NCBI RefSeq assembly: GCF_029168335.1
Contig: NZ_JARGYC010000002.1
Coordinates: forward strand, 62,001 to 126,000
Origin: Psychromarinibacter sediminicola
GTDB taxonomy: Bacteria; Pseudomonadota; Alphaproteobacteria; Rhodobacterales; Rhodobacteraceae
Reading direction: 5' to 3'
Length of the DNA: 64,000 nt
In this document: piece by piece, positions 1-64,000 of the stretch
How positions within the stretch are numbered: position 1 is the stretch's first letter
How the letters are laid out: every line of letters begins with the position of its first letter
Notes under the pieces: generated by a model
Databases searched by the model: none
Told to the model about the DNA's origin: nothing
The model's input: only the letters and a program-made list of their open reading frames with translations
Translations under genes and position numbers: made by a program

Positions 1-474
1 GAGATCAACCAGGCGATCGCGGCGGGCGGGTCCGAAGCGGCGATCATCGACCGGTTCGTCCGGATCTTCGCGCGCTATGCCGACGAATCCTATATCGCGG
101 CCTATGCGATGGGCCCGGCCGCGCGGCAGGCGAGCGCGGCGCAGCGGCAGGCCTTCAGCCAGGCGTTCCGCAGCTACATCACCGCCAAATACGGCCGCCG
201 CTTCCGCGAGTTCGTGGGCGGCACGGTGACGGTCAGCCGGTCGAAGGCGGTGAAGACTTGGGTCGAGGTCTATGCGCAGGTGAACCTGCCGGGCGAGGCG
301 CCCTTCGCCGTGACCTTCTATGTCTCGGACCGGACCGGGCAGCCGCTGTTCTTCAACATCGCCGTGGAAGGCGTGAGCATGCTGCTGCAGGAGCGCGAGG
401 AGATCGGCGCGATGCTGGATCAGAACCGCGGCAATATCGACGCGGTGATCGCGCAGCTGCGCCAGGCGACCTGA
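1..474 (+). CDS. mlaC: MlaC-family phospholipid-binding ABC transporter protein (3' part)
   Basis: The reading frame is open from base 1, so the gene begins left of the window; about 157 C-terminal residues are present. The sequence has the MlaC/Ttg2D pattern: a helical stretch with YADESYIAAYAMG, then QRQAFSQAFRSYITAKYGRRF, then strands ending in a helical tail. MlaC proteins are soluble periplasmic carriers that shuttle phospholipids between the outer-membrane MlaA complex and the inner-membrane MlaFEDB ABC transporter. The signal peptide is outside the window. The gene converges on the penicillin-binding protein gene, with hairpins between them. Family assignment is good; partner genes cannot be seen. 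Confidence 0.82.
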   Translation, partial: EINQAIAAGGSEAAIIDRFVRIFARYADESYIAAYAMGPAARQASAAQRQAFSQAFRSYITAKYGRRFREFVGGTVTVSRSKAVKTWVEVYAQVNLPGEAPFAVTFYVSDRTGQPLFFNIAVEGVSMLLQEREEIGAMLDQNRGNIDAVIAQLRQAT

Positions 475-512
475 GCCGGCGCGTTTCCCGACATGACATG
501 ACGGGCCGCCGT

Positions 513-529
513 CCCGGCCAGCGGCCGGG
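513..529. terminator. Hairpin between convergent mlaC and PBP genes, left copy
   Basis: CCCGGCC (513-519), loop AGC, GGCCGGG (523-529); a G-U and a G-C pair can extend the stem outward. It has no U-tract, so it is a weak intrinsic terminator or an mRNA 3'-end stabiliser. It lies in the left unit of the 87-bp duplication. Confidence 0.5.
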
Positions 530-599
530 GCGGGCTCAGCGGTTCGGCGCCCCGAGGATCGAATCGAGCACGTCGTTGATCACCATGACGGGCCGCCGT

Positions 600-616
600 C
601 CCGGCCAGCGGCCGGG
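600..616. terminator. Hairpin between convergent mlaC and PBP genes, right copy
   Basis: Identical to the hairpin at 513-529 because it is the second copy in the 87-bp duplication. It lies 6 bases beyond the stop codon of the penicillin-binding protein gene. Confidence 0.5.
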
Positions 617-622
617 GCGGGC

Positions 623-2848
623 TCAGCGGTTCGGCGCCCCGAGGATCGAATCGAGCACGTCGTTGATCACGCGGTCGGCCATCGTGTCGCCGCGGCCGCT
701 GTCCTGCTGCGGCGGCGGGGCGGTCGGCACCGGGTCGGGCGCGTTGCGGGGCGGCATCTGGCCCGGGTCGATCATCGGCAGCGGGCGCACCGGCAGCTCG
801 GCATGGACCCGGCCCATCACCTCGCCCCAGATCTCCGCCGGCAGGCCGCCGCCGGTCACGCCGGTCAAGGGCGTGTTGTCGTCATACCCCATCCAGACGC
901 CGGCCACGTAGTCGGCCGTGAAGCCCAGGAACCAGGCGTCGCGGGCCGCCTGGGTCGTGCCGGTCTTGCCCGCCGCTTCGCGGTCCGGCAGCCGGGCGCG
1001 GCCGCCGGTGCCGCGCTCCACCACCTGGCTCATCATGTAGATCAGTTGCCGCGCGGCGCTCTCCGAGATCACCCGCTCGCCCATGCCGCCGGCCTGGTCC
1101 ATCAAGGGCGCGTCGTCGCCGATCAGGTGCAGTTCCAGAAGGCCATAGGGCGTGACCGACGAGCCGCCGTTCAGGATGCCGGCATAGGCGCCCGTCATCT
1201 CCAGCAGCGTCGATTCCGAGGTGCCCAGCGCCAGCGCCGGGCCGGCGGCGAGGTCGGAGACGATGCCGAAATCCTCGGCGACGTGGCGCACCTTGTCGCG
1301 GCCGACGGCCTCGGAGACGCGGACGGCGGGGACGTTCAGAGAATGGGTCAGCGCCTCGGTCAGCGTCACCTCGCCCTTGTAGTCGCGCGAGTAGTTCTTG
1401 GGCGACCACGGTCCGGAGCCCGGCACGTTGATGGTCAGCGGCGCGTCCATGACGGTGTCGTCATAGCGCCAGCCGAGCTCCAGCGCGGTGGCGTAGACGA
1501 AGGGCTTGAAGGCGCTGCCGGTCTGGCGTTTCGCCATGATCGCGCGGTTGAACTGCCCCGCGACCCCCTTGAAGCGGCGGCCGCCCACCATCGCGCGCAC
1601 CGCGCCGTCGGCGGACATCACCACGATGGCGGCCTGGACCTTCGAGCCTTCCTTCAGTTTCGCCTCGAACACGGCGGCGAGCGCCTCTTCGGCGGCGGTC
1701 TGGATGCTCTGGTCGAAAGTGGTGCGGATGACCACGTCCTCGGTCGTCTCGCGGGTCAGGAAGCCGGGGCCCGCATCCATCACCCAGTCGGCGAAATAGC
1801 CGCCGGCGCGCGCCTCGGCCGCCGCCGACAGCTCGGCCGGCGCGCCGGAGGCATGGGCGTATTCGGCATCGGTCAGGTAGCCCTGGTCGTGCATCAGCGA
1901 CAGCACCACGCCGGCGCGGTCCTGCGCGCGTTCCAGGCTGGCGGTGGGGGCGTAGCGGCTGGGCGCGGTCAGGAGCCCCGCCAGCATCGCCGCCTCGGGC
2001 GCGTTCACCTCGGCCGCCGACTTGCCGAAATAGCGCTGCGCCGCCGCCTCGAAGCCATGCGCGCCGGCGCCGAGATAGGCGCGGTTGAGATAGATCGTCA
2101 GGATGTCGTTCTTGGAATACTTCGCCTCCAGCGCGAAAGCGTAGGGCATCTCCTTGATCTTGCGCCAGAGCGTGCCGCGCCGGCAGTCGGTCTCGTATTC
2201 GGCCTGCGTCTCCCAGGTGTCGGGGTCGTAGGGCACGCCCAGGCACAATAGCTTGGCCACCTGCTGGGTGATCGTGCTGCCGCCGTGGCCGGAGAACGGG
2301 CTGCGCCCCTCGGCCAGGTTGATGCGGATGGCGCCGGCGATGCCGCGCGGGCTGACGCCGAAATGGCGGTAGAATCGCTTGTCCTCGGTGGCGATGACGG
2401 CGTTCTTCAGCACCGGCGCGACCGTCGCGGCGTCGATCTGGCCGCCGAACTGCTCGCCCCGCCAGGCGAAGACGTCGCCGTTCCGGTCCAGAAGGGTGAC
2501 GGAGCCGCGGGTGCGGCCGTCCAGAAGCTCGGTCAGCGGCGGAAGCTGGGTGTAGAAGTACCACGAGGCCAGCCCGACCATCAACGCGACCACGGCGGTG
2601 CCGGCCAGCATCGTCCGCCAGATCAGCCGGAACACGAAGGCGAAGATGCCGCGGAAGAAGCCGCCGATGCCGCCGCGACGGGTCCGCCGGGACGTCGGCC
2701 GCCGGCCGCGCGCGGTGCGGGCGGTCTTTGCCTTGGCGCCAGGGGTCGATTTGGCGCGCGGCGGCGCCTTGCCCTTGCGGGTCTTCGGCTTCGCCCGCGG
2801 CCGTTTGTCGGCCACCAGGGGCGGCCGCTTGCGTCCGGTCCCGCTCAT
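623..2848 (-). CDS. Class A penicillin-binding protein (PBP1-type, transglycosylase/transpeptidase)
   Basis: A 741-residue bifunctional peptidoglycan synthase. A Lys/Arg-rich cytoplasmic tail (1-60) precedes one membrane anchor (about 62-98). The GT51 transglycosylase domain shows EDKRFYRHFG with catalytic Glu155, and GHGGSTITQQ at about 187-196. The transpeptidase domain carries all three penicilloyl-serine motifs: SAFK (nucleophile Ser445), SLN (503-505) and KTGTT (628-632). It polymerises lipid II glycan chains and cross-links the peptides on the periplasmic face. The C-terminus is Pro-rich and ends inside the 87-bp duplication, so the last 15 codons occur twice. Upstream lies a 265-bp region divergent to glnK. 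Confidence 0.93.
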   Translation of the reverse strand: MSGTGRKRPPLVADKRPRAKPKTRKGKAPPRAKSTPGAKAKTARTARGRRPTSRRTRRGGIGGFFRGIFAFVFRLIWRTMLAGTAVVALMVGLASWYFYTQLPPLTELLDGRTRGSVTLLDRNGDVFAWRGEQFGGQIDAATVAPVLKNAVIATEDKRFYRHFGVSPRGIAGAIRINLAEGRSPFSGHGGSTITQQVAKLLCLGVPYDPDTWETQAEYETDCRRGTLWRKIKEMPYAFALEAKYSKNDILTIYLNRAYLGAGAHGFEAAAQRYFGKSAAEVNAPEAAMLAGLLTAPSRYAPTASLERAQDRAGVVLSLMHDQGYLTDAEYAHASGAPAELSAAAEARAGGYFADWVMDAGPGFLTRETTEDVVIRTTFDQSIQTAAEEALAAVFEAKLKEGSKVQAAIVVMSADGAVRAMVGGRRFKGVAGQFNRAIMAKRQTGSAFKPFVYATALELGWRYDDTVMDAPLTINVPGSGPWSPKNYSRDYKGEVTLTEALTHSLNVPAVRVSEAVGRDKVRHVAEDFGIVSDLAAGPALALGTSESTLLEMTGAYAGILNGGSSVTPYGLLELHLIGDDAPLMDQAGGMGERVISESAARQLIYMMSQVVERGTGGRARLPDREAAGKTGTTQAARDAWFLGFTADYVAGVWMGYDDNTPLTGVTGGGLPAEIWGEVMGRVHAELPVRPLPMIDPGQMPPRNAPDPVPTAPPPQQDSGRGDTMADRVINDVLDSILGAPNR

Positions 2849-2946
2849 GAAACGATCTGCTACTCGATTGCCGTAGTTTTCGGAAGGATACAGGGGACGG
2901 ACGGCTTTGTGGAGGCGTCAGAGTCGGCAACCACGGCTTTTTCATC

Positions 2947-2993
2947 TGCACAAAAAATAGTCATGCCGCACAATCTGTGCAAAAATTGTGCAA
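2947..2993. promoter_or_regulatory. Palindromic TGCACAA/TTGTGCA cluster upstream of glnK-amtB (possible nitrogen-control operator)
   Basis: TGCACAA at 2947-2953 faces TTGTGCA at 2986-2992. Between them lies a perfect GCACA-ATC-TGTGC palindrome (2968-2980), and TGTGCAA is directly repeated 11 bp apart (2976, 2987), one helical turn. NtrC sites are built from TGCAC/GTGCA half-sites, although the usual spacing is longer than here. I see no convincing -24/-12 sigma-54 promoter; Rhodobacter capsulatus NtrC is known to act without RpoN. The 2849-3113 stretch is the only regulatory space for glnK and the divergent PBP gene. Confidence 0.45.
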
Positions 2994-3113
2994 TCCTGCC
3001 TGTCGCATCAGCGCGAATTGCCGGTCCTCGCATTGTCACCCCGGGTCGCCCCGCGCTTTGTGAGCGGCATGGAATCCTCGCAGGGGCACCTGCCAATCGG
3101 AAGGGTGAAATCA

Positions 3114-3452
3114 GTGAAACTCATCATCGCAGCAATCAAGCCGTTCAAGCTGGAGGAGGTGCGCGAGGCGCTCACCGCCATCGGCGTGCGCGGCATGATG
3201 GTCACGGAGATCAAGGGCTTCGGCTCTCAGTCCGGGCATACAGAAATCTACCGCGGCGCGGAATACGCCGTGAACTTCGTGCCGAAGGTCAAGCTGGAGA
3301 TCGCGGTGCCGGCCTCGATGGCCGACCAGGTCGTCGAGACGATCCAGAGCACCGCCAAGACCGAGAAGATCGGCGACGGCAAGATCTTTGTCCTGGACCT
3401 GCAGTCGGCCGTGCGCGTGCGCACCGGCGAAACCAACGAAGACGCGCTGTAA
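3114..3452 (+). CDS. glnK: Nitrogen regulatory PII protein GlnK
   Basis: 112 residues, the standard PII length, from the GTG at 3114, which has a purine-rich RBS (GGAAGGG) about 8 bases upstream; a further in-frame GTG sits at 3105. The T-loop contains the uridylylation site Tyr51 in YRGAEYAV, and the C-terminal region has the nucleotide-binding segment KIGDGKIFV. PII proteins sense ATP/ADP and 2-oxoglutarate and are modified by GlnD. Direct linkage to amtB, 28 bases downstream, supports GlnK, which blocks the AmtB channel when ammonium rises, rather than GlnB. Confidence 0.95.
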   Translation: MKLIIAAIKPFKLEEVREALTAIGVRGMMVTEIKGFGSQSGHTEIYRGAEYAVNFVPKVKLEIAVPASMADQVVETIQSTAKTEKIGDGKIFVLDLQSAVRVRTGETNEDAL

Positions 3453-3480
3453 GGCGGCGCCAGAGAGGGGATTTATCCGA

Positions 3481-4836
3481 ATGAAACTCACCAAGACACT
3501 TCCCGTCGTCGCCGCGCTGATCGCGCTTCCGACGCTGGGCCTCGCGCAGGAGGAGGGTCCGGTCGCGGGCACCGACGCCTCCAGCGACTCGATCTTCATC
3601 TTCAACTCGCTGCTGTTCCTGATCGGCGGCTTCCTGGTCATGTGGATGGCCGCGGGCTTCGCCATGCTGGAGGCCGGTCTGGTCCGGTCGAAGAACGTGG
3701 CGATGCAGCTGACCAAGAACATCTCGCTGTTCTCGATCGCGGGCGTCGCCTATTACATCGTCGGCTACAACCTGATGTACCCGCTGGGCAACTGGTCGAT
3801 CGGCACGGACGAGACCGGCGGCTATCTGGGTGCCTTCGGCGTCGCGGTGCTGGAAGCCGTGGGCGTGGGCCGCGAGGCGGCGGACGACTATGGCTATGCC
3901 TCCACCGGCTCCGACTTCTTCTTCCAGCTGATGTTCTGCGCCACCACCGCCTCGATCGTCTCGGGCACGCTGGCCGAGCGCATCAAGCTGTGGCCGTTTC
4001 TGTTCTTCACCGTCCTGCTGACGGCGTTCATCTACCCGATCCAGGCGAGCTGGAAGTGGGGCGGCGGGTTCCTGGATACGCAGTATGGCTTCCAGGACTT
4101 CGCGGGCTCGACCGTCGTGCACTCGGTCGGCGGCTGGGCGGCGCTCGCCGGGGCCCTGATCCTGGGCCCGCGGATCGGCAAATACGCCAAGGACGGCAAG
4201 GTCACGCCGATGCTGGGCTCGAACCTGCCGCTGGCGACGCTGGGCACGTTCATCCTGTGGCTAGGCTGGTTCGGCTTTAACGGCGGCTCGCAGCTGGCCA
4301 TGGGCACCGTGGGCGACGTCGCCGACGTGTCGCGCATCTTCTCCAACACCAACACCGCCGCGGCCGGCGGCGCCCTCGCGGCGCTGATCCTGACGCAGGT
4401 GATGTACAAGAAGGTCGACCTGACCATGGTGCTGAACGGTGCGCTGGCCGGTCTGGTGTCGATCACCGCCGAGCCGCTGACCCCGACCCTGGGCGCGGCG
4501 ACGCTGATCGGGGCCGTGGGCGGCGTGATCGTGGTCTTCACCGTGCCGCTTCTGGACAAGCTGAAGATCGACGACGTGGTCGGCGCGATCCCGGTTCACC
4601 TGTTCGCCGGTATCTGGGGCACGCTGGCGGTCGTCCTGACGAACCCGGCGGCCACGATCGGCGGTCAGCTGATCTCGATCATCATCGTCGGCGTGTTCGT
4701 CTTCGTCGTCTCCGGCATCGTGTGGTTCATCCTGAAGGCCATCATGGGCATCCGGGTGAGCGAAGAAGAAGAGATCACCGGCCTCGACATGGGCGAGCTG
4801 GGCATGGAGGCCTATCCGGAGTTCTCGAAAGGCTGA
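3481..4836 (+). CDS. amtB: Ammonium transporter AmtB
   Basis: 451 residues. A cleavable signal peptide (about 1-21, ending GLAQ) precedes 11 predicted membrane helices of the Amt/Rh fold. The two pore histidines are visible in TVVHSVGGWAAL and IPVHLFAGIWG, and the conserved Asp of QDFAGSTVVH lies just before the first. The trimeric channel conducts NH4+/NH3 through the inner membrane and is gated by GlnK, encoded immediately upstream in the same transcript. The start is the ATG at 3481, preceded by AGAGAGGGG. A strong terminator follows at 4866. Confidence 0.96.
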   Translation: MKLTKTLPVVAALIALPTLGLAQEEGPVAGTDASSDSIFIFNSLLFLIGGFLVMWMAAGFAMLEAGLVRSKNVAMQLTKNISLFSIAGVAYYIVGYNLMYPLGNWSIGTDETGGYLGAFGVAVLEAVGVGREAADDYGYASTGSDFFFQLMFCATTASIVSGTLAERIKLWPFLFFTVLLTAFIYPIQASWKWGGGFLDTQYGFQDFAGSTVVHSVGGWAALAGALILGPRIGKYAKDGKVTPMLGSNLPLATLGTFILWLGWFGFNGGSQLAMGTVGDVADVSRIFSNTNTAAAGGALAALILTQVMYKKVDLTMVLNGALAGLVSITAEPLTPTLGAATLIGAVGGVIVVFTVPLLDKLKIDDVVGAIPVHLFAGIWGTLAVVLTNPAATIGGQLISIIIVGVFVFVVSGIVWFILKAIMGIRVSEEEEITGLDMGELGMEAYPEFSKG

Positions 4837-4865
4837 CCTCCCTTCCTGTCAGTCCGAGACAGACT

Positions 4866-4892
4866 GCCCGGGCGTTCGCGCCCGGGCTTTTT
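4866..4892 (+). terminator. Rho-independent terminator of glnK-amtB
   Basis: A perfect 9-bp stem GCCCGGGCG (4866-4874) / CGCCCGGGC (4879-4887), with TTCG tetraloop, is followed at once by TTTTT. It lies 29 bases after the amtB stop. Confidence 0.93.
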
Positions 4893-4923
4893 CGTTGGGG
4901 CGAATGGCGTAGATGGAGCCGAA

Positions 4924-5030
4924 CAAAACCTTTCAGAAGATTTTGCGAGTCAGGATTTTCCAGAAAATCCTGCTTCTTCAAATCCTTCTAGAAGGATTTG
5001 CTCGGCACGATCTTCTAGAAGATCGTGCCG
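4924..5030. repeat. Regular array of four TTC(Y)AGAA-centred palindromes
   Basis: Four palindromes in a row: 4924-4945 (22 bp, imperfect), 4951-4972 (9-bp arms, CCAG loop), 4979-5000 (22 bp, perfect) and 5003-5030 (28 bp, perfect). Their centres lie at 4934.5, 4961.5, 4989.5 and 5016.5, so spacing is 27, 28 and 27 bp. The cores are TTCAGAA, TTCCAGAA, TTCTAGAA and TTCTAGAA, while the arms differ between units. The block is much richer in A+T than its surroundings and fills the gap between the amtB terminator and the rhodanese stop codon. Function unknown. Confidence 0.9.
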
Positions 5031-5043
5031 CCCGCCGCCGGCG

Positions 5044-5424
5044 CTATTTGCCCGCCACCCGCTTCGGAGCGCCGGTGGACATGTCGGTGCCGACATAGGG
5101 CTTGCCGGACTGTTTCCAGGCGCCGAAGCCGCCCTCCATATGCGTCACCGGCTGCACGCCCTTTTCGGCGCAGCCGTTGGCGACCTTGCCGGAGCGCGCG
5201 CCGGAGCCGCAGTAGATCACGATGCGCTTGCCCTGCTGCGAGGGCAGCTTGTCGGCCTGGAAGAACGGCATGGGCAAGAGCAGCGCGCCCTCGATATGCT
5301 CGAACATGTACTCCTGCGGCGTGCGCACGTCGATCAGGACGATCTCGCCCTTGGAATAGGCGTCCCAGACCTCGTCGGGGGTCCAGGTCTCGACGGTGGC
5401 GTCGCCCACTGTCTCGGTCTTCAT
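5044..5424 (-). CDS. Single-domain rhodanese-like sulfurtransferase
   Basis: 126 residues forming one rhodanese domain: LIDVRTPQEYMFEHIEGALLLP, then the active-site loop CGSGARSG with the persulfide-carrying Cys at about residue 72. No signal peptide, so it is likely cytoplasmic. Start ATG with GAAGGAGG upstream. It lies 12 bases behind the persulfide-dioxygenase-like gene and is probably co-transcribed with it from the promoter at about 6360. Rhodaneses of this type pass sulfane sulfur between persulfides and thiols, which suits a hydrogen-sulfide/persulfide detoxification operon. Confidence 0.9.
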   Translation of the reverse strand: MKTETVGDATVETWTPDEVWDAYSKGEIVLIDVRTPQEYMFEHIEGALLLPMPFFQADKLPSQQGKRIVIYCGSGARSGKVANGCAEKGVQPVTHMEGGFGAWKQSGKPYVGTDMSTGAPKRVAGK

Positions 5425-5436
5425 CGCAAGCCTCCT

Positions 5437-6333
5437 TCAGAGCTTGTTCGCGGGGATCTTGAAATAGCTGTTGCCGTCCGCTTCCGGTTCCGGCAGGCGG
5501 CCGCCGCGCAGGTTAAACTGCAGGGCGTGCAGCATCCGGTCGGGCAGGCTCAGCGTCGCGTCGCGGTCGTCGCGCAGCTTGACGTAGTCCGCCTTGGACG
5601 TGCCGCCGCCGAGATGCTTGTTATGCGCCTTGTGCTCGGCCACCGTCGCCTCCCAGGCCGGATCCGTGCGGTCGCCGACAGGGGGATAATCGTGGCCGAT
5701 GAACAGCCGCGTCTCGTCGGGGAGCGACAGGATCTCCATCAGCGAGTCGTAGAGCTCCGACGAGGAGCCGCCGGGGAAGTCGGCGCGCGCGGTGCCGCTG
5801 TCGACATGCATGAAGGTGTCGTGGACGAAGGCGGCGTCGCCGATCACGTAGGTGATCGAGCCCAGCGTGTGGCCGGGCGACAGCATCACCTTCACGTCCA
5901 GCTCGCCCAGCTTGAACGTCTCGCCGTCCTCGAACAGGCGATCGAAGTCGCGGTCGGGGTCGAAGGCGCCCGGCGAGTGATAGATGTCTTCCCACAGCTT
6001 GCCGATCTCGCGCACCTGGGCGCCGATGGCGTTGGGCGCGCCGGTCCGGTCCTTCAGCCAGGCCGAGGCCATCAGGTGGTCGGCATGGGGGTGGGTGTCG
6101 AGCACCCATTCGACGGTCAGCCCCTCCGTCGCTACGAAGTCGAGCACCTCCTGCGGGCTGTCGGCGCGGGTGCGGGCATGCGCCGGATCGAAATCCATCA
6201 CGATGTCGATCAGCGCGGCCTTTTTGGTGGCCGGGTCGATGGCGACGTACTGGCAGCTGCCGGAGGCGGCGTCGTAGAAGCCGACCACGCGGGGCGAGCC
6301 GGGGCCGGTCGACGGGCTTTCACGGGTGAACAT
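5437..6333 (-). CDS. MBL-fold hydrolase, persulfide dioxygenase (ETHE1/BLH)-like
   Basis: 298 residues of metallo-beta-lactamase fold. The metal motif THPHADH occurs in VLDTHPHADHLMAS, followed by SPGHTLGS and the late IGHDYPP segment, an arrangement typical of the ETHE1-like persulfide dioxygenases, which oxidise glutathione persulfide to sulfite with one Fe(II). The start ATG (6331-6333) has a GGAG Shine-Dalgarno. Pairing with a rhodanese and an ATTC-N8-GAAT operator upstream strongly supports a sulfide/persulfide response role. A glyoxalase-II-like hydrolase is the main alternative. Confidence 0.85.
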   Translation of the reverse strand: MFTRESPSTGPGSPRVVGFYDAASGSCQYVAIDPATKKAALIDIVMDFDPAHARTRADSPQEVLDFVATEGLTVEWVLDTHPHADHLMASAWLKDRTGAPNAIGAQVREIGKLWEDIYHSPGAFDPDRDFDRLFEDGETFKLGELDVKVMLSPGHTLGSITYVIGDAAFVHDTFMHVDSGTARADFPGGSSSELYDSLMEILSLPDETRLFIGHDYPPVGDRTDPAWEATVAEHKAHNKHLGGGTSKADYVKLRDDRDATLSLPDRMLHALQFNLRGGRLPEPEADGNSYFKIPANKL

Positions 6334-6360
6334 GTGTCGTCTCCTTGTTCCGTTGGACCA

Positions 6361-6386
6361 ACACATATTCTGCGTTGAGAATGTGT
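6361..6386 (-). promoter_or_regulatory. BigR/SqrR-type operator and promoter of the persulfide dioxygenase-rhodanese operon
   Basis: ATTC (6367-6370), eight bases, GAAT (6379-6382), inside an outer ACACAT...ATGTGT inverted repeat (6361-6366, 6381-6386). ATTC-N8-GAAT is, as I recall, the core bound by the sulfide-sensing ArsR-family repressors SqrR/BigR. On the minus strand a TTTACA element and an AATATG/TATGTG element about 16 bp further down flank the palindrome, so repressor and RNA polymerase would compete. It ends 28 bases before the start codon. Confidence 0.72.
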
Positions 6387-6390
6387 AAAG

Positions 6391-6411
6391 GGGGGCCGGC
6401 GCACGGCCCCC
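6391..6411 (-). terminator. Probable terminator of the aminotransferase operon
   Basis: GGGGGCCG (6391-6398), loop of 5, CGGCCCCC (6404-6411); on the minus strand a short CTTT run follows. It lies between the aminotransferase stop (6432) and the operator of the next operon. Confidence 0.5.
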
Positions 6412-6431
6412 GGGACACGCCCTGCGCGGCG

Positions 6432-7616
6432 TCACACGCCGACGTCGACCATCGCCCTGGCCAGCAGCGGCACCGTGTCCTTGTTCAGACCGGCGACATT
6501 GATGCGGCTGTCGCCCACCATGTAGATGCCGTGCTTCTCGCGCATCTCGTCCACCTGCGCGGTGGTGGCGCCCAGCCGGCTGAACATGCCCCGGTGCTGG
6601 GCGATGAAACCGAAACGATCCGATCCGGTCAGCCTGCGCAGCTCCTCGGCCAGCTGTTCGCGCAGCGTCAGCATGCCGGTGCGCATGTCCTCCAGCTCGG
6701 CCATCCAGTCGGCGCGCAGCGCGTCGTCTGCCAGGATCATCGACACCAGCCGCGCGCCGTGATCCGGCGGAAACGAGAAGTTCTGCCGGTTGATGTGGTT
6801 GAGGGTGCCCTGCGCCACCGGGGTCTTCGACGCATCCTCCTGCACCGCCATCAGCACGCCGGCCCGCTCGCGGTAGATGCCGAAATTCTTGGAACAGCTC
6901 GCGGCGACCAGCGCCTCGGGGCAATTCGACACGATATGCCGCACGCCGGCGGCATCGGCGTCCAGCCCGTCGCCGAAGCCCTGATAGGCGATGTCCACCA
7001 TCGGCAGCGCGCCCTTGTCGTTCAGCAGCTCGGCCACGCGCTGGAACTCCGGCAGGGTCAGGTTGGCGCCCGTGGGGTTGTGGCAGCAGCCGTGCAGCAG
7101 CACCACGTCGCCCTTCGCCACGTCCTGCAGGTCCGACATCATCCCGTCGAAGTCGACGGCGCAGGTGGCATCGTCGAAATAGCGGTACTCGCGCATGGGC
7201 ACGCCCATGTGCTTCAGGATCGAGGTGTGGTTCGGCCAGGTCGGCTGCGACACCCAGACGGTCACGTCGGGGTTGGCCATCCGCGCCAGGTCGAACGCCT
7301 GCCGTACCGCGCCGGTGCCGCCCGGCGTCGCCGCCGCCGCCACGCGGTCGGCCGGCACCGCATCGCCCAGCACCAGGTCGCGCATACCGCCGGTAAAGCC
7401 CGGATCGCCCGCCAGCCCGGTATAGGACTTGGTCGTCTCCACTTCCCACAGCTGTTTCTCGGCCGTCTTGATCGCCCGCATGATCGGCGTCACGCCCTCG
7501 GGGGTCTTGTAGACGCCGACGCCCAGGTCGACCTTCACCTCGCGGGGGTCCTCCTTGAACATCTCCATCAGCATCAGGATCTTGTCCTTGGGCTGGGCCT
7601 TGAGGTCGTTCAGCAT
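6432..7616 (-). CDS. Class I aromatic/aspartate aminotransferase
   Basis: 394 residues of the fold-type I AspC/TyrB family (usual length about 395). N-terminal KVDLGVGVYKTPEG, the cofactor-region HGCCHNPTGANLT, and the PLP-lysine segment SCSKNFGIYRERAG are all present. It transfers amino groups between aspartate or aromatic amino acids and 2-oxoglutarate in the cytoplasm. It follows the GNAT and sseA genes on the same strand (21-base gap to the GNAT stop), so it may share their transcript. The substrate (Asp versus Tyr/Phe) cannot be settled from motifs. Confidence 0.9.
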   Translation of the reverse strand: MLNDLKAQPKDKILMLMEMFKEDPREVKVDLGVGVYKTPEGVTPIMRAIKTAEKQLWEVETTKSYTGLAGDPGFTGGMRDLVLGDAVPADRVAAAATPGGTGAVRQAFDLARMANPDVTVWVSQPTWPNHTSILKHMGVPMREYRYFDDATCAVDFDGMMSDLQDVAKGDVVLLHGCCHNPTGANLTLPEFQRVAELLNDKGALPMVDIAYQGFGDGLDADAAGVRHIVSNCPEALVAASCSKNFGIYRERAGVLMAVQEDASKTPVAQGTLNHINRQNFSFPPDHGARLVSMILADDALRADWMAELEDMRTGMLTLREQLAEELRRLTGSDRFGFIAQHRGMFSRLGATTAQVDEMREKHGIYMVGDSRINVAGLNKDTVPLLARAMVDVGV

Positions 7617-7637
7617 CGTATCGGCCTTTCGCTACGG

Positions 7638-8204
7638 TCAGTCGGGGATGCGCGCCGGGTCGCGGTCGCGGGTCAGTACACGGCTGCGGTCCTCGCGGCG
7701 CACCACCTCGAACCCGACCTTCTGGTAAAGGGCGAGCGCGCGGGGATGGTCCAGCGTGCAGGTGTTCACGGTCATCTTCCTGGTGCCGGGCAGATCCCAG
7801 GCGGCCAGCACGGCGGTCTTCAGAAGCCAGGTGCCCAGGCCCGTGCCCACCGCCTCGGGCACCAGGCCGAAATAGGCGAGATCCACCGTGCCCTCCGCGC
7901 GCGCGTCCAGCAGGTAGAACCCGTGCGGCCAGCCGTCGCGATGCAGGGTCCAGAGCGTCACCGCCGGGTCGTGCAGCATCTCGCGCAGCACCGCCTCCGG
8001 CAATGCATGGATGTCTTCCCAGGAATAGTCCCGCCCCACCGCGTCGTAGAGCGCCCGGAAGTACCAGGGCGGCGGATCCTCCGCGGCGATCAGCGTGGCG
8101 GGCCGGCCGGCGGGCTGCGGCGGATAGGGCCAGCGCGGCCGCGCGGTCATCTCCAGGAAGGTGACCGTGTAGCCGACCTCGGTGCCCGCCGCGACCCGGG
8201 TCAT
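7638..8204 (-). CDS. GNAT-family N-acetyltransferase
   Basis: 188 residues from ATG 8204, whose ATGA overlaps the sseA stop codon, a clear translational-coupling arrangement; the longer open frame upstream is not needed. The acetyl-CoA pyrophosphate loop region reads LVPEAVGTGLGTWLL, followed by the usual NTCTLDHPRALALYQKVGFEVV ending of GNAT enzymes. Cytoplasmic. The acceptor substrate is unknown. Position between sseA and an aminotransferase suggests amino-acid or thiol-related chemistry, but that is only context. Confidence 0.85.
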   Translation of the reverse strand: MTRVAAGTEVGYTVTFLEMTARPRWPYPPQPAGRPATLIAAEDPPPWYFRALYDAVGRDYSWEDIHALPEAVLREMLHDPAVTLWTLHRDGWPHGFYLLDARAEGTVDLAYFGLVPEAVGTGLGTWLLKTAVLAAWDLPGTRKMTVNTCTLDHPRALALYQKVGFEVVRREDRSRVLTRDRDPARIPD

Positions 8205-9052
8205 CCCGTTTCCACCTTCAGGTCGCCATACATACCCCATTCCGACCACGAGCCGTCGTAGACGGAATGCCGGTCATGCCCGATCCGCTCCAGCGCCAGG
8301 TCGATGATCGCCGCCGTCACGCCCGAGCCGCAGGTCGAGATCACCGGCTTCGACAGGTCGACGCCGGCCGCCTCGAACACCGCGCGCAGGGCGTCCGGCG
8401 CCTTCATCGTGCCGTCGTCGTTCAGAAGCGTCGCGTAATGCACGTTCTTCGAGCCCGGGATATGCCCCGCGCGCAAGCCTTCCCGCGGCTCCGGCGCCTC
8501 GCCGCGGAACCGGGCGGGGCCGCGGGCGTCGAGGATCTCGTGATCCTTCAGCTTCGACGCGGCGGCGACCTGGGTCACGTCGCGCACGAGATGGTTCTGG
8601 AAGGCCACGGTAATGTGCCGGTCGCGCATAGCGGGCGGCATGTCCTCCACCGGCCGCCCCTCGGCCTGCCACTTCGGAAAGCCGCCGTCGAGCACCGCGA
8701 TGACGGTCTTGCCCATCAGCCGGAAGAGCCACCAGACGCGGGCGGCCGAGAACATGCCGGCGCCATCGTAGACCACGACCTGATGCCCGTCGCCCACGCC
8801 CATGGCGCGCATCCGGGCGATGAACTTCTCGGTGGGCGGCGCCATGTGCGGCAGGTCCGAGCGCTGGTCGGAAATCTCGTCGATGTCGAAATAGCGCGCG
8901 CCGGGGATATGCGCCCGGGCGTACTCCGCCTTCCCGTCGCGGCCCATGTCCGGCAGGTACCAGGAGGCATCGAAAATGCGCAGGTCCGGGTCGGTCAGAT
9001 GGGCCGCCAGCCAATCCGTCGATACCAGCGTCTTTGGGTCGTCTGCTGCCAT
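8201..9052 (-). CDS. sseA: 3-mercaptopyruvate sulfurtransferase
   Basis: 283 residues with two tandem rhodanese domains. The N-terminal, non-catalytic domain has VSTDWLAAHL and FDASWYLP; the C-terminal domain carries the catalytic Cys in STCGSGVTA. The CGSGVTA loop is the signature of mercaptopyruvate sulfurtransferases, as opposed to the CRxGxR type of thiosulfate rhodaneses. It moves sulfur from 3-mercaptopyruvate to thiols or cyanide in the cytoplasm. The start is ATG 9052; the frame upstream runs into low-complexity non-coding sequence. First gene of a likely sseA-GNAT-aminotransferase operon. Confidence 0.93.
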   Translation of the reverse strand: MAADDPKTLVSTDWLAAHLTDPDLRIFDASWYLPDMGRDGKAEYARAHIPGARYFDIDEISDQRSDLPHMAPPTEKFIARMRAMGVGDGHQVVVYDGAGMFSAARVWWLFRLMGKTVIAVLDGGFPKWQAEGRPVEDMPPAMRDRHITVAFQNHLVRDVTQVAAASKLKDHEILDARGPARFRGEAPEPREGLRAGHIPGSKNVHYATLLNDDGTMKAPDALRAVFEAAGVDLSKPVISTCGSGVTAAIIDLALERIGHDRHSVYDGSWSEWGMYGDLKVETG

Positions 9053-9149
9053 GCTCCTGTGCCTAGCGCCGCCGCCCGGCAAGGGCAAGCGGAACGGTGC
9101 CACAGGACCGCGCGCGGCCAGCCACCCGATCCCGCGAGCGCGGCTTCTT

Positions 9150-9230
9150 CTGGCTCGAAATACTCCGGGGAGCGCGAGGGGCCGGCCCCTCGCACGCACA
9201 AGAAAGAGTGCGCGCCGAAGGCGCTCCTTT
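9150..9230. repeat. Intergenic repeat-like element with palindrome and hairpin (sseA-modA gap)
   Basis: The gap between divergent sseA and modA (9053-9285) contains CTGGCTCGAAATACTCC followed by GGGG, then a perfect 20-bp GC-rich palindrome (9174-9193), then a GCGCC-GAA-GGCGC hairpin (9212-9224) running into TCCTTTT. This resembles intergenic repeat elements that I recall as common in Rhodobacterales genomes. I see no Mo-box-like palindrome for modA in the gap. Genome-wide copies must be checked before calling it a repeat family. Confidence 0.45.
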
Positions 9231-9285
9231 TGGCAGCGATGCGTCACCTTGCGGCGCGCGCCCCGATGCCACAGTATCGCGGCCC

Positions 9286-10035
9286 ATGCGGATCCTGCCC
9301 GTCATTCTCGCGCTCTTCGCGCTCGCCGTCCCGGCCCGCGCCGACCGGATCACCGTCTTCGCGGCCGCGAGCCTGAAGACGGCGCTGGACGAGATCGTCG
9401 CGGGGTTCGAGGCGGAGACCGGGCACGACGTCGCCCTGTCCTTCGCCGGGTCCTCGGCGCTGGCGCGGCAGATCGGGCTGGGGGCGCCGGCGGATATCTT
9501 CATCTCGGCCAATACCGACTGGATGGACACGCTGGCGGCCGACGGGCATATCGCCTCGGGCACCCGCGTCGAGCTCTTAAGCAACCGGCTGGTGCTGATC
9601 CGGCACTGGGCCGACGCGCCGCAGGCGGAGGCGGGCCCGCCGGACATCGCCGGGCTGCTGGGCGACGGCCGGCTCGCCATGGCGCTGGTCGAGGCGGTGC
9701 CGGCGGGGATATACGGCAAGGCCGCGCTGCAATCCCTCGGGCAGTGGGACAAGCTGGCCGACCGGGTCGCGCAGGCGGACAACGTGCGCGCGGCGCTGGC
9801 GCTGGTGGCGCTGGGCGAGGCGCCCTACGGCATCGTCTATGCGACGGACGCCGCGGCGGAACCGGACGTCACCGCGGTCTACACATTCCCCGCGGACAGC
9901 CACCCGCCCATCACCTACCCCGCCGCGCTGATCGCCGGGCGGAAAACGCCGGCCGCCACCGCCTTCCTCGACCACCTGCAAACCGATGCCGCGCGGGCGG
10001 TGTTCCGGGCGCAGGGCTTCATCGTGCCGGATTAG
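9286..10035 (+). CDS. modA: Molybdate ABC transporter substrate-binding protein ModA
   Basis: 249 residues. The signal peptide MRILPVILALFALAVPARA is cleaved before the mature sequence DRITVFAAASLKTALDEI, the classic ModA start whose AAASL serines contact the oxyanion. FAGSSALARQIGLGAPADIFISA and the later ALVEAVPAGIYGKAAL also match the family. It binds molybdate or tungstate in the periplasm and delivers it to ModBC, encoded directly downstream. ATG 9286 is chosen because it starts the signal peptide. Confidence 0.95.
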   Translation: MRILPVILALFALAVPARADRITVFAAASLKTALDEIVAGFEAETGHDVALSFAGSSALARQIGLGAPADIFISANTDWMDTLAADGHIASGTRVELLSNRLVLIRHWADAPQAEAGPPDIAGLLGDGRLAMALVEAVPAGIYGKAALQSLGQWDKLADRVAQADNVRAALALVALGEAPYGIVYATDAAAEPDVTAVYTFPADSHPPITYPAALIAGRKTPAATAFLDHLQTDAARAVFRAQGFIVPD

Positions 10036-10041
10036 AGCCGC

Positions 10042-10734
10042 ATGGACTGGCTCGGCCCCGAGGAATGGCAGGCCGTCGCGCTGTCGCTGAAAGTGGCGGT
10101 CTGGGCGACGCTGGTCTCGCTGCCGCTGGGCGTGGTCACGGCCGTCGCGCTGGCGCGGTGGGAGTTTCCGGGCAAACAGCTGCTCAACGGGCTGGTGCAT
10201 CTGCCGCTGATCCTGCCGCCGGTCGTCACCGGCTACCTGCTGCTTCTGACCTTCGGCACGCGGGGGCCTTTGGGCGCGCTGCTAGAGCCGCTGGGCATCG
10301 TCTTCGCCTTCCGCTGGACCGGCGCCGCGCTGGCCGCCGGGATCATGGCGTTTCCGCTGATGGTCCGGGCGATCCGGCTGTCGGTGGAGGCGGTGGATCC
10401 GAAACTCGAACAGGCCGCCTCGACGCTGGGCGCCTCGCGCCTGTGGGTCTTCGGGACGGTGACGCTGCCGCTGATCCTGCCCGGCGTGATCGCGGGGGCG
10501 ATCCTGGCCTTCGCCAAGGCGATGGGGGAGTTCGGGGCGACGATCACTTTCGTCTCTAACATCCCCGGACAGACGCAGACGCTGCCCTCGGCGATCTATG
10601 CCTTTCTGCAGGTGCCGGGCGGCGAAGCCTCGGCGCTGCGGCTCGTCGCCGTGTCGGTCGTCATCGCGATGGGGGCGCTCCTGGCCTCGGAATGGCTGTC
10701 GCGCCGGGTGGCGAAGCGCGTGGCGGGGACATGA
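10042..10734 (+). CDS. modB: Molybdate ABC transporter permease ModB
   Basis: 230 residues, about five membrane helices of the MetI/BPD family. The cytoplasmic EAA loop is EQAASTLGASRLWVFGTVTLPLILPG, where the permease docks on the ATPase. It starts 6 bases after modA and its stop overlaps the modC start. It forms the inner-membrane molybdate pore as a dimer. Confidence 0.95.
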   Translation: MDWLGPEEWQAVALSLKVAVWATLVSLPLGVVTAVALARWEFPGKQLLNGLVHLPLILPPVVTGYLLLLTFGTRGPLGALLEPLGIVFAFRWTGAALAAGIMAFPLMVRAIRLSVEAVDPKLEQAASTLGASRLWVFGTVTLPLILPGVIAGAILAFAKAMGEFGATITFVSNIPGQTQTLPSAIYAFLQVPGGEASALRLVAVSVVIAMGALLASEWLSRRVAKRVAGT

Positions 10735-11816
10735 GCCTGTCGGTCGATATCCGCCATGCGCTGCCCGGGCTGGCGCTGGATGTGCGGTTCGAGGCGCCGG
10801 CGGGGATCACCGTGCTGTTCGGCCGCTCCGGCGCCGGGAAGACCACCGTCGTCAACGCGGTCGCGGGGCTTCTCAGGCCGGATCAGGGACGCATTTCGGT
10901 CAACGGGCGCGTGCTGTTCGACAGCGGGGCGGGGGTGAACCTGCCGCCGCACCGGCGCCGGCTGGGCTATGTCTTCCAGGAGGCGCGGCTGTTCCCGCAT
11001 ATGACCGTGCGGCGCAACCTGGCCTACGGGCAGCGCTTCGCGCCGAAGGGGGCGGGCGGCGAGGAGATGGGCCGCGTGGTCGAGATGCTCGGGATCGGCG
11101 CGCTGCTGGACCGGCGGCCCGGCGCGCTGTCGGGCGGCGAGCGGCAGCGCGTGGCGATCGGCCGGGCGCTGCTGGCGGCGCCGAAGCTGATCCTGGCGGA
11201 CGAGCCGCTCGCCTCGCTGGACGAGGCGCGAAAGGCGGAGATCCTGCCCTATTTCGAGCGGCTGCGCGACGAGGTGGCGGTGCCGATCCTCTATGTCAGC
11301 CACGCCGCGGCCGAGGTGGCGCGGCTGGCCACCAGCGTGGTGGTGCTGGAGGACGGGCGCGCGGCGCGGCAGGGCGCCGCGGCAGAGGTGCTGTCGGACC
11401 CGGCGGTGACGCCGCTGGGCGTGCGCTCGGCGGGCGCGATGCTGGAGGCGCGGGTGGTGCGGCATCACGCCGACGGGTTGAGCGAGTTGCAGGCGGACGG
11501 GCTGACGCTGTGGCTGCCGCGCGTGCCGCAGGCGGAGGGAACCCCGCTTCGGGTGCGGGTGGAGGCGCATGACGTGATGCTGGCGCTGACCCGGCCGGAG
11601 GGGATATCGGCGCTGAACGTCCTGCCGGCGACGGTGCGCGAGATCCGGATGGGCGACGGGCCGGGGGCGCTGGTGCAGCTGTCGGCGGGGCCGAACCGGC
11701 TGCTCGCCCGGGTCACGCGGCGGTCGGTGGAGGCTCTGGAGCTGCGGCCGGGACTGGAGCTGTTCGCGGTGCTGAAGGCGGTCGGCGTCGCCAAGGAGAG
11801 CGTCGCCGACCTGTAG
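10731..11816 (+). CDS. modC: Molybdate ABC transporter ATP-binding protein ModC
   Basis: 361 residues. The ABC domain has Walker A GRSGAGKT (about 31-38), signature LSGGERQRVAIGRALL and Walker B LILADEPLASLDEA. The last 70 or so residues form a TOBE/Mop-like domain (SALNVLPATVREIRMGDGPG), typical of ModC, which senses oxyanion to inhibit transport. The ATG at 10731 overlaps the modB stop (ATGA). Energises molybdate uptake at the cytoplasmic face. No modE or mop gene is in the window. Confidence 0.94.
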   Translation: MSLSVDIRHALPGLALDVRFEAPAGITVLFGRSGAGKTTVVNAVAGLLRPDQGRISVNGRVLFDSGAGVNLPPHRRRLGYVFQEARLFPHMTVRRNLAYGQRFAPKGAGGEEMGRVVEMLGIGALLDRRPGALSGGERQRVAIGRALLAAPKLILADEPLASLDEARKAEILPYFERLRDEVAVPILYVSHAAAEVARLATSVVVLEDGRAARQGAAAEVLSDPAVTPLGVRSAGAMLEARVVRHHADGLSELQADGLTLWLPRVPQAEGTPLRVRVEAHDVMLALTRPEGISALNVLPATVREIRMGDGPGALVQLSAGPNRLLARVTRRSVEALELRPGLELFAVLKAVGVAKESVADL

Positions 11817-11838
11817 GCGCCAGGCCCCCGAACAGGCT

Positions 11839-13023
11839 CTAACCGCCGTGAAAGAGCCTTTCCGGCAGGCCGTAGAGGTCGATCCAGCCGTACCAGTGAA
11901 CGTCCGTGGGACCGATCACATAGTCGATGGCCCGCCACCCCCCGGCCTCGCGCACGAGCAGGACCATGACGAGGTCGCTCATGAGATCGGCCCGCCAGTC
12001 CGCCGCGTAGGGCGTCGTGAGCCAGTTCAGCGGCTGGCCGTTGGGTTGCAGCGGCTCGGCCGAGAGATAGGCCCAGCGCCCGTCGCTGCGCAGGGTGGAG
12101 ACGAGGAAGATCACGCGCTGGCCCAACTCGGGCACGATCACCTCGCGGGCGGCGTCCATGATCTGCGACCGCTCGGCGGTGCCGCGCGCCGGGGTGTAGT
12201 AGCCGCCGGTCGGGGGCGGCGGCAGGGTCGCCGCGGGCGGCTCCGGCTTCGGGACGATCACCGGCAGGTCGGTGGGCAGCGGCGTGTCGGTGGAGACCGC
12301 GACGGCGCGCAGGCTGTCCATGATCCGGCGATAGGGCGCGGCATCGGCCGCGGGGGCGATGTCGGCCTGGAAGCCGTGGATCGTGCCGGCACGGAACAGC
12401 TCGCTGTGCAGGATCAGGCGGCCGTCGCGCACGGCTTCGGCGGTGAAGCCGTCACCGGCGGGCGTCAGCGCGGCGGAGCGGATCTCCTGGAACCCGCCCT
12501 CCGCGAGGTAGCTGCCCATGCGCCCGGCCGGGGTGTCCTCCAGCGCGTTGTAGCTGCCCCAGACGGCGAAGGAGCCGCCGCCGTCCCGCGCCTCGAACGA
12601 CCGGCCGTCGCCGTTCTGGGGCGGCGGCATTGGGTCGAACCGGGCGGCGGGATAGTCGATGGTCGTGCCGAAGCGGGCGTTGGTGTAGGTCTGCCAGTCC
12701 GCCGCGATCCCGGCGGGCGGGTCGTCGGCCGGCGGGCTGTCGGGCACCGTGCCCGAGGCCGTGCTGTCGCCCTTCTTGCCGCTCTCGGCTGCCGGCGGCG
12801 CCTCTGGGCCGAGCGGCAGGCCGTCGAGCGAATACTGTCCCGGCATGACGACCTGCCCGGTCCCTTCGAGGAGTTCGGGCAGCACAGTGTCGATGTCGAG
12901 CGGCACGTCGGCGGCGGGCGACCAGCGGTCGAAGCGGTCGGCCGCTTCGTCGACGCCGGGCGGGAGCGCCTGCGCCGGCCCCGCCAGGACGAGCGCCGTG
13001 AGACTAATGGCCAGGGAACGCAT
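11839..13023 (-). CDS. Exported hypothetical protein, Pro-rich, two alphaproteobacterial-type domains
   Basis: 394 residues, not recognised as a named family. A signal peptide (1-19, ending AQA) is followed by a disordered Ser/Pro/Asp-rich stretch (about 78-108). A domain at about 110-245 begins TNARFGTTIDYPAARF and contains PQNGDGRSF. A Pro-rich linker (about 255-275) leads to a final domain (RSQIMDAAREVIVPELGQRVIFLVSTLRSDGRWAYL...GPTDVHWYGW). Both domains resemble conserved but uncharacterised segments of exported alphaproteobacterial proteins. Last gene of a three-gene operon, 3 bases after the 646-residue protein. Likely periplasmic. Confidence 0.75.
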   Translation of the reverse strand: MRSLAISLTALVLAGPAQALPPGVDEAADRFDRWSPAADVPLDIDTVLPELLEGTGQVVMPGQYSLDGLPLGPEAPPAAESGKKGDSTASGTVPDSPPADDPPAGIAADWQTYTNARFGTTIDYPAARFDPMPPPQNGDGRSFEARDGGGSFAVWGSYNALEDTPAGRMGSYLAEGGFQEIRSAALTPAGDGFTAEAVRDGRLILHSELFRAGTIHGFQADIAPAADAAPYRRIMDSLRAVAVSTDTPLPTDLPVIVPKPEPPAATLPPPPTGGYYTPARGTAERSQIMDAAREVIVPELGQRVIFLVSTLRSDGRWAYLSAEPLQPNGQPLNWLTTPYAADWRADLMSDLVMVLLVREAGGWRAIDYVIGPTDVHWYGWIDLYGLPERLFHGG

Positions 13024-13026
13024 GGC

Positions 13027-14967
13027 TCACTCCTTCCATTCGTAGATGTAGCGGTAGCAGCCTACCGGGTTGAGATCGGCCTTGATCTGGAACCGTATGG
13101 CGCCGTCGTCGGTCTCTTCGCCATAGCCCTTCGCCGGTGCGGTCATCTCGCCCGACCACGCGGCGGAGAAGTCCGAATTCCAGGCCGCCTTGACGTCGTC
13201 TTCGTTGATCCGGCGGCTGGCGCCCGTCCCGTAGCCACATTCGACATGGGCGACATCCATGCTGAGCGAGGCGCCGCTCCCGCCCCAGCGCGCGGAAAAG
13301 TCGGCCTGCAGCGAAAGGGACATCGGGTAGGTCTGGTCCGGCACCAGCACGGCCGGCGGCGGGGTCCAGGTGACATCGGCCGAGATCGGATCCCAGGCTT
13401 CGCCGCAGCGCGGCTTGACGTTCGCGAAATGCCCGCTGCCGTCCGACATCGAGCCGCTGGTGTCGTAGCATTCGTGGTTGTCGATGTCCTCCCGGACCTT
13501 GCCGAAGGACTCGACCAGCACCCAGTGCCCGCCCTCCGGCGGCGGGGTGTCCTCCTCCGCGACGTCGCCCGCTTCGTCCGGTGTCGCCTCGTCCTCCGCG
13601 TCCTTTTCGACGACGAAATGCACGGTCGCGGTGTCGCTTTCGTCGAAGGTGAAGGTCTCGGTCTCGACCCCGTCGGCGTGGTGCAGGCGGATCGTGTCGG
13701 GAAAGCCGTTCCGGATGAAGGCGATCTTGGTCATCCCGGTGCGCTTCGATTCGCCGGGCGCGATGTTGCCGTACCAGGCGCTGCCGTCCCCCTTGACCAG
13801 CGCAAGGCGGCCCGGTTCTTCCAGCCCCTCGGTGGTGACGTAGATGAACAGCGGCGCGTTGAGCTCCGGCCTGAGCTCGGCGTTCAGCCACGCCACCTCG
13901 TCGCGCAGCGCCTTCTCCGTCGTCGCGCGGGCGATCAGGGGAAAGATGTCGCGCGCCAGCATCGCCTTGAGCTCGTGGCGGAAGCGCCGCTCGATCTTGG
14001 CGCGCAGGTCGTTGGACAGGTCGGTGTCCAGGTCAATGGTGGCCGAGGTGCCGCCGCCGAAGGTCCAGGTGTCGGCTCCGGTGTCGTAGCGGAGCTCCTC
14101 CTGGAACCGCTGGGACGTCCAGGCGCGCTTGGCGTAGAGGTATATGTCGTTGTCCAGGCGGTTCTTGAACACCACCGGAGAGTCGCCGTAGCGCCGGTAG
14201 TAGTAGCTGACCAGCGTCAGCCAGTCGTCCTTGCTCCGCCCCGCCTCCTTGCGGTTCAGGATCGCGGAGGCCCGCGCCGACAGGGAGGCGTCGTCGTCCC
14301 CGGTGCTCGCGGCATAGACGTCGTCCATCACGGCGTAGTAGTTGCGATAGGCGCGCTCCCACATCTTCGTGTGATCGTCCCAGACCTGCGTGGCGACGGT
14401 GTTGAGCGACCAGTCCACCATGATGAAGGTGACGGAGCCCAGCTGCATCGCGGCGGTGCCGAACCGGCCGATGGCGAAGCCCACGATGCCCTTGTAGGCG
14501 TTGATGCCGGCGGCCTTGTTGTCGAGGTTGTGCAGATCCATCAGCACCTGCAGCGCGGCCAGGATGCCGCCCAGGTTGGTCAGGGCGGTGTTGGTGTTGC
14601 CGAGCGCGGCGATCTTGGCACCGTGCTCGGCCAGCGTGCCAACGGCGGCGGTGCCCCCGATGCCGAAGTTCAGCCACGCCCAGCCCTCCATCGCGGCGGC
14701 CTCGGCCTCTTCGCGGCCCTTCTGCAGGGCGTTGTCCCAGTAGTGCTTGGCCAGCGCGCCGTCCTGCAGGAAATCCCGCCCCTTCAACAGGTGGTCGACC
14801 GCACCCGGGGTCACCGTGAACCGCGTGACCCGTTCGCCGGGGCGGCCGGCATTCTCGGTCTCGATCCCGATGGGCGTGAACCCGGAAGCGGCGGCGGCGG
14901 GCTGTGCCATCACCGCGAGGCCGAGCGCCGCGGCGCCCAGCGCGCGGCGGAGGGCGGGTCTTCTCAT
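13027..14967 (-). CDS. Large exported protein of unknown function with hydrophobic helical core
   Basis: 646 residues, unrecognised. A signal peptide (1-27, ending AAAA) leads into a helical region; about residues 80-180 hold Gly/Ala-rich hydrophobic helices (such as GIGGTAAVGTLAEHGAKIA and IVGFAIGRFGTAAMQLG) that could insert in membranes. After a charged helical stretch, a beta-rich segment (about 380-470) contains TEGLEEPGRLALVKGDGSAW. An acidic linker (about 470-500) precedes a C-terminal beta domain with four Cys (HECYD, PRCGE, VECGYG, GCYRY), probably disulfide-bonded. ATG 14967 overlaps the preceding stop (ATGA). Secreted or periplasmic; role unknown. Confidence 0.75.
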   Translation of the reverse strand: MRRPALRRALGAAALGLAVMAQPAAAASGFTPIGIETENAGRPGERVTRFTVTPGAVDHLLKGRDFLQDGALAKHYWDNALQKGREEAEAAAMEGWAWLNFGIGGTAAVGTLAEHGAKIAALGNTNTALTNLGGILAALQVLMDLHNLDNKAAGINAYKGIVGFAIGRFGTAAMQLGSVTFIMVDWSLNTVATQVWDDHTKMWERAYRNYYAVMDDVYAASTGDDDASLSARASAILNRKEAGRSKDDWLTLVSYYYRRYGDSPVVFKNRLDNDIYLYAKRAWTSQRFQEELRYDTGADTWTFGGGTSATIDLDTDLSNDLRAKIERRFRHELKAMLARDIFPLIARATTEKALRDEVAWLNAELRPELNAPLFIYVTTEGLEEPGRLALVKGDGSAWYGNIAPGESKRTGMTKIAFIRNGFPDTIRLHHADGVETETFTFDESDTATVHFVVEKDAEDEATPDEAGDVAEEDTPPPEGGHWVLVESFGKVREDIDNHECYDTSGSMSDGSGHFANVKPRCGEAWDPISADVTWTPPPAVLVPDQTYPMSLSLQADFSARWGGSGASLSMDVAHVECGYGTGASRRINEDDVKAAWNSDFSAAWSGEMTAPAKGYGEETDDGAIRFQIKADLNPVGCYRYIYEWKE

Positions 14968-15668
14968 GTTGCGGTCCTTTCGTTGTTGTCGGGAATGCCG
15001 TGGCTGGCGAGCGCCTTGTGCAGGGCCCGGAGCCCGGCGCCGAGCGCGTCCTCGGCGATGGTCAGGCGGGTGCCGTCGGCCAGGTGAAGCGTGAGCCCGT
15101 TGCGCGGCCGCGCCAGGAGCAGCGCGCCGGCGGCCCCGAAGCGGCCGGCGCCGACCAGCGCGGGCGCCAGCGCGATCATCCAGCGCGGCAGGGCCTTCTG
15201 GCCGCGCGTCGCCGCGCGGATGTCGGCAAAGACGACGCGGCGTTCGGCGCGTGCGGAATGCACGGTCAGGCCATGGTCGTCGATCCGGAGCCACCAGGCG
15301 GCATAGACCGCTCCGATCAGCCAGAAGGCCGAGCACAGCGCGGCCATGGGCCACAGCAGCGCGGCCGACGGGTGAACCGCGCCCCAGCCAGGCTCTGCGC
15401 GCGCGGCCCAGACGGGGATCGCCGCGAACAGCGCCGACAGGACGAAGCCGAGCCAGTCGGGCACGACCTGCGACGTCATGCGGTCGTAGGTGAAGGCGCC
15501 GGGCGGGCGGGGACGATGCGGGATCAGCGCATAGGCCGCCACGGCGGCCGCCTGAAGCAGGGCCACGACGGGCCAGGAGGCCCGACCCGCGGCCGCGAAG
15601 GCACAGATCGTCAGCAGGGCCGTCGCCAAGCGGCGCGCGAATTCCGATATGCCCGATGCGGTGGCCAT
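14964..15668 (-). CDS. Membrane protein of unknown function (PH-like C-terminal part)
   Basis: 234 residues, unrecognised. Four likely membrane helices (about 14-50, 72-90, 100-125 and a short one near 165-185). Between and after them lie strands such as LRIDDHGLTVHSARAERRVVFADIRA and NGLTLHLADGTRLTIAEDALG, the pattern of small bacterial PH-like membrane proteins. Start ATG has CAGGAGAC upstream. First gene of the operon with the two exported proteins; its stop overlaps the next start. A palindrome at 15721-15734 lies about 50 bases upstream. Confidence 0.7.
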   Translation of the reverse strand: MATASGISEFARRLATALLTICAFAAAGRASWPVVALLQAAAVAAYALIPHRPRPPGAFTYDRMTSQVVPDWLGFVLSALFAAIPVWAARAEPGWGAVHPSAALLWPMAALCSAFWLIGAVYAAWWLRIDDHGLTVHSARAERRVVFADIRAATRGQKALPRWMIALAPALVGAGRFGAAGALLLARPRNGLTLHLADGTRLTIAEDALGAGLRALHKALASHGIPDNNERTAT

Positions 15669-15720
15669 GATGTCTCCTGACTGGGTCGGCCAACGCTATC
15701 TCGCGGGAAGCCCGTGCGCT

Positions 15721-15734
15721 TTGACACCTGTCAA
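15721..15734 (-). promoter_or_regulatory. Palindrome TTGAC-N4-GTCAA upstream of the unknown three-gene operon
   Basis: TTGACACCTGTCAA is a perfect inverted repeat apart from the central CC/GG. TTGAC-N4-GTCAA fits the Crp/Fnr-family binding pattern (FnrL prefers TTGAT-N4-ATCAA; Dnr/Nnr types accept TTGAC). It also contains a TTGACA that could itself be a -35 element on the minus strand. It lies 53 bases before the membrane-protein start codon and just past the end of the SDR gene. Confidence 0.45.
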
Positions 15735-15744
15735 CATCGGCGGC

Positions 15745-16482
15745 TCAGAGATCGGTCTTCTTGAACACCGCTTCCGGAAGGGCGCGGATAAGGGCCATGA
15801 TCCAGCGCCAGACCGGCTTGGTGTAAACCACGTTGCGGCGCGTCTCGACGGCGGCGAAGATCGCGTCGGCGACTTGGCCGGGCGCGGCGGTGAGGCGCGC
15901 GGGCAGGTCCATGCCTTCGGTCATCTTCGTGGCGACGAAGCCGGGCTTGACGGTGACGACATGCACGCCCTTTCCCGCCAGCCGGTTGCGCAGGCCCGAC
16001 AGGAACGCGGTAAAGCCGGCCTTGGCGGCGCCGTAGACATAGTTGGACGCGCGGCCTCTGTCCCCGGCGACCGAGGAGATGCCGACCAGCGTGCCGCTGC
16101 CGCGCGCCTCGAACCGGTTGGCGACGACGCCCAGCGTCAGCGCTGGGCCTTCGAAGTTCGAGCGGATGTCGCGGGTGGCCGCGGCGAGGTCCGCCCGGTT
16201 GGTGGCCTGGTCGTTCATCGTCCCGACGGCGCAGACCGCGACCTCGGGCAGGTCCGGCAGGCTGTCGATGAAGGGCTCCAGCGCCTCGGTGGCGAGCGCG
16301 TCATAGGCGTGGCAGGTGACCGTGACGCCGGTCTCGGCCGCCAGTCGCTCGGCCTCGGAGCGCAGCGCGGCGGGGTCGCGGGCGGCCAGCTGCAGCGGGT
16401 GGCCCGCCTGGGCGAAGCGGCGGGCGGTGGCCATCGCAATGTCGGAGCGCGCGCCGAGGATGAGGACGGGTCTTCCTGTCAT
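15745..16482 (-). CDS. Short-chain dehydrogenase/reductase
   Basis: 245 residues. The Rossmann nucleotide loop is unusual: VLILGARSDIAMATARRFA in place of TGxxxGxG, similar to DprE2-like SDRs that reduce keto-sugars on polyprenyl carriers. Catalytic Ser is in GISSVAGDRG, and Tyr/Lys in YGAAKAG. The C-terminus (YTKPVWRWIMALIRALPEAVF) is hydrophobic and could touch the membrane. ATG 16482 is preferred over a longer frame. The adjacent alpha/beta hydrolase gives no firm clue to the substrate; no DprE1-like oxidase is present. Confidence 0.82.
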   Translation of the reverse strand: MTGRPVLILGARSDIAMATARRFAQAGHPLQLAARDPAALRSEAERLAAETGVTVTCHAYDALATEALEPFIDSLPDLPEVAVCAVGTMNDQATNRADLAAATRDIRSNFEGPALTLGVVANRFEARGSGTLVGISSVAGDRGRASNYVYGAAKAGFTAFLSGLRNRLAGKGVHVVTVKPGFVATKMTEGMDLPARLTAAPGQVADAIFAAVETRRNVVYTKPVWRWIMALIRALPEAVFKKTDL

Positions 16483-16542
16483 GTGGTTCTGTCCCTGCTC
16501 TTTGCCGTCCGGCTTAGCGGATCGGCCCGGAGCGGCCAAACC

Positions 16543-17355
16543 CTAATCCGCCCCCGTCTCTCCGACGAAGGCGCGGGTGATCGGGCTGTCGGGCACTTCC
16601 AGCCCGGCGATCACGTCGAAATGGTGGCGGCCCGGGTCGATCTCCTCCCTGCAGTCGGGCCAGGCGTCGGACAGCAACCGGGCCTGGCGCAGGAATTCCG
16701 GCCGCTCGTCGGCGCCGACCCAGGCTGTCACGGGCACGCCGGGGATCGGCGTCAGCAGCGCGGGGCTTTCGGCATCGGCCTCGGCGTCGTCGATGGCGAG
16801 CGTGTCGTTCATCGCGGTGCGGCGCAGCGGGTGCAGGTCGTGCAGGCCGCTGATCGACAGGACCCCGGCGAGCCGCAGGCGGGGCGCGGCCGGCAGGGGG
16901 GAAAGCTGGCAGGCCATGCGCGCGACCAGATGGCCGCCGGCGGAATGGCCGGCCAGCCGGACCGGGCCGTCGACATGCGACGCGGCCAGGTCGATGGCGC
17001 GGCCGATATCCTCGGCGATCCAGGACAGCCGCGCCTCGGGCGCCAGCCGGTAGCCGGGCAGCGCCACCGCCCAGCCGCGCGCCAGGGCGCCGCGGGCGAG
17101 ATGCGACCAGAGCGACTTGTCGAACTTCATCCAGTAGCCGCCGTGAACGAAGACGGCGAGGCCGGCGGGCGGACCGTCGGGGCGGAACAGGTCGAGCCTC
17201 TGGCGCTCGTGCGTGCCGTAGGCGAGGTCGAGCTCGGCGTCGGGATGCTCTGCCCGGAACGCCTCGGCCGCGGCCTGCCAGGCGGGCGGGTAGCTGGCGG
17301 CGTCGGGGATGTAGGCCCCGTTCTCGTAGGCGTCGGTCCAGTCGAAATCGTCCAT
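16543..17355 (-). CDS. Alpha/beta hydrolase, kynurenine formamidase-like (HGGYW type)
   Basis: 270 residues from ATG 17355 (another ATG is five codons upstream at 17370). The oxyanion-hole motif HGGYW (FVHGGYWMKFD) and nucleophile GHSAGGH define the BNA7/carboxylesterase-like branch that includes eukaryotic-type arylformamidases. Catalytic Asp and His are probably in WVGADERPEF and GRHHFDVIAG. Cytoplasmic. If it is a kynurenine formamidase, the partner tryptophan 2,3-dioxygenase is not in the window. A generic esterase remains possible. Confidence 0.8.
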   Translation of the reverse strand: MDDFDWTDAYENGAYIPDAASYPPAWQAAAEAFRAEHPDAELDLAYGTHERQRLDLFRPDGPPAGLAVFVHGGYWMKFDKSLWSHLARGALARGWAVALPGYRLAPEARLSWIAEDIGRAIDLAASHVDGPVRLAGHSAGGHLVARMACQLSPLPAAPRLRLAGVLSISGLHDLHPLRRTAMNDTLAIDDAEADAESPALLTPIPGVPVTAWVGADERPEFLRQARLLSDAWPDCREEIDPGRHHFDVIAGLEVPDSPITRAFVGETGAD

Positions 17356-17528
17356 GCCTGTCCCCCCCATGCATCGTCCCCTGCCCGTTTATACGGTATT
17401 CGGCCCCGGTGCGGACGAAATCGTAACGGACGGCTTGTGTTCAAGCGGGGAAATTGGAGTATCGGTGAAGGAAACGGCCCCGGCCGAGCCGCGGGACCGG
17501 ACAAATGAACAAGACAGGGAGATCGAAG

Positions 17529-18665
17529 ATGAACATGAAGACACTTCTGGCGGCCGCCGGGCTGGCGGCGCTGACCGCGGCCGGCGCCGAGGCGCAGGTC
17601 AAGGTCGGGATGATCACCACGCTGTCGGGCGGCGGCGCGAGCCTGGGCATCGACACCCGCGACGGGTTCATGCTGGCCATCGAGATGGCCGGGCGCGACG
17701 ACATCGAGGTGATCGTCGAGGACGATCAGCGCAAGCCCGACGTGGCTGTGCAGCTGTCGGACAAGATGATCCAGTCGGACCAAGTGGATGTGCTGACCGG
17801 CATCGTGTGGTCGAACCTCGCGATGGCCGTGGTGCCCTCGGCCACGGCGCAGGGGCTGTTCTATCTGTCGACCAACGCGGCGCCGGCGCAGCTCGCCGGG
17901 CCGGGATGCCACCCGAGCTACTTCTCGGTCTCGTACCAGAACGACAACCTGCACGAGGCCGCCGGCGCGCATGCGACGAATGCAGGCTACGAGAACACCT
18001 TCATCCTCGCGCCGAACTACCCCGCCGGGCACGATTCGCTGAACGGGTTCAAGCGGTTCTACGAAGGCGGGCTGGCCGGCGAGATCTATACCGAGCTGGG
18101 GCAGACCGACTATGCCGCCGAGCTGGCGCAGATTCGCGCCTCGGGCGCGGATTCGATCTTCTTCTTCCTGCCGGGCGGGATGGGGATTTCGTTCCTCAAG
18201 CAATACGCGGATTCGGGGATCGACCTGCCGGTGGTCGGGCCGGCCTTCTCCTTCGACCAGGGCATCCTGCAGGCTGTGGGCGAAGCCGCGCTGGGCGTGA
18301 ACAACACCTCGACCTGGTCCAAGGACCTGGACAACGCGGCGAACGCGGCCTTCGTCGAGGCGTTCCAGGAGACATACGACCGGCTGCCGTCGATCTACGC
18401 GGCACAGGGCTATGACACGGCGAACCTGCTGCTGTCGGCGATGGACAAGGCCGACATCGACGACACCGAGGCGTTCCGCGCCGCGCTGGGCGAGGCGGAT
18501 TTCGACAGCGTGCGGGGCGGGTTCGGCTTTGCCTCGAACAACCATCCCGTCCAGGACATCTACGTGCGCGAGGTGATCAAGGAGGGCGACATCTTCACCA
18601 ACAAGATCGTCGGCATCGCAATGGAAGACCGCGCCAACGCCTATACCGAAGAGTGCTCGATGTGA
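17529..18665 (+). CDS. ABC transporter substrate-binding protein, branched-chain amino acid (LivK) type
   Basis: 378 residues. ATG 17529 has GGGAG 7 bases upstream; the signal peptide ends GAEAQ. The type I periplasmic-binding fold is seen in VKVGMITTLSGGGASLGIDTRDGF, the peripheral ligand pocket in GIVWSNLAMAVVPSA, and a conserved Cys pair (GCHPSYF and the C-terminal EECSM). It captures a small ligand in the periplasm for the LivHMGF-type genes that follow. Family members bind amino acids, aromatic acids, amides or urea, so the ligand is not assigned. First gene of a five-gene operon. Confidence 0.9.
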   Translation: MNMKTLLAAAGLAALTAAGAEAQVKVGMITTLSGGGASLGIDTRDGFMLAIEMAGRDDIEVIVEDDQRKPDVAVQLSDKMIQSDQVDVLTGIVWSNLAMAVVPSATAQGLFYLSTNAAPAQLAGPGCHPSYFSVSYQNDNLHEAAGAHATNAGYENTFILAPNYPAGHDSLNGFKRFYEGGLAGEIYTELGQTDYAAELAQIRASGADSIFFFLPGGMGISFLKQYADSGIDLPVVGPAFSFDQGILQAVGEAALGVNNTSTWSKDLDNAANAAFVEAFQETYDRLPSIYAAQGYDTANLLLSAMDKADIDDTEAFRAALGEADFDSVRGGFGFASNNHPVQDIYVREVIKEGDIFTNKIVGIAMEDRANAYTEECSM

Positions 18666-18672
18666 GCCTGAC

Positions 18673-18697
18673 GGGGTCCGGCCGCCGGCCGGGCCCC
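18673..18697 (+). other. Intercistronic hairpin between binding protein and permease genes
   Basis: Ten-bp stem with one G-U pair, 18673-18682 against 18688-18697, loop CGCCG, no U-tract. Such hairpins after binding-protein genes often protect the upstream mRNA and raise binding-protein output over the membrane subunits. Confidence 0.6.
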
Positions 18698-18717
18698 TCG
18701 CCTTACGGAAGCTTCCC

Positions 18718-19641
18718 ATGTCTCCAATCCTGATTGCGGAGCAGGTTCTGAACGGCCTGCAGTTCGGCGTCATGCTGTTCCTGATGGCGGCCGGGCTGAC
18801 GCTGATCTTCGGGGTCATGGGGCTGATCAACCTGGCGCACGGGTCGCTCTACATGATCGGCGCCTTCGCCGCGGCGGCGGTGGCCGGCGCAACGGGGTCG
18901 TTCCTGCTGGCGCTGGGCGCGGCGCTGGTGGCGGCGGCGCTGGCCGGGGCGATCGTGGAGCTGGTGGTGATCCGCCGGCTTTACGACAAGGACCACCTCG
19001 ACCAGGTGCTGGCGACCTTCGCGCTGATCCTGATCTTCTCGGAAGGCACCCGCTGGCTGTTCGGGTCGTTCCCGCTGTATCTCGACATCCCCGACTGGCT
19101 GTCCGGGCCGGTGACGCTGCCCGGCGGCATCCAGTATCCGCTCTACCGGCTGGCGCTGATCTGCGTGGGGCTGCTCGTGGCGCTGGGCCTGTGGCTGCTG
19201 ATCACGCGCACGCGGGTCGGCATCCGTATCCGCGCCGGCGAGAACGACCGCGAGATGATCGCCGCGCTGGGCGTCGATATCGGCAAGCTCTACACGCTGG
19301 TCTTCGCGCTGGGCGCGGGGCTGGCCGGGCTGGCCGGCGCGCTGGTGGGCGCGATCCAGTCGGTGCAGGTGGGGATGGGCGAGCCGGTGCTGATCCTGGC
19401 CTTCGTGGTCATCGTGATCGGCGGAATCGGGTCGATCAAGGGGGCGCTGGTGGGCGCGCTGCTGGTAGGTCTGACCGATACGCTGGGCGGCATCTTCCTG
19501 CCGGAGCTGTTCAAGCTCTTCACCGACGACGCCGCAGGCGCCACGGCGACCGGCTCGGCCTTTGCCTCGATGGCGATCTACATCCTGATGGCGGCGGTGC
19601 TGGTCTGGCGGCCCACGGGGCTTTACGGGGCGAAGGCATGA
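18718..19641 (+). CDS. ABC transporter permease, LivH type
   Basis: 307 residues with about eight membrane helices; the N-terminus EQVLNGLQFGVMLFLMAAGLTLIFGVMGLINLAHG is the diagnostic LivH opening. The EAA-like loop appears as ENDREMIAALGVDIGKLYTLVFALG. Its stop overlaps the LivM-type start (ATGA). Forms the inner-membrane channel with the next gene product. Confidence 0.92.
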   Translation: MSPILIAEQVLNGLQFGVMLFLMAAGLTLIFGVMGLINLAHGSLYMIGAFAAAAVAGATGSFLLALGAALVAAALAGAIVELVVIRRLYDKDHLDQVLATFALILIFSEGTRWLFGSFPLYLDIPDWLSGPVTLPGGIQYPLYRLALICVGLLVALGLWLLITRTRVGIRIRAGENDREMIAALGVDIGKLYTLVFALGAGLAGLAGALVGAIQSVQVGMGEPVLILAFVVIVIGGIGSIKGALVGALLVGLTDTLGGIFLPELFKLFTDDAAGATATGSAFASMAIYILMAAVLVWRPTGLYGAKA

Positions 19642-20618
19642 ACCGCGAGGCGATGCTGAACGCCGCCGTGCTGCTGGCGCTGGTGGCGGTGCCGGGCTGG
19701 GCGCTGTGGGCCGGGGAGCCATTCACCATCACCCTGGCGACGCGCGCGGTGATCTTCGCGCTGGCGGCAGTGGGGCTGAACATCGCGCTGGGGCTGGGCG
19801 GCATGGTGAGCCTGGGGCATGCCGTCTATTTCGGCGTCGGCGGCTACGCGATGGGCATCCTGGCCTGGCACGCGCAGAGCTATACGCCGCTGGTCGAGGC
19901 GCTGGCGATCCCGGGGACGAAATCCATGCCGGTGATCTGGCTGGTGGCGGTGATTTCCTCGGCCCTGGCGGCCCTCGTCATCGGGGTGCTCGCGCTGCGG
20001 ACCTCGGGCGTCTATTTCATCATGATCACGCTGGCCTTCGGGCAGATGGTCTATTTCTTCGCGATCTCCTGGCCGGCCTATGGCGGCGAGGACGGGTTGT
20101 CGATCTATGTGCGCAACGGGTTTCCGGGACTGAACACGCTGGTGCCGGTGCAGTTCTACGGGCTGTGCCTCATGGTGCTGCTGGCGGTACTGGCCCTGAA
20201 CTGGCGGCTGGCGCGGTCGCCGTTCGGGCTGGCGCTGAACGCGGCGCGGCAGGTGCCGCAGCGGGTGGAGACGGTGGGGCTCGACCCGACGCGCGTGAAG
20301 CTGGTGGCGCTGGTGATCTCCGGGGCGGTCACCGGGTTGGCGGGGGCGCTGTTCGCGGATCTGAACCGCTTCGTCAGCACCACGATGCTGAGCTGGCAGA
20401 TGTCGGGCGAGATCATGGTCTTCGTCATCATCGGCGGCGTCGGGCGGCTGTTCGGGCCGGTGGTGGGGGCCGGGCTCTACGTGATCCTCGAACATTTCCT
20501 GGGCGATCTCAGCGACTACTGGCAGGTGTTTTTGGGCCTGATCCTGCTGGCCGTTGTGCTGTTCGGGCGCGGCGGGCTGGTGGGCATCGTGGCGGGACGG
20601 GCGCGGACGCATGGCTGA
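19638..20618 (+). CDS. ABC transporter permease, LivM type
   Basis: 326 residues, about nine membrane helices. LNIALGLGGMVSLGHAVYFGVGGY is the LivM signature, and NAARQVPQRVETVGLDPTRVKLVALVISG the ATPase-contact loop. ATG 19638 overlaps the previous stop; its own stop overlaps the next start by 8 bases. Heterodimer partner of the LivH-type permease. Confidence 0.92.
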   Translation: MNREAMLNAAVLLALVAVPGWALWAGEPFTITLATRAVIFALAAVGLNIALGLGGMVSLGHAVYFGVGGYAMGILAWHAQSYTPLVEALAIPGTKSMPVIWLVAVISSALAALVIGVLALRTSGVYFIMITLAFGQMVYFFAISWPAYGGEDGLSIYVRNGFPGLNTLVPVQFYGLCLMVLLAVLALNWRLARSPFGLALNAARQVPQRVETVGLDPTRVKLVALVISGAVTGLAGALFADLNRFVSTTMLSWQMSGEIMVFVIIGGVGRLFGPVVGAGLYVILEHFLGDLSDYWQVFLGLILLAVVLFGRGGLVGIVAGRARTHG

Positions 20619-21356
20619 GGTCGTTCTGTCCACCCGGGGGATCACCAAGCGGTTCGGCGCGGTGACGGCGAGCGAGGATATCTCGCTGGACCTGCGCGCG
20701 GGCGAGATCCATGCGGTGATCGGGCCGAACGGCGCCGGCAAATCGACGCTGATCGCGCAGATCTGCGGCGGGCTGGCGCCGGATGCCGGGCGGGTGGAGT
20801 TCCTGGGGCGCGACGTGACGGCGCGGCCGGTCCGGGCGCGGGCGCGGATGGGGCTGGCGCGGACCTTCCAGATCTCGGCGCTGGCGATGGAGGACACGGT
20901 GCTGCAGAACGCGCTGCTCGGCGCGCTGGGGGCGTCGGGGCGGCCCTGGCGGTTCCTGCGCGGCGTTCTGACCGAGCGCTCCCTGCGCGACCGGGCCGAG
21001 GCGGCGCTGGCGCGCGTCGGACTGGACGACGTGGCCGCGGTGCGCACGGCGGAGCTGAGCCACGGGCAGCGGCGGCTGCTGGAAGTCGCGGTGGCGCTGA
21101 CGCTGGCGCCGCGCGCCTTCGTGATGGACGAGCCGATGGCGGGGCTGGGCAGCGAGGGATCGGAGCGGCTGACCACGCTTCTCGGCTCGCTGCGGCGGGA
21201 GGCGCCGATCCTGCTGGTGGAACACGACATGGACGCGGTCTTCGCATTGGCCGACCGGGTCAGCGTGCTGGTCTACGGCCGCGTCATCGCGACCGGCACG
21301 CTGGACGAGATCCGGGCCGATCCGGCGGTGCGCGAAGCTTATCTCGGAGACGCCGC

Positions 21357-21360
<4 letters not shown>
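20611..21360 (+). CDS. ABC transporter ATP-binding protein, LivG type
   Basis: 249 residues. Walker A GPNGAGKST, an ABC signature of degenerate type (LSHGQRRLLEVAVAL, with SHGQ where SGGQ is usual, as is common in LivG) and Walker B AFVMDEPMAGLG. Starts at ATG 20611, overlapping the LivM-type gene. Hydrolyses ATP with the LivF-type partner at the cytoplasmic face. Confidence 0.92.
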
Positions 21361-22043
<683 letters not shown>

Positions 22044-22047
22044 CGGC

Positions 22048-22064
22048 CCGCCGGGCGCCGGCGG
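22048..22064. terminator. GC-rich hairpin between convergent LivF-type and isoaspartyl peptidase genes
   Basis: CCGCCG (22048-22053), loop GGCGC, CGGCGG (22059-22064) in the 25-base gap; no U-tract on either strand. A possible bidirectional terminator, weak. Confidence 0.35.
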
Positions 22065-22068
22065 CGGC

Positions 22069-22989
22069 TCAGTAGATGGCGATCGTCCGCTCCAGGTCGT
22101 CGCCGGTCCAGCCGCGATACATCCCCTCGCAGTTGAACGGCGCCGCGACGCGCCCCGCCGCATCGACGGCGACGAGGCCGCCGGAGCCGTTCAGCGCGGC
22201 AAGCTCGTGGCCCACCACATGCGCGGCGGCCTGCGCCAGCGATTCGCCCGCAAGGCGCATGCGGGCGTCGATCTCGTGCGCGACGCAGAGCCGGATGAAC
22301 GCCTCGCCGTCGCCGGTGGCCGAGACGGCGCAGGTGCGGTCGTCGGCGAAGGTCCCGGCCCCGATCAACGGGGTGTCGCCGACCCGGCCGGGGCGCTTGG
22401 CGGTCATGCCGCCCGTCGAGGTCGCCGCGGCCAGCCCGCCCGCGCTGTCGCGCGCCACGGCGCCGACCGTGCCGTGGCGGCGGGCCGGGTCGTCGTCCAG
22501 CGTGCCCTCGGCCTCCATGCGCAGCGTCTCTAGCAGGGCGTCGTACCGGTCCTGGGTAAAGAAATACTCGGCCGGCGCCTCCTCGATGCCGGCCGCGCGG
22601 CCCAGGCGCAGGGCGCCGTCGCCGATCATCAGGACGTGCGGCGACCGCTCCATGACGCAGCGCGCCAGCCGGACCGGGTTGCGCGGCCCGAGAACGCCCG
22701 CCACGCAGCCTGCGCGACGGTCATGTCCGTTCATCACCGCCGCATCCATCTCGTGCCGGCCGTCGCGCGTGAAGACGGCGCCGCGGCCCGCGTTGAACAA
22801 GGGCTCGTCCTCCAGCACGCAGACCGCCGCGGTGACGGCGTCGAGCGCCGTGCCGCCGGCCGACAGCACCTCCTCGCCGGCGCGCAGCGCGCGGTCCAGC
22901 CCGGCGCGGGTCTCGGCCTCGCGGTCGGGGGTCATGCGGGCGGACGGGATCACTCCGGCGCCGCCGTGGATCGCGAGCGTGTAGCCGAT
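22069..22989 (-). CDS. Isoaspartyl peptidase / type 2 L-asparaginase (Ntn-hydrolase)
   Basis: About 306 residues. The N-terminal strand LAIHGGAGVIP is invariant in the family, and autocleavage is expected before Thr174 in RHGTVGAVARD, giving alpha and beta subunits with Thr as nucleophile. It hydrolyses beta-aspartyl dipeptides and asparagine. Next to cyanophycin genes it is the natural enzyme for beta-Asp-Arg released by cyanophycinase. The start is odd: a strong AGGAGG precedes ATC (22989-22987) by 5 bases, and no ATG, GTG or TTG lies between there and the essential HGGAG, so I place initiation at ATC. Confidence 0.87.
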   Translation of the reverse strand: MGYTLAIHGGAGVIPSARMTPDREAETRAGLDRALRAGEEVLSAGGTALDAVTAAVCVLEDEPLFNAGRGAVFTRDGRHEMDAAVMNGHDRRAGCVAGVLGPRNPVRLARCVMERSPHVLMIGDGALRLGRAAGIEEAPAEYFFTQDRYDALLETLRMEAEGTLDDDPARRHGTVGAVARDSAGGLAAATSTGGMTAKRPGRVGDTPLIGAGTFADDRTCAVSATGDGEAFIRLCVAHEIDARMRLAGESLAQAAAHVVGHELAALNGSGGLVAVDAAGRVAAPFNCEGMYRGWTGDDLERTIAIY

Positions 22990-23178
22990 GGGAGCCTCCT
23001 GCGGTTGTCGCCCCGGCCGGACCGGCCAAGATAGGCGGCAAATGCGCGCCCGAATGGCGTATTTAGTGGCAGGAGCACACCATAACGTCAATCCTTTGGA
23101 GGGGGAGTATGCTTTTCCCGGTATGGTGCTACACTCGGGCACAGGGTAGGAAAGGGTGATCGAACCAAAGGTCATGAG
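22990..23178. promoter_or_regulatory. Divergent promoter region between isoaspartyl peptidase and cphB
   Basis: 189 bp shared by the two divergent cyanophycin-degrading genes. It is AT-richer than the flanks. An imperfect inverted repeat (AGCAC-ac-CATA at 23074-23084 against TATGGTGCT at 23122-23130) frames the middle. I cannot identify a convincing -35/-10 pair, so a specific promoter is not assigned. Confidence 0.4.
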
Positions 23179-24039
23179 ATGAACATGCAAGCGAACGTGC
23201 CCATACGGGGGCCGCTCATCGCGATCGGCGGCGCCGAGGACAAGTCGCAGGAAGCGGCAATCCTGAAGCGGGTGCTGACCTATTCGGCCACCAAATCCCC
23301 GGTCGTCGGCGTCATCACCACGGCAAGCGCGATCCCCGAGGACGTGTTCAAGGGCTACGAGACGGTCTTTACCACGCTCGGCGCGTCCGAGGTGCTGGAC
23401 ATCCGGATACGGGACCGGAGCGACGCCGCGGCGGAGCGCTTCATCGCGATGATCCAGCGCGCCGACGTGATCTTCATCTCGGGCGGCGACCAGATGCGCC
23501 TGACCAACATCCTCGGCGGCTCGCCGGTGCTGGAGGCGATGCGGGCGCGGCATGCCGAGGGCGCGGTCGTCGCGGGGACCAGCGCCGGGGCGGCCTGCCA
23601 GTCCTCCACCATGGTCTATGGCGGCGCCGCCACCGACAGCCTGCGCAAGGGCGCCGTGAAGATGGCGGCGGGGTTCGGGCTTGTCGACGGGGTGATCATC
23701 GACACCCATTTCCTGGAACGCGGCCGCTTCTCGCGGCTGATGGAAGTGGGTGCCACGAACCCTGAATTCCTTGGCGTCGGCATCGGCGAGGACGCCGCCG
23801 TCTTATTTGATGACGACAAAATACTTGCCTTTGGCCCCGGTCACATCATCCTCGTTGACAGTTCGAACATCACCGGTTCGAATGTCTTTGAGCTTGACGA
23901 TGGGGAGGCCGTCACGGTCCACAACGTCACGATGCATGCGCTGGTCGACGGGTATGGATACAGCCTGAGCGACCGGCGGGTCCTCGGGCCGGAAGAGCTC
24001 GGGGCGAACAGCCTGGAGCCAAGGATTGCGTATACTTGA
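23179..24039 (+). CDS. cphB: Cyanophycinase
   Basis: 286 residues of the S51 serine-peptidase family. PLIAIGGAEDKS opens the fold, DVIFISGGDQMRL precedes the nucleophile Ser135 in AGTSAGAACQ, and the His is probably in IIDTHFLERGRFSR. It cleaves cyanophycin (multi-L-arginyl-poly-L-aspartate) to beta-Asp-Arg dipeptides in the cytoplasm. No signal peptide, so it acts on the cell's own granules rather than on external polymer. It overlaps cphA by 14 bases. Bases around 23790-23910 are visibly less GC-rich than the rest of the gene. Confidence 0.93.
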   Translation: MNMQANVPIRGPLIAIGGAEDKSQEAAILKRVLTYSATKSPVVGVITTASAIPEDVFKGYETVFTTLGASEVLDIRIRDRSDAAAERFIAMIQRADVIFISGGDQMRLTNILGGSPVLEAMRARHAEGAVVAGTSAGAACQSSTMVYGGAATDSLRKGAVKMAAGFGLVDGVIIDTHFLERGRFSRLMEVGATNPEFLGVGIGEDAAVLFDDDKILAFGPGHIILVDSSNITGSNVFELDDGEAVTVHNVTMHALVDGYGYSLSDRRVLGPEELGANSLEPRIAYT

Positions 24040-26668
24040 ACACCGTGCGCTGCGCGGACCCAACTATTACAGCCGGTATCAAGCCATCTACATGCGGCTC
24101 GATATCGAGGAGCTGGAGGAGCGGCCGAGCGACGAGGTTGCCGGCCTGGCGGAGCGCCTGGAGGCGCTGATCCCGTCGATCTACGACCACCGCTGCTCGG
24201 TCGGCGAGGCCGGCGGATTCCTGCAGCGGGTGCGCAACGGCACCTATGCCGGCCACATGGTCGAGCATCTCGCCATCGAGCTGCAGAACCTCGTGGGCTT
24301 CTCGGTCGGCTACGGCAAGACCGTCGACAGCTATGACGCGGGCATCTACAACGTCGTCTACCGCTACCGCGACGAGGCCACGGGTCTTGCGGCGGGCGAA
24401 GCGGCCGTGGCGATCGCGCAGCAGCTCTATGACGGCGAAGACGTCGACCTGCAGCCGTATATCGACCACCTGAAGGAGGTGCGCGACGCCAACGCGCTGG
24501 GGCCCTCGACCGGTGCCATCGTGGACGCGGCCAAGGCGCGAAACATCCCGTTTTCCAACCTGACCGAGGGGACGAGCTATACCCAACTGGGTCACGGGGT
24601 GAAGCAGCGCCGCTTTCAGGCGACGGTCACCGACGCCTCGGGGATCATCGGGCACTCCATCGCCGACGACAAGGACTGGACCAAGCAGATCCTGGGCGAG
24701 GCCGGCGTGCCCGTGCCGCAGGGGCAGAACTGCTATTCCTGGGAAGAGGCGAAAGAGGCGGCCGAGTGGATCGGCTGGCCGGTGGTCACCAAGCCGCTGT
24801 CGGGCAATCACGGGCGCGGCGTGACGACCGACATCGCCTCGATGGAGGATCTGCGCTCGGGCTACGACGCGGCGGTCGAGCGGCTGCGCGAGGAGTCCGA
24901 CGGCGTCATCGTGGAAAGCTACATCCGGGGCGAGGATCACCGCATCCTGGTCATCGGCGGCCGGCTCGTCGCCGCGGCACGCCGCCGGCCGGCGCATGTT
25001 GTCGGCGACGGCCGGAGCACGATCCAGGCGCTGATCGACTGCGAGAACGCCGATCCGCGACGGGGCGTGGGCCACGAGAACCTCCTGACGCAGATCCACG
25101 TGGACGAACAGACCCACCGGATGCTGGAACAGGCGGGCCTGACGCTGGAGACCGTGCTGCCCGAGGGCGAGATCGCGTTCCTGAAATCCACCGCGAATAT
25201 CTCGACCGGCGGCACCGCCATGGACCTGACGGACGAGGTGCACCCGGAAGTGAAATTCGCGATGGAGCGGATCGGGCGGCTCGTGGGGCTCGACGTGATC
25301 GGGATCGACCTGCTCGCCGAGACGCTGTCGCGGCCGCTGGAGGAGCAGTCGGCCGGCGTGGTCGAGGTGAATGCCGGCCCCGGCTTCCGCATGCACATGG
25401 CCCCGACCCACGGCACGCCGCGGCCGGTGGGCGAGCATGTGGTCGACATGCTGTTCCCGGACCCGACCGATGACGGGCGCATCCCGATCACCGCGATCAC
25501 CGGCACCAACGGCAAGACCACCACGACCCGGCTGATCAGCCATATCCTGCGGCAGGCGGGCACCTCCGTCGGCATGGGCTGTACCGGGACGGTCGAGATC
25601 GACAACCACGTGATCCTGCGCGGCGACTACTCCGGCCCCGCCGCCGCCCATGCGGTGCTGCGCGAGCCGACGGTGGAGCATGCCGTTCTGGAGACGGCGC
25701 GCGGCGGGATCATGCGGCGCGGCCTGGGCTTCGACGAATGCGACGTGGGCGTGCTGCTGAACATCGCCTCCGACCACCTCGGCGAGCGCGACATCCACAC
25801 GCTGGACGAGCTGGCGCGCTGCAAGACCGTCATCGTCGACGCGGTGAAGCGCGAGGGCGGCTATTGCGTGCTGAACGCCGACGATCCGCTGGTGATGGAG
25901 CACGGCACCTACTGGGCGCGGGGCGAGATCATCTATTTCACGATGGATCCCGACAATCCCGAGCTTGAAACCCACCTGAGCGAGGCGGGCATGGTGCTGA
26001 CAGTGCGGCACGGCAAGATCATCATGCTGCGCGGCAAGGTCACCGTCGACATCTGCGAGGTCAACGACGTGCCCATCGCCTTCGAGGGCCACGCGCGGTT
26101 CAACGTGCAGAACGCCATGGCCGCCGCCGCCGCCGCGATCGCCCACGGGGTCGAGATCGACGACGTGCGGGCGGGGCTGACGACCTTCCACCCGACGCCG
26201 ACGCAGATGCCCGGCCGCACCAACTATTTCGAGGCCGACGGGGTGAAATGCCTGATCGACTACGGCCACAACGTGCCGGCGCTCGAAGCGCTGGAGCCGC
26301 TGGTGCGCGGGCTCGCCACCCAGCGCCGGATCGGCGTCGCCTCGGCCCCGGGCAACCGGCGCGACGAGGATCTCGCCGCGCTCGGTGCGCAGCTTGCCCG
26401 GATGTGCGACACGCTCTACGTCTTCGAGACGGACTCGCGCGGCCGCGAGACCGGCGAGACCGCGAAGCTGATCCATGACGGCGCCGCCGGCGCCGGCACG
26501 TCCTGTACCGTCAAGACCGTCATGCAAGAGCACGATGCCGTGGCGCAGGCCATCGGAGAGGCGCAGCGGGGCGACTTCTTGTTGCTGCTGATCGACGACA
26601 TCGAGGGCACCACCGAGCGGCTGAAGGGGCGCAGCTTTCCCCACCAGGCCGAGCTCGCCCAGGCCTGA
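24026..26668 (+). CDS. cphA: Cyanophycin synthetase
   Basis: 880 residues, the full CphA1 length. The N-terminal region (MRILEHRALRGPNYYSRYQA) is followed by an ATP-grasp domain (about 210-480, ending VEVNAGPGFRMHM) that adds Asp to the backbone. A Mur-ligase-like half then shows P-loop TGTNGKTTTT (about 491-500) and DYGHNVPAL; it adds Arg to the beta-carboxyl. It polymerises cyanophycin from Asp, Arg and ATP. The start is TTG (24026), overlapping cphB by 14 bases, which implies translational coupling of synthesis to degradation genes. cphB-cphA order is the usual one. Confidence 0.96.
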   Translation: MRILEHRALRGPNYYSRYQAIYMRLDIEELEERPSDEVAGLAERLEALIPSIYDHRCSVGEAGGFLQRVRNGTYAGHMVEHLAIELQNLVGFSVGYGKTVDSYDAGIYNVVYRYRDEATGLAAGEAAVAIAQQLYDGEDVDLQPYIDHLKEVRDANALGPSTGAIVDAAKARNIPFSNLTEGTSYTQLGHGVKQRRFQATVTDASGIIGHSIADDKDWTKQILGEAGVPVPQGQNCYSWEEAKEAAEWIGWPVVTKPLSGNHGRGVTTDIASMEDLRSGYDAAVERLREESDGVIVESYIRGEDHRILVIGGRLVAAARRRPAHVVGDGRSTIQALIDCENADPRRGVGHENLLTQIHVDEQTHRMLEQAGLTLETVLPEGEIAFLKSTANISTGGTAMDLTDEVHPEVKFAMERIGRLVGLDVIGIDLLAETLSRPLEEQSAGVVEVNAGPGFRMHMAPTHGTPRPVGEHVVDMLFPDPTDDGRIPITAITGTNGKTTTTRLISHILRQAGTSVGMGCTGTVEIDNHVILRGDYSGPAAAHAVLREPTVEHAVLETARGGIMRRGLGFDECDVGVLLNIASDHLGERDIHTLDELARCKTVIVDAVKREGGYCVLNADDPLVMEHGTYWARGEIIYFTMDPDNPELETHLSEAGMVLTVRHGKIIMLRGKVTVDICEVNDVPIAFEGHARFNVQNAMAAAAAAIAHGVEIDDVRAGLTTFHPTPTQMPGRTNYFEADGVKCLIDYGHNVPALEALEPLVRGLATQRRIGVASAPGNRRDEDLAALGAQLARMCDTLYVFETDSRGRETGETAKLIHDGAAGAGTSCTVKTVMQEHDAVAQAIGEAQRGDFLLLLIDDIEGTTERLKGRSFPHQAELAQA

Positions 26669-26714
26669 GACACGACAGAAGCGCGCCGCCCCATTGGCGC
26701 GGGAGGAAGGATAT

Positions 26715-28013
26715 ATGACCAAGAACGTCTTCGTCGTCGGCCTGAACGACTATAACGCCGAGCGACTCAAGCGGCTGCGAGGCGTGGAGGACGTGACGTT
26801 CCATCCGCTGCTGACGCCGGCCCAGGTCTATGAGACGCAGGAATTCGACATCCCCGCGATGCTGGCCGAGGCCGAGGCGACGCTCGACGCCTTCGACGGC
26901 TCGATCGACGCCATCGTCGGCTACATGGATTTCCCGGTCTCGACCATGCTGCCGCTGCTCAGCGCCAAGTACGGCACGCCCAACACCTCGCTGGAGAGCC
27001 TTCTCAAATGCGAGCACAAGTTCTGGTCGCGCAGCGTGATGGCCGAGGTGATCCCGGACCACGTGCCCGCCTTCACCGCCTTCGACCCGTTCGACGATGA
27101 CGCGCTGTCGAAGATCGGCGAGGCCAACCTGCGGTTTCCGTTCTTCGTCAAGCCGATCAAGTCCTCGGGCTCGCGCTTGGGCTTCCGGATCGACAGCCCC
27201 GAGGACTTCGACTACGCGATCGAGAAGCTGCGCGCCGAGATCGGCCAGATATCCGAGCCGTTCAACGCCGTGCTCGACAAGGCCGACCTGCCCGACGACA
27301 TTCGCGCCATCGAAGGCCATTACTGCATGGCCGAACGGGTGATCGGCGGGCGGCAATGCACCGTCGAGGGCTATGTCCACGATGGCGAGGTCACCTGCTA
27401 CGGCACCGTGGATTCGATCCGCTACCCGCAGGTGCTGAGCTTTTTCTACTATCTCTACCCGTCCGCCCTGCCGCGCCGCGTGCAGGACCAGATGTGGGAG
27501 ATATCGCAAAAGGTCATGGCGCATATCGGCTATGACAACGCGGCCTTCAACATCGAGTATTTCTGGGACGAGGTGGACAACCAGATCTGGCTGCTGGAGA
27601 TCAACACCCGCATCGCCCAGTCGCATTGCGACCTGTTCGAGACGGTCGACGGCGTCAGCCACCAGCAGGTGGCGGTCGATCTCGGGCTTGGTCGCAAGCC
27701 GGACATGCCGCGCAGCCAGGGCACGCAGAACGTGGCGGCCGAGTTCTTCTATCGCGTCTTCTTCAGCGACGCGACGGTCGCCCGCGCCCCCTCGCGCGCC
27801 GAGGTCGAAGTGGCCGCCGAGCAGGTCGAGGGCACGCGCATCGTCTCCAACCTGACAAAGGGCATGAAGCTGTCGGAGCTGCCCGAGCAGGACGCCTACA
27901 GCTATGCCGTCGCCTCGCTCTGGATGGGCGCAAGCACGACCTCGAAGCTGTTGTGGAACTACGAGCAGGTGATGAAGCGGCTGAACTACGAATTCACCGA
28001 CATCGTCGACTGA
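26715..28013 (+). CDS. ATP-grasp ligase of unknown substrate in the cyanophycin cluster
   Basis: 432 residues from ATG 26715 with GGAGGAAGG upstream, 46 bases after cphA. The ATP-grasp fold is clear: the glycine-rich nucleotide loop in FFVKPIKSSGSRLGFRI (about 140-156), and the metal-binding strand NIEYF...IWLLEINTRIAQSH (about 280-300). The N-terminal pre-ATP-grasp part has NVFVVGLNDYNAERL. These enzymes make carboxylate-amine bonds through acyl phosphates (amino-acid ligases, biotin carboxylase, D-Ala-D-Ala ligase). It is not a CphA paralogue because the Mur-like half is absent. Product unknown; a dipeptide or capped amino acid linked to cyanophycin metabolism is inference. Confidence 0.85.
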   Translation: MTKNVFVVGLNDYNAERLKRLRGVEDVTFHPLLTPAQVYETQEFDIPAMLAEAEATLDAFDGSIDAIVGYMDFPVSTMLPLLSAKYGTPNTSLESLLKCEHKFWSRSVMAEVIPDHVPAFTAFDPFDDDALSKIGEANLRFPFFVKPIKSSGSRLGFRIDSPEDFDYAIEKLRAEIGQISEPFNAVLDKADLPDDIRAIEGHYCMAERVIGGRQCTVEGYVHDGEVTCYGTVDSIRYPQVLSFFYYLYPSALPRRVQDQMWEISQKVMAHIGYDNAAFNIEYFWDEVDNQIWLLEINTRIAQSHCDLFETVDGVSHQQVAVDLGLGRKPDMPRSQGTQNVAAEFFYRVFFSDATVARAPSRAEVEVAAEQVEGTRIVSNLTKGMKLSELPEQDAYSYAVASLWMGASTTSKLLWNYEQVMKRLNYEFTDIVD

Positions 28014-28075
28014 GCGCGCTGGCGCTTTCGGACCCGACAGAGTAGGCAAGCGCCGACCCGTTCGGAGACCGCCCC

Positions 28076-30091
28076 ATGAAGATCGACACCGACCTGCCCC
28101 GCCCCGTCGTGGAACTCGAACATGTCGAGATCCCGATGCCCGACGGCACCTTGCTGGCCGCGCGGATCTGGATGCCCGAAGGGGCCGAGGCCGCGCCGGT
28201 GCCGGCGATCCTCGAATACATCCCCTATCGCAAGAACGACAAGACGCTGGAACGCGACGCCGCCCGCGCACCGTGGCTCGCCGCCCGCGACTATGCCTAT
28301 GTCCGCGTCGACCTGCGCGGCACCGGCGAATCCGAAGGGGTGATGGAGGACGAATACACCGAGATCGAGTTGGCCGACGGCTGCGACGTGATCGCCTGGA
28401 TCGCCGACCAGTCCTGGTGCGACGGCGGCGTGGGGATCGTCGGCATCTCCTGGGGCGGCTTCAACGGGTTGCAGCTCGCGGCGCTGCGCCCGCCGGCGCT
28501 GAAGGCGGTGGTGACGATCTGCTCCACCGACGACCGCTATGCCGACGACATCCACTATATGGGCGGCGTGCCGCTATGCGATCAGCTGTCCTGGGCCTCG
28601 GTGATGTTCGGCATCAACACCCTGCCGCCCGACCCGACCCATGTGGGCGAGAAATGGCGCGAGATGTGGCACCGGCGGCTCGACGAGTCCGGGCTGTGGC
28701 TGGAAACCTGGCTCGGCCACCAGACGCGCGACGCCTTCTGGCGGCACGGCTCGGTCTGCGAGAACTGGGACGACATCCAGGTGCCGGTCTATGCGGTCTC
28801 CGGCTGGGCCGACGGCTATTGCCGGTCGGTCTTCCGGCTGGTCGAGAAGCTGAAGAGCCCGGCCAAGGGCATCATCGGACCCTGGGCGCACCGCTATCCG
28901 CATCTGGGCGAGCCGGGCCCCGCCATCGACTGGCTCTCGGAGGAGACACGGTGGTGGGATCACTGGCTGAAGGGGCGCGAGACGGGCATCATGGACGAGC
29001 CACCGCTGCGCCTGTTCCTGCAGGATCCGGCCGAACCGCGCAGCCATTACACGGCGCGCGAGGGCCACTGGATCGCCGAACCCGCCTGGCCCTCGCCGAA
29101 TGTCGAACCGGTCGCTTTCGGCCTCGGGGCGGACCGGAGCCTGACCCGCGGGTCCGGCACGCCGGGCGCGGACCTCTCGGTCTCCTCCCCGCTCTGGGTC
29201 GGGCTGCATGGCGGCAAATGGTGCTCCTACGCGCATCCGGGCGACCAGCCGGGCGACCAGCGCCGCGACGATGCGGGCAGCCTGGTCTTCGAGACGGCGC
29301 CGCTGGAGGATGACATCCACATCGTCGGCGACGCGCGCCTGCGCCTGCGCTGCCGCGTCGACCGGCCGGTCGCGCAGATCGCCGCCCGCCTCGTCGATGT
29401 GGCGCCGGGCGGGACGGCGAGCCGCGTCAGCTACGGCCTGCTCAATCTCAACCACCGCGACGGCCATGCCGATCCCGCCCCGCTGGTGCCGGGCGAGGAT
29501 CTTGCCGTGGAGGTTCCGCTCAAGCACATCGCGCAGACGCTGCGGGCGGGCCACCGGCTGCGCCTGTCGCTGTCGACGAGCTACTTTCCCATCGCCTGGC
29601 CGACGCCGGAGCCGGTGACGCTGACGGTCCTGCCGGGCGAGTCGGATCTCGTCCTGCCCCTGCGGTCCGGGCCGGAGCCGCGGATGCCCGATTTCCCCCC
29701 GGCCCGCGCCGGGACACCGCTCGACGTGTCGTTCCACGAGGCTCCGCGCTCGGAATGGCGGGTGAGCGAGGATCTCGACAGCGGCAGGCTGACGGTGGAG
29801 GTGCGCGACCACGAAGGCGCCGCCACGATCGAGCCGCACCAGTTCTTCCATTCCGCCGAGGGGCAGGAACGCTATTCCGTCCTGCCGCCCGACCCGACCT
29901 CGGCCGAGGGAGAGGTGACCTGGGTCCACGAGATGTCCCGCGACGGCTGGGCCGTGAAGACCGAGACCTGGACGCGCCTGACCTGCGACGCGCAGTCCTA
30001 CCACATCTCGGCGACGCTGCGGGCTTGGTGCGACGGTACGATGGAGCGCGAGCACGACTGGACCGTTTCGATCCCGCGAGAGGCCTCCTGA
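28076..30091 (+). CDS. CocE/NonD-family (S15-like) alpha/beta hydrolase
   Basis: 671 residues. The catalytic triad of the family is visible: Ser124 in GISWGGFNG, Asp in SGWADGYCRS (about 243-251) and His in GPWAHRYPH (about 268-276). A C-terminal jelly-roll-like domain (about 340-560) follows, as in cocaine esterase, alpha-amino-acid ester hydrolases and X-Pro dipeptidyl peptidases, with a further C-terminal extension. No signal peptide, so cytoplasmic. It lies 62 bases after the ATP-grasp gene on the same strand and may complete the cyanophycin operon. The substrate is unknown; amidase, esterase or peptidase activity are all possible. Confidence 0.87.
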   Translation: MKIDTDLPRPVVELEHVEIPMPDGTLLAARIWMPEGAEAAPVPAILEYIPYRKNDKTLERDAARAPWLAARDYAYVRVDLRGTGESEGVMEDEYTEIELADGCDVIAWIADQSWCDGGVGIVGISWGGFNGLQLAALRPPALKAVVTICSTDDRYADDIHYMGGVPLCDQLSWASVMFGINTLPPDPTHVGEKWREMWHRRLDESGLWLETWLGHQTRDAFWRHGSVCENWDDIQVPVYAVSGWADGYCRSVFRLVEKLKSPAKGIIGPWAHRYPHLGEPGPAIDWLSEETRWWDHWLKGRETGIMDEPPLRLFLQDPAEPRSHYTAREGHWIAEPAWPSPNVEPVAFGLGADRSLTRGSGTPGADLSVSSPLWVGLHGGKWCSYAHPGDQPGDQRRDDAGSLVFETAPLEDDIHIVGDARLRLRCRVDRPVAQIAARLVDVAPGGTASRVSYGLLNLNHRDGHADPAPLVPGEDLAVEVPLKHIAQTLRAGHRLRLSLSTSYFPIAWPTPEPVTLTVLPGESDLVLPLRSGPEPRMPDFPPARAGTPLDVSFHEAPRSEWRVSEDLDSGRLTVEVRDHEGAATIEPHQFFHSAEGQERYSVLPPDPTSAEGEVTWVHEMSRDGWAVKTETWTRLTCDAQSYHISATLRAWCDGTMEREHDWTVSIPREAS

Positions 30092-30133
30092 TCGCGGTCG
30101 CGCGGGGGCGTGCCGCCCGTCGCCGGGCGACGC

Positions 30134-31117
30134 TTACGGAACGAGCACGGCGGCGCCCTGCAGCCGGCCCGACCGCAGATCGTCGAGCGCCTCGTTGGCC
30201 TGTTCCAGCGGGAAGGGCACAACGGTCGTCTCGATTTCGGTCTTCGCCGCAAGCGCGAAGAATTCCTCGCCGTCCTGCCGGGTGAGATTGGCGACGGAGC
30301 GGATGACACGTTCCTCCCACAGGTCGGCATAGGGAAAGGCGGGGATGTCGCTCATGTGGATGCCGCCGCAGACGACGACACCGCCCTTGCGCACGGCCTT
30401 CAGCGCGGCCGGGACGAGCGCGCCGACCGGCGCGAAGATGATGGCCGCGTCCAGCGCGGCGGGCGGGGCTTCGTCCGACCCGCCGGCCCAGACGGCGCCC
30501 AGGCTGCGGGCGAACTCCTGCGCCGCGTGGTCGCCCGGCCGGGTGAAGGCGTGGATCTCGCGCCCCTCGTGGCGCGCGACCTGCGCCAGGATATGCGCCG
30601 CGGCGCCGAAGCCGTAGAGCCCCAGGCGATGCGCGTCGCCGGCCATGCGCAGGCAGCGATAGCCGATCAGCCCGGCGCAGAGCAGCGGCGCAAGGCTTTC
30701 GGCCGACGGGCCCTCGGGCAGCGCGAACGTGTAGTCGGCGGCGGCGACGCATTCCTCGGCATAGCCGCCGTCGATGGTATAGCCGGTGAACCCCGGATCG
30801 TCGCAGAGGTTCTCCCGCCCCATCCGGCAATAGGCGCAGCTGTGGCAGGTCCGGCCGAGCCACGGCACGCCGACCCGCTGCCCCTGCGCGAAGCCCTTGA
30901 CCCCCGCGCCGGTCTCGGTCACGCGCCCGACGATCTCGTGCCCGGGGACGAGGGGAAGCTTCGGGTGCGTGAGCTCGCCATCGACGACATGCAGGTCGGT
31001 GCGGCAGACGCCGCAGGCTTCGACGGCGATCCGCACCTCGTCCTCCGCGACCGGGCGCGGCTCGAACTCCCGTTGCACGAGGGGCTGCTGCGGGGTCTCC
31101 AGAACCATGGCGCGCAT
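30134..31117 (-). CDS. Zinc-dependent alcohol dehydrogenase (MDR family)
   Basis: 327 residues from ATG 31117 (AGGAGGAG 7 bases upstream). Catalytic zinc site: CGVCRTDLH and GHEIVGRV. Structural zinc Cys cluster: CHSCAYCRMGRENLCDD. The NAD(P) fold has LYGFGAAAHILAQVA, where GFGAAA replaces the usual GxGxxG. It oxidises primary alcohols or reduces aldehydes. The gene converges on the CocE/NonD hydrolase and follows the LysR gene on the same strand. The substrate is not predictable. Confidence 0.9.
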   Translation of the reverse strand: MRAMVLETPQQPLVQREFEPRPVAEDEVRIAVEACGVCRTDLHVVDGELTHPKLPLVPGHEIVGRVTETGAGVKGFAQGQRVGVPWLGRTCHSCAYCRMGRENLCDDPGFTGYTIDGGYAEECVAAADYTFALPEGPSAESLAPLLCAGLIGYRCLRMAGDAHRLGLYGFGAAAHILAQVARHEGREIHAFTRPGDHAAQEFARSLGAVWAGGSDEAPPAALDAAIIFAPVGALVPAALKAVRKGGVVVCGGIHMSDIPAFPYADLWEERVIRSVANLTRQDGEEFFALAAKTEIETTVVPFPLEQANEALDDLRSGRLQGAAVLVP

Positions 31118-31267
31118 CTCGGGTCTCCTCCTGCGTGGTCGCCCTGTCATGAGAAAGCCGGATGGACCGGATCGCAAGAACCCGATGCAGATCGGACCCG
31201 GAGACCGCCGAACGCCCCGGCCTTCCGGCCGGAGATGCGGATGCACGACAGCCGTGCGCGAACGCAT

Positions 31268-32194
31268 TCAATCGGTCGATCCGTGCACCGATCCCGGCAG
31301 GGCCGGACTGGCGAGAAGCGCATCGCGCAGGACACGGACCGGCCTGGTATTGGCAAGCGACGCCTTGCACATGAGCTCGATCTCGAGCGACCACAGCCCG
31401 TCCTCCGGGCTGAACGAGGCCAGCCCCTCGCGTTCCGCCCGCGGCACGATCATCGAGCTGACGATCGCATAATAGTCCGTCGCGGCAAGGATACCGAACA
31501 TGACGGTCAGCGATGTCGTCTGCACGATCGGGCGAAGCTGGTCGGCATGGGCCCCGAAGACGCGCCGCGCCTTCTTCTCGAACTCGCGATCCTCGACGAA
31601 CCCGACGCGGCCATAGCCATCCAGATCGTCGCGGACGATCGTTCCCTGCCGTTCCAGCGGATGCCCGCGGCGGCAGATGACGGCCATGCCGGTCGTGTAC
31701 AGCGGATAGGCGGCGAAGCGGTCGGGAAGCGGCATTTCCGGAAGCGCCGCGACGACCACGTCGAATTCCTCGCGCATCAGCCCGTCGACGAGGTGGTTGG
31801 AAATGCCCGTCTCGACCGAAATCTCGACCTTGGGGAACCGCCGATGGAACGCGGCCAGGATCGGCGGGAAGGTGCTGACCGCAAGGACCGGGCCGACGCC
31901 GATCCGGATGCGTCCGCCCATGGTGTCATGCACGTCCCGGACGTCCAGCTCGGCAAAACGGGCTTCCTGGTCGATCACCCGCGCATGCCGGAAAAGCGCC
32001 CGTCCGGCATTGGTCGGCTCGAGCCCGCTATGCGTTCGCACGAAGAGCTCGGTCCCGAGATCGTCTTCGAGAATCCTGAGGCTTTTCGTCAGCGCCGGCT
32101 GGCTGATGCCCTTTCGCTCGGCGGCGACATGCATGTTCCGGGCGTCGTACAGGGCCAGGAAATTCTCAAGGTGACGCGAGACCAGCAGCCGCAA
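31268..32194 (-). CDS. LysR-family transcriptional regulator
   Basis: 308 residues. The N-terminal winged helix-turn-helix reads FLALYDARNMHVAAERKGISQPALTKSLRILEDDLGTELF; the rest is the periplasmic-binding-like effector domain. The start is TTG at 32194. No ATG or GTG lies between the preceding stop and the HTH, so a rare start is likely. It is divergent from the sulfatase-tctCBA genes and probably controls them in response to their substrate or a breakdown product. Confidence 0.88.
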   Translation of the reverse strand: MRLLVSRHLENFLALYDARNMHVAAERKGISQPALTKSLRILEDDLGTELFVRTHSGLEPTNAGRALFRHARVIDQEARFAELDVRDVHDTMGGRIRIGVGPVLAVSTFPPILAAFHRRFPKVEISVETGISNHLVDGLMREEFDVVVAALPEMPLPDRFAAYPLYTTGMAVICRRGHPLERQGTIVRDDLDGYGRVGFVEDREFEKKARRVFGAHADQLRPIVQTTSLTVMFGILAATDYYAIVSSMIVPRAEREGLASFSPEDGLWSLEIELMCKASLANTRPVRVLRDALLASPALPGSVHGSTD

Positions 32195-32246
32195 TTCGAT
32201 AACTTTCAGATATCAGGCAGGGACATCTTCTCATTATCATTCATTG

Positions 32247-32261
32247 ACTGGCTGAGCCAGT
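32247..32261. promoter_or_regulatory. Perfect palindrome ACTGGCT-G-AGCCAGT before the sulfatase gene
   Basis: A 15-bp perfect inverted repeat lies 19 bases before the sulfatase start in the 86-bp LysR/sulfatase gap. It may be an operator, or a leader hairpin near the RBS. A second, weaker dyad, GATA-N9-TATC with T-N11-A spacing at about 32198-32214, is a better fit to a LysR box. Confidence 0.45.
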
Positions 32262-32280
32262 GTTCCCTGAGGGAGGTGCA

Positions 32281-33876
32281 ATGCGCACGATTTTCGTTCT
32301 GTTCGACTCGCTGAATCGCAGCGCGATGGGCGCCTATGGCGGCCAGGCGGTGGCGACTCCGAATTTCGACCGGTTCGCGGCCCGCGCGGTCACCTTCGAC
32401 CGCCATTATGTCGGGTCTCTGCCCTGCATGCCGGCGCGGCGCGACATGCATGCCGGCCGGCTGAACTTCACGCACCGGTCATGGGGGCCGCTGGAGCCGT
32501 TCGACAACTCGTTTGCCGAGCTGATGAAACAGAACGGTATCTACACGCATCTCGTGTCCGATCACCTGCATTACTTCGAGGATGGCGGGCACGGGTTTCA
32601 TACCCGGTTCAACAGCTACGATTTCATCCGCGGCCAGGAATACGATCCCTGGGTGGCGATGGTGGAACCGCCCGTCGACCGCATCCGCGCGAAATACGAC
32701 GAACGCCACTATTCCGTGAGCGGCCGCGACAAGCGCATGCAGCACACCATCAACCGCGAGACGATGGGGGCCGAGGAGGATTTCCCCGGGCCGCGCTGCT
32801 TCGCCTCGGCGTTCGATTTCCTCGACCGCAACCGGCAGGCCGACAACTGGTTCCTGATGCTGGAATGTTTCGATCCGCACGAGCCCTTCCACGCGCCGGA
32901 GCGTTTCAAGGCCGCCTACGACACCGGCTATGCCGGGCGCATCCTCGACTGGCCGCATTACGAGCGGGTCGTCGAGAGCGACGAGGAGATCGCCGAGATC
33001 CGCGCCAACTATGCCGCGCTCGTCGCCATGTGCGATGCCTATTTCGGCAAGCTGATCGACTATCTGGACCGGCACGACATGTGGAAGGACACCTGCATCG
33101 TTCTGTCCACGGACCACGGCTTCCTGCTCTCCGAGCACGACTGGTGGGGCAAGTGCCGCATGCCCTACTACGAGGAAGTCTCGCACATTCCGCTGATCGT
33201 CCATCACCCGGACCACGCCGAGCATGCCGGAAGCCGCCGCGGGCACCTGACCCAGACGATGGATCGGATGCCGACCTTCCTGGAGATGTACGGCCTTCCG
33301 GTTCCCGACGAGGTGACCGGGCACAGCATCTTTTCGGCGCTCGCCGAAGACACCCCCGTCAGGGACGCGGCGGTCTTCGGGGTCTTCTCGGGTCCGATCG
33401 GCGTGACCGACGGACATCACGTGCTGTACCACTACCCGCCCGACATAACCCGCGACGGGCTGGTGGAATACACGCTGGCGCCCGCGCACATGACCGCGCC
33501 CTTCACGGTGGAGGAGTTGCGGACGTCGCGCCTGGTGCCGCCGTTCGACTTCACCAAGGGCGTCCCCGTGCTTGGCATAGACGCGACCCGCGATGCCAAG
33601 CGCGTGCCGAACAATGACGGCCTCGGTTTCGGCGATCTCGGAACGCGGCTGTTCGACCTCGACGCCGATCCGCGCCAGCAATCGCCGATCGAGGACACGC
33701 GCATCTCCGCAAGCCTTTACGGCCATATGGAGCGGGAACTCCGCATCCACGACACGCCGGCGGAAGTCTACCGCTGGTACGACCTCAATTCGCAGACAAC
33801 ACAGGGAGGAAGCGATGAGACGATTGCTGGGACTGACGGCGGCGGCGATGCTGCTGGCCAACAGCGCGCAGGCTGA
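32281..33876 (+). CDS. Type I sulfatase (formylglycine-dependent)
   Basis: 531 residues. IFVLFDSLNRSAMGAYGG opens the alkaline-phosphatase-like fold and supplies a metal Asp. Cys49 in LPCMPARRDMHAGR is the CxPxR site converted to formylglycine. VLSTDHGFLLSEHDWWGK carries the second metal-binding DHG. No signal peptide, so it is cytoplasmic and acts on an imported ester, fitting the adjacent TTT transporter. Relatives hydrolyse choline sulfate, aryl sulfates or phosphonate monoesters. The C-terminal 20 residues overlap tctC by 62 bases and look non-conserved, so a frameshift near the end is possible. Confidence 0.9.
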   Translation: MRTIFVLFDSLNRSAMGAYGGQAVATPNFDRFAARAVTFDRHYVGSLPCMPARRDMHAGRLNFTHRSWGPLEPFDNSFAELMKQNGIYTHLVSDHLHYFEDGGHGFHTRFNSYDFIRGQEYDPWVAMVEPPVDRIRAKYDERHYSVSGRDKRMQHTINRETMGAEEDFPGPRCFASAFDFLDRNRQADNWFLMLECFDPHEPFHAPERFKAAYDTGYAGRILDWPHYERVVESDEEIAEIRANYAALVAMCDAYFGKLIDYLDRHDMWKDTCIVLSTDHGFLLSEHDWWGKCRMPYYEEVSHIPLIVHHPDHAEHAGSRRGHLTQTMDRMPTFLEMYGLPVPDEVTGHSIFSALAEDTPVRDAAVFGVFSGPIGVTDGHHVLYHYPPDITRDGLVEYTLAPAHMTAPFTVEELRTSRLVPPFDFTKGVPVLGIDATRDAKRVPNNDGLGFGDLGTRLFDLDADPRQQSPIEDTRISASLYGHMERELRIHDTPAEVYRWYDLNSQTTQGGSDETIAGTDGGGDAAGQQRAG

Positions 33877-34798
33877 ATTTCCAGAGCGCAATATCGAGAA
33901 CATCTATCCGTGGGGGCCGGGCGCGACCATGGCGGCAAGCCAGGTGATCGCCGACGCCATGGGCGAAGAGCTGGGCGTCAACATCTCCGTCGTCTCGACG
34001 CCGGGTGCGGCCGGCACCAAGGCGTTCCGCACCGCGCTGGACAAGCCGGCGGACGGCTACACGATCTTCGACGGATATGTCGCGCCGCTCGTCCTGCAGC
34101 CGATGTTCGACAATGCCGACTGGACCTACGAGGACTTCACGCCGCTCTGGTCGGCCACCTCGAACAGCTTCGCGATCGTGGTCCGTGAGGGCGACGACCG
34201 GTTCCCCGATTTTCCGGCCCTCGTGGACTACATGAAGGAAAACCCGGGCGACCTGCGCTATTCGCCGGGCGTGGCCGACGCCCTGCCGCACATGGTCGCG
34301 GCCAAGGTCATGCAGACCTCCGACGTCGTCGGGCAGGTTGTGCCGTATCCGGAAATCGACAACGCCATCAAGGATCTGCGCGGCGGCGTGCTGGACTTCA
34401 TGGTGATCAATCCCGGCGTCTACGCCGCCAACAAGGATGACGTCCGGGTGCTGGCCGTCCTGTCCGAACTCGAAGGTGCGTCCGAAACCTATGACGGCGC
34501 GCCGCGCGTACAGGATTTCGGCATCGAACTCGGCATGACCGGACTTGCGCCGATGGGCTGGAACTGGTGGCTGGTCCGCAAGGAAACCCCGGACGATGTG
34601 GTCGCCAAGCTGCGCGAGGCGATGGGCGCGGCGCTTGCGCGGGACGAGGTGAACCAGCGGCTGCTCGACATGGGCTATGTCCCGCTGGGATACGGGCCCG
34701 ACCAGTACGAGGAGATCGTCGCGCCGGTGGCGTCCGATCTCAAATCGGGGATCGACGCGATCGCCTGGGAAAAGGAAAAGCTCCAGGAAACGCAGTAA
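33815..34798 (+). CDS. TTT transporter substrate-binding protein (TctC/Bug family)
   Basis: 327 residues. Signal peptide MRRLLGLTAAAMLLANSAQA, then the Bug-family opening FPERNIENIYPWGPGATMAAS; STPGAAGTKAF and PADGYTIFDGY form the typical ligand-pocket loops. It binds a carboxylated ligand in the periplasm for the TctAB membrane pair. ATG 33815 has AGGGAGGAAG upstream, and that RBS lies inside the sulfatase gene. With the sulfatase it suggests uptake of a sulfated organic acid, which is inference. Confidence 0.9.
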   Translation: MRRLLGLTAAAMLLANSAQAEFPERNIENIYPWGPGATMAASQVIADAMGEELGVNISVVSTPGAAGTKAFRTALDKPADGYTIFDGYVAPLVLQPMFDNADWTYEDFTPLWSATSNSFAIVVREGDDRFPDFPALVDYMKENPGDLRYSPGVADALPHMVAAKVMQTSDVVGQVVPYPEIDNAIKDLRGGVLDFMVINPGVYAANKDDVRVLAVLSELEGASETYDGAPRVQDFGIELGMTGLAPMGWNWWLVRKETPDDVVAKLREAMGAALARDEVNQRLLDMGYVPLGYGPDQYEEIVAPVASDLKSGIDAIAWEKEKLQETQ

Positions 34799-34808
34799 CC
34801 AAGGGTCC

Positions 34809-34834
34809 GGAGGGCGGCCGGCACGCCGCCCTCC
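34809..34834 (+). other. Intercistronic hairpin between tctC and tctB
   Basis: Perfect 10-bp stem GGAGGGCGGC (34809-34818) / GCCGCCCTCC (34825-34834), loop of 6, no U-tract. Same position and style as the hairpin after the LivK-type gene: probably shields the binding-protein mRNA and limits read-through to the membrane genes. Confidence 0.65.
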
Positions 34835-34852
34835 CCGTTCCCGGAGACAACC

Positions 34853-35344
34853 ATGTCGAGGTTCCGTACGCACGCGTTCGACTGGATCGCGTGGTTCTTT
34901 TTTGCCTCAGTTCCCGTCGTGATCTTCTGGCGCTCCGCCACGTCGCTCGCCGAGCAGGGCGCGGCCTCGGGCGGGCCGCTCGACAATGCCGCGTTCTACC
35001 CGCGGGTGATCGCGGGGCTGATGGGCGTGGCCGTCGCCGTTCACGGCATACGCCTGCTGCTCGGTCGCGTGCAGGGGCAGTCGGCCGTCGAGGCCGAGGC
35101 CGGCACCCGGCTCGGCCTCGCCCTGGCGGCGCTGTTCGTCGGCTACCTGGTGGTGCTTCCGTATTCCGGCTTCCACCTTGCGACGCCGGTCCTCCTGATC
35201 GTCATGACACGCGCCCTCGGCCTGGGCCTCTTTCGCGCCGTTCTGGGCAGTCTCGCCCTGTGGCTCGCGGCGTCCTTCGTCTTCGAGGGGCTTTTGAACG
35301 TCGTGCTGCCGGTCGGTCTGTTCAACATCACGGTTTTCAACTGA
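34853..35344 (+). CDS. TTT transporter small membrane subunit (TctB family)
   Basis: 163 residues, four predicted membrane helices. The opening FDWIAWFFFASVPVVIFWRSATSLAEQGAASGG and NAAFYPRVIAGLMG match the TctB pattern. ATG 34853 follows CCGGAGACAACC. Small partner of TctA, between tctC and the broken tctA. Confidence 0.85.
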   Translation: MSRFRTHAFDWIAWFFFASVPVVIFWRSATSLAEQGAASGGPLDNAAFYPRVIAGLMGVAVAVHGIRLLLGRVQGQSAVEAEAGTRLGLALAALFVGYLVVLPYSGFHLATPVLLIVMTRALGLGLFRAVLGSLALWLAASFVFEGLLNVVLPVGLFNITVFN

Positions 35345-35353
35345 CGGGTCTGC

Positions 35354-36870
35354 ATGCTGGAACTCCTGCAAGAAGGGCTGCCCTTATTCTTCAACCTGCA
35401 GACGCTGCTGCTGGTCGCTCTCGGCATTGCCGGAGGGCTCGCCATTGGCGTGCTGCCCGGCCTCGGCCCGCTGATGGGCATCGTGCTCTTGCTGCCGCTG
35501 GCCTTTCACCTGCCGCCGATCTCCGCCATGGGCATGCTGATCGCGGTCTATATCGGCGGATCCGCGGGCGGGTCCATCTCGTCGATCCTGCTTAGGATAC
35601 CGGGCACGCCGCTCGCGGCCGCGACGCTGTTCGACGGGTTTCCCATGGCGCAGAAGGGCCGCGCGCAGGATGCGGTCGGGCTGGCCATGACCTCCTCGGC
35701 GCTCGGCGGCCTCTTTGCGGGCCTGATGCTCGTCTTCTTCTCGCCGATGCTCGCCGCGTTCGCGCTGCGCTTTGCGCCGCCGGAATACTTCGCGATGGCC
35801 GTTCTGGGCGTGCTGACGATCGCGCTCGTATCGGAAGGGTCGGCCCTGAAGGGGTTGCTCGCCGGGGGCTCGGCCTTTTCCTCTCGATGGTCGGGACCGA
35901 CGAGTTCACCAACGCCTACCGCTTCACCTTCGGGGACTTCCGGCTGTCCAGCGGACCGCATCTCGTGGCGGTGGTCGTCGGCCTCTTCGCGCTCTCGGAG
36001 ATCTTCTATCAGCTGGAGGCGGGCAACTTTCTTGCAAAGCCGACCGTCCAGCGCTTGCGGGTCTCCTTCCGCGCCCTGCGCCTCGTCATCGCGCACAAGT
36101 TCAACCTTCTGCGCTCGTCGATGATCGGGACGTTCTTCGGCGCCATTCCCGGGGCGGGCGGCGATGTCAGCGCCTTCATCTCCTATGCGACCGCCAAGCG
36201 GTTCGCGCGCGCCGAAGAAAAATACGGCGAGGGTGCCGAGGGCGGCGTCGTCGCGACCGAGGCGGCCAATAACGGCTGCTGCGGCGGCGCGCTTATCCCG
36301 ACCCTGTCGCTCGGCATTCCCGGGGACGCCTCGACCGCCGTCTTGATGGGGGCGCTGATCCTGCTCGGGTTCTTCCCCGGCCCGGACCTGTTCCGGGACA
36401 ACCCCGAAGTCGCGGGCGGAATCTTCATCGCCTACATCATGGCGAATCTCCTGCTGCTCGTGCTCGGCGTTCTCCTCGCGCCGCTGTTCGGCTCCGTGCT
36501 GAAGCTGCGCAAGGCGTGGCTGCTGCCGGCCGTCCTGCTGCTGTCGACGCTCGGCACCTATTCGCTGCAGAACTCGGTCTTCGACCTCTGGGTGATGCTG
36601 ACCTTCGGCATTGTGGGCTACGTGATGCGCCGGGCCGGCTATCCGCTGGCGCCGCTGATCATCGGCATGATCCTGGGCGGCATTATGGAGGCGAATCTGC
36701 GCCGGTCGCTGCTGATCTCGCGGGACGGCCTGGGGATCTTCTTCGAGAGACCGATCTGCGCCACGATCCTCGCCATCGACCTGATCCTGCTTCTGTCGAT
36801 CGTCTACTCGATCGTCAGGGCCTCGCGGAAGAAGCCGGACACAGACGAACGCGACGAGCCCCTCGCCTAG
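35354..36870 (+). pseudogene. TTT transporter large membrane subunit (TctA), interrupted by a one-base frameshift
   Basis: Two frames make up one TctA protein. The first runs from ATG 35354 through IGVLPGLGPLMGIVLLLPLAFHL and GGSAGGSISSILLRIPGTP to LKGLLAGG at about 35868. The rest (from LGLFLSMVGTDEFTNAYRF to 36870, including GGDVSAFISYATAKRFA) is in the -1 frame. The break is in the G5 run 35864-35868; one extra G would restore GLLAGGLGLFLSMVGTD exactly. So the gene is a recent pseudogene, a phase-variable or slippage-decoded gene, or a homopolymer sequencing error. No other lesion is seen over about 505 codons. Confidence 0.9.
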
Positions 36871-37095
36871 GATACCGCGCGCCTGGCGGCACAGTCCGCC
36901 GGGGCATGTGGCCGAGCGCGAAGAGACGCGCGAGAGCCACGCGAAAGAATTCGGAAGGCGGACCCGGGCCGGAAATGGGTGCGGACCGGCTTGGCCGAAA
37001 CGCCCATTCTCGGAAGCGGCCCTTGGACGCACACCCGAGACGCGCCCAAAACCAGCCCGGGCTTTCGCGGCGACCATCTAAGTCTTTGATTTCAG

Positions 37096-37171
37096 TGGTG
37101 AGCCGTGCAGGATTCGAACCTGCGACCCACTGATTAAAAGTCAGTTGCTCTACCAACTGAGCTAACGGCCC
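37096..37171 (-). tRNA. tRNA-Lys (anticodon UUU)
   Basis: A 76-base cloverleaf on the minus strand with encoded CCA (37096-37098). Acceptor GGGCCGT/ACGGCTC, D arm GCTC-AGTTGGTA-GAGC, anticodon loop CTTTTAA (anticodon TTT) on a 5-bp ACTGA/TCAGT stem, and T arm GCAGG-TTCGAAT-CCTGC. Discriminator A. No integrase or att-like repeat nearby. The flanking stretch 36871-37095 holds no gene I can support. Confidence 0.97.
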
Positions 37172-37280
37172 ACTCGAGGCGCCTACGTAGAAAAACCGCC
37201 CAACCCGGTCAAGGCCTAAAACGGCCGCGTCGCGAATCCGGCTATGGATTCGCACGGACCGCGACGATATATGCCCGGCC

Positions 37281-38117
37281 ATGCGCGATCAGGGCGGACA
37301 ATCCTCGCTGGCTTTCATGAAGATGCACGGGCTGGGCAACGACTTCGTGGTGGTGGACCGCCGCGGAGGCGGGCCGGCCGTGTCCGAGGCGCTGGCCCGG
37401 GCCTTGGGGGACCGGCACCGGGGGGTCGGCTTCGACCAGCTCGCCGTGATCGACGACGACGCAGAGGCCGACGCGCGCCTGACCTTCTACAATGCCGACG
37501 GCTCCCTCGCCGGCGCCTGCGGCAATGCCACGCGCTGCGTCGCGCGCTTCCTGATGGACGAGGCCGGGCGCGACCGGCTTACCCTTCATACCGAACGCGG
37601 GTTCCTGGACTGCGCGGATGCCGGGGACGGCCTGACCAGCGTCAACATGGGGGTGCCGCTGACCGGCTGGGCGGAGATCCCGCTGTCGGCGGAGATGGAC
37701 ACGCTGCACCTTGCGATCCCCGGCGATCCCGTCGCGACCGGCATGGGGAACCCACATTGCACGTTCTTCGTCGCAGATGCCGAGGCGGTCGACCTGGCGG
37801 TGCGGGGGCCCGAGGTCGAACGCCATCCGTTCTATCCGGAGCGGACGAACGTGCAGTTCGTGCATCTCGCCGCGCCCGACCACCTGCGGATGCGGGTGTG
37901 GGAGCGCGGCGCGGGCATCACGCTGGCCTCCGGCTCCTCCTCCTGCGCGGCGGCGGTGGCGGCGGCGCGGCGCGGGCTGACCGGCCGGCGCGTGACCGTC
38001 ACGCTTGACGGCGGCGACCTGCAGATCGACTGGCGCGACGACGGGGTCTGGATGACCGGCCCGACGGCGCATGTGTTCTCCGGCACCCTGACAGCCTCCT
38101 TCCTGGAGGCGCTGTGA
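37281..38117 (+). CDS. dapF: Diaminopimelate epimerase (active-site Cys-to-Ser variant)
   Basis: 278 residues. [31 protein letters not shown] (Cys80), GNPHC and [18 protein letters not shown] match the DapF family, which interconverts LL- and meso-diaminopimelate for lysine and peptidoglycan. Two differences from the textbook enzyme: GNAT replaces GNG, and the second catalytic Cys (normally ACG) aligns with Ser217 in LASG, although Cys222 is kept nearby. ATG 37281 is used; ATG 37317 is an internal alternative. The stop overlaps mtaB (TGATG). Confidence 0.88.
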
Positions 38118-39379
38118 TGGATCGCGCCGCGCCGAAATTCACGACGCTGGGCTGCCGGCTGAACGCCTACGAGACGGAGGCGATGAAGGACCTCGCCGCC
38201 GCGCACGGGGTCGAGGATGCCGTCGTGGTAAATACCTGCGCGGTGACCCAGGAAGCGGTGCGCAAGGCGCGGCAGGAAATCCGGCGGCTGCGGCGGGAGA
38301 ACCCCGGCGCGCGCGTCATCGTCACGGGCTGCGCGGCACAGACCGACCCCGATGGATTTGCCGCGATGGACGAGGTCGACCACGTCATCGGCAATGCCGA
38401 GAAGATGCGGCCGGAGACCTGGAAGGGGCTGACCCCCGATCTCGTGGGGCAGACCGAGCCGGTGCAGGTGGACGACATCATGTCGGTCACCGAGACCGCC
38501 GGGCATCTGATCGACGGCTTCGGCACGCGGTCGCGGGCCTATGTGCAGATCCAGAACGGCTGTGACCATCGCTGCACGTTCTGCATCATTCCCTATGGGC
38601 GCGGAAACTCCCGGTCGGTGCCTGCGGGTGTGGTGGTGGACCAGATCCGGCGTCTGGCGGCGCGCGGCTATAACGAGGTGGTGCTGACCGGGGTCGATCT
38701 GACCTCCTGGGGGCAGGACCTGCCGGGCAAGCCGCGGCTGGGCGACCTGGTGATGCGGGTGCTGAAGCTGGTGCCGGAGCTACCGCGGCTGCGCATCTCG
38801 TCGATCGACTCGATCGAGGCCGACGACAACCTGATGCGCGCCATCGCCGAGGAAGAGCGGCTGATGCCGCATCTGCACCTGTCGTTGCAGGCCGGCGACG
38901 ACCTGATCCTGAAGCGGATGAAACGGCGGCACCTGCGCGACGACGCCATCCGCTTCTGCGCCGAGGCGCGGCGGCTGCGGCCCGAGATGACTTTTGGCGC
39001 CGACATCATCGCGGGCTTCCCGACCGAGACCGAGGCGATGTTCGAGAACTCGCTGCGGCTGGTGGAGGAATGCGACCTGACCTGGTTGCACGTCTTTCCC
39101 TATTCGCCGCGCCCCGGCACACCCGCCGCGCGGATGCCGCAGGTGGACGGGCGGGCCGTCAAGGACCGGGCGGCGCGTCTGCGGGCGGCCGGCGCCGCGG
39201 CCGTCGCGCGGCACCTTGCGGCGCAGGTGGGACGCGAGCACGCGGTGCTGATGGAAAACCCGCAGATGGGCCGGACGGCGCAGTTCGCCGAGGTGACCTT
39301 CACCCAGCCGCAGCCGGAAGGCCAGATCGTGGCGGCCCGCATCTCCGGCCATGACGGCAAGCGGCTGGCCGCGGGCTGA
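38117..39379 (+). CDS. mtaB: tRNA t6A37 methylthiotransferase MtaB
   Basis: 420 residues. An N-terminal UPF0004 domain (FTTLGCRLNAYETE, VVNTCAVT, VTGCAAQ) carries one 4Fe-4S cluster. The radical-SAM domain has CDHRCTFC (Cys149, 153, 156) and IPYGRGNSRS. A TRAM domain ends the protein. It adds the 2-methylthio group to N6-threonylcarbamoyladenosine 37 of ANN-decoding tRNAs. NxLGCRLN-type starts distinguish MtaB from MiaB. ATG 38117 overlaps the dapF stop; its stop overlaps the next gene (TGATG). Confidence 0.94.
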   Translation: MDRAAPKFTTLGCRLNAYETEAMKDLAAAHGVEDAVVVNTCAVTQEAVRKARQEIRRLRRENPGARVIVTGCAAQTDPDGFAAMDEVDHVIGNAEKMRPETWKGLTPDLVGQTEPVQVDDIMSVTETAGHLIDGFGTRSRAYVQIQNGCDHRCTFCIIPYGRGNSRSVPAGVVVDQIRRLAARGYNEVVLTGVDLTSWGQDLPGKPRLGDLVMRVLKLVPELPRLRISSIDSIEADDNLMRAIAEEERLMPHLHLSLQAGDDLILKRMKRRHLRDDAIRFCAEARRLRPEMTFGADIIAGFPTETEAMFENSLRLVEECDLTWLHVFPYSPRPGTPAARMPQVDGRAVKDRAARLRAAGAAAVARHLAAQVGREHAVLMENPQMGRTAQFAEVTFTQPQPEGQIVAARISGHDGKRLAAG

Positions 39380-40008
39380 TGCATCCGAATCCTGCCTTTC
39401 GGACGGAATCCAGGGACCGGAACGTCGCGGTCGCGCGGGATCGCGGGTTTGGCACCTTGGCCGTGAACGGCGACCCGGCCCCGCTGCTGTCGCATGTGCC
39501 GTTCCTGCTGTCGGAGGACGGCGCGTCGGCCGAGCTGCATCTCGTCCGCTCCAACCCGATCGTCGCGGCGTGCGGCGAGAGCGCCGGGGCGGTTCTGTCC
39601 GTGCAAGGCCCGGACGGATACGTCTCGCCCGACTGGTACGGCATCGCCGACCAGGTGCCGACCTGGAACTACATCGCGGTTCACCTGCGCGGTCGGCTGG
39701 AACGGCGGCCGGAGGCGGAGTTGCGGCCGATGCTCGACCGGCTGTCGGCGCATTTCGAGGCGCGGCTGACGCCGAAACCGCCCTGGCGGAGCGCGAAGAT
39801 GCCTCAGGACACCCTGGCCCGCATGATGCGGATGGTCGTACCGTTCGTTCTGCATGTGGACTCGGTGGACGGCACCTGGAAGCTGAGCCAGAACAAGCCC
39901 GACGATGCCCGCCTCTCCGCGGCGGACGCGATGGGCCGGACCGGCATCGGCAGCGAAACGGCGGCGCTGGCGGCCATGATGACCGATGGCGCCGGGACGC
40001 GGGGCTGA
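39379..40008 (+). CDS. PaiB-family FMN-binding protein
   Basis: 209 residues. PaiB hallmarks: VPFLLSEDG, QGPDGYVSPDWYG, VPTWNYIAVHLRG and the late TWKLSQNKPDDAR. These split-barrel FMN-binding proteins are called negative transcriptional regulators after Bacillus PaiB, but many may be flavin-dependent enzymes. Third gene of the dapF-mtaB-paiB-like operon by TGATG overlaps. Confidence 0.9.
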   Translation: MHPNPAFRTESRDRNVAVARDRGFGTLAVNGDPAPLLSHVPFLLSEDGASAELHLVRSNPIVAACGESAGAVLSVQGPDGYVSPDWYGIADQVPTWNYIAVHLRGRLERRPEAELRPMLDRLSAHFEARLTPKPPWRSAKMPQDTLARMMRMVVPFVLHVDSVDGTWKLSQNKPDDARLSAADAMGRTGIGSETAALAAMMTDGAGTRG

Positions 40009-40092
40009 AGCCGCGCGGTGCAGGCTCGTCGGCGTCATGGCCTGTCGCCCCGAGGGCGGTGGATGCAAGGGCCGCAAGGAAGGGAGATGAAG

Positions 40093-40503
40093 ATGCGCAT
40101 GACATTCGTTGCGCCGCTGCTGGCGGCGATCGTGGCGGGCGGGATGTCCGCGGCGCGGGCCCAGGACAGCGATGCCGGTGCAGAGCTGTACGTTCAGTAC
40201 TGCGCCACCTGTCACGGCCCGAGCGGCCGCGGCGATGGGCCGATGTCCGAGATCCTCAACGCCACCGTTCCGGACCTGACCCGGCTGGCCGAGAACAATG
40301 ACGGCGCGTTCCCGATGCTGGAGGTGATCCACATCATCGACGGACGGACCGGTCTGCGCGGCCATGGCGGGCCGATGCCGACCTATGGCGACATTTTCAC
40401 GGCGGAGATCGGCGGCGGAGAGCCCGGCGACCGAGGCACCGCGCTGGAAACCCGCGGGCGCATCCTGTCGGTCGCGCTGTACCTGGAGTCGATACAGGAA
40501 TAG
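40093..40503 (+). CDS. Small exported c-type cytochrome
   Basis: 136 residues from ATG 40093, 6 bases after GGGAG (a closer ATG at 40087 has no room for an RBS). Signal peptide ends ARA. One haem site YCATCHGPSGRGDGPM; the likely distal Met ligand is in GPMPTYGDIF. A periplasmic class I monohaem cytochrome; the redox partner is unknown. It lies 84 bases after the PaiB-like gene, not tightly coupled. Confidence 0.88.
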   Translation: MRMTFVAPLLAAIVAGGMSAARAQDSDAGAELYVQYCATCHGPSGRGDGPMSEILNATVPDLTRLAENNDGAFPMLEVIHIIDGRTGLRGHGGPMPTYGDIFTAEIGGGEPGDRGTALETRGRILSVALYLESIQE

Positions 40504-40600
40504 GACCGCCGGCGCCCGGCGCGTCCGGCCTGCAATGCACCGCTCCGCGATGGACAGCCGCTGCCCGCCCGCCTAGTGTCCGACGCGGGAGGGAACCGGC

Positions 40601-41209
40601 ATGATGCAACTCTTCGATAACCCCGCTTCGCCGTTCTGCCGCAAGGTGCAGGTGCTATTGCGCGAAACCGGCCAGCTGGACGAGGTGGAGACGACCTATG
40701 CCGTGGGGCACCCGCTGGCGCCGGACCGGATGCCGCTGGCGGAAAACCCGTTGGGCAAGATTCCCTGCCTTGTGCGCGACGACGGCCCCGCGCTCTACGA
40801 CAGCCGGGTGATCTGCCGCTATCTCGACGCGCGCGGCGAGGGCGGGCTGTATCCCGAGGGGCGCATCTGGGAGGTTCTGACGCTGGAGGCGACGGCGGAC
40901 GGGATCATGGATGCCGCGGTGCTGATGATCTATGAGGGACGCTCGCGCCCCGAAGCGCTTCGCTATCCCGCCTGGGTCGACGCGCAGTGGGACAAGATCG
41001 CCCGCGCGCTGGACGCGCTCGAGTCGCGCTGGATGGGCCATCTGGCCGGCCGGCTGGACATGGGACAGATCGCCGTGGGCTGCGCGCTGGGATACCTCGA
41101 CTTCCGCCTTCCGGACCGCGACTGGCGCAAGGGGCGCACGGCCCTCGCCGAATGGTTCGAGGCGTTCGGACAGCGCGACAGCATGGCGGCGACGGTTCCG
41201 TCGGCCTGA
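40601..41209 (+). CDS. Glutathione S-transferase family protein
   Basis: 202 residues. Thioredoxin-like N-domain QLFDNPASPFCRKVQVLLRE, with SPFC where the GSH thiol contact is expected, NPLGKIPCLVRDDG containing the cis-Pro, and YDSRVICRYLD binding the gamma-glutamyl group; the rest is all-helical. Double ATG at 40601/40604. Cytoplasmic. Substrate unknown. Confidence 0.9.
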   Translation: MMQLFDNPASPFCRKVQVLLRETGQLDEVETTYAVGHPLAPDRMPLAENPLGKIPCLVRDDGPALYDSRVICRYLDARGEGGLYPEGRIWEVLTLEATADGIMDAAVLMIYEGRSRPEALRYPAWVDAQWDKIARALDALESRWMGHLAGRLDMGQIAVGCALGYLDFRLPDRDWRKGRTALAEWFEAFGQRDSMAATVPSA

Positions 41210-41224
41210 GCCGGCGGCGAACCG

Positions 41225-41896
41225 TCAGAAGCTGAAGGAGACGCCCACGTTGATCGCGTTGGTCACGATGTTGGTGTCCAGCGTCCCGCCATTCGACAGG
41301 TCGGCCGAGTTCTGCGAGTAGGTGCCCTTGTACTCGCCGAAGATCCCCCAGTTCTCGTTCAGCTCGTACTTCACGCCCGCGACGGCCTGCACCGCGCCAC
41401 CGGTCACCTGGTATTCGAAGGTGGTGCCGCCCGACGTCGCCACATCGACATGCGGAATCGCCAGGCCCGCGCCGGCCCCGATATAGGGCGTCACCCGGCC
41501 GTTCATCCACGCATCGGGCCAGCGCCACCAGACATTCGCCGTCACGGTGTTCAGCCCGTCGGTGAATTCCAGCCGGTCGAAGCCGTTCGCCGCCAGCGTC
41601 GCGTCGTCGGCGTAGACCTTGTTGTGCGAGAAATCGAGGCCGAAGCCGAGCTGCGGATTGAAGTTCGTCCACCAGGTCGCGCGCACGCCGTAATAGGGCG
41701 GCATCTCGAACGACCGGCCTTCCCAGCCGGCGGTGAAATCGAACGCGCCGACGCCGCCCGGGTCGTTGCCCGAGACGCCGCTGTGCGGCGCACCCTGGAT
41801 CCCGGTGTAGAAGCTCAACTCGGTCTCGGCCGCCGCGGGAGCGGCCAGCCCGGCCGCGAGCAGGACCGCACCGATGATACCCGGAATGACTTTCAT
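41225..41896 (-). CDS. Outer-membrane beta-barrel protein (possibly LpxQ-like)
   Basis: 223 residues from ATG 41896. A signal peptide ending AAAE precedes alternating amphipathic strands, and the C-terminus NVGVSFSF ends in Phe, the barrel-assembly signal. The first mature stretch LSFYTGIQGAPHSGVSG reminds me of lipid A oxidase (LpxQ)-type barrels of alphaproteobacteria, but I cannot confirm this. Other options are OmpW-like or generic porin-like proteins. Monocistronic; divergent from petABC. Confidence 0.8.
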   Translation of the reverse strand: MKVIPGIIGAVLLAAGLAAPAAAETELSFYTGIQGAPHSGVSGNDPGGVGAFDFTAGWEGRSFEMPPYYGVRATWWTNFNPQLGFGLDFSHNKVYADDATLAANGFDRLEFTDGLNTVTANVWWRWPDAWMNGRVTPYIGAGAGLAIPHVDVATSGGTTFEYQVTGGAVQAVAGVKYELNENWGIFGEYKGTYSQNSADLSNGGTLDTNIVTNAINVGVSFSF

Positions 41897-42199
41897 AACA
41901 CTCTCAACTCCTTCAGCCCGTCGCGGGGCGTCGATCACGGGCATACTTGCGCTTTCCGCGGGCGATTTTCAAACCCCGCCCGAGCGAAACATGCCCGGAT
42001 GTGTGCGCGCTGTCGCAGATTTGACCCGCCGATCCGAAAATCGGCATGGCACCGCGACAATGCGCCCCAATGATCGGCCAAAGCGCGCTTTACCCGCCAT
42101 GGTTACGCGAATATTACAGCGGTGCAAAAAAGGTGCGGGATTCCCGCGCCCTTTCGGATCATGCGGCCGCAGCGCCGGCCGGGAAATGGAGAAACGCTC
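41897..42199. promoter_or_regulatory. Divergent control region of the barrel protein and petABC
   Basis: 303 bp without a gene. On the plus strand TTTACC (42089-42094) and TATTAC (42112-42117), 17 bp apart, form a plausible sigma-70 promoter for petABC, with about 80 bases of leader. I see no Fnr-type box. For the minus-strand gene no clear promoter is visible. Confidence 0.5.
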
Positions 42200-42763
42200 G
42201 TGTCCCACGCAGAAGACCACGAAGGCACGCGCCGCGACTTTCTGTACTACGCGACAGCCGGCGCCGGTGCAGTGACCGTCGGCGCCGCCGTTTGGCCGCT
42301 CGTCAACCAGATGAACCCGTCCGCCGACGTGCAGGCGCTCAGCTCGATCCGCGTCGACATCTCCGGCGTGTCCGAAGGCACCCAGCTGACGGTGAAATGG
42401 CTGGGCAAGCCGGTCTTCATCCGCCACCGCACCCAGGACGAGATCGAGCAGGCCCGCTCGGTCGACGTCAGCGACCTGCCGGACCCGATCGCGCGCAACG
42501 AGAATATCGACGGCGAAGCGCCCGCGACGGACCAGAACCGCGCGCTGGACGGCGAAGAGCGGTGGCTGGTGATGATGGGCGTCTGCACCCATCTGGGCTG
42601 TGTGCCGCTGGGCGACGGCGCCGGCGATTTCGGCGGGTGGTTCTGCCCCTGCCACGGCTCGCATTACGACGCCGCCGGCCGCATCCGCCGCGGCCCCGCG
42701 CCAGAAAACCTGCCCGTGCCGGTCGCCGCCTTCGACGGCGAAGAAACGATCGTGCTGGGCTAA
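42200..42763 (+). CDS. petA: Ubiquinol-cytochrome c reductase Rieske iron-sulfur subunit
   Basis: 187 residues from GTG 42200 with GGAG 8 bases upstream; this length and the [19 protein letters not shown] start match Rhodobacter PetA. TRRDF is a twin-arginine-like signal that stays as the membrane anchor (about 15-35). The 2Fe-2S ligands are Cys129/His131 (CTHLGC) and Cys149/His152 (CPCHGSHY), with Cys134-Cys151 as the disulfide. Moves electrons from ubiquinol to cytochrome c1 at the periplasmic side of complex III. Confidence 0.96.
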
Positions 42764-42775
42764 GGGAGGAACCAC

Positions 42776-44116
42776 ATGTCCGGAATTCCCCACGACCACT
42801 ACGAGCCCAAGGGCGGCTTCGAAAAGTGGCTGCACCGCCGGCTGAACGTCGTCGGCCTGCTCTACGACACCCTGATGATCCCCACGCCGAAGAACCTGAA
42901 CTGGTGGTGGATCTGGGGCATCGTCCTGGCCTTCTGCCTGGTGCTGCAGATCGTCACCGGCATCGTCCTGGCGATGCACTACACGCCGCATGTCGACATG
43001 GCCTTCGCCAGCATCGAGCACATCATGCGCAACGTGAACGGCGGCTACATGCTGCGCTATCTGCACATGAACGGCGCGTCGCTGTTCTTCTTCGCCGTCT
43101 ACATCCACATCTTCCGCGGCCTCTACTACGGCTCCTACAAGGCCCCGCGCGAGGTGACGTGGATCATCGGCATGCTGATCTACCTGTGCATGATGGGCAC
43201 CGCCTTCATGGGCTACGTGCTGCCCTGGGGCCAGATGTCGTTCTGGGGGGCCACGGTCATCACCGGCCTGTTCGGCGCGATCCCGTTCGTGGGCGAGTCG
43301 ATCCAGACCTGGCTGCTGGGCGGGCCGGCGGTGGACAATGCCACGCTGAACCGCTTCTTCTCGCTGCACTACCTGTTGCCGTTCGTCATCGCGGGGCTGG
43401 TGATCGTGCATGTCTGGGCGTTCCACACGACAGGCAACAACAACCCCACCGGGATCGAGGTGCGCCGCACCTCCAAGGCCGAGGCCGAGAAGGACACGCT
43501 GCCGTTCTGGCCCTATTTCGTGATCAAGGATCTGTTCGCCCTGGCGCTGATCCTCGTGGTGTTCTTCGCCATCGTCGGCTTCATGCCCAACTACCTGGGC
43601 CACCCCGACAACTACATCGAGGCGAACCCGCTGGTGACGCCGTCGCACATCGTGCCGGAATGGTACTTCCTGCCGTTCTACGCGATCCTGCGCGCCTTCA
43701 CCTCTGACGTCTGGGTCGTGATGTTCGCCAACTGGATCACCGGCGGCATCGTCGACGCCAAGTTCTTCGGCGTGCTCGCGATGTTCGGCGCGATCATCGT
43801 GATGGCGCTGGCGCCGTGGCTCGACACGTCCTCGGTCCGCTCCGGCCGGTATCGTCCGATGTTCAAGTGGTGGTTCTGGCTGCTGGCCATCGACTTCGTC
43901 GTGCTGATGTGGTGCGGCGCGCAGCCGGCCGAGCCGCCCTATTCGACGATCTCGCTGATCGGGTCGGCCTACTGGTTCGCGTATTTCCTGATCATCCTTC
44001 CGCTTCTGGGGGTGATCGAGAAGCCGCAGGCCCAGCCCGCCACGATCGAGGAGGACTTCAAGGCCCACGCCTCGCACACCGGCGGCACCCATACTGTCGT
44101 CGATCCGGCGGAATGA
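42776..44116 (+). CDS. petB: Cytochrome b of the bc1 complex
   Basis: 446 residues, eight membrane helices. The haem-binding His pairs are in the second and fourth helices (HYTPHVDMA is followed by [21 protein letters not shown], then [21 protein letters not shown]). The PEWY quinol-site motif occurs in [14 protein letters not shown]. Starts 12 bases after petA with AGGGAGGA. Carries the Qo and Qi sites of complex III. Confidence 0.97.
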
Positions 44117-44136
44117 GCGGGAAAGGAACACGGGAT

Positions 44137-44937
44137 ATGATCAGGAAACTCACTCTGTCCGCCGCCGCCGCCCTTGCGCTGGCAGCTGGGGGCGCGTCGG
44201 CCGCCGAGGAAGGCCATGTCGAGGATTTCTCGTTCTCCTTCGAGGGTCCGTTCGGCACCTATGACCAGCTGCAGCTGCAGCGCGGCCTGAAGGTCTACAC
44301 CATGGTCTGCTCCAGCTGCCACGGTCTGCGCTATGTGCCGATCCGCACGCTCGGCAGCGAGAGCGGCCCGGGCCTGCCCGAGGATCAGGTCCGCGCCTAT
44401 GCCGACCAGTATGTCGAGGTCTACGACCCGGAGCTCGAAGAGTGGCGCGCGGCCAAGCCGACCGACAATTTCCCGGCCGTGGAAAGCGCCGGCGCACCGG
44501 ATCTGTCGCTGATGGCGAAAGGGCGGGCCGGCTTTCACGGACCCTACGGTCTGGGCCTGAACCAGCTGTTCAAGGGCATGGGCGGGCCCGAATACATCGC
44601 GTCGATCCTGACCGGCTATACCGGCGAAGAGCAGCAGCAGGCCGGGACGATCCTGTACGAGAACACCGCCTTCCCGGGCGGCTGGATCTCGATGGCGCCG
44701 CCGCTCTACGGCGACGACGTCGACTACGAGGACGGCACCGAGGCCACCATCGAACAGGAAGCCAAGGACGTGGCGGCCTTCCTGATGTGGGCCGCCGAAC
44801 CGAAGATGATGGAGCGCCGGCATGCCGGGTTCGCCGGCGTGATCTTCCTGATCGTGCTCACCTCGCTGCTCTACCTGACGAACAAGTCGCTCTGGGCGCC
44901 GATCAAGAAGAAGGCCAAGGAGACGCCGGCCGAGTGA
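44137..44937 (+). CDS. petC: Cytochrome c1 of the bc1 complex
   Basis: 266 residues. Cleavable signal peptide ending ASAA; haem site CSSCH (Cys58, Cys61, His62) in [13 protein letters not shown]; the axial Met is probably in [15 protein letters not shown]-terminal membrane anchor (about 235-253, [19 protein letters not shown]) tethers it to the periplasmic face. ATG 44137 is chosen over an upstream in-frame ATG because it starts the signal peptide. Last gene of petABC; a terminator follows. Confidence 0.96.
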
Positions 44938-44960
44938 CCCCGGCCGACAGCACACGCGAA

Positions 44961-44986
44961 AGGCCCGCCCCCTGGCGGGCCTTTTT
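44961..44986. terminator. Terminator after petABC
   Basis: AGGCCCGCC (44961-44969), loop CCCT, GGCGGGCCT (44974-44982), then TTTT. It lies 23 bases after the petC stop; on the minus strand it follows thiQ and can also serve there, although the U-tract favours petC. Confidence 0.92.
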
Positions 44987-45002
44987 GCGTCATGGCTCCG
45001 GC

Positions 45003-45707
45003 TCAGTCCGGGCCGAGATAGTCGCGCAGCACCGCGGGCGGATCCGCGAACAGCGCCTCCGTCGCGACCGGCGGCCGCGCGACGCCCTCGGCGACCAGGA
45101 TCGTCTGTCCCCCCAGCCGCCTTGCGTCGCGGGGGTCGTGGGTGACCATCAGCACCGTCGCGCCGGTTTCCGCCGCCACGTCCTGCACCAGCTCCAGCAT
45201 CTCGCCGCGCATCGCGGGACCGAGCGCCGCGAATGGCTCGTCCAGCAGCATCAGCGGCCGCGACCGCAGAAGCACACGCGCCAGCGCCACGCGGCTGAGC
45301 TGGCCGCCGGAGAGTTCCGCCGGCCGGCGCCGCTCCATCCCATGCAGCCCCACGCGCTCCAGGCTTTGCGCGACGCGCGCGCGGTCGTCCTTCGACAGCC
45401 GCAGCGACGGCGACAGGCCCAGCCCGACATTGTCGGCGACGGACAGGTGCGGAAACAGGTTGTTGTCCTGGAACACGATCGACAGCGGGCGCTTCCCCGG
45501 CTCCTGCCCGGACAGATCGCGCCCGTCCCACAGCACGCGGCCCTCGGCCGGCGCCAGGAACCCGGCGACCACGCTGAGAAGCGTGGACTTGCCGGCGCCC
45601 GACGGCCCGACCACGGCCGCGCGCGTGCCGGGTGCCACGGACAGATCCGCGCGCAGCACGAACGCGCCCAAATCGACCTTCAGGCCCTCAAGTTGCAGCA
45701 CGCACAC
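45003..45707 (-). CDS. thiQ: Thiamine ABC transporter ATP-binding protein ThiQ
   Basis: 234 residues from GTG 45707; a second GTG at 45701 is better placed behind the GGGGGG and may be the true start. Walker A GPSGAGKST, signature LSGGQLSRVALARVLL and Walker B LMLLDEPFAALGP. VFQDNNLFPHLSVADNVGLGL is typical of ThiQ. Overlaps thiP by about 20 bases. Powers thiamine/TPP import with ThiBP. Confidence 0.92.
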   Translation of the reverse strand: MCVLQLEGLKVDLGAFVLRADLSVAPGTRAAVVGPSGAGKSTLLSVVAGFLAPAEGRVLWDGRDLSGQEPGKRPLSIVFQDNNLFPHLSVADNVGLGLSPSLRLSKDDRARVAQSLERVGLHGMERRRPAELSGGQLSRVALARVLLRSRPLMLLDEPFAALGPAMRGEMLELVQDVAAETGATVLMVTHDPRDARRLGGQTILVAEGVARPPVATEALFADPPAVLRDYLGPD

Positions 45708-47253
45708 GCCCCCCGCGGTCGAACACCCAGAACAGCCCCATCGAACAGACCAGCAGCAGCAGGGCCGCCGAGGAGGCCTGTTCCATCCGGAAACTGGCCA
45801 TCAGACCATACATCTCCATCGGCAGCGTCGCCTGCTCGGGGTTCGCGAACAGCGCGATGACACCCAGGTCGCCCATCGACAGCGCCGCCGCAAGCCCCGC
45901 CGCAAAGCCCAGGGGCCGCATCAGCCGCGGCAGGATCAGGTGCTTGAGCCGCGCCCAGCCGCGCATCCCCAGGCTGTCCGCCAGCCGTCCGTGAACCGTC
46001 TCGGCCTCGGCCAGCGCCGGGGCCAGCGCGCGGTAGGCGAAGGGCAGGCTCATCAGCGCGTTGACCAGCGCGGTGATCGGCAGCGCGAGCGAGATCGGGT
46101 CGGCGAACGGGTAGATGACAAGGAACAGCCCCGTGCCGATGACCAGCGGCGACACCGCGATGGACAGGACCGCCAGCGCCTCCACCGCGCCGGTCTTCCA
46201 GCCGCGCGTGCCCAGCGCGAGCGTGGCCAGCGACAGCGCCAGCACGATCGTCAGCACGGCCGCGGACAGCGCCACGGCAAAGGACCGCCCCGTCGCCGAG
46301 ATCACCGAGGCCGGCAGGTCCGCCAGCCGGGGAATGCCTTCGGCCACGATCATCGCCAGCGGGGTCAGCAGGAACAGCGCCGCAAGGCCGATGGCCAGCG
46401 CATCCAGCGCCCGCAGGCCCGGCCCGGAGATCGCCCAGCGCTCGGTGACGCGCCCCAGCCCGCCGCCGAACCCGGCCGGCAGGTCGACCCACCAGACGGC
46501 CAGCGCGGCGGTGGCGCAGATCGCGAACTGGATCAGCGACAAGAGCGCCGCGCTGCCCAGGTCGAACTCGAACCGGAACGCCTGGTAGATCGCCAGCTCC
46601 ACCGTGGTGCCGCGCGGCCCGCCGCCTAACGCCAGGGCCACGGCGAAGCTCGTCGTGCAGATCAGGAAGATCACCAGCGCCGCGCCGGGCAGGACGGCCC
46701 GCAGCATCGGCCATTCCAGCGTGCGCGCCACGTCGCGCGGCGACAGGCCCAGCGAGGCGGCCAGCCGGAACCGCTCTGCCGGGATCGCCAGCCAGCCCTG
46801 CAGGATCAGCCGCGTCGCCAGCGGCAGGTTGAAGAAGACATGCGCCAGAACCACGCCATGCAGGCCGTAGATATGCACCGGCTCGAAGCCCAGGAGCATC
46901 AGCCCCTGCGAGATCAGCCCGTTCCGCCCGAACACCGCCAGAAGTCCCAGCACCGCCACGATGACGGGCAGGATGAACGGCGCCCCCAGCAGCGTCACCA
47001 GCAGCCCGCGCCCCGGGAACGACCGCCGGGCCAGCGCCCGTGCGACCGGGATCGCCAGCGCCACGCTGAACAGCGCCGACAGCGTGGCCTGCAACATGGT
47101 GAACCGGATCGCCGCGAAGTCCGCCGGCCCCAGCTGCGGCGCGTCCTCCGCGCGCATCGCCACCGCCACCAGTGTGCCCAGCGTCAGCGCCGCGACGAGG
47201 ACCGCCGCGGCGCCGCCCGCGACCCGGGCTACCGGGCCAATGCGGCCAGCCAT
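45688..47253 (-). CDS. thiP: Thiamine ABC transporter permease ThiP
   Basis: 521 residues with about twelve membrane helices: two fused permease domains, each with an EAA-type loop (FRLAASLGLSPRDVARTLEWPMLRAVLPG and HGRLADSLGMRGWARLKHLILPRLMRPLG). This double-permease layout is normal for ThiP. It overlaps thiB by 25 bases and thiQ by 20. Confidence 0.93.
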   Translation of the reverse strand: MAGRIGPVARVAGGAAAVLVAALTLGTLVAVAMRAEDAPQLGPADFAAIRFTMLQATLSALFSVALAIPVARALARRSFPGRGLLVTLLGAPFILPVIVAVLGLLAVFGRNGLISQGLMLLGFEPVHIYGLHGVVLAHVFFNLPLATRLILQGWLAIPAERFRLAASLGLSPRDVARTLEWPMLRAVLPGAALVIFLICTTSFAVALALGGGPRGTTVELAIYQAFRFEFDLGSAALLSLIQFAICATAALAVWWVDLPAGFGGGLGRVTERWAISGPGLRALDALAIGLAALFLLTPLAMIVAEGIPRLADLPASVISATGRSFAVALSAAVLTIVLALSLATLALGTRGWKTGAVEALAVLSIAVSPLVIGTGLFLVIYPFADPISLALPITALVNALMSLPFAYRALAPALAEAETVHGRLADSLGMRGWARLKHLILPRLMRPLGFAAGLAAALSMGDLGVIALFANPEQATLPMEMYGLMASFRMEQASSAALLLLVCSMGLFWVFDRGGRVRAAT

Positions 47254-48218
47254 TTCGCCAGCGCATCCTCCCGCGCCTCATCCGCTTCCTCGGCCGGGTA
47301 GAGCAGCGCATCCTCCGGCTCGATCAACGTGTCGAACCCTTCCGGCAGGCCCTCTTCCGGCACCTTGGCGGGGTACATCCAGTTGGTCGTCGGAATGATG
47401 CTCTGGAATGCGTCGCTCAGCATGAATTCAAGGAAGTCGTCGGCCAGCTCCGGCTGATCCGAGGCGGCCAGTTTCCCCGCGACCTCGACCTGCAAATAAT
47501 GCCCCTCGGAAAACGCCGCGGCGGCCTTCGTCGGGTCGTCCTCCGAGATCAGGTGATAGGCCGGCGACGTGGTGTAGCTCAGCACCATGTCCGCCTCGCC
47601 GTCGAGGAACAGGCCGTAGGCCTCCGACCAGCCCTTCGTCACCGTCAGGATGTTGTCGGCCATCGCCTGCCACCAGGCTTCGGACTCGGCGCCGAACACG
47701 GCCTCGGCCCACATCAGAAGGCCCAGACCCGGCGTCGAGGTGCGCGGATCCTGGATGATGACGCTCACGTCGCTTTCGGCCAGCTCGGCGAGGCTGCCGG
47801 GAACGTCCTCCAGCGCGGTGTCGTGGACGAAGGCGAAATAGCCCCAGTCATAGGGCACGAATAGCGGGTCGTCCCATGCGATGGGCAGGTCCAGCCCCGA
47901 CGGGTCGATGCCATGCGGCGCGAACAGGCCGGTCTCGGCGGCATCGGCCGTCAGGTTGGTATCGAGCCCCAGGATCACGTCGGCCTCGCTGCGTTCGCCT
48001 TCCAGCTTCGCCCGCGCCAGCAGAGCGGCCCCGTCGCCCGCGCCGACCAGCTGCAGGTCGCAGCCGCAGGTCGCCTCGAACGCCTCCTCGATCTGCGGGC
48101 CGGGGCCCCAGTCGGTGACGAAGCTGTCATAGGTCAGTACGCGCAGCACCGGCTGGTCCTGTGCCATCGCGGGCGCGGCCAGAGCCAGCAGGCCGGCTGT
48201 CATGACGGGAAGTCTCAT
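47229..48218 (-). CDS. thiB: Thiamine/TPP-binding periplasmic protein ThiB
   Basis: 329 residues from ATG 48218, with AGGAGG 5 bases upstream. Signal peptide ending AMA, then VLRVLTYDSFVTDWGPGPQIEEAFEATCGCDLQLV, the ThiB opening. WSEAYGLFLDGEADMVLSYTTSPAYH and NWMYPAKVPEEGLPEGF are typical ligand-pocket segments. First gene of thiBPQ, under the TPP riboswitch. Confidence 0.94.
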   Translation of the reverse strand: MRLPVMTAGLLALAAPAMAQDQPVLRVLTYDSFVTDWGPGPQIEEAFEATCGCDLQLVGAGDGAALLARAKLEGERSEADVILGLDTNLTADAAETGLFAPHGIDPSGLDLPIAWDDPLFVPYDWGYFAFVHDTALEDVPGSLAELAESDVSVIIQDPRTSTPGLGLLMWAEAVFGAESEAWWQAMADNILTVTKGWSEAYGLFLDGEADMVLSYTTSPAYHLISEDDPTKAAAAFSEGHYLQVEVAGKLAASDQPELADDFLEFMLSDAFQSIIPTTNWMYPAKVPEEGLPEGFDTLIEPEDALLYPAEEADEAREDALAKWLAALAR

Positions 48219-48261
48219 GATGTCCTCCTTTGCGACGGATCGGGTCAGTCTGGAGGTCATC

Positions 48262-48347
48262 CAACCTTCCCTCCGCCGGTGTTAACCGGTTCAGGTTCGA
48301 CGGGTTCGCATGTCGCATCTCAGCCCCTGTCCGGGGCACCCCGAGGT
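48262..48347 (-). ncRNA. TPP riboswitch (THI element) controlling thiBPQ
   Basis: Reading the minus strand, the conserved parts appear in order: CTCGGGGTGCC (48347 onward), GGGGCTGAGAT, ACCCGTCGAACCTGAA, a small CCGGTTAACACCGG stem and GCGGAGGGAAGG (to about 48262). These are the pyrimidine- and pyrophosphate-sensing arms of the THI box. It lies about 45 bases before the thiB start, over a GGAGG, so TPP binding probably blocks translation or triggers early termination when thiamine is plentiful. Confidence 0.95.
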
Positions 48348-48631
48348 GGTCGAGACCCTAGCGCGCGGCCCCGCCCCCGGCAAGGGCGCCGCATCGAGAC
48401 GCCCATAGGCGCAGGTCAGGGGCGCGGTTGAATTGCGCAGCAAAAGCATGCAATCATCATGTTTATGACGGTCGCACTGAACGCCGCATCGGATCATCGC
48501 GCCGCCCGCGGCCTTCGGGGTCGCGCGACCCGCGGTGCGGAGTTGGACAGACCGCGCGACCCGCTTACATGAACCGCCTTGGCATCGCGCCCAGACCGCG
48601 TTGCCTCCACCCGCGAACAAGGGACGGCCCG

Positions 48632-49822
48632 ATGGATATCCTCCGCGACCCCCGCGCGATCGCGCTGTTGCTGGCGGCCTCGCTGACCATCATGTCGAAC
48701 GCGACGATCAGCCCGTCCCTGCCGGGGATCGAGGCGGCCTTCGCCGACACGCCGAATGCCGGGCTCTTGACCCGTCTTCTGGTGACCGCGCCCGCGCTGC
48801 TGATCGCCATCGCCGCGCCTTTCGCGGGCATCGCCGCCGACCGGTTCGGCCGCAAGCGCCAGCTGCTGGCCGGCGTGGCTCTGTTCGCCGTTGCGGGCAG
48901 CGCCGGGCTGTGGCTGGGCGACCTCTATGCCATCCTGGCCAGCCGGCTGATCCTCGGGCTGGCGGTCGCGGCGGTGATGACGTCGCAGGCGGCGCTGCTG
49001 GGCGACATCTTCAACCCCGAACAGCGCGGCCGCTTCATGGGCTACCAGATGGCGGCGGTGAATTTCGGCGGCTTCCTGTTCATCGCGCTGGCCGGCTGGC
49101 TGGCGGGCATCTGGGCGCTGCTGCCCTTCGCGCTCTACGCCGTGGCGCTTCTCTACCTGCCGTTCCTGTCCAGGACCCTGCCCGACAGCCGCGGCGGCGC
49201 GGCGCCCTCCGGCGGCGCGATGCCCGAAGGCGACGGCAGCCAGGGCTGGTTCCTGATCCTGGCCTTTGTGATCTTCCTGTCGGGTCTGACCTTCATCCTG
49301 TTCTACGTGATGCCGACGCAGATCCCCTATTTCCTGGCCGATACGGGGCACGCAGACCCGTCGACCAGCGGCGCGGTGATGGCCTGCGTCGTGCTGGCGG
49401 CGGGGACCGTCTCGCTGTTCTTCGGGTGGATCCGGCGGCGGCTGGGGCGCGGCGGGACGCCGGCCACGGGATTTGCCGTCATGGGGGCGGGGTTCTGGGT
49501 GCTGCACTCGGCGACGACCGTGCCGCTCTTCTTCGGCGCGGCGCTTCTGGTCGGCGCGGGGCTGGGCCTTGCCATTCCGAATTTCATCGCCATCGCGCTG
49601 GACGTGGCGCCGGCGCATCGGCGGGGGACGGTGAGCGGGGCGATCACCACCTCGATCTTCCTGGGGCAGTTCATCTCGCCCCTCGTCAGCCAGCCGCTGA
49701 TCGACAGCTTCGGCTACCGTGTCACCTTCGAGGCCGCGGCGATCGCGCTTGCCGTGATCGTTCCCTTCGTCGCGCTTGGCCTGCGCCGGCCGCGCGGCGG
49801 CTATGCCGAGGATCCCGCCTGA
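48632..49822 (+). CDS. MFS transporter
   Basis: 396 residues, about twelve membrane helices. The MFS loop 2-3 motif is ADRFGRKRQLL; the opening SNATISPSLPGIEAAFADTP is of the drug:H+ antiporter-1 style. ATG 48632 follows GGGACGGCCC. Probably a proton-coupled efflux or uptake carrier; substrate unknown. The upstream gap 48361-48631 holds the thiB promoter side and nothing else I can support. Confidence 0.88.
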   Translation: MDILRDPRAIALLLAASLTIMSNATISPSLPGIEAAFADTPNAGLLTRLLVTAPALLIAIAAPFAGIAADRFGRKRQLLAGVALFAVAGSAGLWLGDLYAILASRLILGLAVAAVMTSQAALLGDIFNPEQRGRFMGYQMAAVNFGGFLFIALAGWLAGIWALLPFALYAVALLYLPFLSRTLPDSRGGAAPSGGAMPEGDGSQGWFLILAFVIFLSGLTFILFYVMPTQIPYFLADTGHADPSTSGAVMACVVLAAGTVSLFFGWIRRRLGRGGTPATGFAVMGAGFWVLHSATTVPLFFGAALLVGAGLGLAIPNFIAIALDVAPAHRRGTVSGAITTSIFLGQFISPLVSQPLIDSFGYRVTFEAAAIALAVIVPFVALGLRRPRGGYAEDPA

Positions 49823-49885
49823 GGCGCGGAGCCCCTTCCATCCGGCCGGCTCCCGCTCTACACCGCTGCCGCGGAGGGACGGCCC

Positions 49886-51001
49886 ATGAGCTTCAACACG
49901 TTCGGACACCTGTTCCGGGTCACGACCTGGGGCGAAAGCCACGGCCCCGCGCTGGGCGCGACGATCGACGGCTGCCCGCCCGGGGTGCCGCTGGATGCGT
50001 CGATGCTGCAGCGCTGGCTCGACCGCCGCAAACCGGGGCAGTCGAAATTCACGACCCAGCGGCGCGAGGCCGACGAGGTGGAGATCCTCTCCGGCGTCTT
50101 CGAGGGCATGACCACCGGCACGCCGATCCAGCTGATGATCCGCAACACCGACCAGCGGTCGAAGGATTACGGCGACATCGCCGAGAAGTTCCGCCCCGGG
50201 CATGCCGACATCACCTACTGGCAGAAATACGGCATCCGCGACTATCGCGGCGGCGGCCGGTCGTCGGCCCGCGAAACCGCCGCGCGGGTGGCTGCCGGCG
50301 GTGTCGCGCGCGAGGCGTTGCGCGCGCTGGTGCCGGGCTGCGCGATCACCGGCTACATGGTGCGGATGGGCGAGAAGCAGATCGACCGCGCCGCCTTCGA
50401 CGCCGAGGAGATCGAGCGGAATCCGTTCTGGGTGCCCGATGCGCAGGCGGCGAAGGACTGGGCCGATTACCTGGGCGAGCTGCGCAAGTCCGGCTCGTCC
50501 GTCGGCGCCGCCATCGAGGTGGTCGCGCAGGGCATGCCGCCCTGCCTCGGCGCCCCGGTCTACGCCAAGCTCGACACCGAGCTGGCCGCGGCGATGATGT
50601 CGATCAACGCGGTGAAGGGCGTGGAGATCGGCGAGGGCATGGAAGCGGCGGGCCTGACGGGCGAGGCCAACGCCGACGAGATCTACATGGGCAATGACGG
50701 CCGGCCCCGGTTCAACTCGAACCACGCGGGCGGCATCCTGGGCGGCATCTCCACCGGCCAGGACATCGTCGTGCGTTTCGCGGTGAAGCCCACCAGTTCG
50801 ATCCTGACGCCGCGCCGCACCATCGACAAGCAGGGGCAGGAGACCGAGATCGTCACCAAGGGCCGCCACGACCCCTGTGTCGGCATCCGTGCCGTGCCGG
50901 TGGGCGAGGCGATGATGGCCTGCGTGCTGCTCGACCACTTGCTGCTGGATCGGGCGCAGACCGGCGGCGTGCGGGGCGCCATCGGCCCCGACGCGGGCTG
51001 A
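49886..51001 (+). CDS. aroC: Chorismate synthase
   Basis: 371 residues, full length. Family signatures [39 protein letters not shown] and [20 protein letters not shown] are all present, covering the flavin and EPSP sites. Converts EPSP to chorismate with reduced FMN, the last common step of aromatic amino-acid synthesis. ATG 49886 has CGGAGGGACGG upstream. It is followed by an AEC transporter one base later. Confidence 0.97.
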
Positions 51002-51002
51002 C

Positions 51003-51944
51003 ATGCTGCAGGTTCTGGGGATCACCGCGCCGATCTTCGGAGCCATCGCCATCGGCTATGCGGTCACGGCGCGCGGGCTGTTCTCTCCCGCCGACATGCG
51101 GGTGTTTGGCAGGTACGTGCTGAACATCGCCTTCCCCGCGCTGCTGTTCAACGCCGTGGCGACGCGAGAGCTGGGCGACATCCTGCACCCCGGCTATCTG
51201 ACGGCCATCGCGGCAGGCGGGCTGGCGACGATGGCCCTGACCTATGCCGCGCTCTCGGCGCTGGGCACCGGCCGGGCGCGGCGGGCCATTGCCGTGCTGG
51301 GCGTCTCAATGCCCAATTCCGCCTATATCGGCTATCCGATCATGCTGCTCGCCCTGCCGGAGCGGGCGGGGCAGGTCCTGGCGCTGAATTTCCTCGTCGA
51401 GAATTTCCTGATCCTGCCCATCGGGCTCGCACTGCTGGAGTTCTCGCGCCCGCAGCAGGGTCGGGGTCTGTTGGCGGTCCTCGGCCGCATCCTGTGGCAG
51501 GTCCTGTCGAAGCCCTTCGTCATCGGCCTGCTGCTGGGGCTGGTCGTGTCGCTTCTGCAGCTGCCGGTCCCGGCGCCGCTGACGCGCCTGCTGGAGATCC
51601 TCGCCACGTCGGCCAGCGCGATCGCGCTGGTGGTGATCGGTGGCTCGCTGTACGGCCTGTCGCTTCGGGGCAACCGCGCGCTGGCGGTGCAGATCGCCAT
51701 CGGCAAGCTGGCGCTGCATCCGGCGATGGTGGCGCTGGCGACGCTCCTGATCCCGGCACTCGGGCTGGGCCTGCCGGCGGACCTGACGGCGGCCGTGATC
51801 CTCTCGGCCGCGATGCCGATGGTGGCTATCTACACGGTCCTGGCGCAGCCCTACGGGCATGGCGGCATCGCCTCCATCGCGATGCTGCTGGCAACGACGG
51901 CGTCGTTCTTCACCCTCTCGGCGCTGCTCGCGGTCCTGTTCTGA
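51003..51944 (+). CDS. AEC (auxin efflux carrier) family transporter
   Basis: 313 residues, about ten membrane helices. FGAIAIGYAVTARGLFSPADMRVFGRYVLNIAFPALLF is the family opening; SMPNSAYIGYPIML carries the conserved mid-membrane NxxYIGYP segment. Bacterial members carry malate, malonate or other small organic acids. It starts one base after aroC, so it is co-transcribed. Confidence 0.9.
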   Translation: MLQVLGITAPIFGAIAIGYAVTARGLFSPADMRVFGRYVLNIAFPALLFNAVATRELGDILHPGYLTAIAAGGLATMALTYAALSALGTGRARRAIAVLGVSMPNSAYIGYPIMLLALPERAGQVLALNFLVENFLILPIGLALLEFSRPQQGRGLLAVLGRILWQVLSKPFVIGLLLGLVVSLLQLPVPAPLTRLLEILATSASAIALVVIGGSLYGLSLRGNRALAVQIAIGKLALHPAMVALATLLIPALGLGLPADLTAAVILSAAMPMVAIYTVLAQPYGHGGIASIAMLLATTASFFTLSALLAVLF

Positions 51945-52015
51945 CGATTGAACCGCTTCACAGCCAGGCCCGACTCATGCAGGCTGGACCGCATTCAAGA
52001 GAGGGGACTTTTCCT

Positions 52016-52999
52016 GTGGCAGACTTTTCGTTCTCGACATCCATGGCGGTGATGCGCAAGACCGCGCCGTTCGTGATCTTCCGCATGGCCGTCTATTTCG
52101 GCATCGCCGTGGCCTATGTGCTGGTCACCGGCACCGGTGCCGGGCTCGGCTGGGGCGTGGGCGCCTTCGGCGACACCGACTTCCAGGCCACGACCACGAT
52201 GTGGGGCGGCGTCATCGGCTTCGGCGCGACGGCGGCCGTGATCTACTTTCTGCGCGAATACATCCTCTACATGGTCAAGGCCGGGCATATCGCGGTCATG
52301 GTGGAATATCTCGACGGCCGCCCCCTGCCCGAGGGGCGCGGCCAGATCGAGCATGCGCAGGCCGTGGTGAAGGAACGCTTCGGTCAGGCCAACGCGCTGT
52401 TCGCCCTGGACCAGATCGTGAAGGGCGTGCTGCGGGCGGTGCTGGGGCTGGTCCACGGGCTTGCCTCGATCCTGCCGATCCCCGGACTCGACGGGCTGAT
52501 GCGGGTGGTGCGGGCGTTCCTGAAGGTCGCGGTGGGACTGCTGGACGAGGTCATCCTCGGCCACCTGATCCGCACCGGCAGCGACAATCCCTGGGCCGGC
52601 GGGCGCGACGCGCTGGTGCTCTACGCGCAGAACGCCAAGCCGATGCTGGTGAACGCCGCGTGGATCGCGCTGGCCTCCTACATCCTGTCCTTCGTCGTCT
52701 TCCTGGTGATGCTGGCGCCGGCGGCCGCCGTGGTCTGGATGATCCCCGGCGCGTGGTCGGCGGGCGGCTTCGTCTTTGCGCTGCTCTTCGCCTGGGCGGT
52801 GAAGGCGGCGCTGATCGAGCCCTTCGCCATCGCCTGCCTGCTGCAAGCCTATGCCAGGATCACCGACGGCCAGACGCCCGATCCGGGCTGGGCCGCCAAG
52901 CTGGACGACGTGTCGGGCAAGTTCCGCGAGATGGGCGCGAAGGCGGCCAACTGGGCCACGGGGGGACGGGCCGCCTCGACCGCCCCCGCGGCCGGCTGA
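52016..52999 (+). CDS. Polytopic membrane protein of unknown function
   Basis: 327 residues from GTG 52016 (GAGGGG about 9 bases upstream; an in-frame ATG at 51977 is an alternative). Roughly five membrane helices: about 15-35, 55-75, 120-150 (long, possibly re-entrant), 215-245 and 250-275. A cytoplasmic-looking loop between the second and third helices contains EYLDGRPLPEGRGQIEHAQ. A charged tail with KLDDVSGKFREMGAKAANWA ends it. I do not recognise the family. Own transcript likely, 71 bases after the AEC gene. Confidence 0.78.
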   Translation: MADFSFSTSMAVMRKTAPFVIFRMAVYFGIAVAYVLVTGTGAGLGWGVGAFGDTDFQATTTMWGGVIGFGATAAVIYFLREYILYMVKAGHIAVMVEYLDGRPLPEGRGQIEHAQAVVKERFGQANALFALDQIVKGVLRAVLGLVHGLASILPIPGLDGLMRVVRAFLKVAVGLLDEVILGHLIRTGSDNPWAGGRDALVLYAQNAKPMLVNAAWIALASYILSFVVFLVMLAPAAAVVWMIPGAWSAGGFVFALLFAWAVKAALIEPFAIACLLQAYARITDGQTPDPGWAAKLDDVSGKFREMGAKAANWATGGRAASTAPAAG

Positions 53000-53007
53000 T
53001 CGGAGAG

Positions 53008-53031
53008 CGCCCGGCCCCTCGCGGCCGGGCG
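53008..53031. terminator. Bidirectional hairpin between convergent membrane-protein and SDR genes
   Basis: Perfect 9-bp stem CGCCCGGCC (53008-53016) / GGCCGGGCG (53023-53031), loop of 6. No U-tract, so a strong hairpin but not a canonical intrinsic terminator. Confidence 0.55.
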
Positions 53032-53041
53032 GCCCCCGGGC

Positions 53042-53815
53042 TCACAGCGAGGCGGTAATCCCGCCGTCCACGAACAGCACCTGCCCGTTCACGAAGCTCG
53101 CCGCATCCGAGCACAGGAACACGCATGCGCCGACCAGTTCTTCGACCCGCCCCCACCGGCCGGCGGGCGTGCGCTTTTCCAACCAGCCGCAGAACTCCGG
53201 GTCGTTCACCAGCGCCGCGTTCAGCGGCGTGTCGAAATAGCCCGGCGCGATGGCGTTGCAGGTCAGCCCGTGCCGCGCCCAGTCGGTCGCCATCCCCTTG
53301 GTCAGGTTGGCGACCGCGCCCTTGGTGGCCGTGTAGGGCGCGATACCGGGGCGGGCGAGCGCCGTCTGCACGCTGGCGATATTGACGATCCAGCCGCGCC
53401 CGCGCCCGATCATGTGCCGCGCCGCCGCCTGGCCCGCGTGGTAGACGCTGGCGATGTTGGTCTGCAGCAGCGCCTCGAACCGGTCGGGCGGGAAATCCTC
53501 CAGCGGCGCGCGGTGCTGCATCCCGGCATTGTTCACCAGGATGTCGATGGCGCCGGTCGCCTGCTCCATGCCGTCGATGGCGTCGCGGACCGCTTCGTGA
53601 TCCGTCACATCGAAGGGCAGCGTCAGCGGCGCGTGCCCCTCTTCCCGCAGCGCGTCGGCCGCAGCTTCCAGCCTGCCGACGTCGCGCCCGTTCAGCACGA
53701 CCTCGGCGCCGGCCCCGGCCAGCCCGCGCGCCAGGGCAAAACCGATGCCCTGCGACGAGCCGGTGATCAAGGCGCGGCGGCCGCTCAGATCGAAGAGTGT
53801 CGACGTCCCTGGCAT
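53042..53815 (-). CDS. SDR-family oxidoreductase, gluconate 5-dehydrogenase-like
   Basis: 257 residues. TGSSQGIG nucleotide loop, NNAGMQHRAPLEDFP, catalytic Ser in NIASVQ and YTATKGAVANLTK carrying Tyr/Lys. The C-terminal NGQVLFVDGGITASL is normal for classical SDRs. The MQHRAPLEDFP segment resembles gluconate 5-dehydrogenases (5-keto-D-gluconate reductases), but a 3-oxoacyl-type reductase cannot be excluded. Cytoplasmic. It follows the cytochrome c gene by 58 bases on the same strand. Confidence 0.87.
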   Translation of the reverse strand: MPGTSTLFDLSGRRALITGSSQGIGFALARGLAGAGAEVVLNGRDVGRLEAAADALREEGHAPLTLPFDVTDHEAVRDAIDGMEQATGAIDILVNNAGMQHRAPLEDFPPDRFEALLQTNIASVYHAGQAAARHMIGRGRGWIVNIASVQTALARPGIAPYTATKGAVANLTKGMATDWARHGLTCNAIAPGYFDTPLNAALVNDPEFCGWLEKRTPAGRWGRVEELVGACVFLCSDAASFVNGQVLFVDGGITASL

Positions 53816-53873
53816 CGCGTGTCCCTTCCAGCATTCCTTGTCGCGGGAGCGGCCGGTGGGACGGCCGGGCGGC

Positions 53874-54347
53874 TCATTGGCCGGCCTGCTCCATCGCGGT
53901 GCGCTCTTTCTGCATCTCGCGGACCTGCGGATCCCACTGAGATTTTATGTAGGCCAGTACATGCCAGATTTCCTGGTCGCTCAACACGTCCTCGAAGGCG
54001 GGCATGCCGCTGGCGAAATCGGTCACCCCGCGCCGGCGCAGCGCTTCCTGCCCGCCAAGCTTCGTATAGGTGAACAACACCCCGTCCCCGTGGTGCCAGG
54101 TATGGCCGGTCTCGTCGTGCGGCGGCGCGGGCAGGACGCCGTCCTCGCCGGGCTGGCGCCAGTTCGGCTGCCCCTCCAGCCTTGCGCCGTGGCAACTGGC
54201 GCAGTGCTCGGCATAGAGCGTCTCGCCCAGCGCCGGATCGGCGGAGTCGGGCTGGGTCATCGTGTTCGATTCCGCCGGCCAGCCGACCAGCACGGCCACC
54301 AGTCCGGCGGCGGCGACAGGAATTCCGACGAGGTGTTTCCGGTTCAT
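53874..54347 (-). CDS. Exported c-type cytochrome
   Basis: 157 residues from ATG 54347 (an in-frame ATG at 54368 is an alternative). Signal or anchor sequence MNRKHLVGIPVAAAGLVAVLVG, haem site HCASCHGARLEGQP and the likely Met ligand in SGMPAFEDVLSD. The C-terminal YIKSQWDPQVREMQ matches the end of many small diheme-like/c4-type monohaem proteins in this order. Periplasmic electron carrier, partner unknown. Confidence 0.87.
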   Translation of the reverse strand: MNRKHLVGIPVAAAGLVAVLVGWPAESNTMTQPDSADPALGETLYAEHCASCHGARLEGQPNWRQPGEDGVLPAPPHDETGHTWHHGDGVLFTYTKLGGQEALRRRGVTDFASGMPAFEDVLSDQEIWHVLAYIKSQWDPQVREMQKERTAMEQAGQ

Positions 54348-54444
54348 CTGTTCTTGCCTGTTTCGCATTGATCCGACTGGGACTCCTAAGTGTTCCAGCA
54401 AGCGGAAGGTCAAGCGCAAAACGCCGTGAACCGGCAGCGGCCTC

Positions 54445-54461
54445 GCCCGGCAGCGCCGGGC
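54445..54461 (-). terminator. Hairpin after the MetE-like gene
   Basis: GCCCGGC (54445-54451), loop AGC, GCCGGGC (54455-54461), just beyond the stop of the MetE-like gene on the minus strand. No U-tract. A possible end of the GntR-TRAP operon. Confidence 0.4.
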
Positions 54462-54474
54462 AGGGCCAGGGATT

Positions 54475-55590
54475 TCAGACGCCGCCCCAGATCGCCTCGG
54501 CGGTCTTCACCACCAGTTCCAGCTTGCGCTTCTGATCGTCCTCGGTGATCGCGTTGCCTTCCTCGGTGGAGGCGAAGCCGCATTGCGGCGCGATGCCCAG
54601 CTGGTCGAGATCCACGTATTTGGACGCCTCGTCGAACTTGGACTTCAGCCAGTCGAGGCTTTCCAGCTCGGCCGTCTTGGTGGTGATGAAGCCCGGCATG
54701 ATCCGCTGTTTGCCCTTCGGCAGCAGCCCCAGCGGCTCCAGCCCGCCGGCGCGGTCGGTGTCGTACTCCATGAAGAAGATGTCGACGCCGGTCGAGAAGA
54801 TCGCCTCGGCCGCCGCGTCATACGCGCCCTCGGCCGCATGGGTGGAGCGGAAGTTGCCGCGGCACATATGCATGCCGATCTTCATGTCGGCGGGGCGGTC
54901 CTTGATCGCCTCGCGCATCATCCAGGCATAGCGGTCGATCAGCCAGTCGGGATCCTGCCCCTGTTCCTTCTTCTCGGCGCGATGCTTCGGGTCGCAGAGA
55001 TAGGCGAAGAAGATGTCGTCCATCTGCAGAAAGCGGCAGCCGGCGTCGTAGAACGCGCTCACCGCCTTCCGGTAGGTCTTGGCCAGGTCGTCGAACAGCG
55101 CCTGGGTGTCCTCCTTGTACTCCGCGACATGGATGTCCTCGGGCGCGGTGCGGAAGTGGCAGCAGGACGGGCCGGGGATCGAGATCTTCGGCACGACGCT
55201 GGTGTGGTCCTTCACGAACCGGAAGTGGTCCAGCATCGGATGGTCGTCAGGGAAGTCCAGCTTGCCGGTGATCGTCGGGTAGATCGGGCGCAGCTTGACG
55301 CCGGCGAACTGCACGCCCTCGTCGCGCTCGTCCAGGTCCAGCCCGGTCAGCATCCCCATGAAGTCGTAGTGCCAGAACGACCGGCGTGCCTCGCCGTCGG
55401 TGACGGCTTTCAGGCCGACGTCTTCCTGCATCCTGATCAGATCCGGAATCGCCTTGTCCTCGGCGGCCTTCAGCTCTTCGGCCGAGATCGACCCTTCCTC
55501 GAAATGCTTCTTGCGGGCCTCGACCACGGATTTCGGGCGCAGCAGGCTGCCGACGTGGCCGGCGCGGAAAGGGGGCGAAAGATCGGTCAT
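54475..55590 (-). CDS. MetE C-terminal-like (cobalamin-independent methionine synthase II family) protein
   Basis: 371 residues, a single barrel equal to the C-terminal half of MetE, without the N-terminal half. Zinc-site residues are apparent: the Cys of GMHMCRGNFRS and the late Cys of APQCGFAS, with the usual FRAGHVGSLLRP start. Such stand-alone proteins are often called methyltransferases and can act on methylated thiols or other methyl donors; many are untested. Last gene of the GntR-TRAP-ThDP operon (22-base gap), so it probably serves a catabolic pathway rather than methionine synthesis. Confidence 0.88.
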   Translation of the reverse strand: MTDLSPPFRAGHVGSLLRPKSVVEARKKHFEEGSISAEELKAAEDKAIPDLIRMQEDVGLKAVTDGEARRSFWHYDFMGMLTGLDLDERDEGVQFAGVKLRPIYPTITGKLDFPDDHPMLDHFRFVKDHTSVVPKISIPGPSCCHFRTAPEDIHVAEYKEDTQALFDDLAKTYRKAVSAFYDAGCRFLQMDDIFFAYLCDPKHRAEKKEQGQDPDWLIDRYAWMMREAIKDRPADMKIGMHMCRGNFRSTHAAEGAYDAAAEAIFSTGVDIFFMEYDTDRAGGLEPLGLLPKGKQRIMPGFITTKTAELESLDWLKSKFDEASKYVDLDQLGIAPQCGFASTEEGNAITEDDQKRKLELVVKTAEAIWGGV

Positions 55591-55612
55591 GCGTTTCTCC
55601 TTGTTGGGCCGG

Positions 55613-57319
55613 TCAACCCGGCAATGTGGCGATGTCCAGCAGGGCGGTCCTGCCGGTATCGGCGACGTCCAGCGCCTCGCGGATCGCGGGCAGGACGTCG
55701 GCGGGATCGGTGATGCGTTTCGCCCAGGCCCGGCTGGCCTCGGCGGTCTTGCTGAAATCGGGCGAGGGCTTCAGCGCGGTCAGCGGCATCCGGTTGGCTT
55801 TCGCGGCATAGCCGTCCCTGTAGAGGCCGGTGACGGAGTTCCGCACCGCGCCCCATTCCTCGTTGTTGAGCACGATCAGGACAACGCCCAGCTCCAGCGC
55901 CTCGGCGATCTGGTGGCAGGCCGTGGGGTTGGCGAACATGTAGCTGCCGTCGCCCAGCGTCGCGACGCAGGTGCGGTCGCGGTCGGCCAGCTTGGCGCCC
56001 AGCGCGGCCGGGAAGGACCAGCCGAGCCCGCCGGAATGCGGCTCCTGGAACCAGCTGTTCCGCTCGCGCCGCTCCAGCGGGCCGAGCATGCAGCCGAGTT
56101 CCGAGAAGACGGAGGAAGTCCGGCCCTCCAGCGCCACGCTGAGCTGCAGGCTGACATAGGCCTTGGTGATGCCCTTGGCGCATTCCGCGGCCGCCTCGGC
56201 GATCTGCTTGCGGGTCTCCTCCGCCGCCATCGCGACACGTGCGCGGCGCTCTGCGATGGCGCTCTCGTCCCGGTCCAGCCCCTCCATCGCCGCGATCAGC
56301 GCCGGGATCGTGTCGGCGTTCTCGCCCGCGATGGACAGGTCGGACCGGAAAGTCCGCGTCGGGAAGCGGTGGAAGATCGGGTCGGGGCCCATGTTGATGA
56401 CGCGGGCCTCGGGGTTCACCGGATGCTTGTCCGGCCACCACGGCGCCAGGCAGTCCAGCACCACGACCACGTCGGCCTCGGCCAGCCACGGGGTCGGATC
56501 GGCGCCGATATGGCAGGGATGGTCGGTAGGGATCGCCAGATGCGTCGCCCACCAGGAACAGACGGGAATGCCCCAGTCCTCGGCCCATTTCCCGAAGGCG
56601 GCGAAGCTGTCGGCGTCCCCCGCGCCGCGCTCCGCAATGATCAGCGGGCGCTCCGCCTCGGCCAGCCACTGCGCCGCCGTGGCGATGGCCTGCGGGTTGG
56701 CGCCCACGACCGAGGGGGTCATCGTCGCCGGCGCCCCGATGGCCCCGGCATCGACCGTCTCGCACAGCACCTCCCGCGGGAGCGACATGTAGACCGGCCC
56801 CTTCGGCGTGGAATTGGCGATGGCGTGCGCCCGGTCCAGAAGCGGCGCGATCTGTTCGGGGAAGGACAGCTCGTTCTCCCACTTGCAGCTCTCGCGCACC
56901 AGCGCGGCCTGGTCGCGCATCTCCTGCCCCCAGCCGATGGGCACGGTCCGGGCGCCGAAACGGGTGTCCTCGGTCACCGGGGTCTTGCCGGACATCAGGA
57001 TCATCGGCACGTGCTCGCAGGCGGCGTTGATCGCCCCGATCGCGCCGTTCGCCAGCCCGACATTGGTGTGCAGCATCACCGCTTGCGACTTGCCCGTGAC
57101 CAGGTAATAGCCGTGGGCCATCCCCATCGCCGCGTGCTCGTGCGGGATGACCAGCGCCTGGGGCATTTCCTCGCCCTTCGCCGCAGCCTCGGCCAGCCCC
57201 TCGATGATCGGGGGAAAGTCGGTGCCGGAATTGGCAAAGACATAATCCACACCCAGCGCCTTCAGGCGGGGAAAGATCGCCCCGCCGGCGCTCAGGTTCC
57301 TACCGTCGTCCTTGGCCAT
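55613..57319 (-). CDS. Thiamine-diphosphate-dependent enzyme (acetolactate synthase-like)
   Basis: 568 residues. The catalytic Glu is in VIPHEHAAMGMAHGY, the central FAD/nucleotide-like domain spans about 190-330, and the ThDP/Mg motif GDGSYMF...NN is near the C-terminus. Length and order match the acetohydroxyacid synthase/benzoylformate decarboxylase group, so it acts on a 2-oxo acid, or as a lyase or synthase. ATG 57319 lies 2 bases after dctM. Operon context with a TRAP transporter points to catabolism of an imported 2-oxo or related acid; the substrate is unknown. Confidence 0.9.
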   Translation of the reverse strand: MAKDDGRNLSAGGAIFPRLKALGVDYVFANSGTDFPPIIEGLAEAAAKGEEMPQALVIPHEHAAMGMAHGYYLVTGKSQAVMLHTNVGLANGAIGAINAACEHVPMILMSGKTPVTEDTRFGARTVPIGWGQEMRDQAALVRESCKWENELSFPEQIAPLLDRAHAIANSTPKGPVYMSLPREVLCETVDAGAIGAPATMTPSVVGANPQAIATAAQWLAEAERPLIIAERGAGDADSFAAFGKWAEDWGIPVCSWWATHLAIPTDHPCHIGADPTPWLAEADVVVVLDCLAPWWPDKHPVNPEARVINMGPDPIFHRFPTRTFRSDLSIAGENADTIPALIAAMEGLDRDESAIAERRARVAMAAEETRKQIAEAAAECAKGITKAYVSLQLSVALEGRTSSVFSELGCMLGPLERRERNSWFQEPHSGGLGWSFPAALGAKLADRDRTCVATLGDGSYMFANPTACHQIAEALELGVVLIVLNNEEWGAVRNSVTGLYRDGYAAKANRMPLTALKPSPDFSKTAEASRAWAKRITDPADVLPAIREALDVADTGRTALLDIATLPG

Positions 57320-57321
57320 GG

Positions 57322-58680
57322 TCACCAGCCCTCGATCAGTTTCGGAAGCCAGAGCGTCACGACCGGGAACGAGAACAGGATCGTCACGCGCACGATCTCG
57401 GCGGCGAAGAAGGGCAGGACGCCCTTGAAGGTCTCGGACATCGGCGTCTCTTTCGCCAGCGCCGAGATGACGAAGACGTTCATGCCCACAGGCGGCGTGA
57501 TCAGTCCCAGTTCCACGACGATCAGCGCCAATATCCCGAACCAGATCTTCAGATCCTCGGTCGACATGCCGAAGCCCGAACCCTCGGCCGGCATGTAGAG
57601 CCCGCCGTTGATCTCCACCAGCACCGGCCAGAAAAACGGGATGACCAGCAGGATCATCGACAGCGAATCCATCAGACAGCCCAAGAGGATCAGCGCCAGA
57701 AGCAGGATCGCGACGATGACGAAGGGCGCCATGCCGGAATTCGCGATCCATTCGGCGGTGGCCTGCGGCAGGCCAATGCGGGACATGAAGATCTTCATCA
57801 GTTCCGCGCCCAGCAGGATCAGGTAGATCATGCCGGTGGTGCCGGCGGTCTCCTTCAGCGACTCGACGATGGCCGACAGGCCCAGCCGCCCCTTGAAGGT
57901 GCCGTAGACCCAGACCAGCGCCGCGCCGACGGCGGCCGCGGGGGTCGGGTTGAAGATGCCGCCATAGATGCCGCCCAGCACCAGCCCGAAGATCACCGCC
58001 ACGGGCACCATGCCCAGCGTCGCGTCGCGCCATTCCTTGAAGTCGACGCCGCCGTGCTTGGGGCCCGCGTCGGGCTTGATGGCGACGTAGACGGCGATGG
58101 TCAGGATGAACAGGATCACCGCCAGCACGCCGGGGATCATCGCGGCGGCGAACATCGTGACGATGTTGGCCTCGACGATGATGGCGTAGATGATCAGCAC
58201 CACCGAGGGCGGGATCAGGATGCCCAGCACCCCGCCGGCGGCGAGCGACCCGGTGGCCAGCGCGCCCGAGTAGTTGAAGCGTTTCAGTTCCGGCAGGGCG
58301 ACCTTGCCCATGGTCGAGGCCGTCGCCAGCGACGAGCCGCAGACCGCCCCGAACCCGGCGCAACCGGCGATCGCGGCCATTGCGGTGCCGCCGCGGATCC
58401 AGCCGAGCCAGGCGTTCGCCCCGCGGAACAGCGCCTGCGACAGGCCCGCGCGCGCCGCGAGCGCGCCCATCAGCACGAACATCGGCACGACCGACAGGCC
58501 GTAGTTGGAGAACACGCCCCAGCCCAGCGTCTTCAACTGCGAGAACAGGAAGGCGGGGCCGCTGACGATCATGAAGCCGACGCCGCCAACCAGGATCATC
58601 GAATAGGCGATGGGAATCCGGATCGCGATCAGCGCGATCAGGACGACGAGACCGAGAATGCCGATTGTGATCGGGTCCAT
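57322..58680 (-). CDS. TRAP transporter large permease (DctM family)
   Basis: 452 residues, about twelve membrane helices. DctM motifs include GCAGFGAVCGSSLATASTMGKVALPELKRFNYSGALATG and GGVLGILIPPSVVLIIYAIIVEANIV, with GLITPPVGMNVFVI near the end. Sodium-driven uptake with the DctQ and DctP partners directly upstream. Confidence 0.94.
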   Translation of the reverse strand: MDPITIGILGLVVLIALIAIRIPIAYSMILVGGVGFMIVSGPAFLFSQLKTLGWGVFSNYGLSVVPMFVLMGALAARAGLSQALFRGANAWLGWIRGGTAMAAIAGCAGFGAVCGSSLATASTMGKVALPELKRFNYSGALATGSLAAGGVLGILIPPSVVLIIYAIIVEANIVTMFAAAMIPGVLAVILFILTIAVYVAIKPDAGPKHGGVDFKEWRDATLGMVPVAVIFGLVLGGIYGGIFNPTPAAAVGAALVWVYGTFKGRLGLSAIVESLKETAGTTGMIYLILLGAELMKIFMSRIGLPQATAEWIANSGMAPFVIVAILLLALILLGCLMDSLSMILLVIPFFWPVLVEINGGLYMPAEGSGFGMSTEDLKIWFGILALIVVELGLITPPVGMNVFVISALAKETPMSETFKGVLPFFAAEIVRVTILFSFPVVTLWLPKLIEGW

Positions 58681-58687
58681 CTGGCGG

Positions 58688-59197
58688 TTACCTCCGGAAC
58701 ATGTCGGTCAGCGCGTCGACCAGCGAGGCGAAGCTCGCCACGACCAGGAGCGCAAGGGACAGCAGACAGCCGGCATAACCCCACCAGAGCGGGATTTGCA
58801 GCAGCGCTGTGGTCGTGTCGTAGGTCCGCTGATCCAGCATGCCGTAATACATCCGCCACAGCAGAACCGCGCCGAAGATCAGCGCCACGATCGCACCCAG
58901 CATCGAGAACAGCGATAGCCAGAACTTCGATGCGCGCGCGGTAAAGATGTCGGCCGTCACGTTCAGCCCGGCGATCTGGCAGTAGGGCAGGAACGAGAAG
59001 GCGGCGATGGCGACGCCCACCTCCGTCAGTTCGAAATCGCCGGGCAGGCCCTTGTTGAACACGGCCGCCGCGATCACCGACGCCACGTTCACCACGACCA
59101 CGGCCAACAGGACCACACCGCCCAGGATTGCCCAGGCGGTGCAGATGCGAAGGACGAGGCCGTGAAGCCTCGTCCCGTTGTGCACAGCGTCGCTCAT
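58688..59197 (-). CDS. TRAP transporter small permease (DctQ family)
   Basis: 169 residues with four membrane helices; GDFELTEVGVAIAAFSFLPYCQ is the conserved DctQ segment. It begins one base after dctP and ends 7 bases before dctM. Confidence 0.9.
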   Translation of the reverse strand: MSDAVHNGTRLHGLVLRICTAWAILGGVVLLAVVVVNVASVIAAAVFNKGLPGDFELTEVGVAIAAFSFLPYCQIAGLNVTADIFTARASKFWLSLFSMLGAIVALIFGAVLLWRMYYGMLDQRTYDTTTALLQIPLWWGYAGCLLSLALLVVASFASLVDALTDMFRR

Positions 59198-59198
59198 C

Positions 59199-60251
59199 TC
59201 ACATGCTGCTGTCGGAGTCGGTGTTCTCGGCGATCAGTTCCTGGGCCCGCTCCACCAGGCCGGCGCCGTCGAGCCCCTTGTTGGTGACTTCCTCGATCCA
59301 GCGGTCCTGCACCGGCTCCAGCGCGGTCATGAACGCCTCGGTCTCGTCCTCGGTCAGCATGATGTGGGTCTTGCCCGCCTCTTCGGCCATCTTGATGCCG
59401 AAGTCGTCGCCGGCACGCCAGACATCGGCGACCTCGGCCCACCATTCGCGGCCGGAGGCATCGCGGAACGCCTGCTTGATGTCGTCCGGCAGACCGTCCC
59501 AGCGGGACTGGTTCATCGACACCTGGAACGTGGTGGTGCCGAAGCGCGTCTCTTCATGCCCCTCGATGAAGTAATCGATCTGGTTGTGCAGCTTCAGCGG
59601 CGGGATGATCTCCCACGGCAGCAGCGTCGCGTCGACCACCTTCTTCGACAGCGCGGCCGGCACTTCCGGCACCGGCATGGCGATCGGCTGGGCGCCCAGC
59701 GCCTCGATCACCCAGGCGCCGGTGCGGGTGGGAATGCGGATCTTCATGCCCTCGGTGTCCTCGGGCGAGCGCACCTCCTCGTCCACCGTCATCAGCGCCT
59801 GGCCGGCATGGACGTGCAGCCACATCACCTCCAGACCCTGGTAGTCGTCGGCGAGGTACTCGTCGAACATGTCGTACATCGCGAGGTTGGTCGCCCGGAT
59901 GTCGTTCAGGTAGACGCCGGGCAGTTCGAACACCTCGGTGCGCGGGAACTGCCCGGGGGTATAGCCGTTGACGGTCCAGATGATGTCGACCACGCCGTCG
60001 CGCGCCTGCTGGACCAGTTCGGGCGGTGTGCCGCCGAGGGTCATGGCGGGGTAGATCTCGATCTCCACCTGGCCGCCGGAGTTCTCCTCGACCTGCCGGG
60101 CCCAGGGCTCCAGCATGTTGGCCTGCGCGGGCGATTGCGCGCCGAGCAGGTGGTGCAGCTTGAACGTGTATTCCTGCGCCGTGGCCGTTCCGGCCAGCGC
60201 AAGCGTCACGGCCGAAGCCGCGAGCGGGGTGAAAAGGGTGTTGAGTCTCAT
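59199..60251 (-). CDS. TRAP transporter substrate-binding protein (DctP family)
   Basis: 350 residues. Signal peptide ends TATAQ. YTFKLHHLLGAQSPAQANMLEPWARQVEE and GVVDIIWTVNGYTPGQFPRTEVFELPG are DctP-type. The segment MKIRIPTRTGAWVIEALGAQPIAMP has the conserved Arg that binds the ligand carboxylate. The ATG overlaps the GntR stop (ATGA). Captures an organic acid in the periplasm. Confidence 0.93.
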   Translation of the reverse strand: MRLNTLFTPLAASAVTLALAGTATAQEYTFKLHHLLGAQSPAQANMLEPWARQVEENSGGQVEIEIYPAMTLGGTPPELVQQARDGVVDIIWTVNGYTPGQFPRTEVFELPGVYLNDIRATNLAMYDMFDEYLADDYQGLEVMWLHVHAGQALMTVDEEVRSPEDTEGMKIRIPTRTGAWVIEALGAQPIAMPVPEVPAALSKKVVDATLLPWEIIPPLKLHNQIDYFIEGHEETRFGTTTFQVSMNQSRWDGLPDDIKQAFRDASGREWWAEVADVWRAGDDFGIKMAEEAGKTHIMLTEDETEAFMTALEPVQDRWIEEVTNKGLDGAGLVERAQELIAENTDSDSSM

Positions 60252-61030
60252 TGGTGACCTCCCTGTTTGAGACGTGACGATTCCGCCGGGGTGCTCTCTC
60301 CGGCGATCATGGCGAAAGCGGGCGCGGCATCAACTGAATCCTGCCCGTCATACATCACGGCGTGGTAATCCTCCCAGGCCAGCCGGGCATGTTCCCGGGC
60401 CAGCGCCTCGGCCCGCGTGCCCTCGCCGCGGCGCACGGCGTCCAGGATCGCGCGATGCTGTTCCTGGGCGCGAATGAAGGACCGCCGCACGCGCGGCTTG
60501 TCATAGAGCTCCGCCGGAAAGGCATTCGGCGTGGCGAACGGAAGCCGGATGGCGCGCAGGAGCTCGCGTTCCATGGTGCCCGAGCCGGAGATGCGCGCGA
60601 GCTGTCGGTGAAACCGGTCGTTCAGACTGGCGTAGCGCTCGAATTCCAGCGTTTCGGGCGAGTCCCGCAGCACTGTGTCGATCTGGCAGATCAGGCCCTC
60701 GCAATGGCGAAGCACCTCGGGCGCGGCGCCGCGTTCGGCGGCGCGGCGCAGGACGGTGCCTTCCAGCACGCCGCGCAGCTCCATCGCGTCCATCACGTCG
60801 TCCCGGGTGAAAAGGCGCACGGTGCAGCGGCCCGATCCGCTGCGCACCATCAGCCCCTCGTCGACGAGCTGCGCCAGCGCCTCGCGGGCCGGCGTGCGCG
60901 AGATGTTCAGCAACTCGCCCGCGGCGGCCTCGGAGATGTGCTGATCCGGCCGGAACTCGCCCGACAGGATTCGCGCGCGCAATTCGCGCACGGCCCTGTC
61001 GACCAGCTGTTCCTTTCCGGACTCGGCCAT
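60248..61030 (-). CDS. GntR-family regulator, FCD subfamily
   Basis: 260 residues from ATG 61030 (GGGGAGGGG upstream). The winged HTH is in LRARILSGEFRPDQHISEAAAGELLNISRTPAREALAQLVDEGL; the C-terminal all-helical FCD domain has metal-type residues (NDRFHRQLARISG and QHRAILDAVRRGEG). First gene of the TRAP-ThDP-MetE-like operon. It is likely an autorepressor released by the transported acid; two GTATAC sites lie upstream. Confidence 0.92.
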   Translation of the reverse strand: MAESGKEQLVDRAVRELRARILSGEFRPDQHISEAAAGELLNISRTPAREALAQLVDEGLMVRSGSGRCTVRLFTRDDVMDAMELRGVLEGTVLRRAAERGAAPEVLRHCEGLICQIDTVLRDSPETLEFERYASLNDRFHRQLARISGSGTMERELLRAIRLPFATPNAFPAELYDKPRVRRSFIRAQEQHRAILDAVRRGEGTRAEALAREHARLAWEDYHAVMYDGQDSVDAAPAFAMIAGESTPAESSRLKQGGHQ

Positions 61031-61070
61031 CACCCCTCCCCGAAAGTGTCGGCTGCGGAGTGCGTAACCT

Positions 61071-61129
61071 GTATACCGTTGGCCGTCAAACGCTTTGATG
61101 CGCCACGCGGTCGGGCTGCTTCCGTATAC
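61071..61129. promoter_or_regulatory. Paired GTATAC palindromes upstream of the GntR-TRAP operon
   Basis: GTATAC at 61071-61076 and again at 61124-61129, 53 bp apart (about five helical turns). FCD-type GntR regulators commonly bind palindromes centred on GTATAC. The near site lies about 40 bases before the gntR start. The rest of the 61031-61212 gap, up to the FNT stop, shows nothing else I can name. Confidence 0.6.
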
Positions 61130-61212
61130 TGTTGTCGGGGAGTGCTGCGCCGGCTCCCGCCGCTGCACGATAACCGGCCCGCTGCCACGGGTACGAGCGG
61201 CAGCGACGGTGC

Positions 61213-62076
61213 CTAGTCCCCGTGGTCCTGCTGGCGGCGCACCTCCTCGCGCACCTGGCCCCAGGCCAGCAGCGAGAAGATCGCCGTGCCGCCGACGATA
61301 TTCCCGGCCAGGACGGGAAGGAAGAACCGGAAAGCGGCCTCTGACGGCGACAGCGCATCGGCGAGCAGCAGCATCCACATCTCGACCGAACCGACGATGA
61401 TATGCGTGAAGTCCCCCGCCGCGATCAGCCAGGTGAAGCTGAGCACCAGGAGGAACCCCGCTCCTTCGGCCTGCGGCAGCATCCAGACGATGGCCGCGAT
61501 CAGGATACCCGCCGGGATCGCGCGGGCGAACGCCACGTCGGCATCGAAGCTCGCCGCGTGCTCGGAGATGGCCAGCGTGGCCGCATGCACATCGGCGGGC
61601 AGCGCCGCCGTGTAGGTGAAGAACAGCGCGGCGGCCAGGGCGCCGATCACGTTCCCGGTCAGCACGATGCCCCAGAGCGCGGCCGCCCGCTGATAATAGC
61701 GGCGGCACGGGTCCGACATCAGCGGCATGACCGTGGTGATCGTGTTCTCGGTGAACAGCTGCATCTTGCCCATGATCACCAGGAGAAAGCCGAAAGCGTA
61801 GCCCAGGTTTTCGATCAGGTAGCGGCCGGGCACGTCGGGCAGGTGCGTGCGGAAGATGGCCTCGGCCACCAGCGAAAAGCTGATCAGCCCGCCGGCCGCC
61901 ATCGCCGACCAGATCAGCGAGTGGAACGGGCGCTCCAGCTCCTCGCGCGCGTCGCGGCGGACGACCTCGTAGATCAGGCGGGGAGCAAGCGGCGTCGCCT
62001 CCTCCACCGCGATCTGGTCGGCTTCCTGCTCGACCAGGTTGTCGGTCTGCTTGTCGTCCTCGGTCCGATCCTTCAT
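61213..62076 (-). CDS. Formate/nitrite transporter (FNT) family channel, YfdC-like
   Basis: 287 residues. A charged N-terminal tail (1-50) precedes six helices. FNT features: FTENTITTVMPLMSD, GNVIGALAAALF, and FTHIIVGSVEMWMLL, where the central pore His of FNT channels is expected. The long acidic N-terminus and ENTIT place it with the YfdC-like branch, not typical FocA or NirC. Inner-membrane anion or small-acid channel, substrate unknown. Monocistronic. Confidence 0.88.
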   Translation of the reverse strand: MKDRTEDDKQTDNLVEQEADQIAVEEATPLAPRLIYEVVRRDAREELERPFHSLIWSAMAAGGLISFSLVAEAIFRTHLPDVPGRYLIENLGYAFGFLLVIMGKMQLFTENTITTVMPLMSDPCRRYYQRAAALWGIVLTGNVIGALAAALFFTYTAALPADVHAATLAISEHAASFDADVAFARAIPAGILIAAIVWMLPQAEGAGFLLVLSFTWLIAAGDFTHIIVGSVEMWMLLLADALSPSEAAFRFFLPVLAGNIVGGTAIFSLLAWGQVREEVRRQQDHGD

Positions 62077-62101
62077 GCGCGGGTCCGTCCTGCTGGCAAG
62101 G

Positions 62102-62129
62102 AAAAGGGCGGCGCTGTCGGCACCGCCCT
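62102..62129 (-). terminator. Rho-independent terminator after the sugar ABC operon
   Basis: On the minus strand AGGGCGG pairs with CCGCCCT (62129-62123 and 62111-62105), followed by TTTT. It lies 45 bases past the ATP-binding gene and insulates it from the FNT gene. Confidence 0.85.
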
Positions 62130-62173
62130 CCCATGCACTAGCTAGCCCGGAGTTTCCGCGCGGCGAATCCGCG

Positions 62174-62959
62174 TCAGACGGCGTCCGCCTCGGCCTGGCC
62201 CGGCTTTTTGCCGAGAATGATCATGCCCAGCAGGTCGTCGTCGGTCACATCCGCGATGTCGACGGTGCCGACAAGCCGGCCGTTCTTCATCACGCTGGCC
62301 CGATCGCACAGCTGCATGACCTGGTGGATGTCGTGGTCGATCAGGAAGATGCCGATGCCCTTCTTCTTCAGCTCGTCGACCAGCTCGGCGACCATCCGCG
62401 TCTCTTCCACGCCAAGCGCCGCGGTCGGCTCGTCCATGATCAGGATCTTGGCGTTGAAATAGACCGCCCGGCTGATCGCGACCGACTGGCGCTGACCGCC
62501 GGACAGCCCCTTTACCGGCGTGTTGTAGCGGCGGAAGTTCGGCGTCAGCTGACCCATGATCTTCCGCGTTTCGGCCTCCATCGCGGCATCGTCCAGGAAC
62601 CCCGCAGGCGTCGTGATCTCGCGCCCCAGGAACAGGTTCGAGGCGGCGTCGAGGTTATCGGCCAGCGCCAGGTACTGATAGATCGTCTCGATCTGGTAGT
62701 TCCGGGCGTCCCGCGGGTTGTTGATCTGCACCTCCTCGCCGTTGACGAGGATCTGGCCGCCGTCGCGCTGCAGCGCGCCGGAGAGCATCTTCATCAGCAC
62801 CGACTTGCCGGCGCCGTTGTGGCCGAGGATTCCCACGACCTCGCCGGGATAGACATCGACGGTCACGTGATCCACGGCTCGGATACCGCCGAACGCCTTC
62901 TGCATGTCCCGCATCTCGACCAGGGGCGTGCCGCTGCGGTCGACTCTTTCCTTGCTCAT
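62174..62959 (-). CDS. Sugar ABC transporter ATP-binding protein (single-domain, XylG/RbsA-like)
   Basis: 261 residues, one ABC domain rather than the usual fused pair. Walker A GHNGAGKS, signature [16 protein letters not shown] and Walker [46 protein letters not shown] is the CUT2 opening. It lies 3 bases after the permease gene. Probably a pentose or other sugar importer; the binding protein would lie beyond the window. Confidence 0.92.
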
Positions 62960-62962
62960 GGC

Positions 62963-64000
62963 TCAGCCTCCCGTTCGGCCGCGATAGACAATGTCGATCC
63001 AGACGGCGAAGACCAGGACGATACCCACGACGATGTTCTGATAGGGGGCGTCCACGCCCACCATCGCCATCCCGGACTGCAGCGACTGCATGATGAGGGC
63101 GCCGAGGATGGCGCCGTAGATCGTGCCGATCCCGCCCGACAGCGCCGTGCCGCCGATCACCGCCGCCGCGATGACGCGCAGCTCGTCCAGCGTGCCGATG
63201 TCGTTGGAGTGGAACGTCTGGCGCGCGCTGGCGACCAGCGCCGCGAGGGCGCAAAGCGCGCCGACGATCATGAACACCTTGACGATCAGCGCCCGGGTCC
63301 GGATACCGGCCAGCTCCGCCGCCTCGGGGTTGCCGCCATAGGCGAAGATGTAGCGGCCCAGCCGCGTGCGCTGCGCAAGCACGGTCATCACGATCGCCAC
63401 CACGATCAGCAGAAAGACCGAAATGGGCAGGCCGTAGCCGGTGCTGAAGCCTTCCGGCATCACCTCGCCCCGGTCCTCGAACATGCGCTTGAGCCGGCCG
63501 ACGGGCACCTCGTAGGCGTTCAGGACGGCGACGAAGCCCAGGATCACGACCGCCGCGACGCCGCCCAGGGTCAGTTCGGCCCAGATCGGCTTGACCGGGA
63601 AGTCGTGCGTCAGGCGGGCGCGGCGGGCGCTGACCAGCGCATAGACCGTCGCGGCGACGGCCAGCGCGCCGAACACCCAGGACCAGGTCACGCCCAGCGT
63701 CCCGTTGATGCCGCCGAACAGCTGGAAATTCTCGTCCAGCGGGCCGATGGTCTGGCCGCGGCTCAGGTGCCAGGCCACGTTGCGCCAGACGAACAGGCCG
63801 CCCAGCGTGACGATGAAGGCGGGGATCGTCAGATAGCCGATCAGCCAGCCGTGGAACGCGCCGATCGCCATGCCGGTGATCAGCCCGACCAGGATCGACA
63901 GCGGCGCGATCAGCGGATGCTCCAGCCCCAGGCTCATCCAGTCGGGCAGGACGACGGTCTGCATCACCGCCATCATCGCCGAACAGGTGGCCAAGAGCGA
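62963..64000 (-). CDS. Sugar ABC transporter permease (XylH/RbsC-like), 5' end outside window
   Basis: About 345 residues are visible and the frame is open at the right edge, so the N-terminus is missing. Multiple membrane helices; IPAFIVTLGGLFVWRNVAWHLSRGQTI and YAYGGNPEAAELAGIRT-like text (FAYGGNPEAAELAGI) are hallmarks of CUT2 permeases such as XylH. An insertion with a hydrophobic hairpin (about 105-175) is larger than in RbsC and fits XylH. Forms the inner-membrane channel with the adjacent ATPase. Confidence 0.9.
   Translation of the reverse strand, partial: SLLATCSAMMAVMQTVVLPDWMSLGLEHPLIAPLSILVGLITGMAIGAFHGWLIGYLTIPAFIVTLGGLFVWRNVAWHLSRGQTIGPLDENFQLFGGINGTLGVTWSWVFGALAVAATVYALVSARRARLTHDFPVKPIWAELTLGGVAAVVILGFVAVLNAYEVPVGRLKRMFEDRGEVMPEGFSTGYGLPISVFLLIVVAIVMTVLAQRTRLGRYIFAYGGNPEAAELAGIRTRALIVKVFMIVGALCALAALVASARQTFHSNDIGTLDELRVIAAAVIGGTALSGGIGTIYGAILGALIMQSLQSGMAMVGVDAPYQNIVVGIVLVFAVWIDIVYRGRTGG

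Follow-up and report, generated by a model that had tools for sequence, protein, structure and literature searches.

A predicted ATP-grasp carboxylate-amine ligase, usually paired with a CocE/NonD hydrolase in mostly salt-adapted hosts and tied to cyanophycin genes in one lineage

The gene directly behind the cyanophycin synthetase gene cphA in the window, by which we mean the entire 64,000-nucleotide stretch of Psychromarinibacter sediminicola DNA analysed here, encodes a distinct, uncharacterised ATP-grasp protein with the predicted activity of a carboxylate-amine ligase and a modelled fold of the L-amino-acid-ligase structural type. Its main interest lies in a ligase–hydrolase module that occurs mostly in salt-adapted hosts and is tied to cyanophycin in the window's lineage. 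On balance, we favour the reading that, under osmotic stress, the ligase and its CocE/NonD-family neighbour jointly produce and recycle a small amide or dipeptide, fed in this lineage by cyanophycin, and we hold this view with modest confidence.

According to this proposal, the ligase would activate a carboxylate as an acyl phosphate and join it to an amine, yielding a small amide or dipeptide, which the hydrolase, with its intact Ser-Asp-His triad, would split again. The two enzymes would act as a make-and-recycle pair for an osmolyte or stress protectant, with a putative role under salt or osmotic load. In the window's lineage, the pair appears to be connected with cyanophycin storage (cphA, cphB, and IaaA or IadA) and sometimes with ectoine genes, and the stored polymer may supply the precursors Asp and Arg or serve to recover nitrogen. 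The proposal was derived from the fold, the CocE pairing, the association with the ectoine synthase EctC and with salt, and the links to cyanophycin and ectoine genes; at the level of sequence and model, the predicted fold, intact residues of catalytic type, frequent pairing and lineage-specific co-occurrence are established. Since ligase and hydrolase are usually adjacent and their hosts mostly salt-loving, the product is probably a small protective compound and not a cyanophycin primer. If this is correct, a two-gene module spread across several phyla makes a stress metabolite in saline habitats, and the role of cyanophycin in these bacteria exceeds plain nitrogen storage.

The gene and its local cluster

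The ligase gene starts at an ATG, preceded by GGAGG at 26702–26706, and comprises 432 codons plus a stop. The open reading frame list begins at an upstream TTG; the N-terminus from the ATG agrees with those of homologues in the alignment. That the frame is a real gene and not a chance one follows from its relatives at no fewer than 79 loci and from seven invariant ATP-grasp residues. The gene lies 46 bp behind cphA and 62 bp ahead of the hydrolase gene (Table 1). The initial annotation had described a 432-residue ATP-grasp protein lacking the Mur-like half of CphA immediately behind cphA, and this was borne out by the complete reading frame, the 46-bp gap and Pfam, whose matches were CPSase_L_D2 and ATP-grasp_4 (43.9 bits, cut-off 27), with no Mur_ligase family, the CphA-type half, in the protein.

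The cphB, cphA, ligase and hydrolase genes share the forward strand with short gaps, a spacing from which co-transcription may be inferred; iaaA is on the reverse strand. The best NCBIfam match of the iaaA product was PRK10226 (319 bits), below its cut-off of 567. Just upstream of the iaaA–cph cluster, a set of genes for an ABC transporter of branched-chain amino-acid type (livKHMGF-like, by eye) occupies positions 17505–22043 (+).

Table 1. Features of the cluster in the window.
Feature	Position	Strand	Evidence
iaaA, isoaspartyl aminopeptidase / asparaginase-2 family	22069..about 23007 (22953 in other gene calls)	-	PF01112, 347 bits
cphB, cyanophycinase	23179..24039	+	TIGR02069, 233 bits (cut-off 126.6)
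cphA, cyanophycin synthetase, 880 aa, TTG start	24026..26668	+	TIGR02068, 1124 bits (cut-off 850)
Predicted ATP-grasp ligase, 432 aa	26715..28013	+	Pfam, alignment, pLDDT 93.8, structure match
CocE/NonD-family serine hydrolase, 671 aa	28076..30091	+	TIGR00976, 244.6 bits (cut-off 66.3)

Distribution of the ligase family

A species-genome collection was scanned with patterns derived from the window's protein, which favour close relatives, and the best 80 of 82 matches yielded 79 loci. About half of these relatives were 80–92% identical over the whole protein, with Profundibacterium, Jannaschia and Palleronia as the nearest named hosts. These loci, together with L002 and L004, form the 81-locus set used below. 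Two genome samples were searched in addition. Among 295 Rhodobacteraceae genomes from 294 genera, 12 contained a member of the ATP-grasp family and 10 an orthologue scoring above 700 bits; among 398 genomes sampled from the window's phylum, 11 had a member of the family with an E-value no higher than 1e-30.

The window's lineage was defined in the tree as genomes with a copy in a 15-row clade or in the Salinisphaera clade, each with 100/100 support. For comparison with the rest of the family, 38 genomes were tallied, comprising the 12 positives of the Rhodobacteraceae sample, G051, the positives of the phylum sample minus the distant G556, and 18 hand-picked genomes from the scan; three genomes that appear twice were counted once, namely G000 and G262, both also present in the phylum sample, and G689, which is identical with G715.

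Relatives with 29–33% identity were found on plasmids of Sphingobium and Paraburkholderia, with no CocE match nearby. We take these hosts not to be halophiles, and counted the plasmid relatives against our main reading. A paralogue in the window's own genome (L138) has PRC-barrel and DUF892-like neighbours, and KGG-repeat and Mn-catalase-like genes lie beside the paralogues at L175, L177 and L214, all judged by eye to be of stress type. A short frame at L146:7544-7813 (G000:C144) is 73% identical to part of the second ATP-grasp protein of the window's genome and is probably a gene remnant. The distant relative in G556 (171 bits, L180:5525-9892) is located near genes that by eye resemble EgtB and EgtD of ergothioneine synthesis.

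Pairing with a CocE/NonD hydrolase

Of the 81 loci (the best 80 of 82 matches plus L002 and L004), 73 have a CocE gene no more than 3 kb from the ligase, with the degenerate L088 included, and 54 have cphA. Four of the eight loci without CocE (L077, L078, L085 and L087) start less than 400 bases from the ligase and a fifth (L090) ends within it; at L034, L058 and L059, the gene is absent despite available flank. In the phylum sample, ten of the 11 family-positive genomes carry CocE next to at least one ligase copy; only G556 has no CocE near its match, a 171-bit one at L180. Nor was there a CocE match in about 18 kb around the further copies L140 (G226), L141 (G280) and L211 (G710). The pairing is therefore usual, but not strict. 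It extends to archaea (Methanosalsum and other Methanosarcinaceae), Balneolota (Balneolales), Nitrospirota and Bacteroidota (Bacteroidales). Ligase and CocE distances correlated over 32 pairs with r 0.53, a value that still includes species relatedness and was reached in none of 5000 permutations.

The hydrolase scores well above the TIGR00976 cut-off (Table 1) and its putative triad of S125, D246 and H272 is identical in all 85 ligase-paired members, which together place it in the CocE/NonD family. Its model (pLDDT 83.1) matched cocaine esterase with Z 26.7 and rmsd 2.5 over 485 aligned residues at 24% identity, so that fold and catalytic triad appear to be common to both; unlike cocaine esterase, the partner hydrolase carries a C-terminal stretch of some 135 residues (about 535–671) outside the matched region. 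A 601-residue frame in Nocardiopsis (L088) was considered as a ligase–CocE fusion and rejected: ligase similarity stops after residue 297 and CocE similarity returns only at the C-terminal part, so the frame was read as a degenerate remnant.

Linkage to cyanophycin genes

Within the Rhodobacteraceae sample, cphA adjoins the ligase in all ten genomes with an orthologue above 700 bits. A cphA match was present in 20 of the 295 genomes, 19 of them over the curated cut-off, and ten of the 20 lack the ligase. The CphAs of the ten ligase-positive genomes are 75–100% identical to that of the window, versus 38–42% in the nine ligase-negative genomes compared. Where genomes outside this family have both the ligase and an unlinked cphA (G703, G706, G707, G709 and G715), their CphAs are 63–70% identical to the window's. 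Counting cphA whether linked or not, 20 of the 21 genomes of the window's ligase lineage have the gene (exception G708), versus one of the 17 other family genomes (G720), in a tally that was drawn up after the data had been seen and contains non-independent relatives. A tree set holding every cphA-linked row has support of only 92/83 and includes copies from G710 and G714, which lack cphA; a narrower 18-row set had reached 99/96 in an earlier tree that lacked five later rows and still included one since removed. The cyanophycin link is real but lineage-bound.

This distribution bears on a cyanophycin-specific function, in which the ligase would convert beta-Asp-Arg, Asp or Arg to another peptide or modify polymer ends, and CocE would be an extra hydrolase for cyanophycin dipeptides. 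Beyond the near-complete co-occurrence within the lineage, this possibility gains from a Bacteroidales contig carrying a second ligase copy of G720 (L209:4849-13409), where cocE–cphA and cphB–ligase–IadA-like genes lie together although its CphA is only 44% identical to the window's and belongs to another clade, and from the suggestion, in PMC10206079, that a cocaine-esterase-like neighbour in NZ_SJEY01000003 (the contig of L039) is a possible isoaspartyl dipeptidase. It is opposed by the ligase–CocE pairs in archaeal, Nitrospirota and Balneolales genomes, some of them MAGs, that have no cphA match, by Salinisphaera japonica, which has the window's ligase lineage and no cphA match, and by iaaA, which is already present in 45 loci, the window counted, among the best 80 of 82 matches. 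We judge it unlikely, if worth keeping in mind.

Six Rhodobacteraceae genomes with cphA and without the ligase (G064, G071, G035, G307, G169 and G255) have a second CphA-like gene nearby that consists of the Mur half only (338–357 bits); these genes, L132–L137, sit beside L115, L111, L112, L117, L114 and L118. The acid excess of CphA was tried as a proxy for salt (0.043 vs 0.035, p 0.045, 10 and 9 genomes) and set aside because the two CphA sets belong to different clades.

Linkage to salt and ectoine

Named hosts among the best 80 of 82 matches include Roseovarius, Roseivivax, Halomonas, Onishia, Fodinicurvata, Rhodovibrio, Salinisphaera and Methanosalsum. We take most of the named hosts to belong to marine or halophilic genera or to be MAGs from soda lakes, and the salt association of the ligase–CocE pair rests partly on taxonomy. 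A second line comes from EctC, which was detected in 11 of the 12 ligase-positive Rhodobacteraceae genomes versus 81 of the 283 ligase-negative ones (p 1.6e-5; 79 of the 81 over the curated cut-off). In the 38-genome tally, likewise drawn up after the data had been seen, EctC is present in 20 of the 21 genomes of the window's lineage, G051 being the exception. As only seven of the 17 family genomes outside this lineage have it, ectoine cannot be the general substrate; a search of three genomes from archaea and one from Balneolales found no EctC either. Two EctC matches were found in three of the 12 ligase genomes versus one of the 283 others; these second copies were not leaned on, since only that of G280 is near the ligase.

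Physical linkage is sparser, with ect genes near the cluster in five of the 54 cphA-bearing loci, many of whose contigs end early; weak ectB matches (25–26%) in L015, L016 and L019 were excluded from this tally. L038 (= L182) has ectABC–ask beside the cluster and another ectABC–ask elsewhere (L187), L054 has ectABC–ask, L022 ectA alone and L058 an ectB fragment at the contig end. The fifth, L052, lies on the same contig as L139, where the order is cocE–ligase–cphA–cphB, iaaA, ask–ectB–ectA without ectC (10373–17860) and a second cocE–ligase pair; the full ectABC–ask of this genome is on another contig (L186).

In all three Salinisphaeraceae loci, a second ligase is fused to an EctC domain (EctC::ATP-grasp; L073:9594-11273 (-), L070:9594-11273 (-) and L069:7596-9278 (+)), which passes PF06339 (E 6.4e-40 in L073). 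According to PMC6344544, Trp21, Arg25, Thr40, Tyr52 and Glu57 of EctC contact the substrate, Glu57, Tyr84 and His92 bind iron, and the His92Ala variant of the P. lautus enzyme retains 12.7% activity. All three fusions keep Trp21, Arg25, Thr40, Tyr52, Glu57 and Tyr84, and their iron-ligand set is incomplete, with V, I and I at position 92. At position 38, where P. lautus has Asn, the fusions have His, a residue that they share with the ordinary EctCs in the alignment. Judging from the loss of His92, the fused domain may bind its ligand instead of cyclising it.

In a bolder version of our proposal, one undescribed class of compatible solute would be common to bacteria and archaea adapted to salt. 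The ligase would form this amide or dipeptide and CocE would recycle it, and producers of ectoine and cyanophycin would build it from N-gamma-acetyl-diaminobutyrate or ectoine together with Asp or Arg derived from cyanophycin. Cyanophycin would then be a feedstock for osmoprotection, since the solute would draw its Asp and Arg from it. We regard this version as speculative and rather improbable. Less probable still is a ligase of the ectoine pathway itself, which would attach a further acid or amine to diaminobutyrate, N-gamma-acetyl-diaminobutyrate or ectoine. The fusions, which keep the substrate residues and have lost His92, would agree with it, as would the second, ectC-less ectAB–ask between the two ligase–CocE pairs of L139 and, in L038 and L054, the ectABC–ask genes adjoining the cluster; the scarcity of ect genes near cphA-bearing loci, the lack of EctC in G051 and in the archaeal and Balneolales genomes searched, and the His at position 38 of the fusions, although ordinary EctCs have it too, weigh against it.

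Family, predicted fold and conserved residues of the ligase

The initial annotation's idea of a distinct amino-acid ligase fits the comparisons made with sequence and model. Seven NCBIfam families matched at E 0.001 or better and none of their models reached its cut-off. Biotin, urea and pyruvate carboxylase scored 31.1 vs 1303.85, 24.4 vs 686 and 21.7 vs 1114.45 bits, respectively, with no carboxylase model above 31.1 bits against cut-offs of 597–1304, and D-alanine--D-alanine ligase (TIGR01205) scored 25.2 vs 245.65 bits. Membership of either the carboxylases, which that annotation had named as grounds for abandoning its idea, or the Ddl ligases was rejected on these scores.

Structure comparison, which it had also proposed, was performed on the AlphaFold model. 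The closest PDB structure by VIA-align was the L-amino-acid ligase BL00235 (3vot; Z 31.6, rmsd 3.3, 385 of 432 residues aligned), followed by BacD (Z 28.8), 4dim, a phosphoribosylglycinamide synthetase (28.8), PurK (27.8), RizA (27.5) and biotin carboxylase (26.6). Foldseek, ranked by E-value, had biotin carboxylases on top, BacD fourth and BL00235 eighth. The sequence profile of the ligase reached 3vot with E 2.4e-8 over columns 85–365, most of its length, slightly behind urea amidolyase (1.7e-8), whose match spans 160 columns only. The near tie with BacD, 4dim and PurK in structure, the first rank of urea amidolyase in the profile and that of biotin carboxylases in Foldseek were counted against our main reading. 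Residues K102, K146, E207, E281, E295, N297 and R299, which we take to be ATP/Mg-type positions and the catalytic Arg, are identical in all 42 aligned members, EctC fusions included, and in all 85 members with a CocE neighbour.

The matches to urea amidolyase, biotin carboxylase, 4dim and PurK suggest, as an alternative, an ATP-grasp enzyme resembling carboxylases or purine-pathway enzymes, or a ligase with protein substrates, which we consider very improbable given the low NCBIfam carboxylase scores and a usual neighbour that is a hydrolase, with no carboxyl-carrier gene noticed by eye in the neighbourhoods viewed.

Least credible is the ligase as a primer-making or chain-capping enzyme for CphA, as the initial annotation had suggested and as its place directly behind cphA might imply: the self-priming motif Cx19HxxEH, at residues 57–81 of the window's CphA, occurs in all 53 CphAs of at least 840 aa at ligase loci (best 80 of 82 matches plus L002 and L004, window included), half of the Rhodobacteraceae genomes with a cphA match lack the ligase, and the ligase exists in genomes without a cphA match. 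According to PMC9262961, this N-domain site makes primers and is tied to primer independence of CphA. On these grounds, a primer role is unlikely and the primer or capping enzyme was rejected.

Relation to known systems

The hydrolase partner and the salt and ectoine link go beyond the initial annotation. With the L-amino-acid ligases BL00235 (3vot), BacD/YwfE (3vmm) and RizA (4wd3), the protein would share an ATP-grasp fold over its full length, as well as ATP/Mg-type residues that are conserved; it differs from them in its identity of only ~15%, its hydrolase partner and its salt context.

Ngg, the dipeptide-forming enzyme of the NAGGN system, contains an ATP-grasp domain. According to PMC8070244, the NAGGN operon responds to osmotic stress and combines Ngg with AsnO and an aminopeptidase, and this combination of a dipeptide-forming enzyme and a peptidase makes it the closest working analogue of our proposal. 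It differs in that neither the NAGGN synthetase Ngg model TIGR03103, absent from the seven NCBIfam families matched, nor a GNAT match (Pfam and NCBIfam) was found in the ligase, that no AsnO gene was noticed adjoining it, and that its partner is a CocE/NonD hydrolase and not the aminopeptidase of NAGGN.

In the cyanophycin cluster of Roseivivax halodurans (L024), the genes are ordered as in the window, and its IaaA was purified and characterised (PMC10206079). That paper covers IaaA and the cocaine-esterase-like neighbour in another genome, and the word 'ligase' does not occur in its main text. The presence of a CocE-like gene in a cluster of this kind is already in print; mention of the ligase was found neither there nor in the literature searched, and the latter, with most subscription papers outside its reach, held no report of the ligase–CocE module. 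The two enzymes are ready for expression and assay, and culturable hosts exist, R. halodurans among them.

A second ligase–deacylase pair was observed in Methanosarcinaceae, where a RimK-like ligase gene and an AstE/aspartoacylase-like gene lie near the ATP-grasp–CocE pair (L084:9335-12247, typed by Pfam, and L086:12-1853, assigned by clustering).
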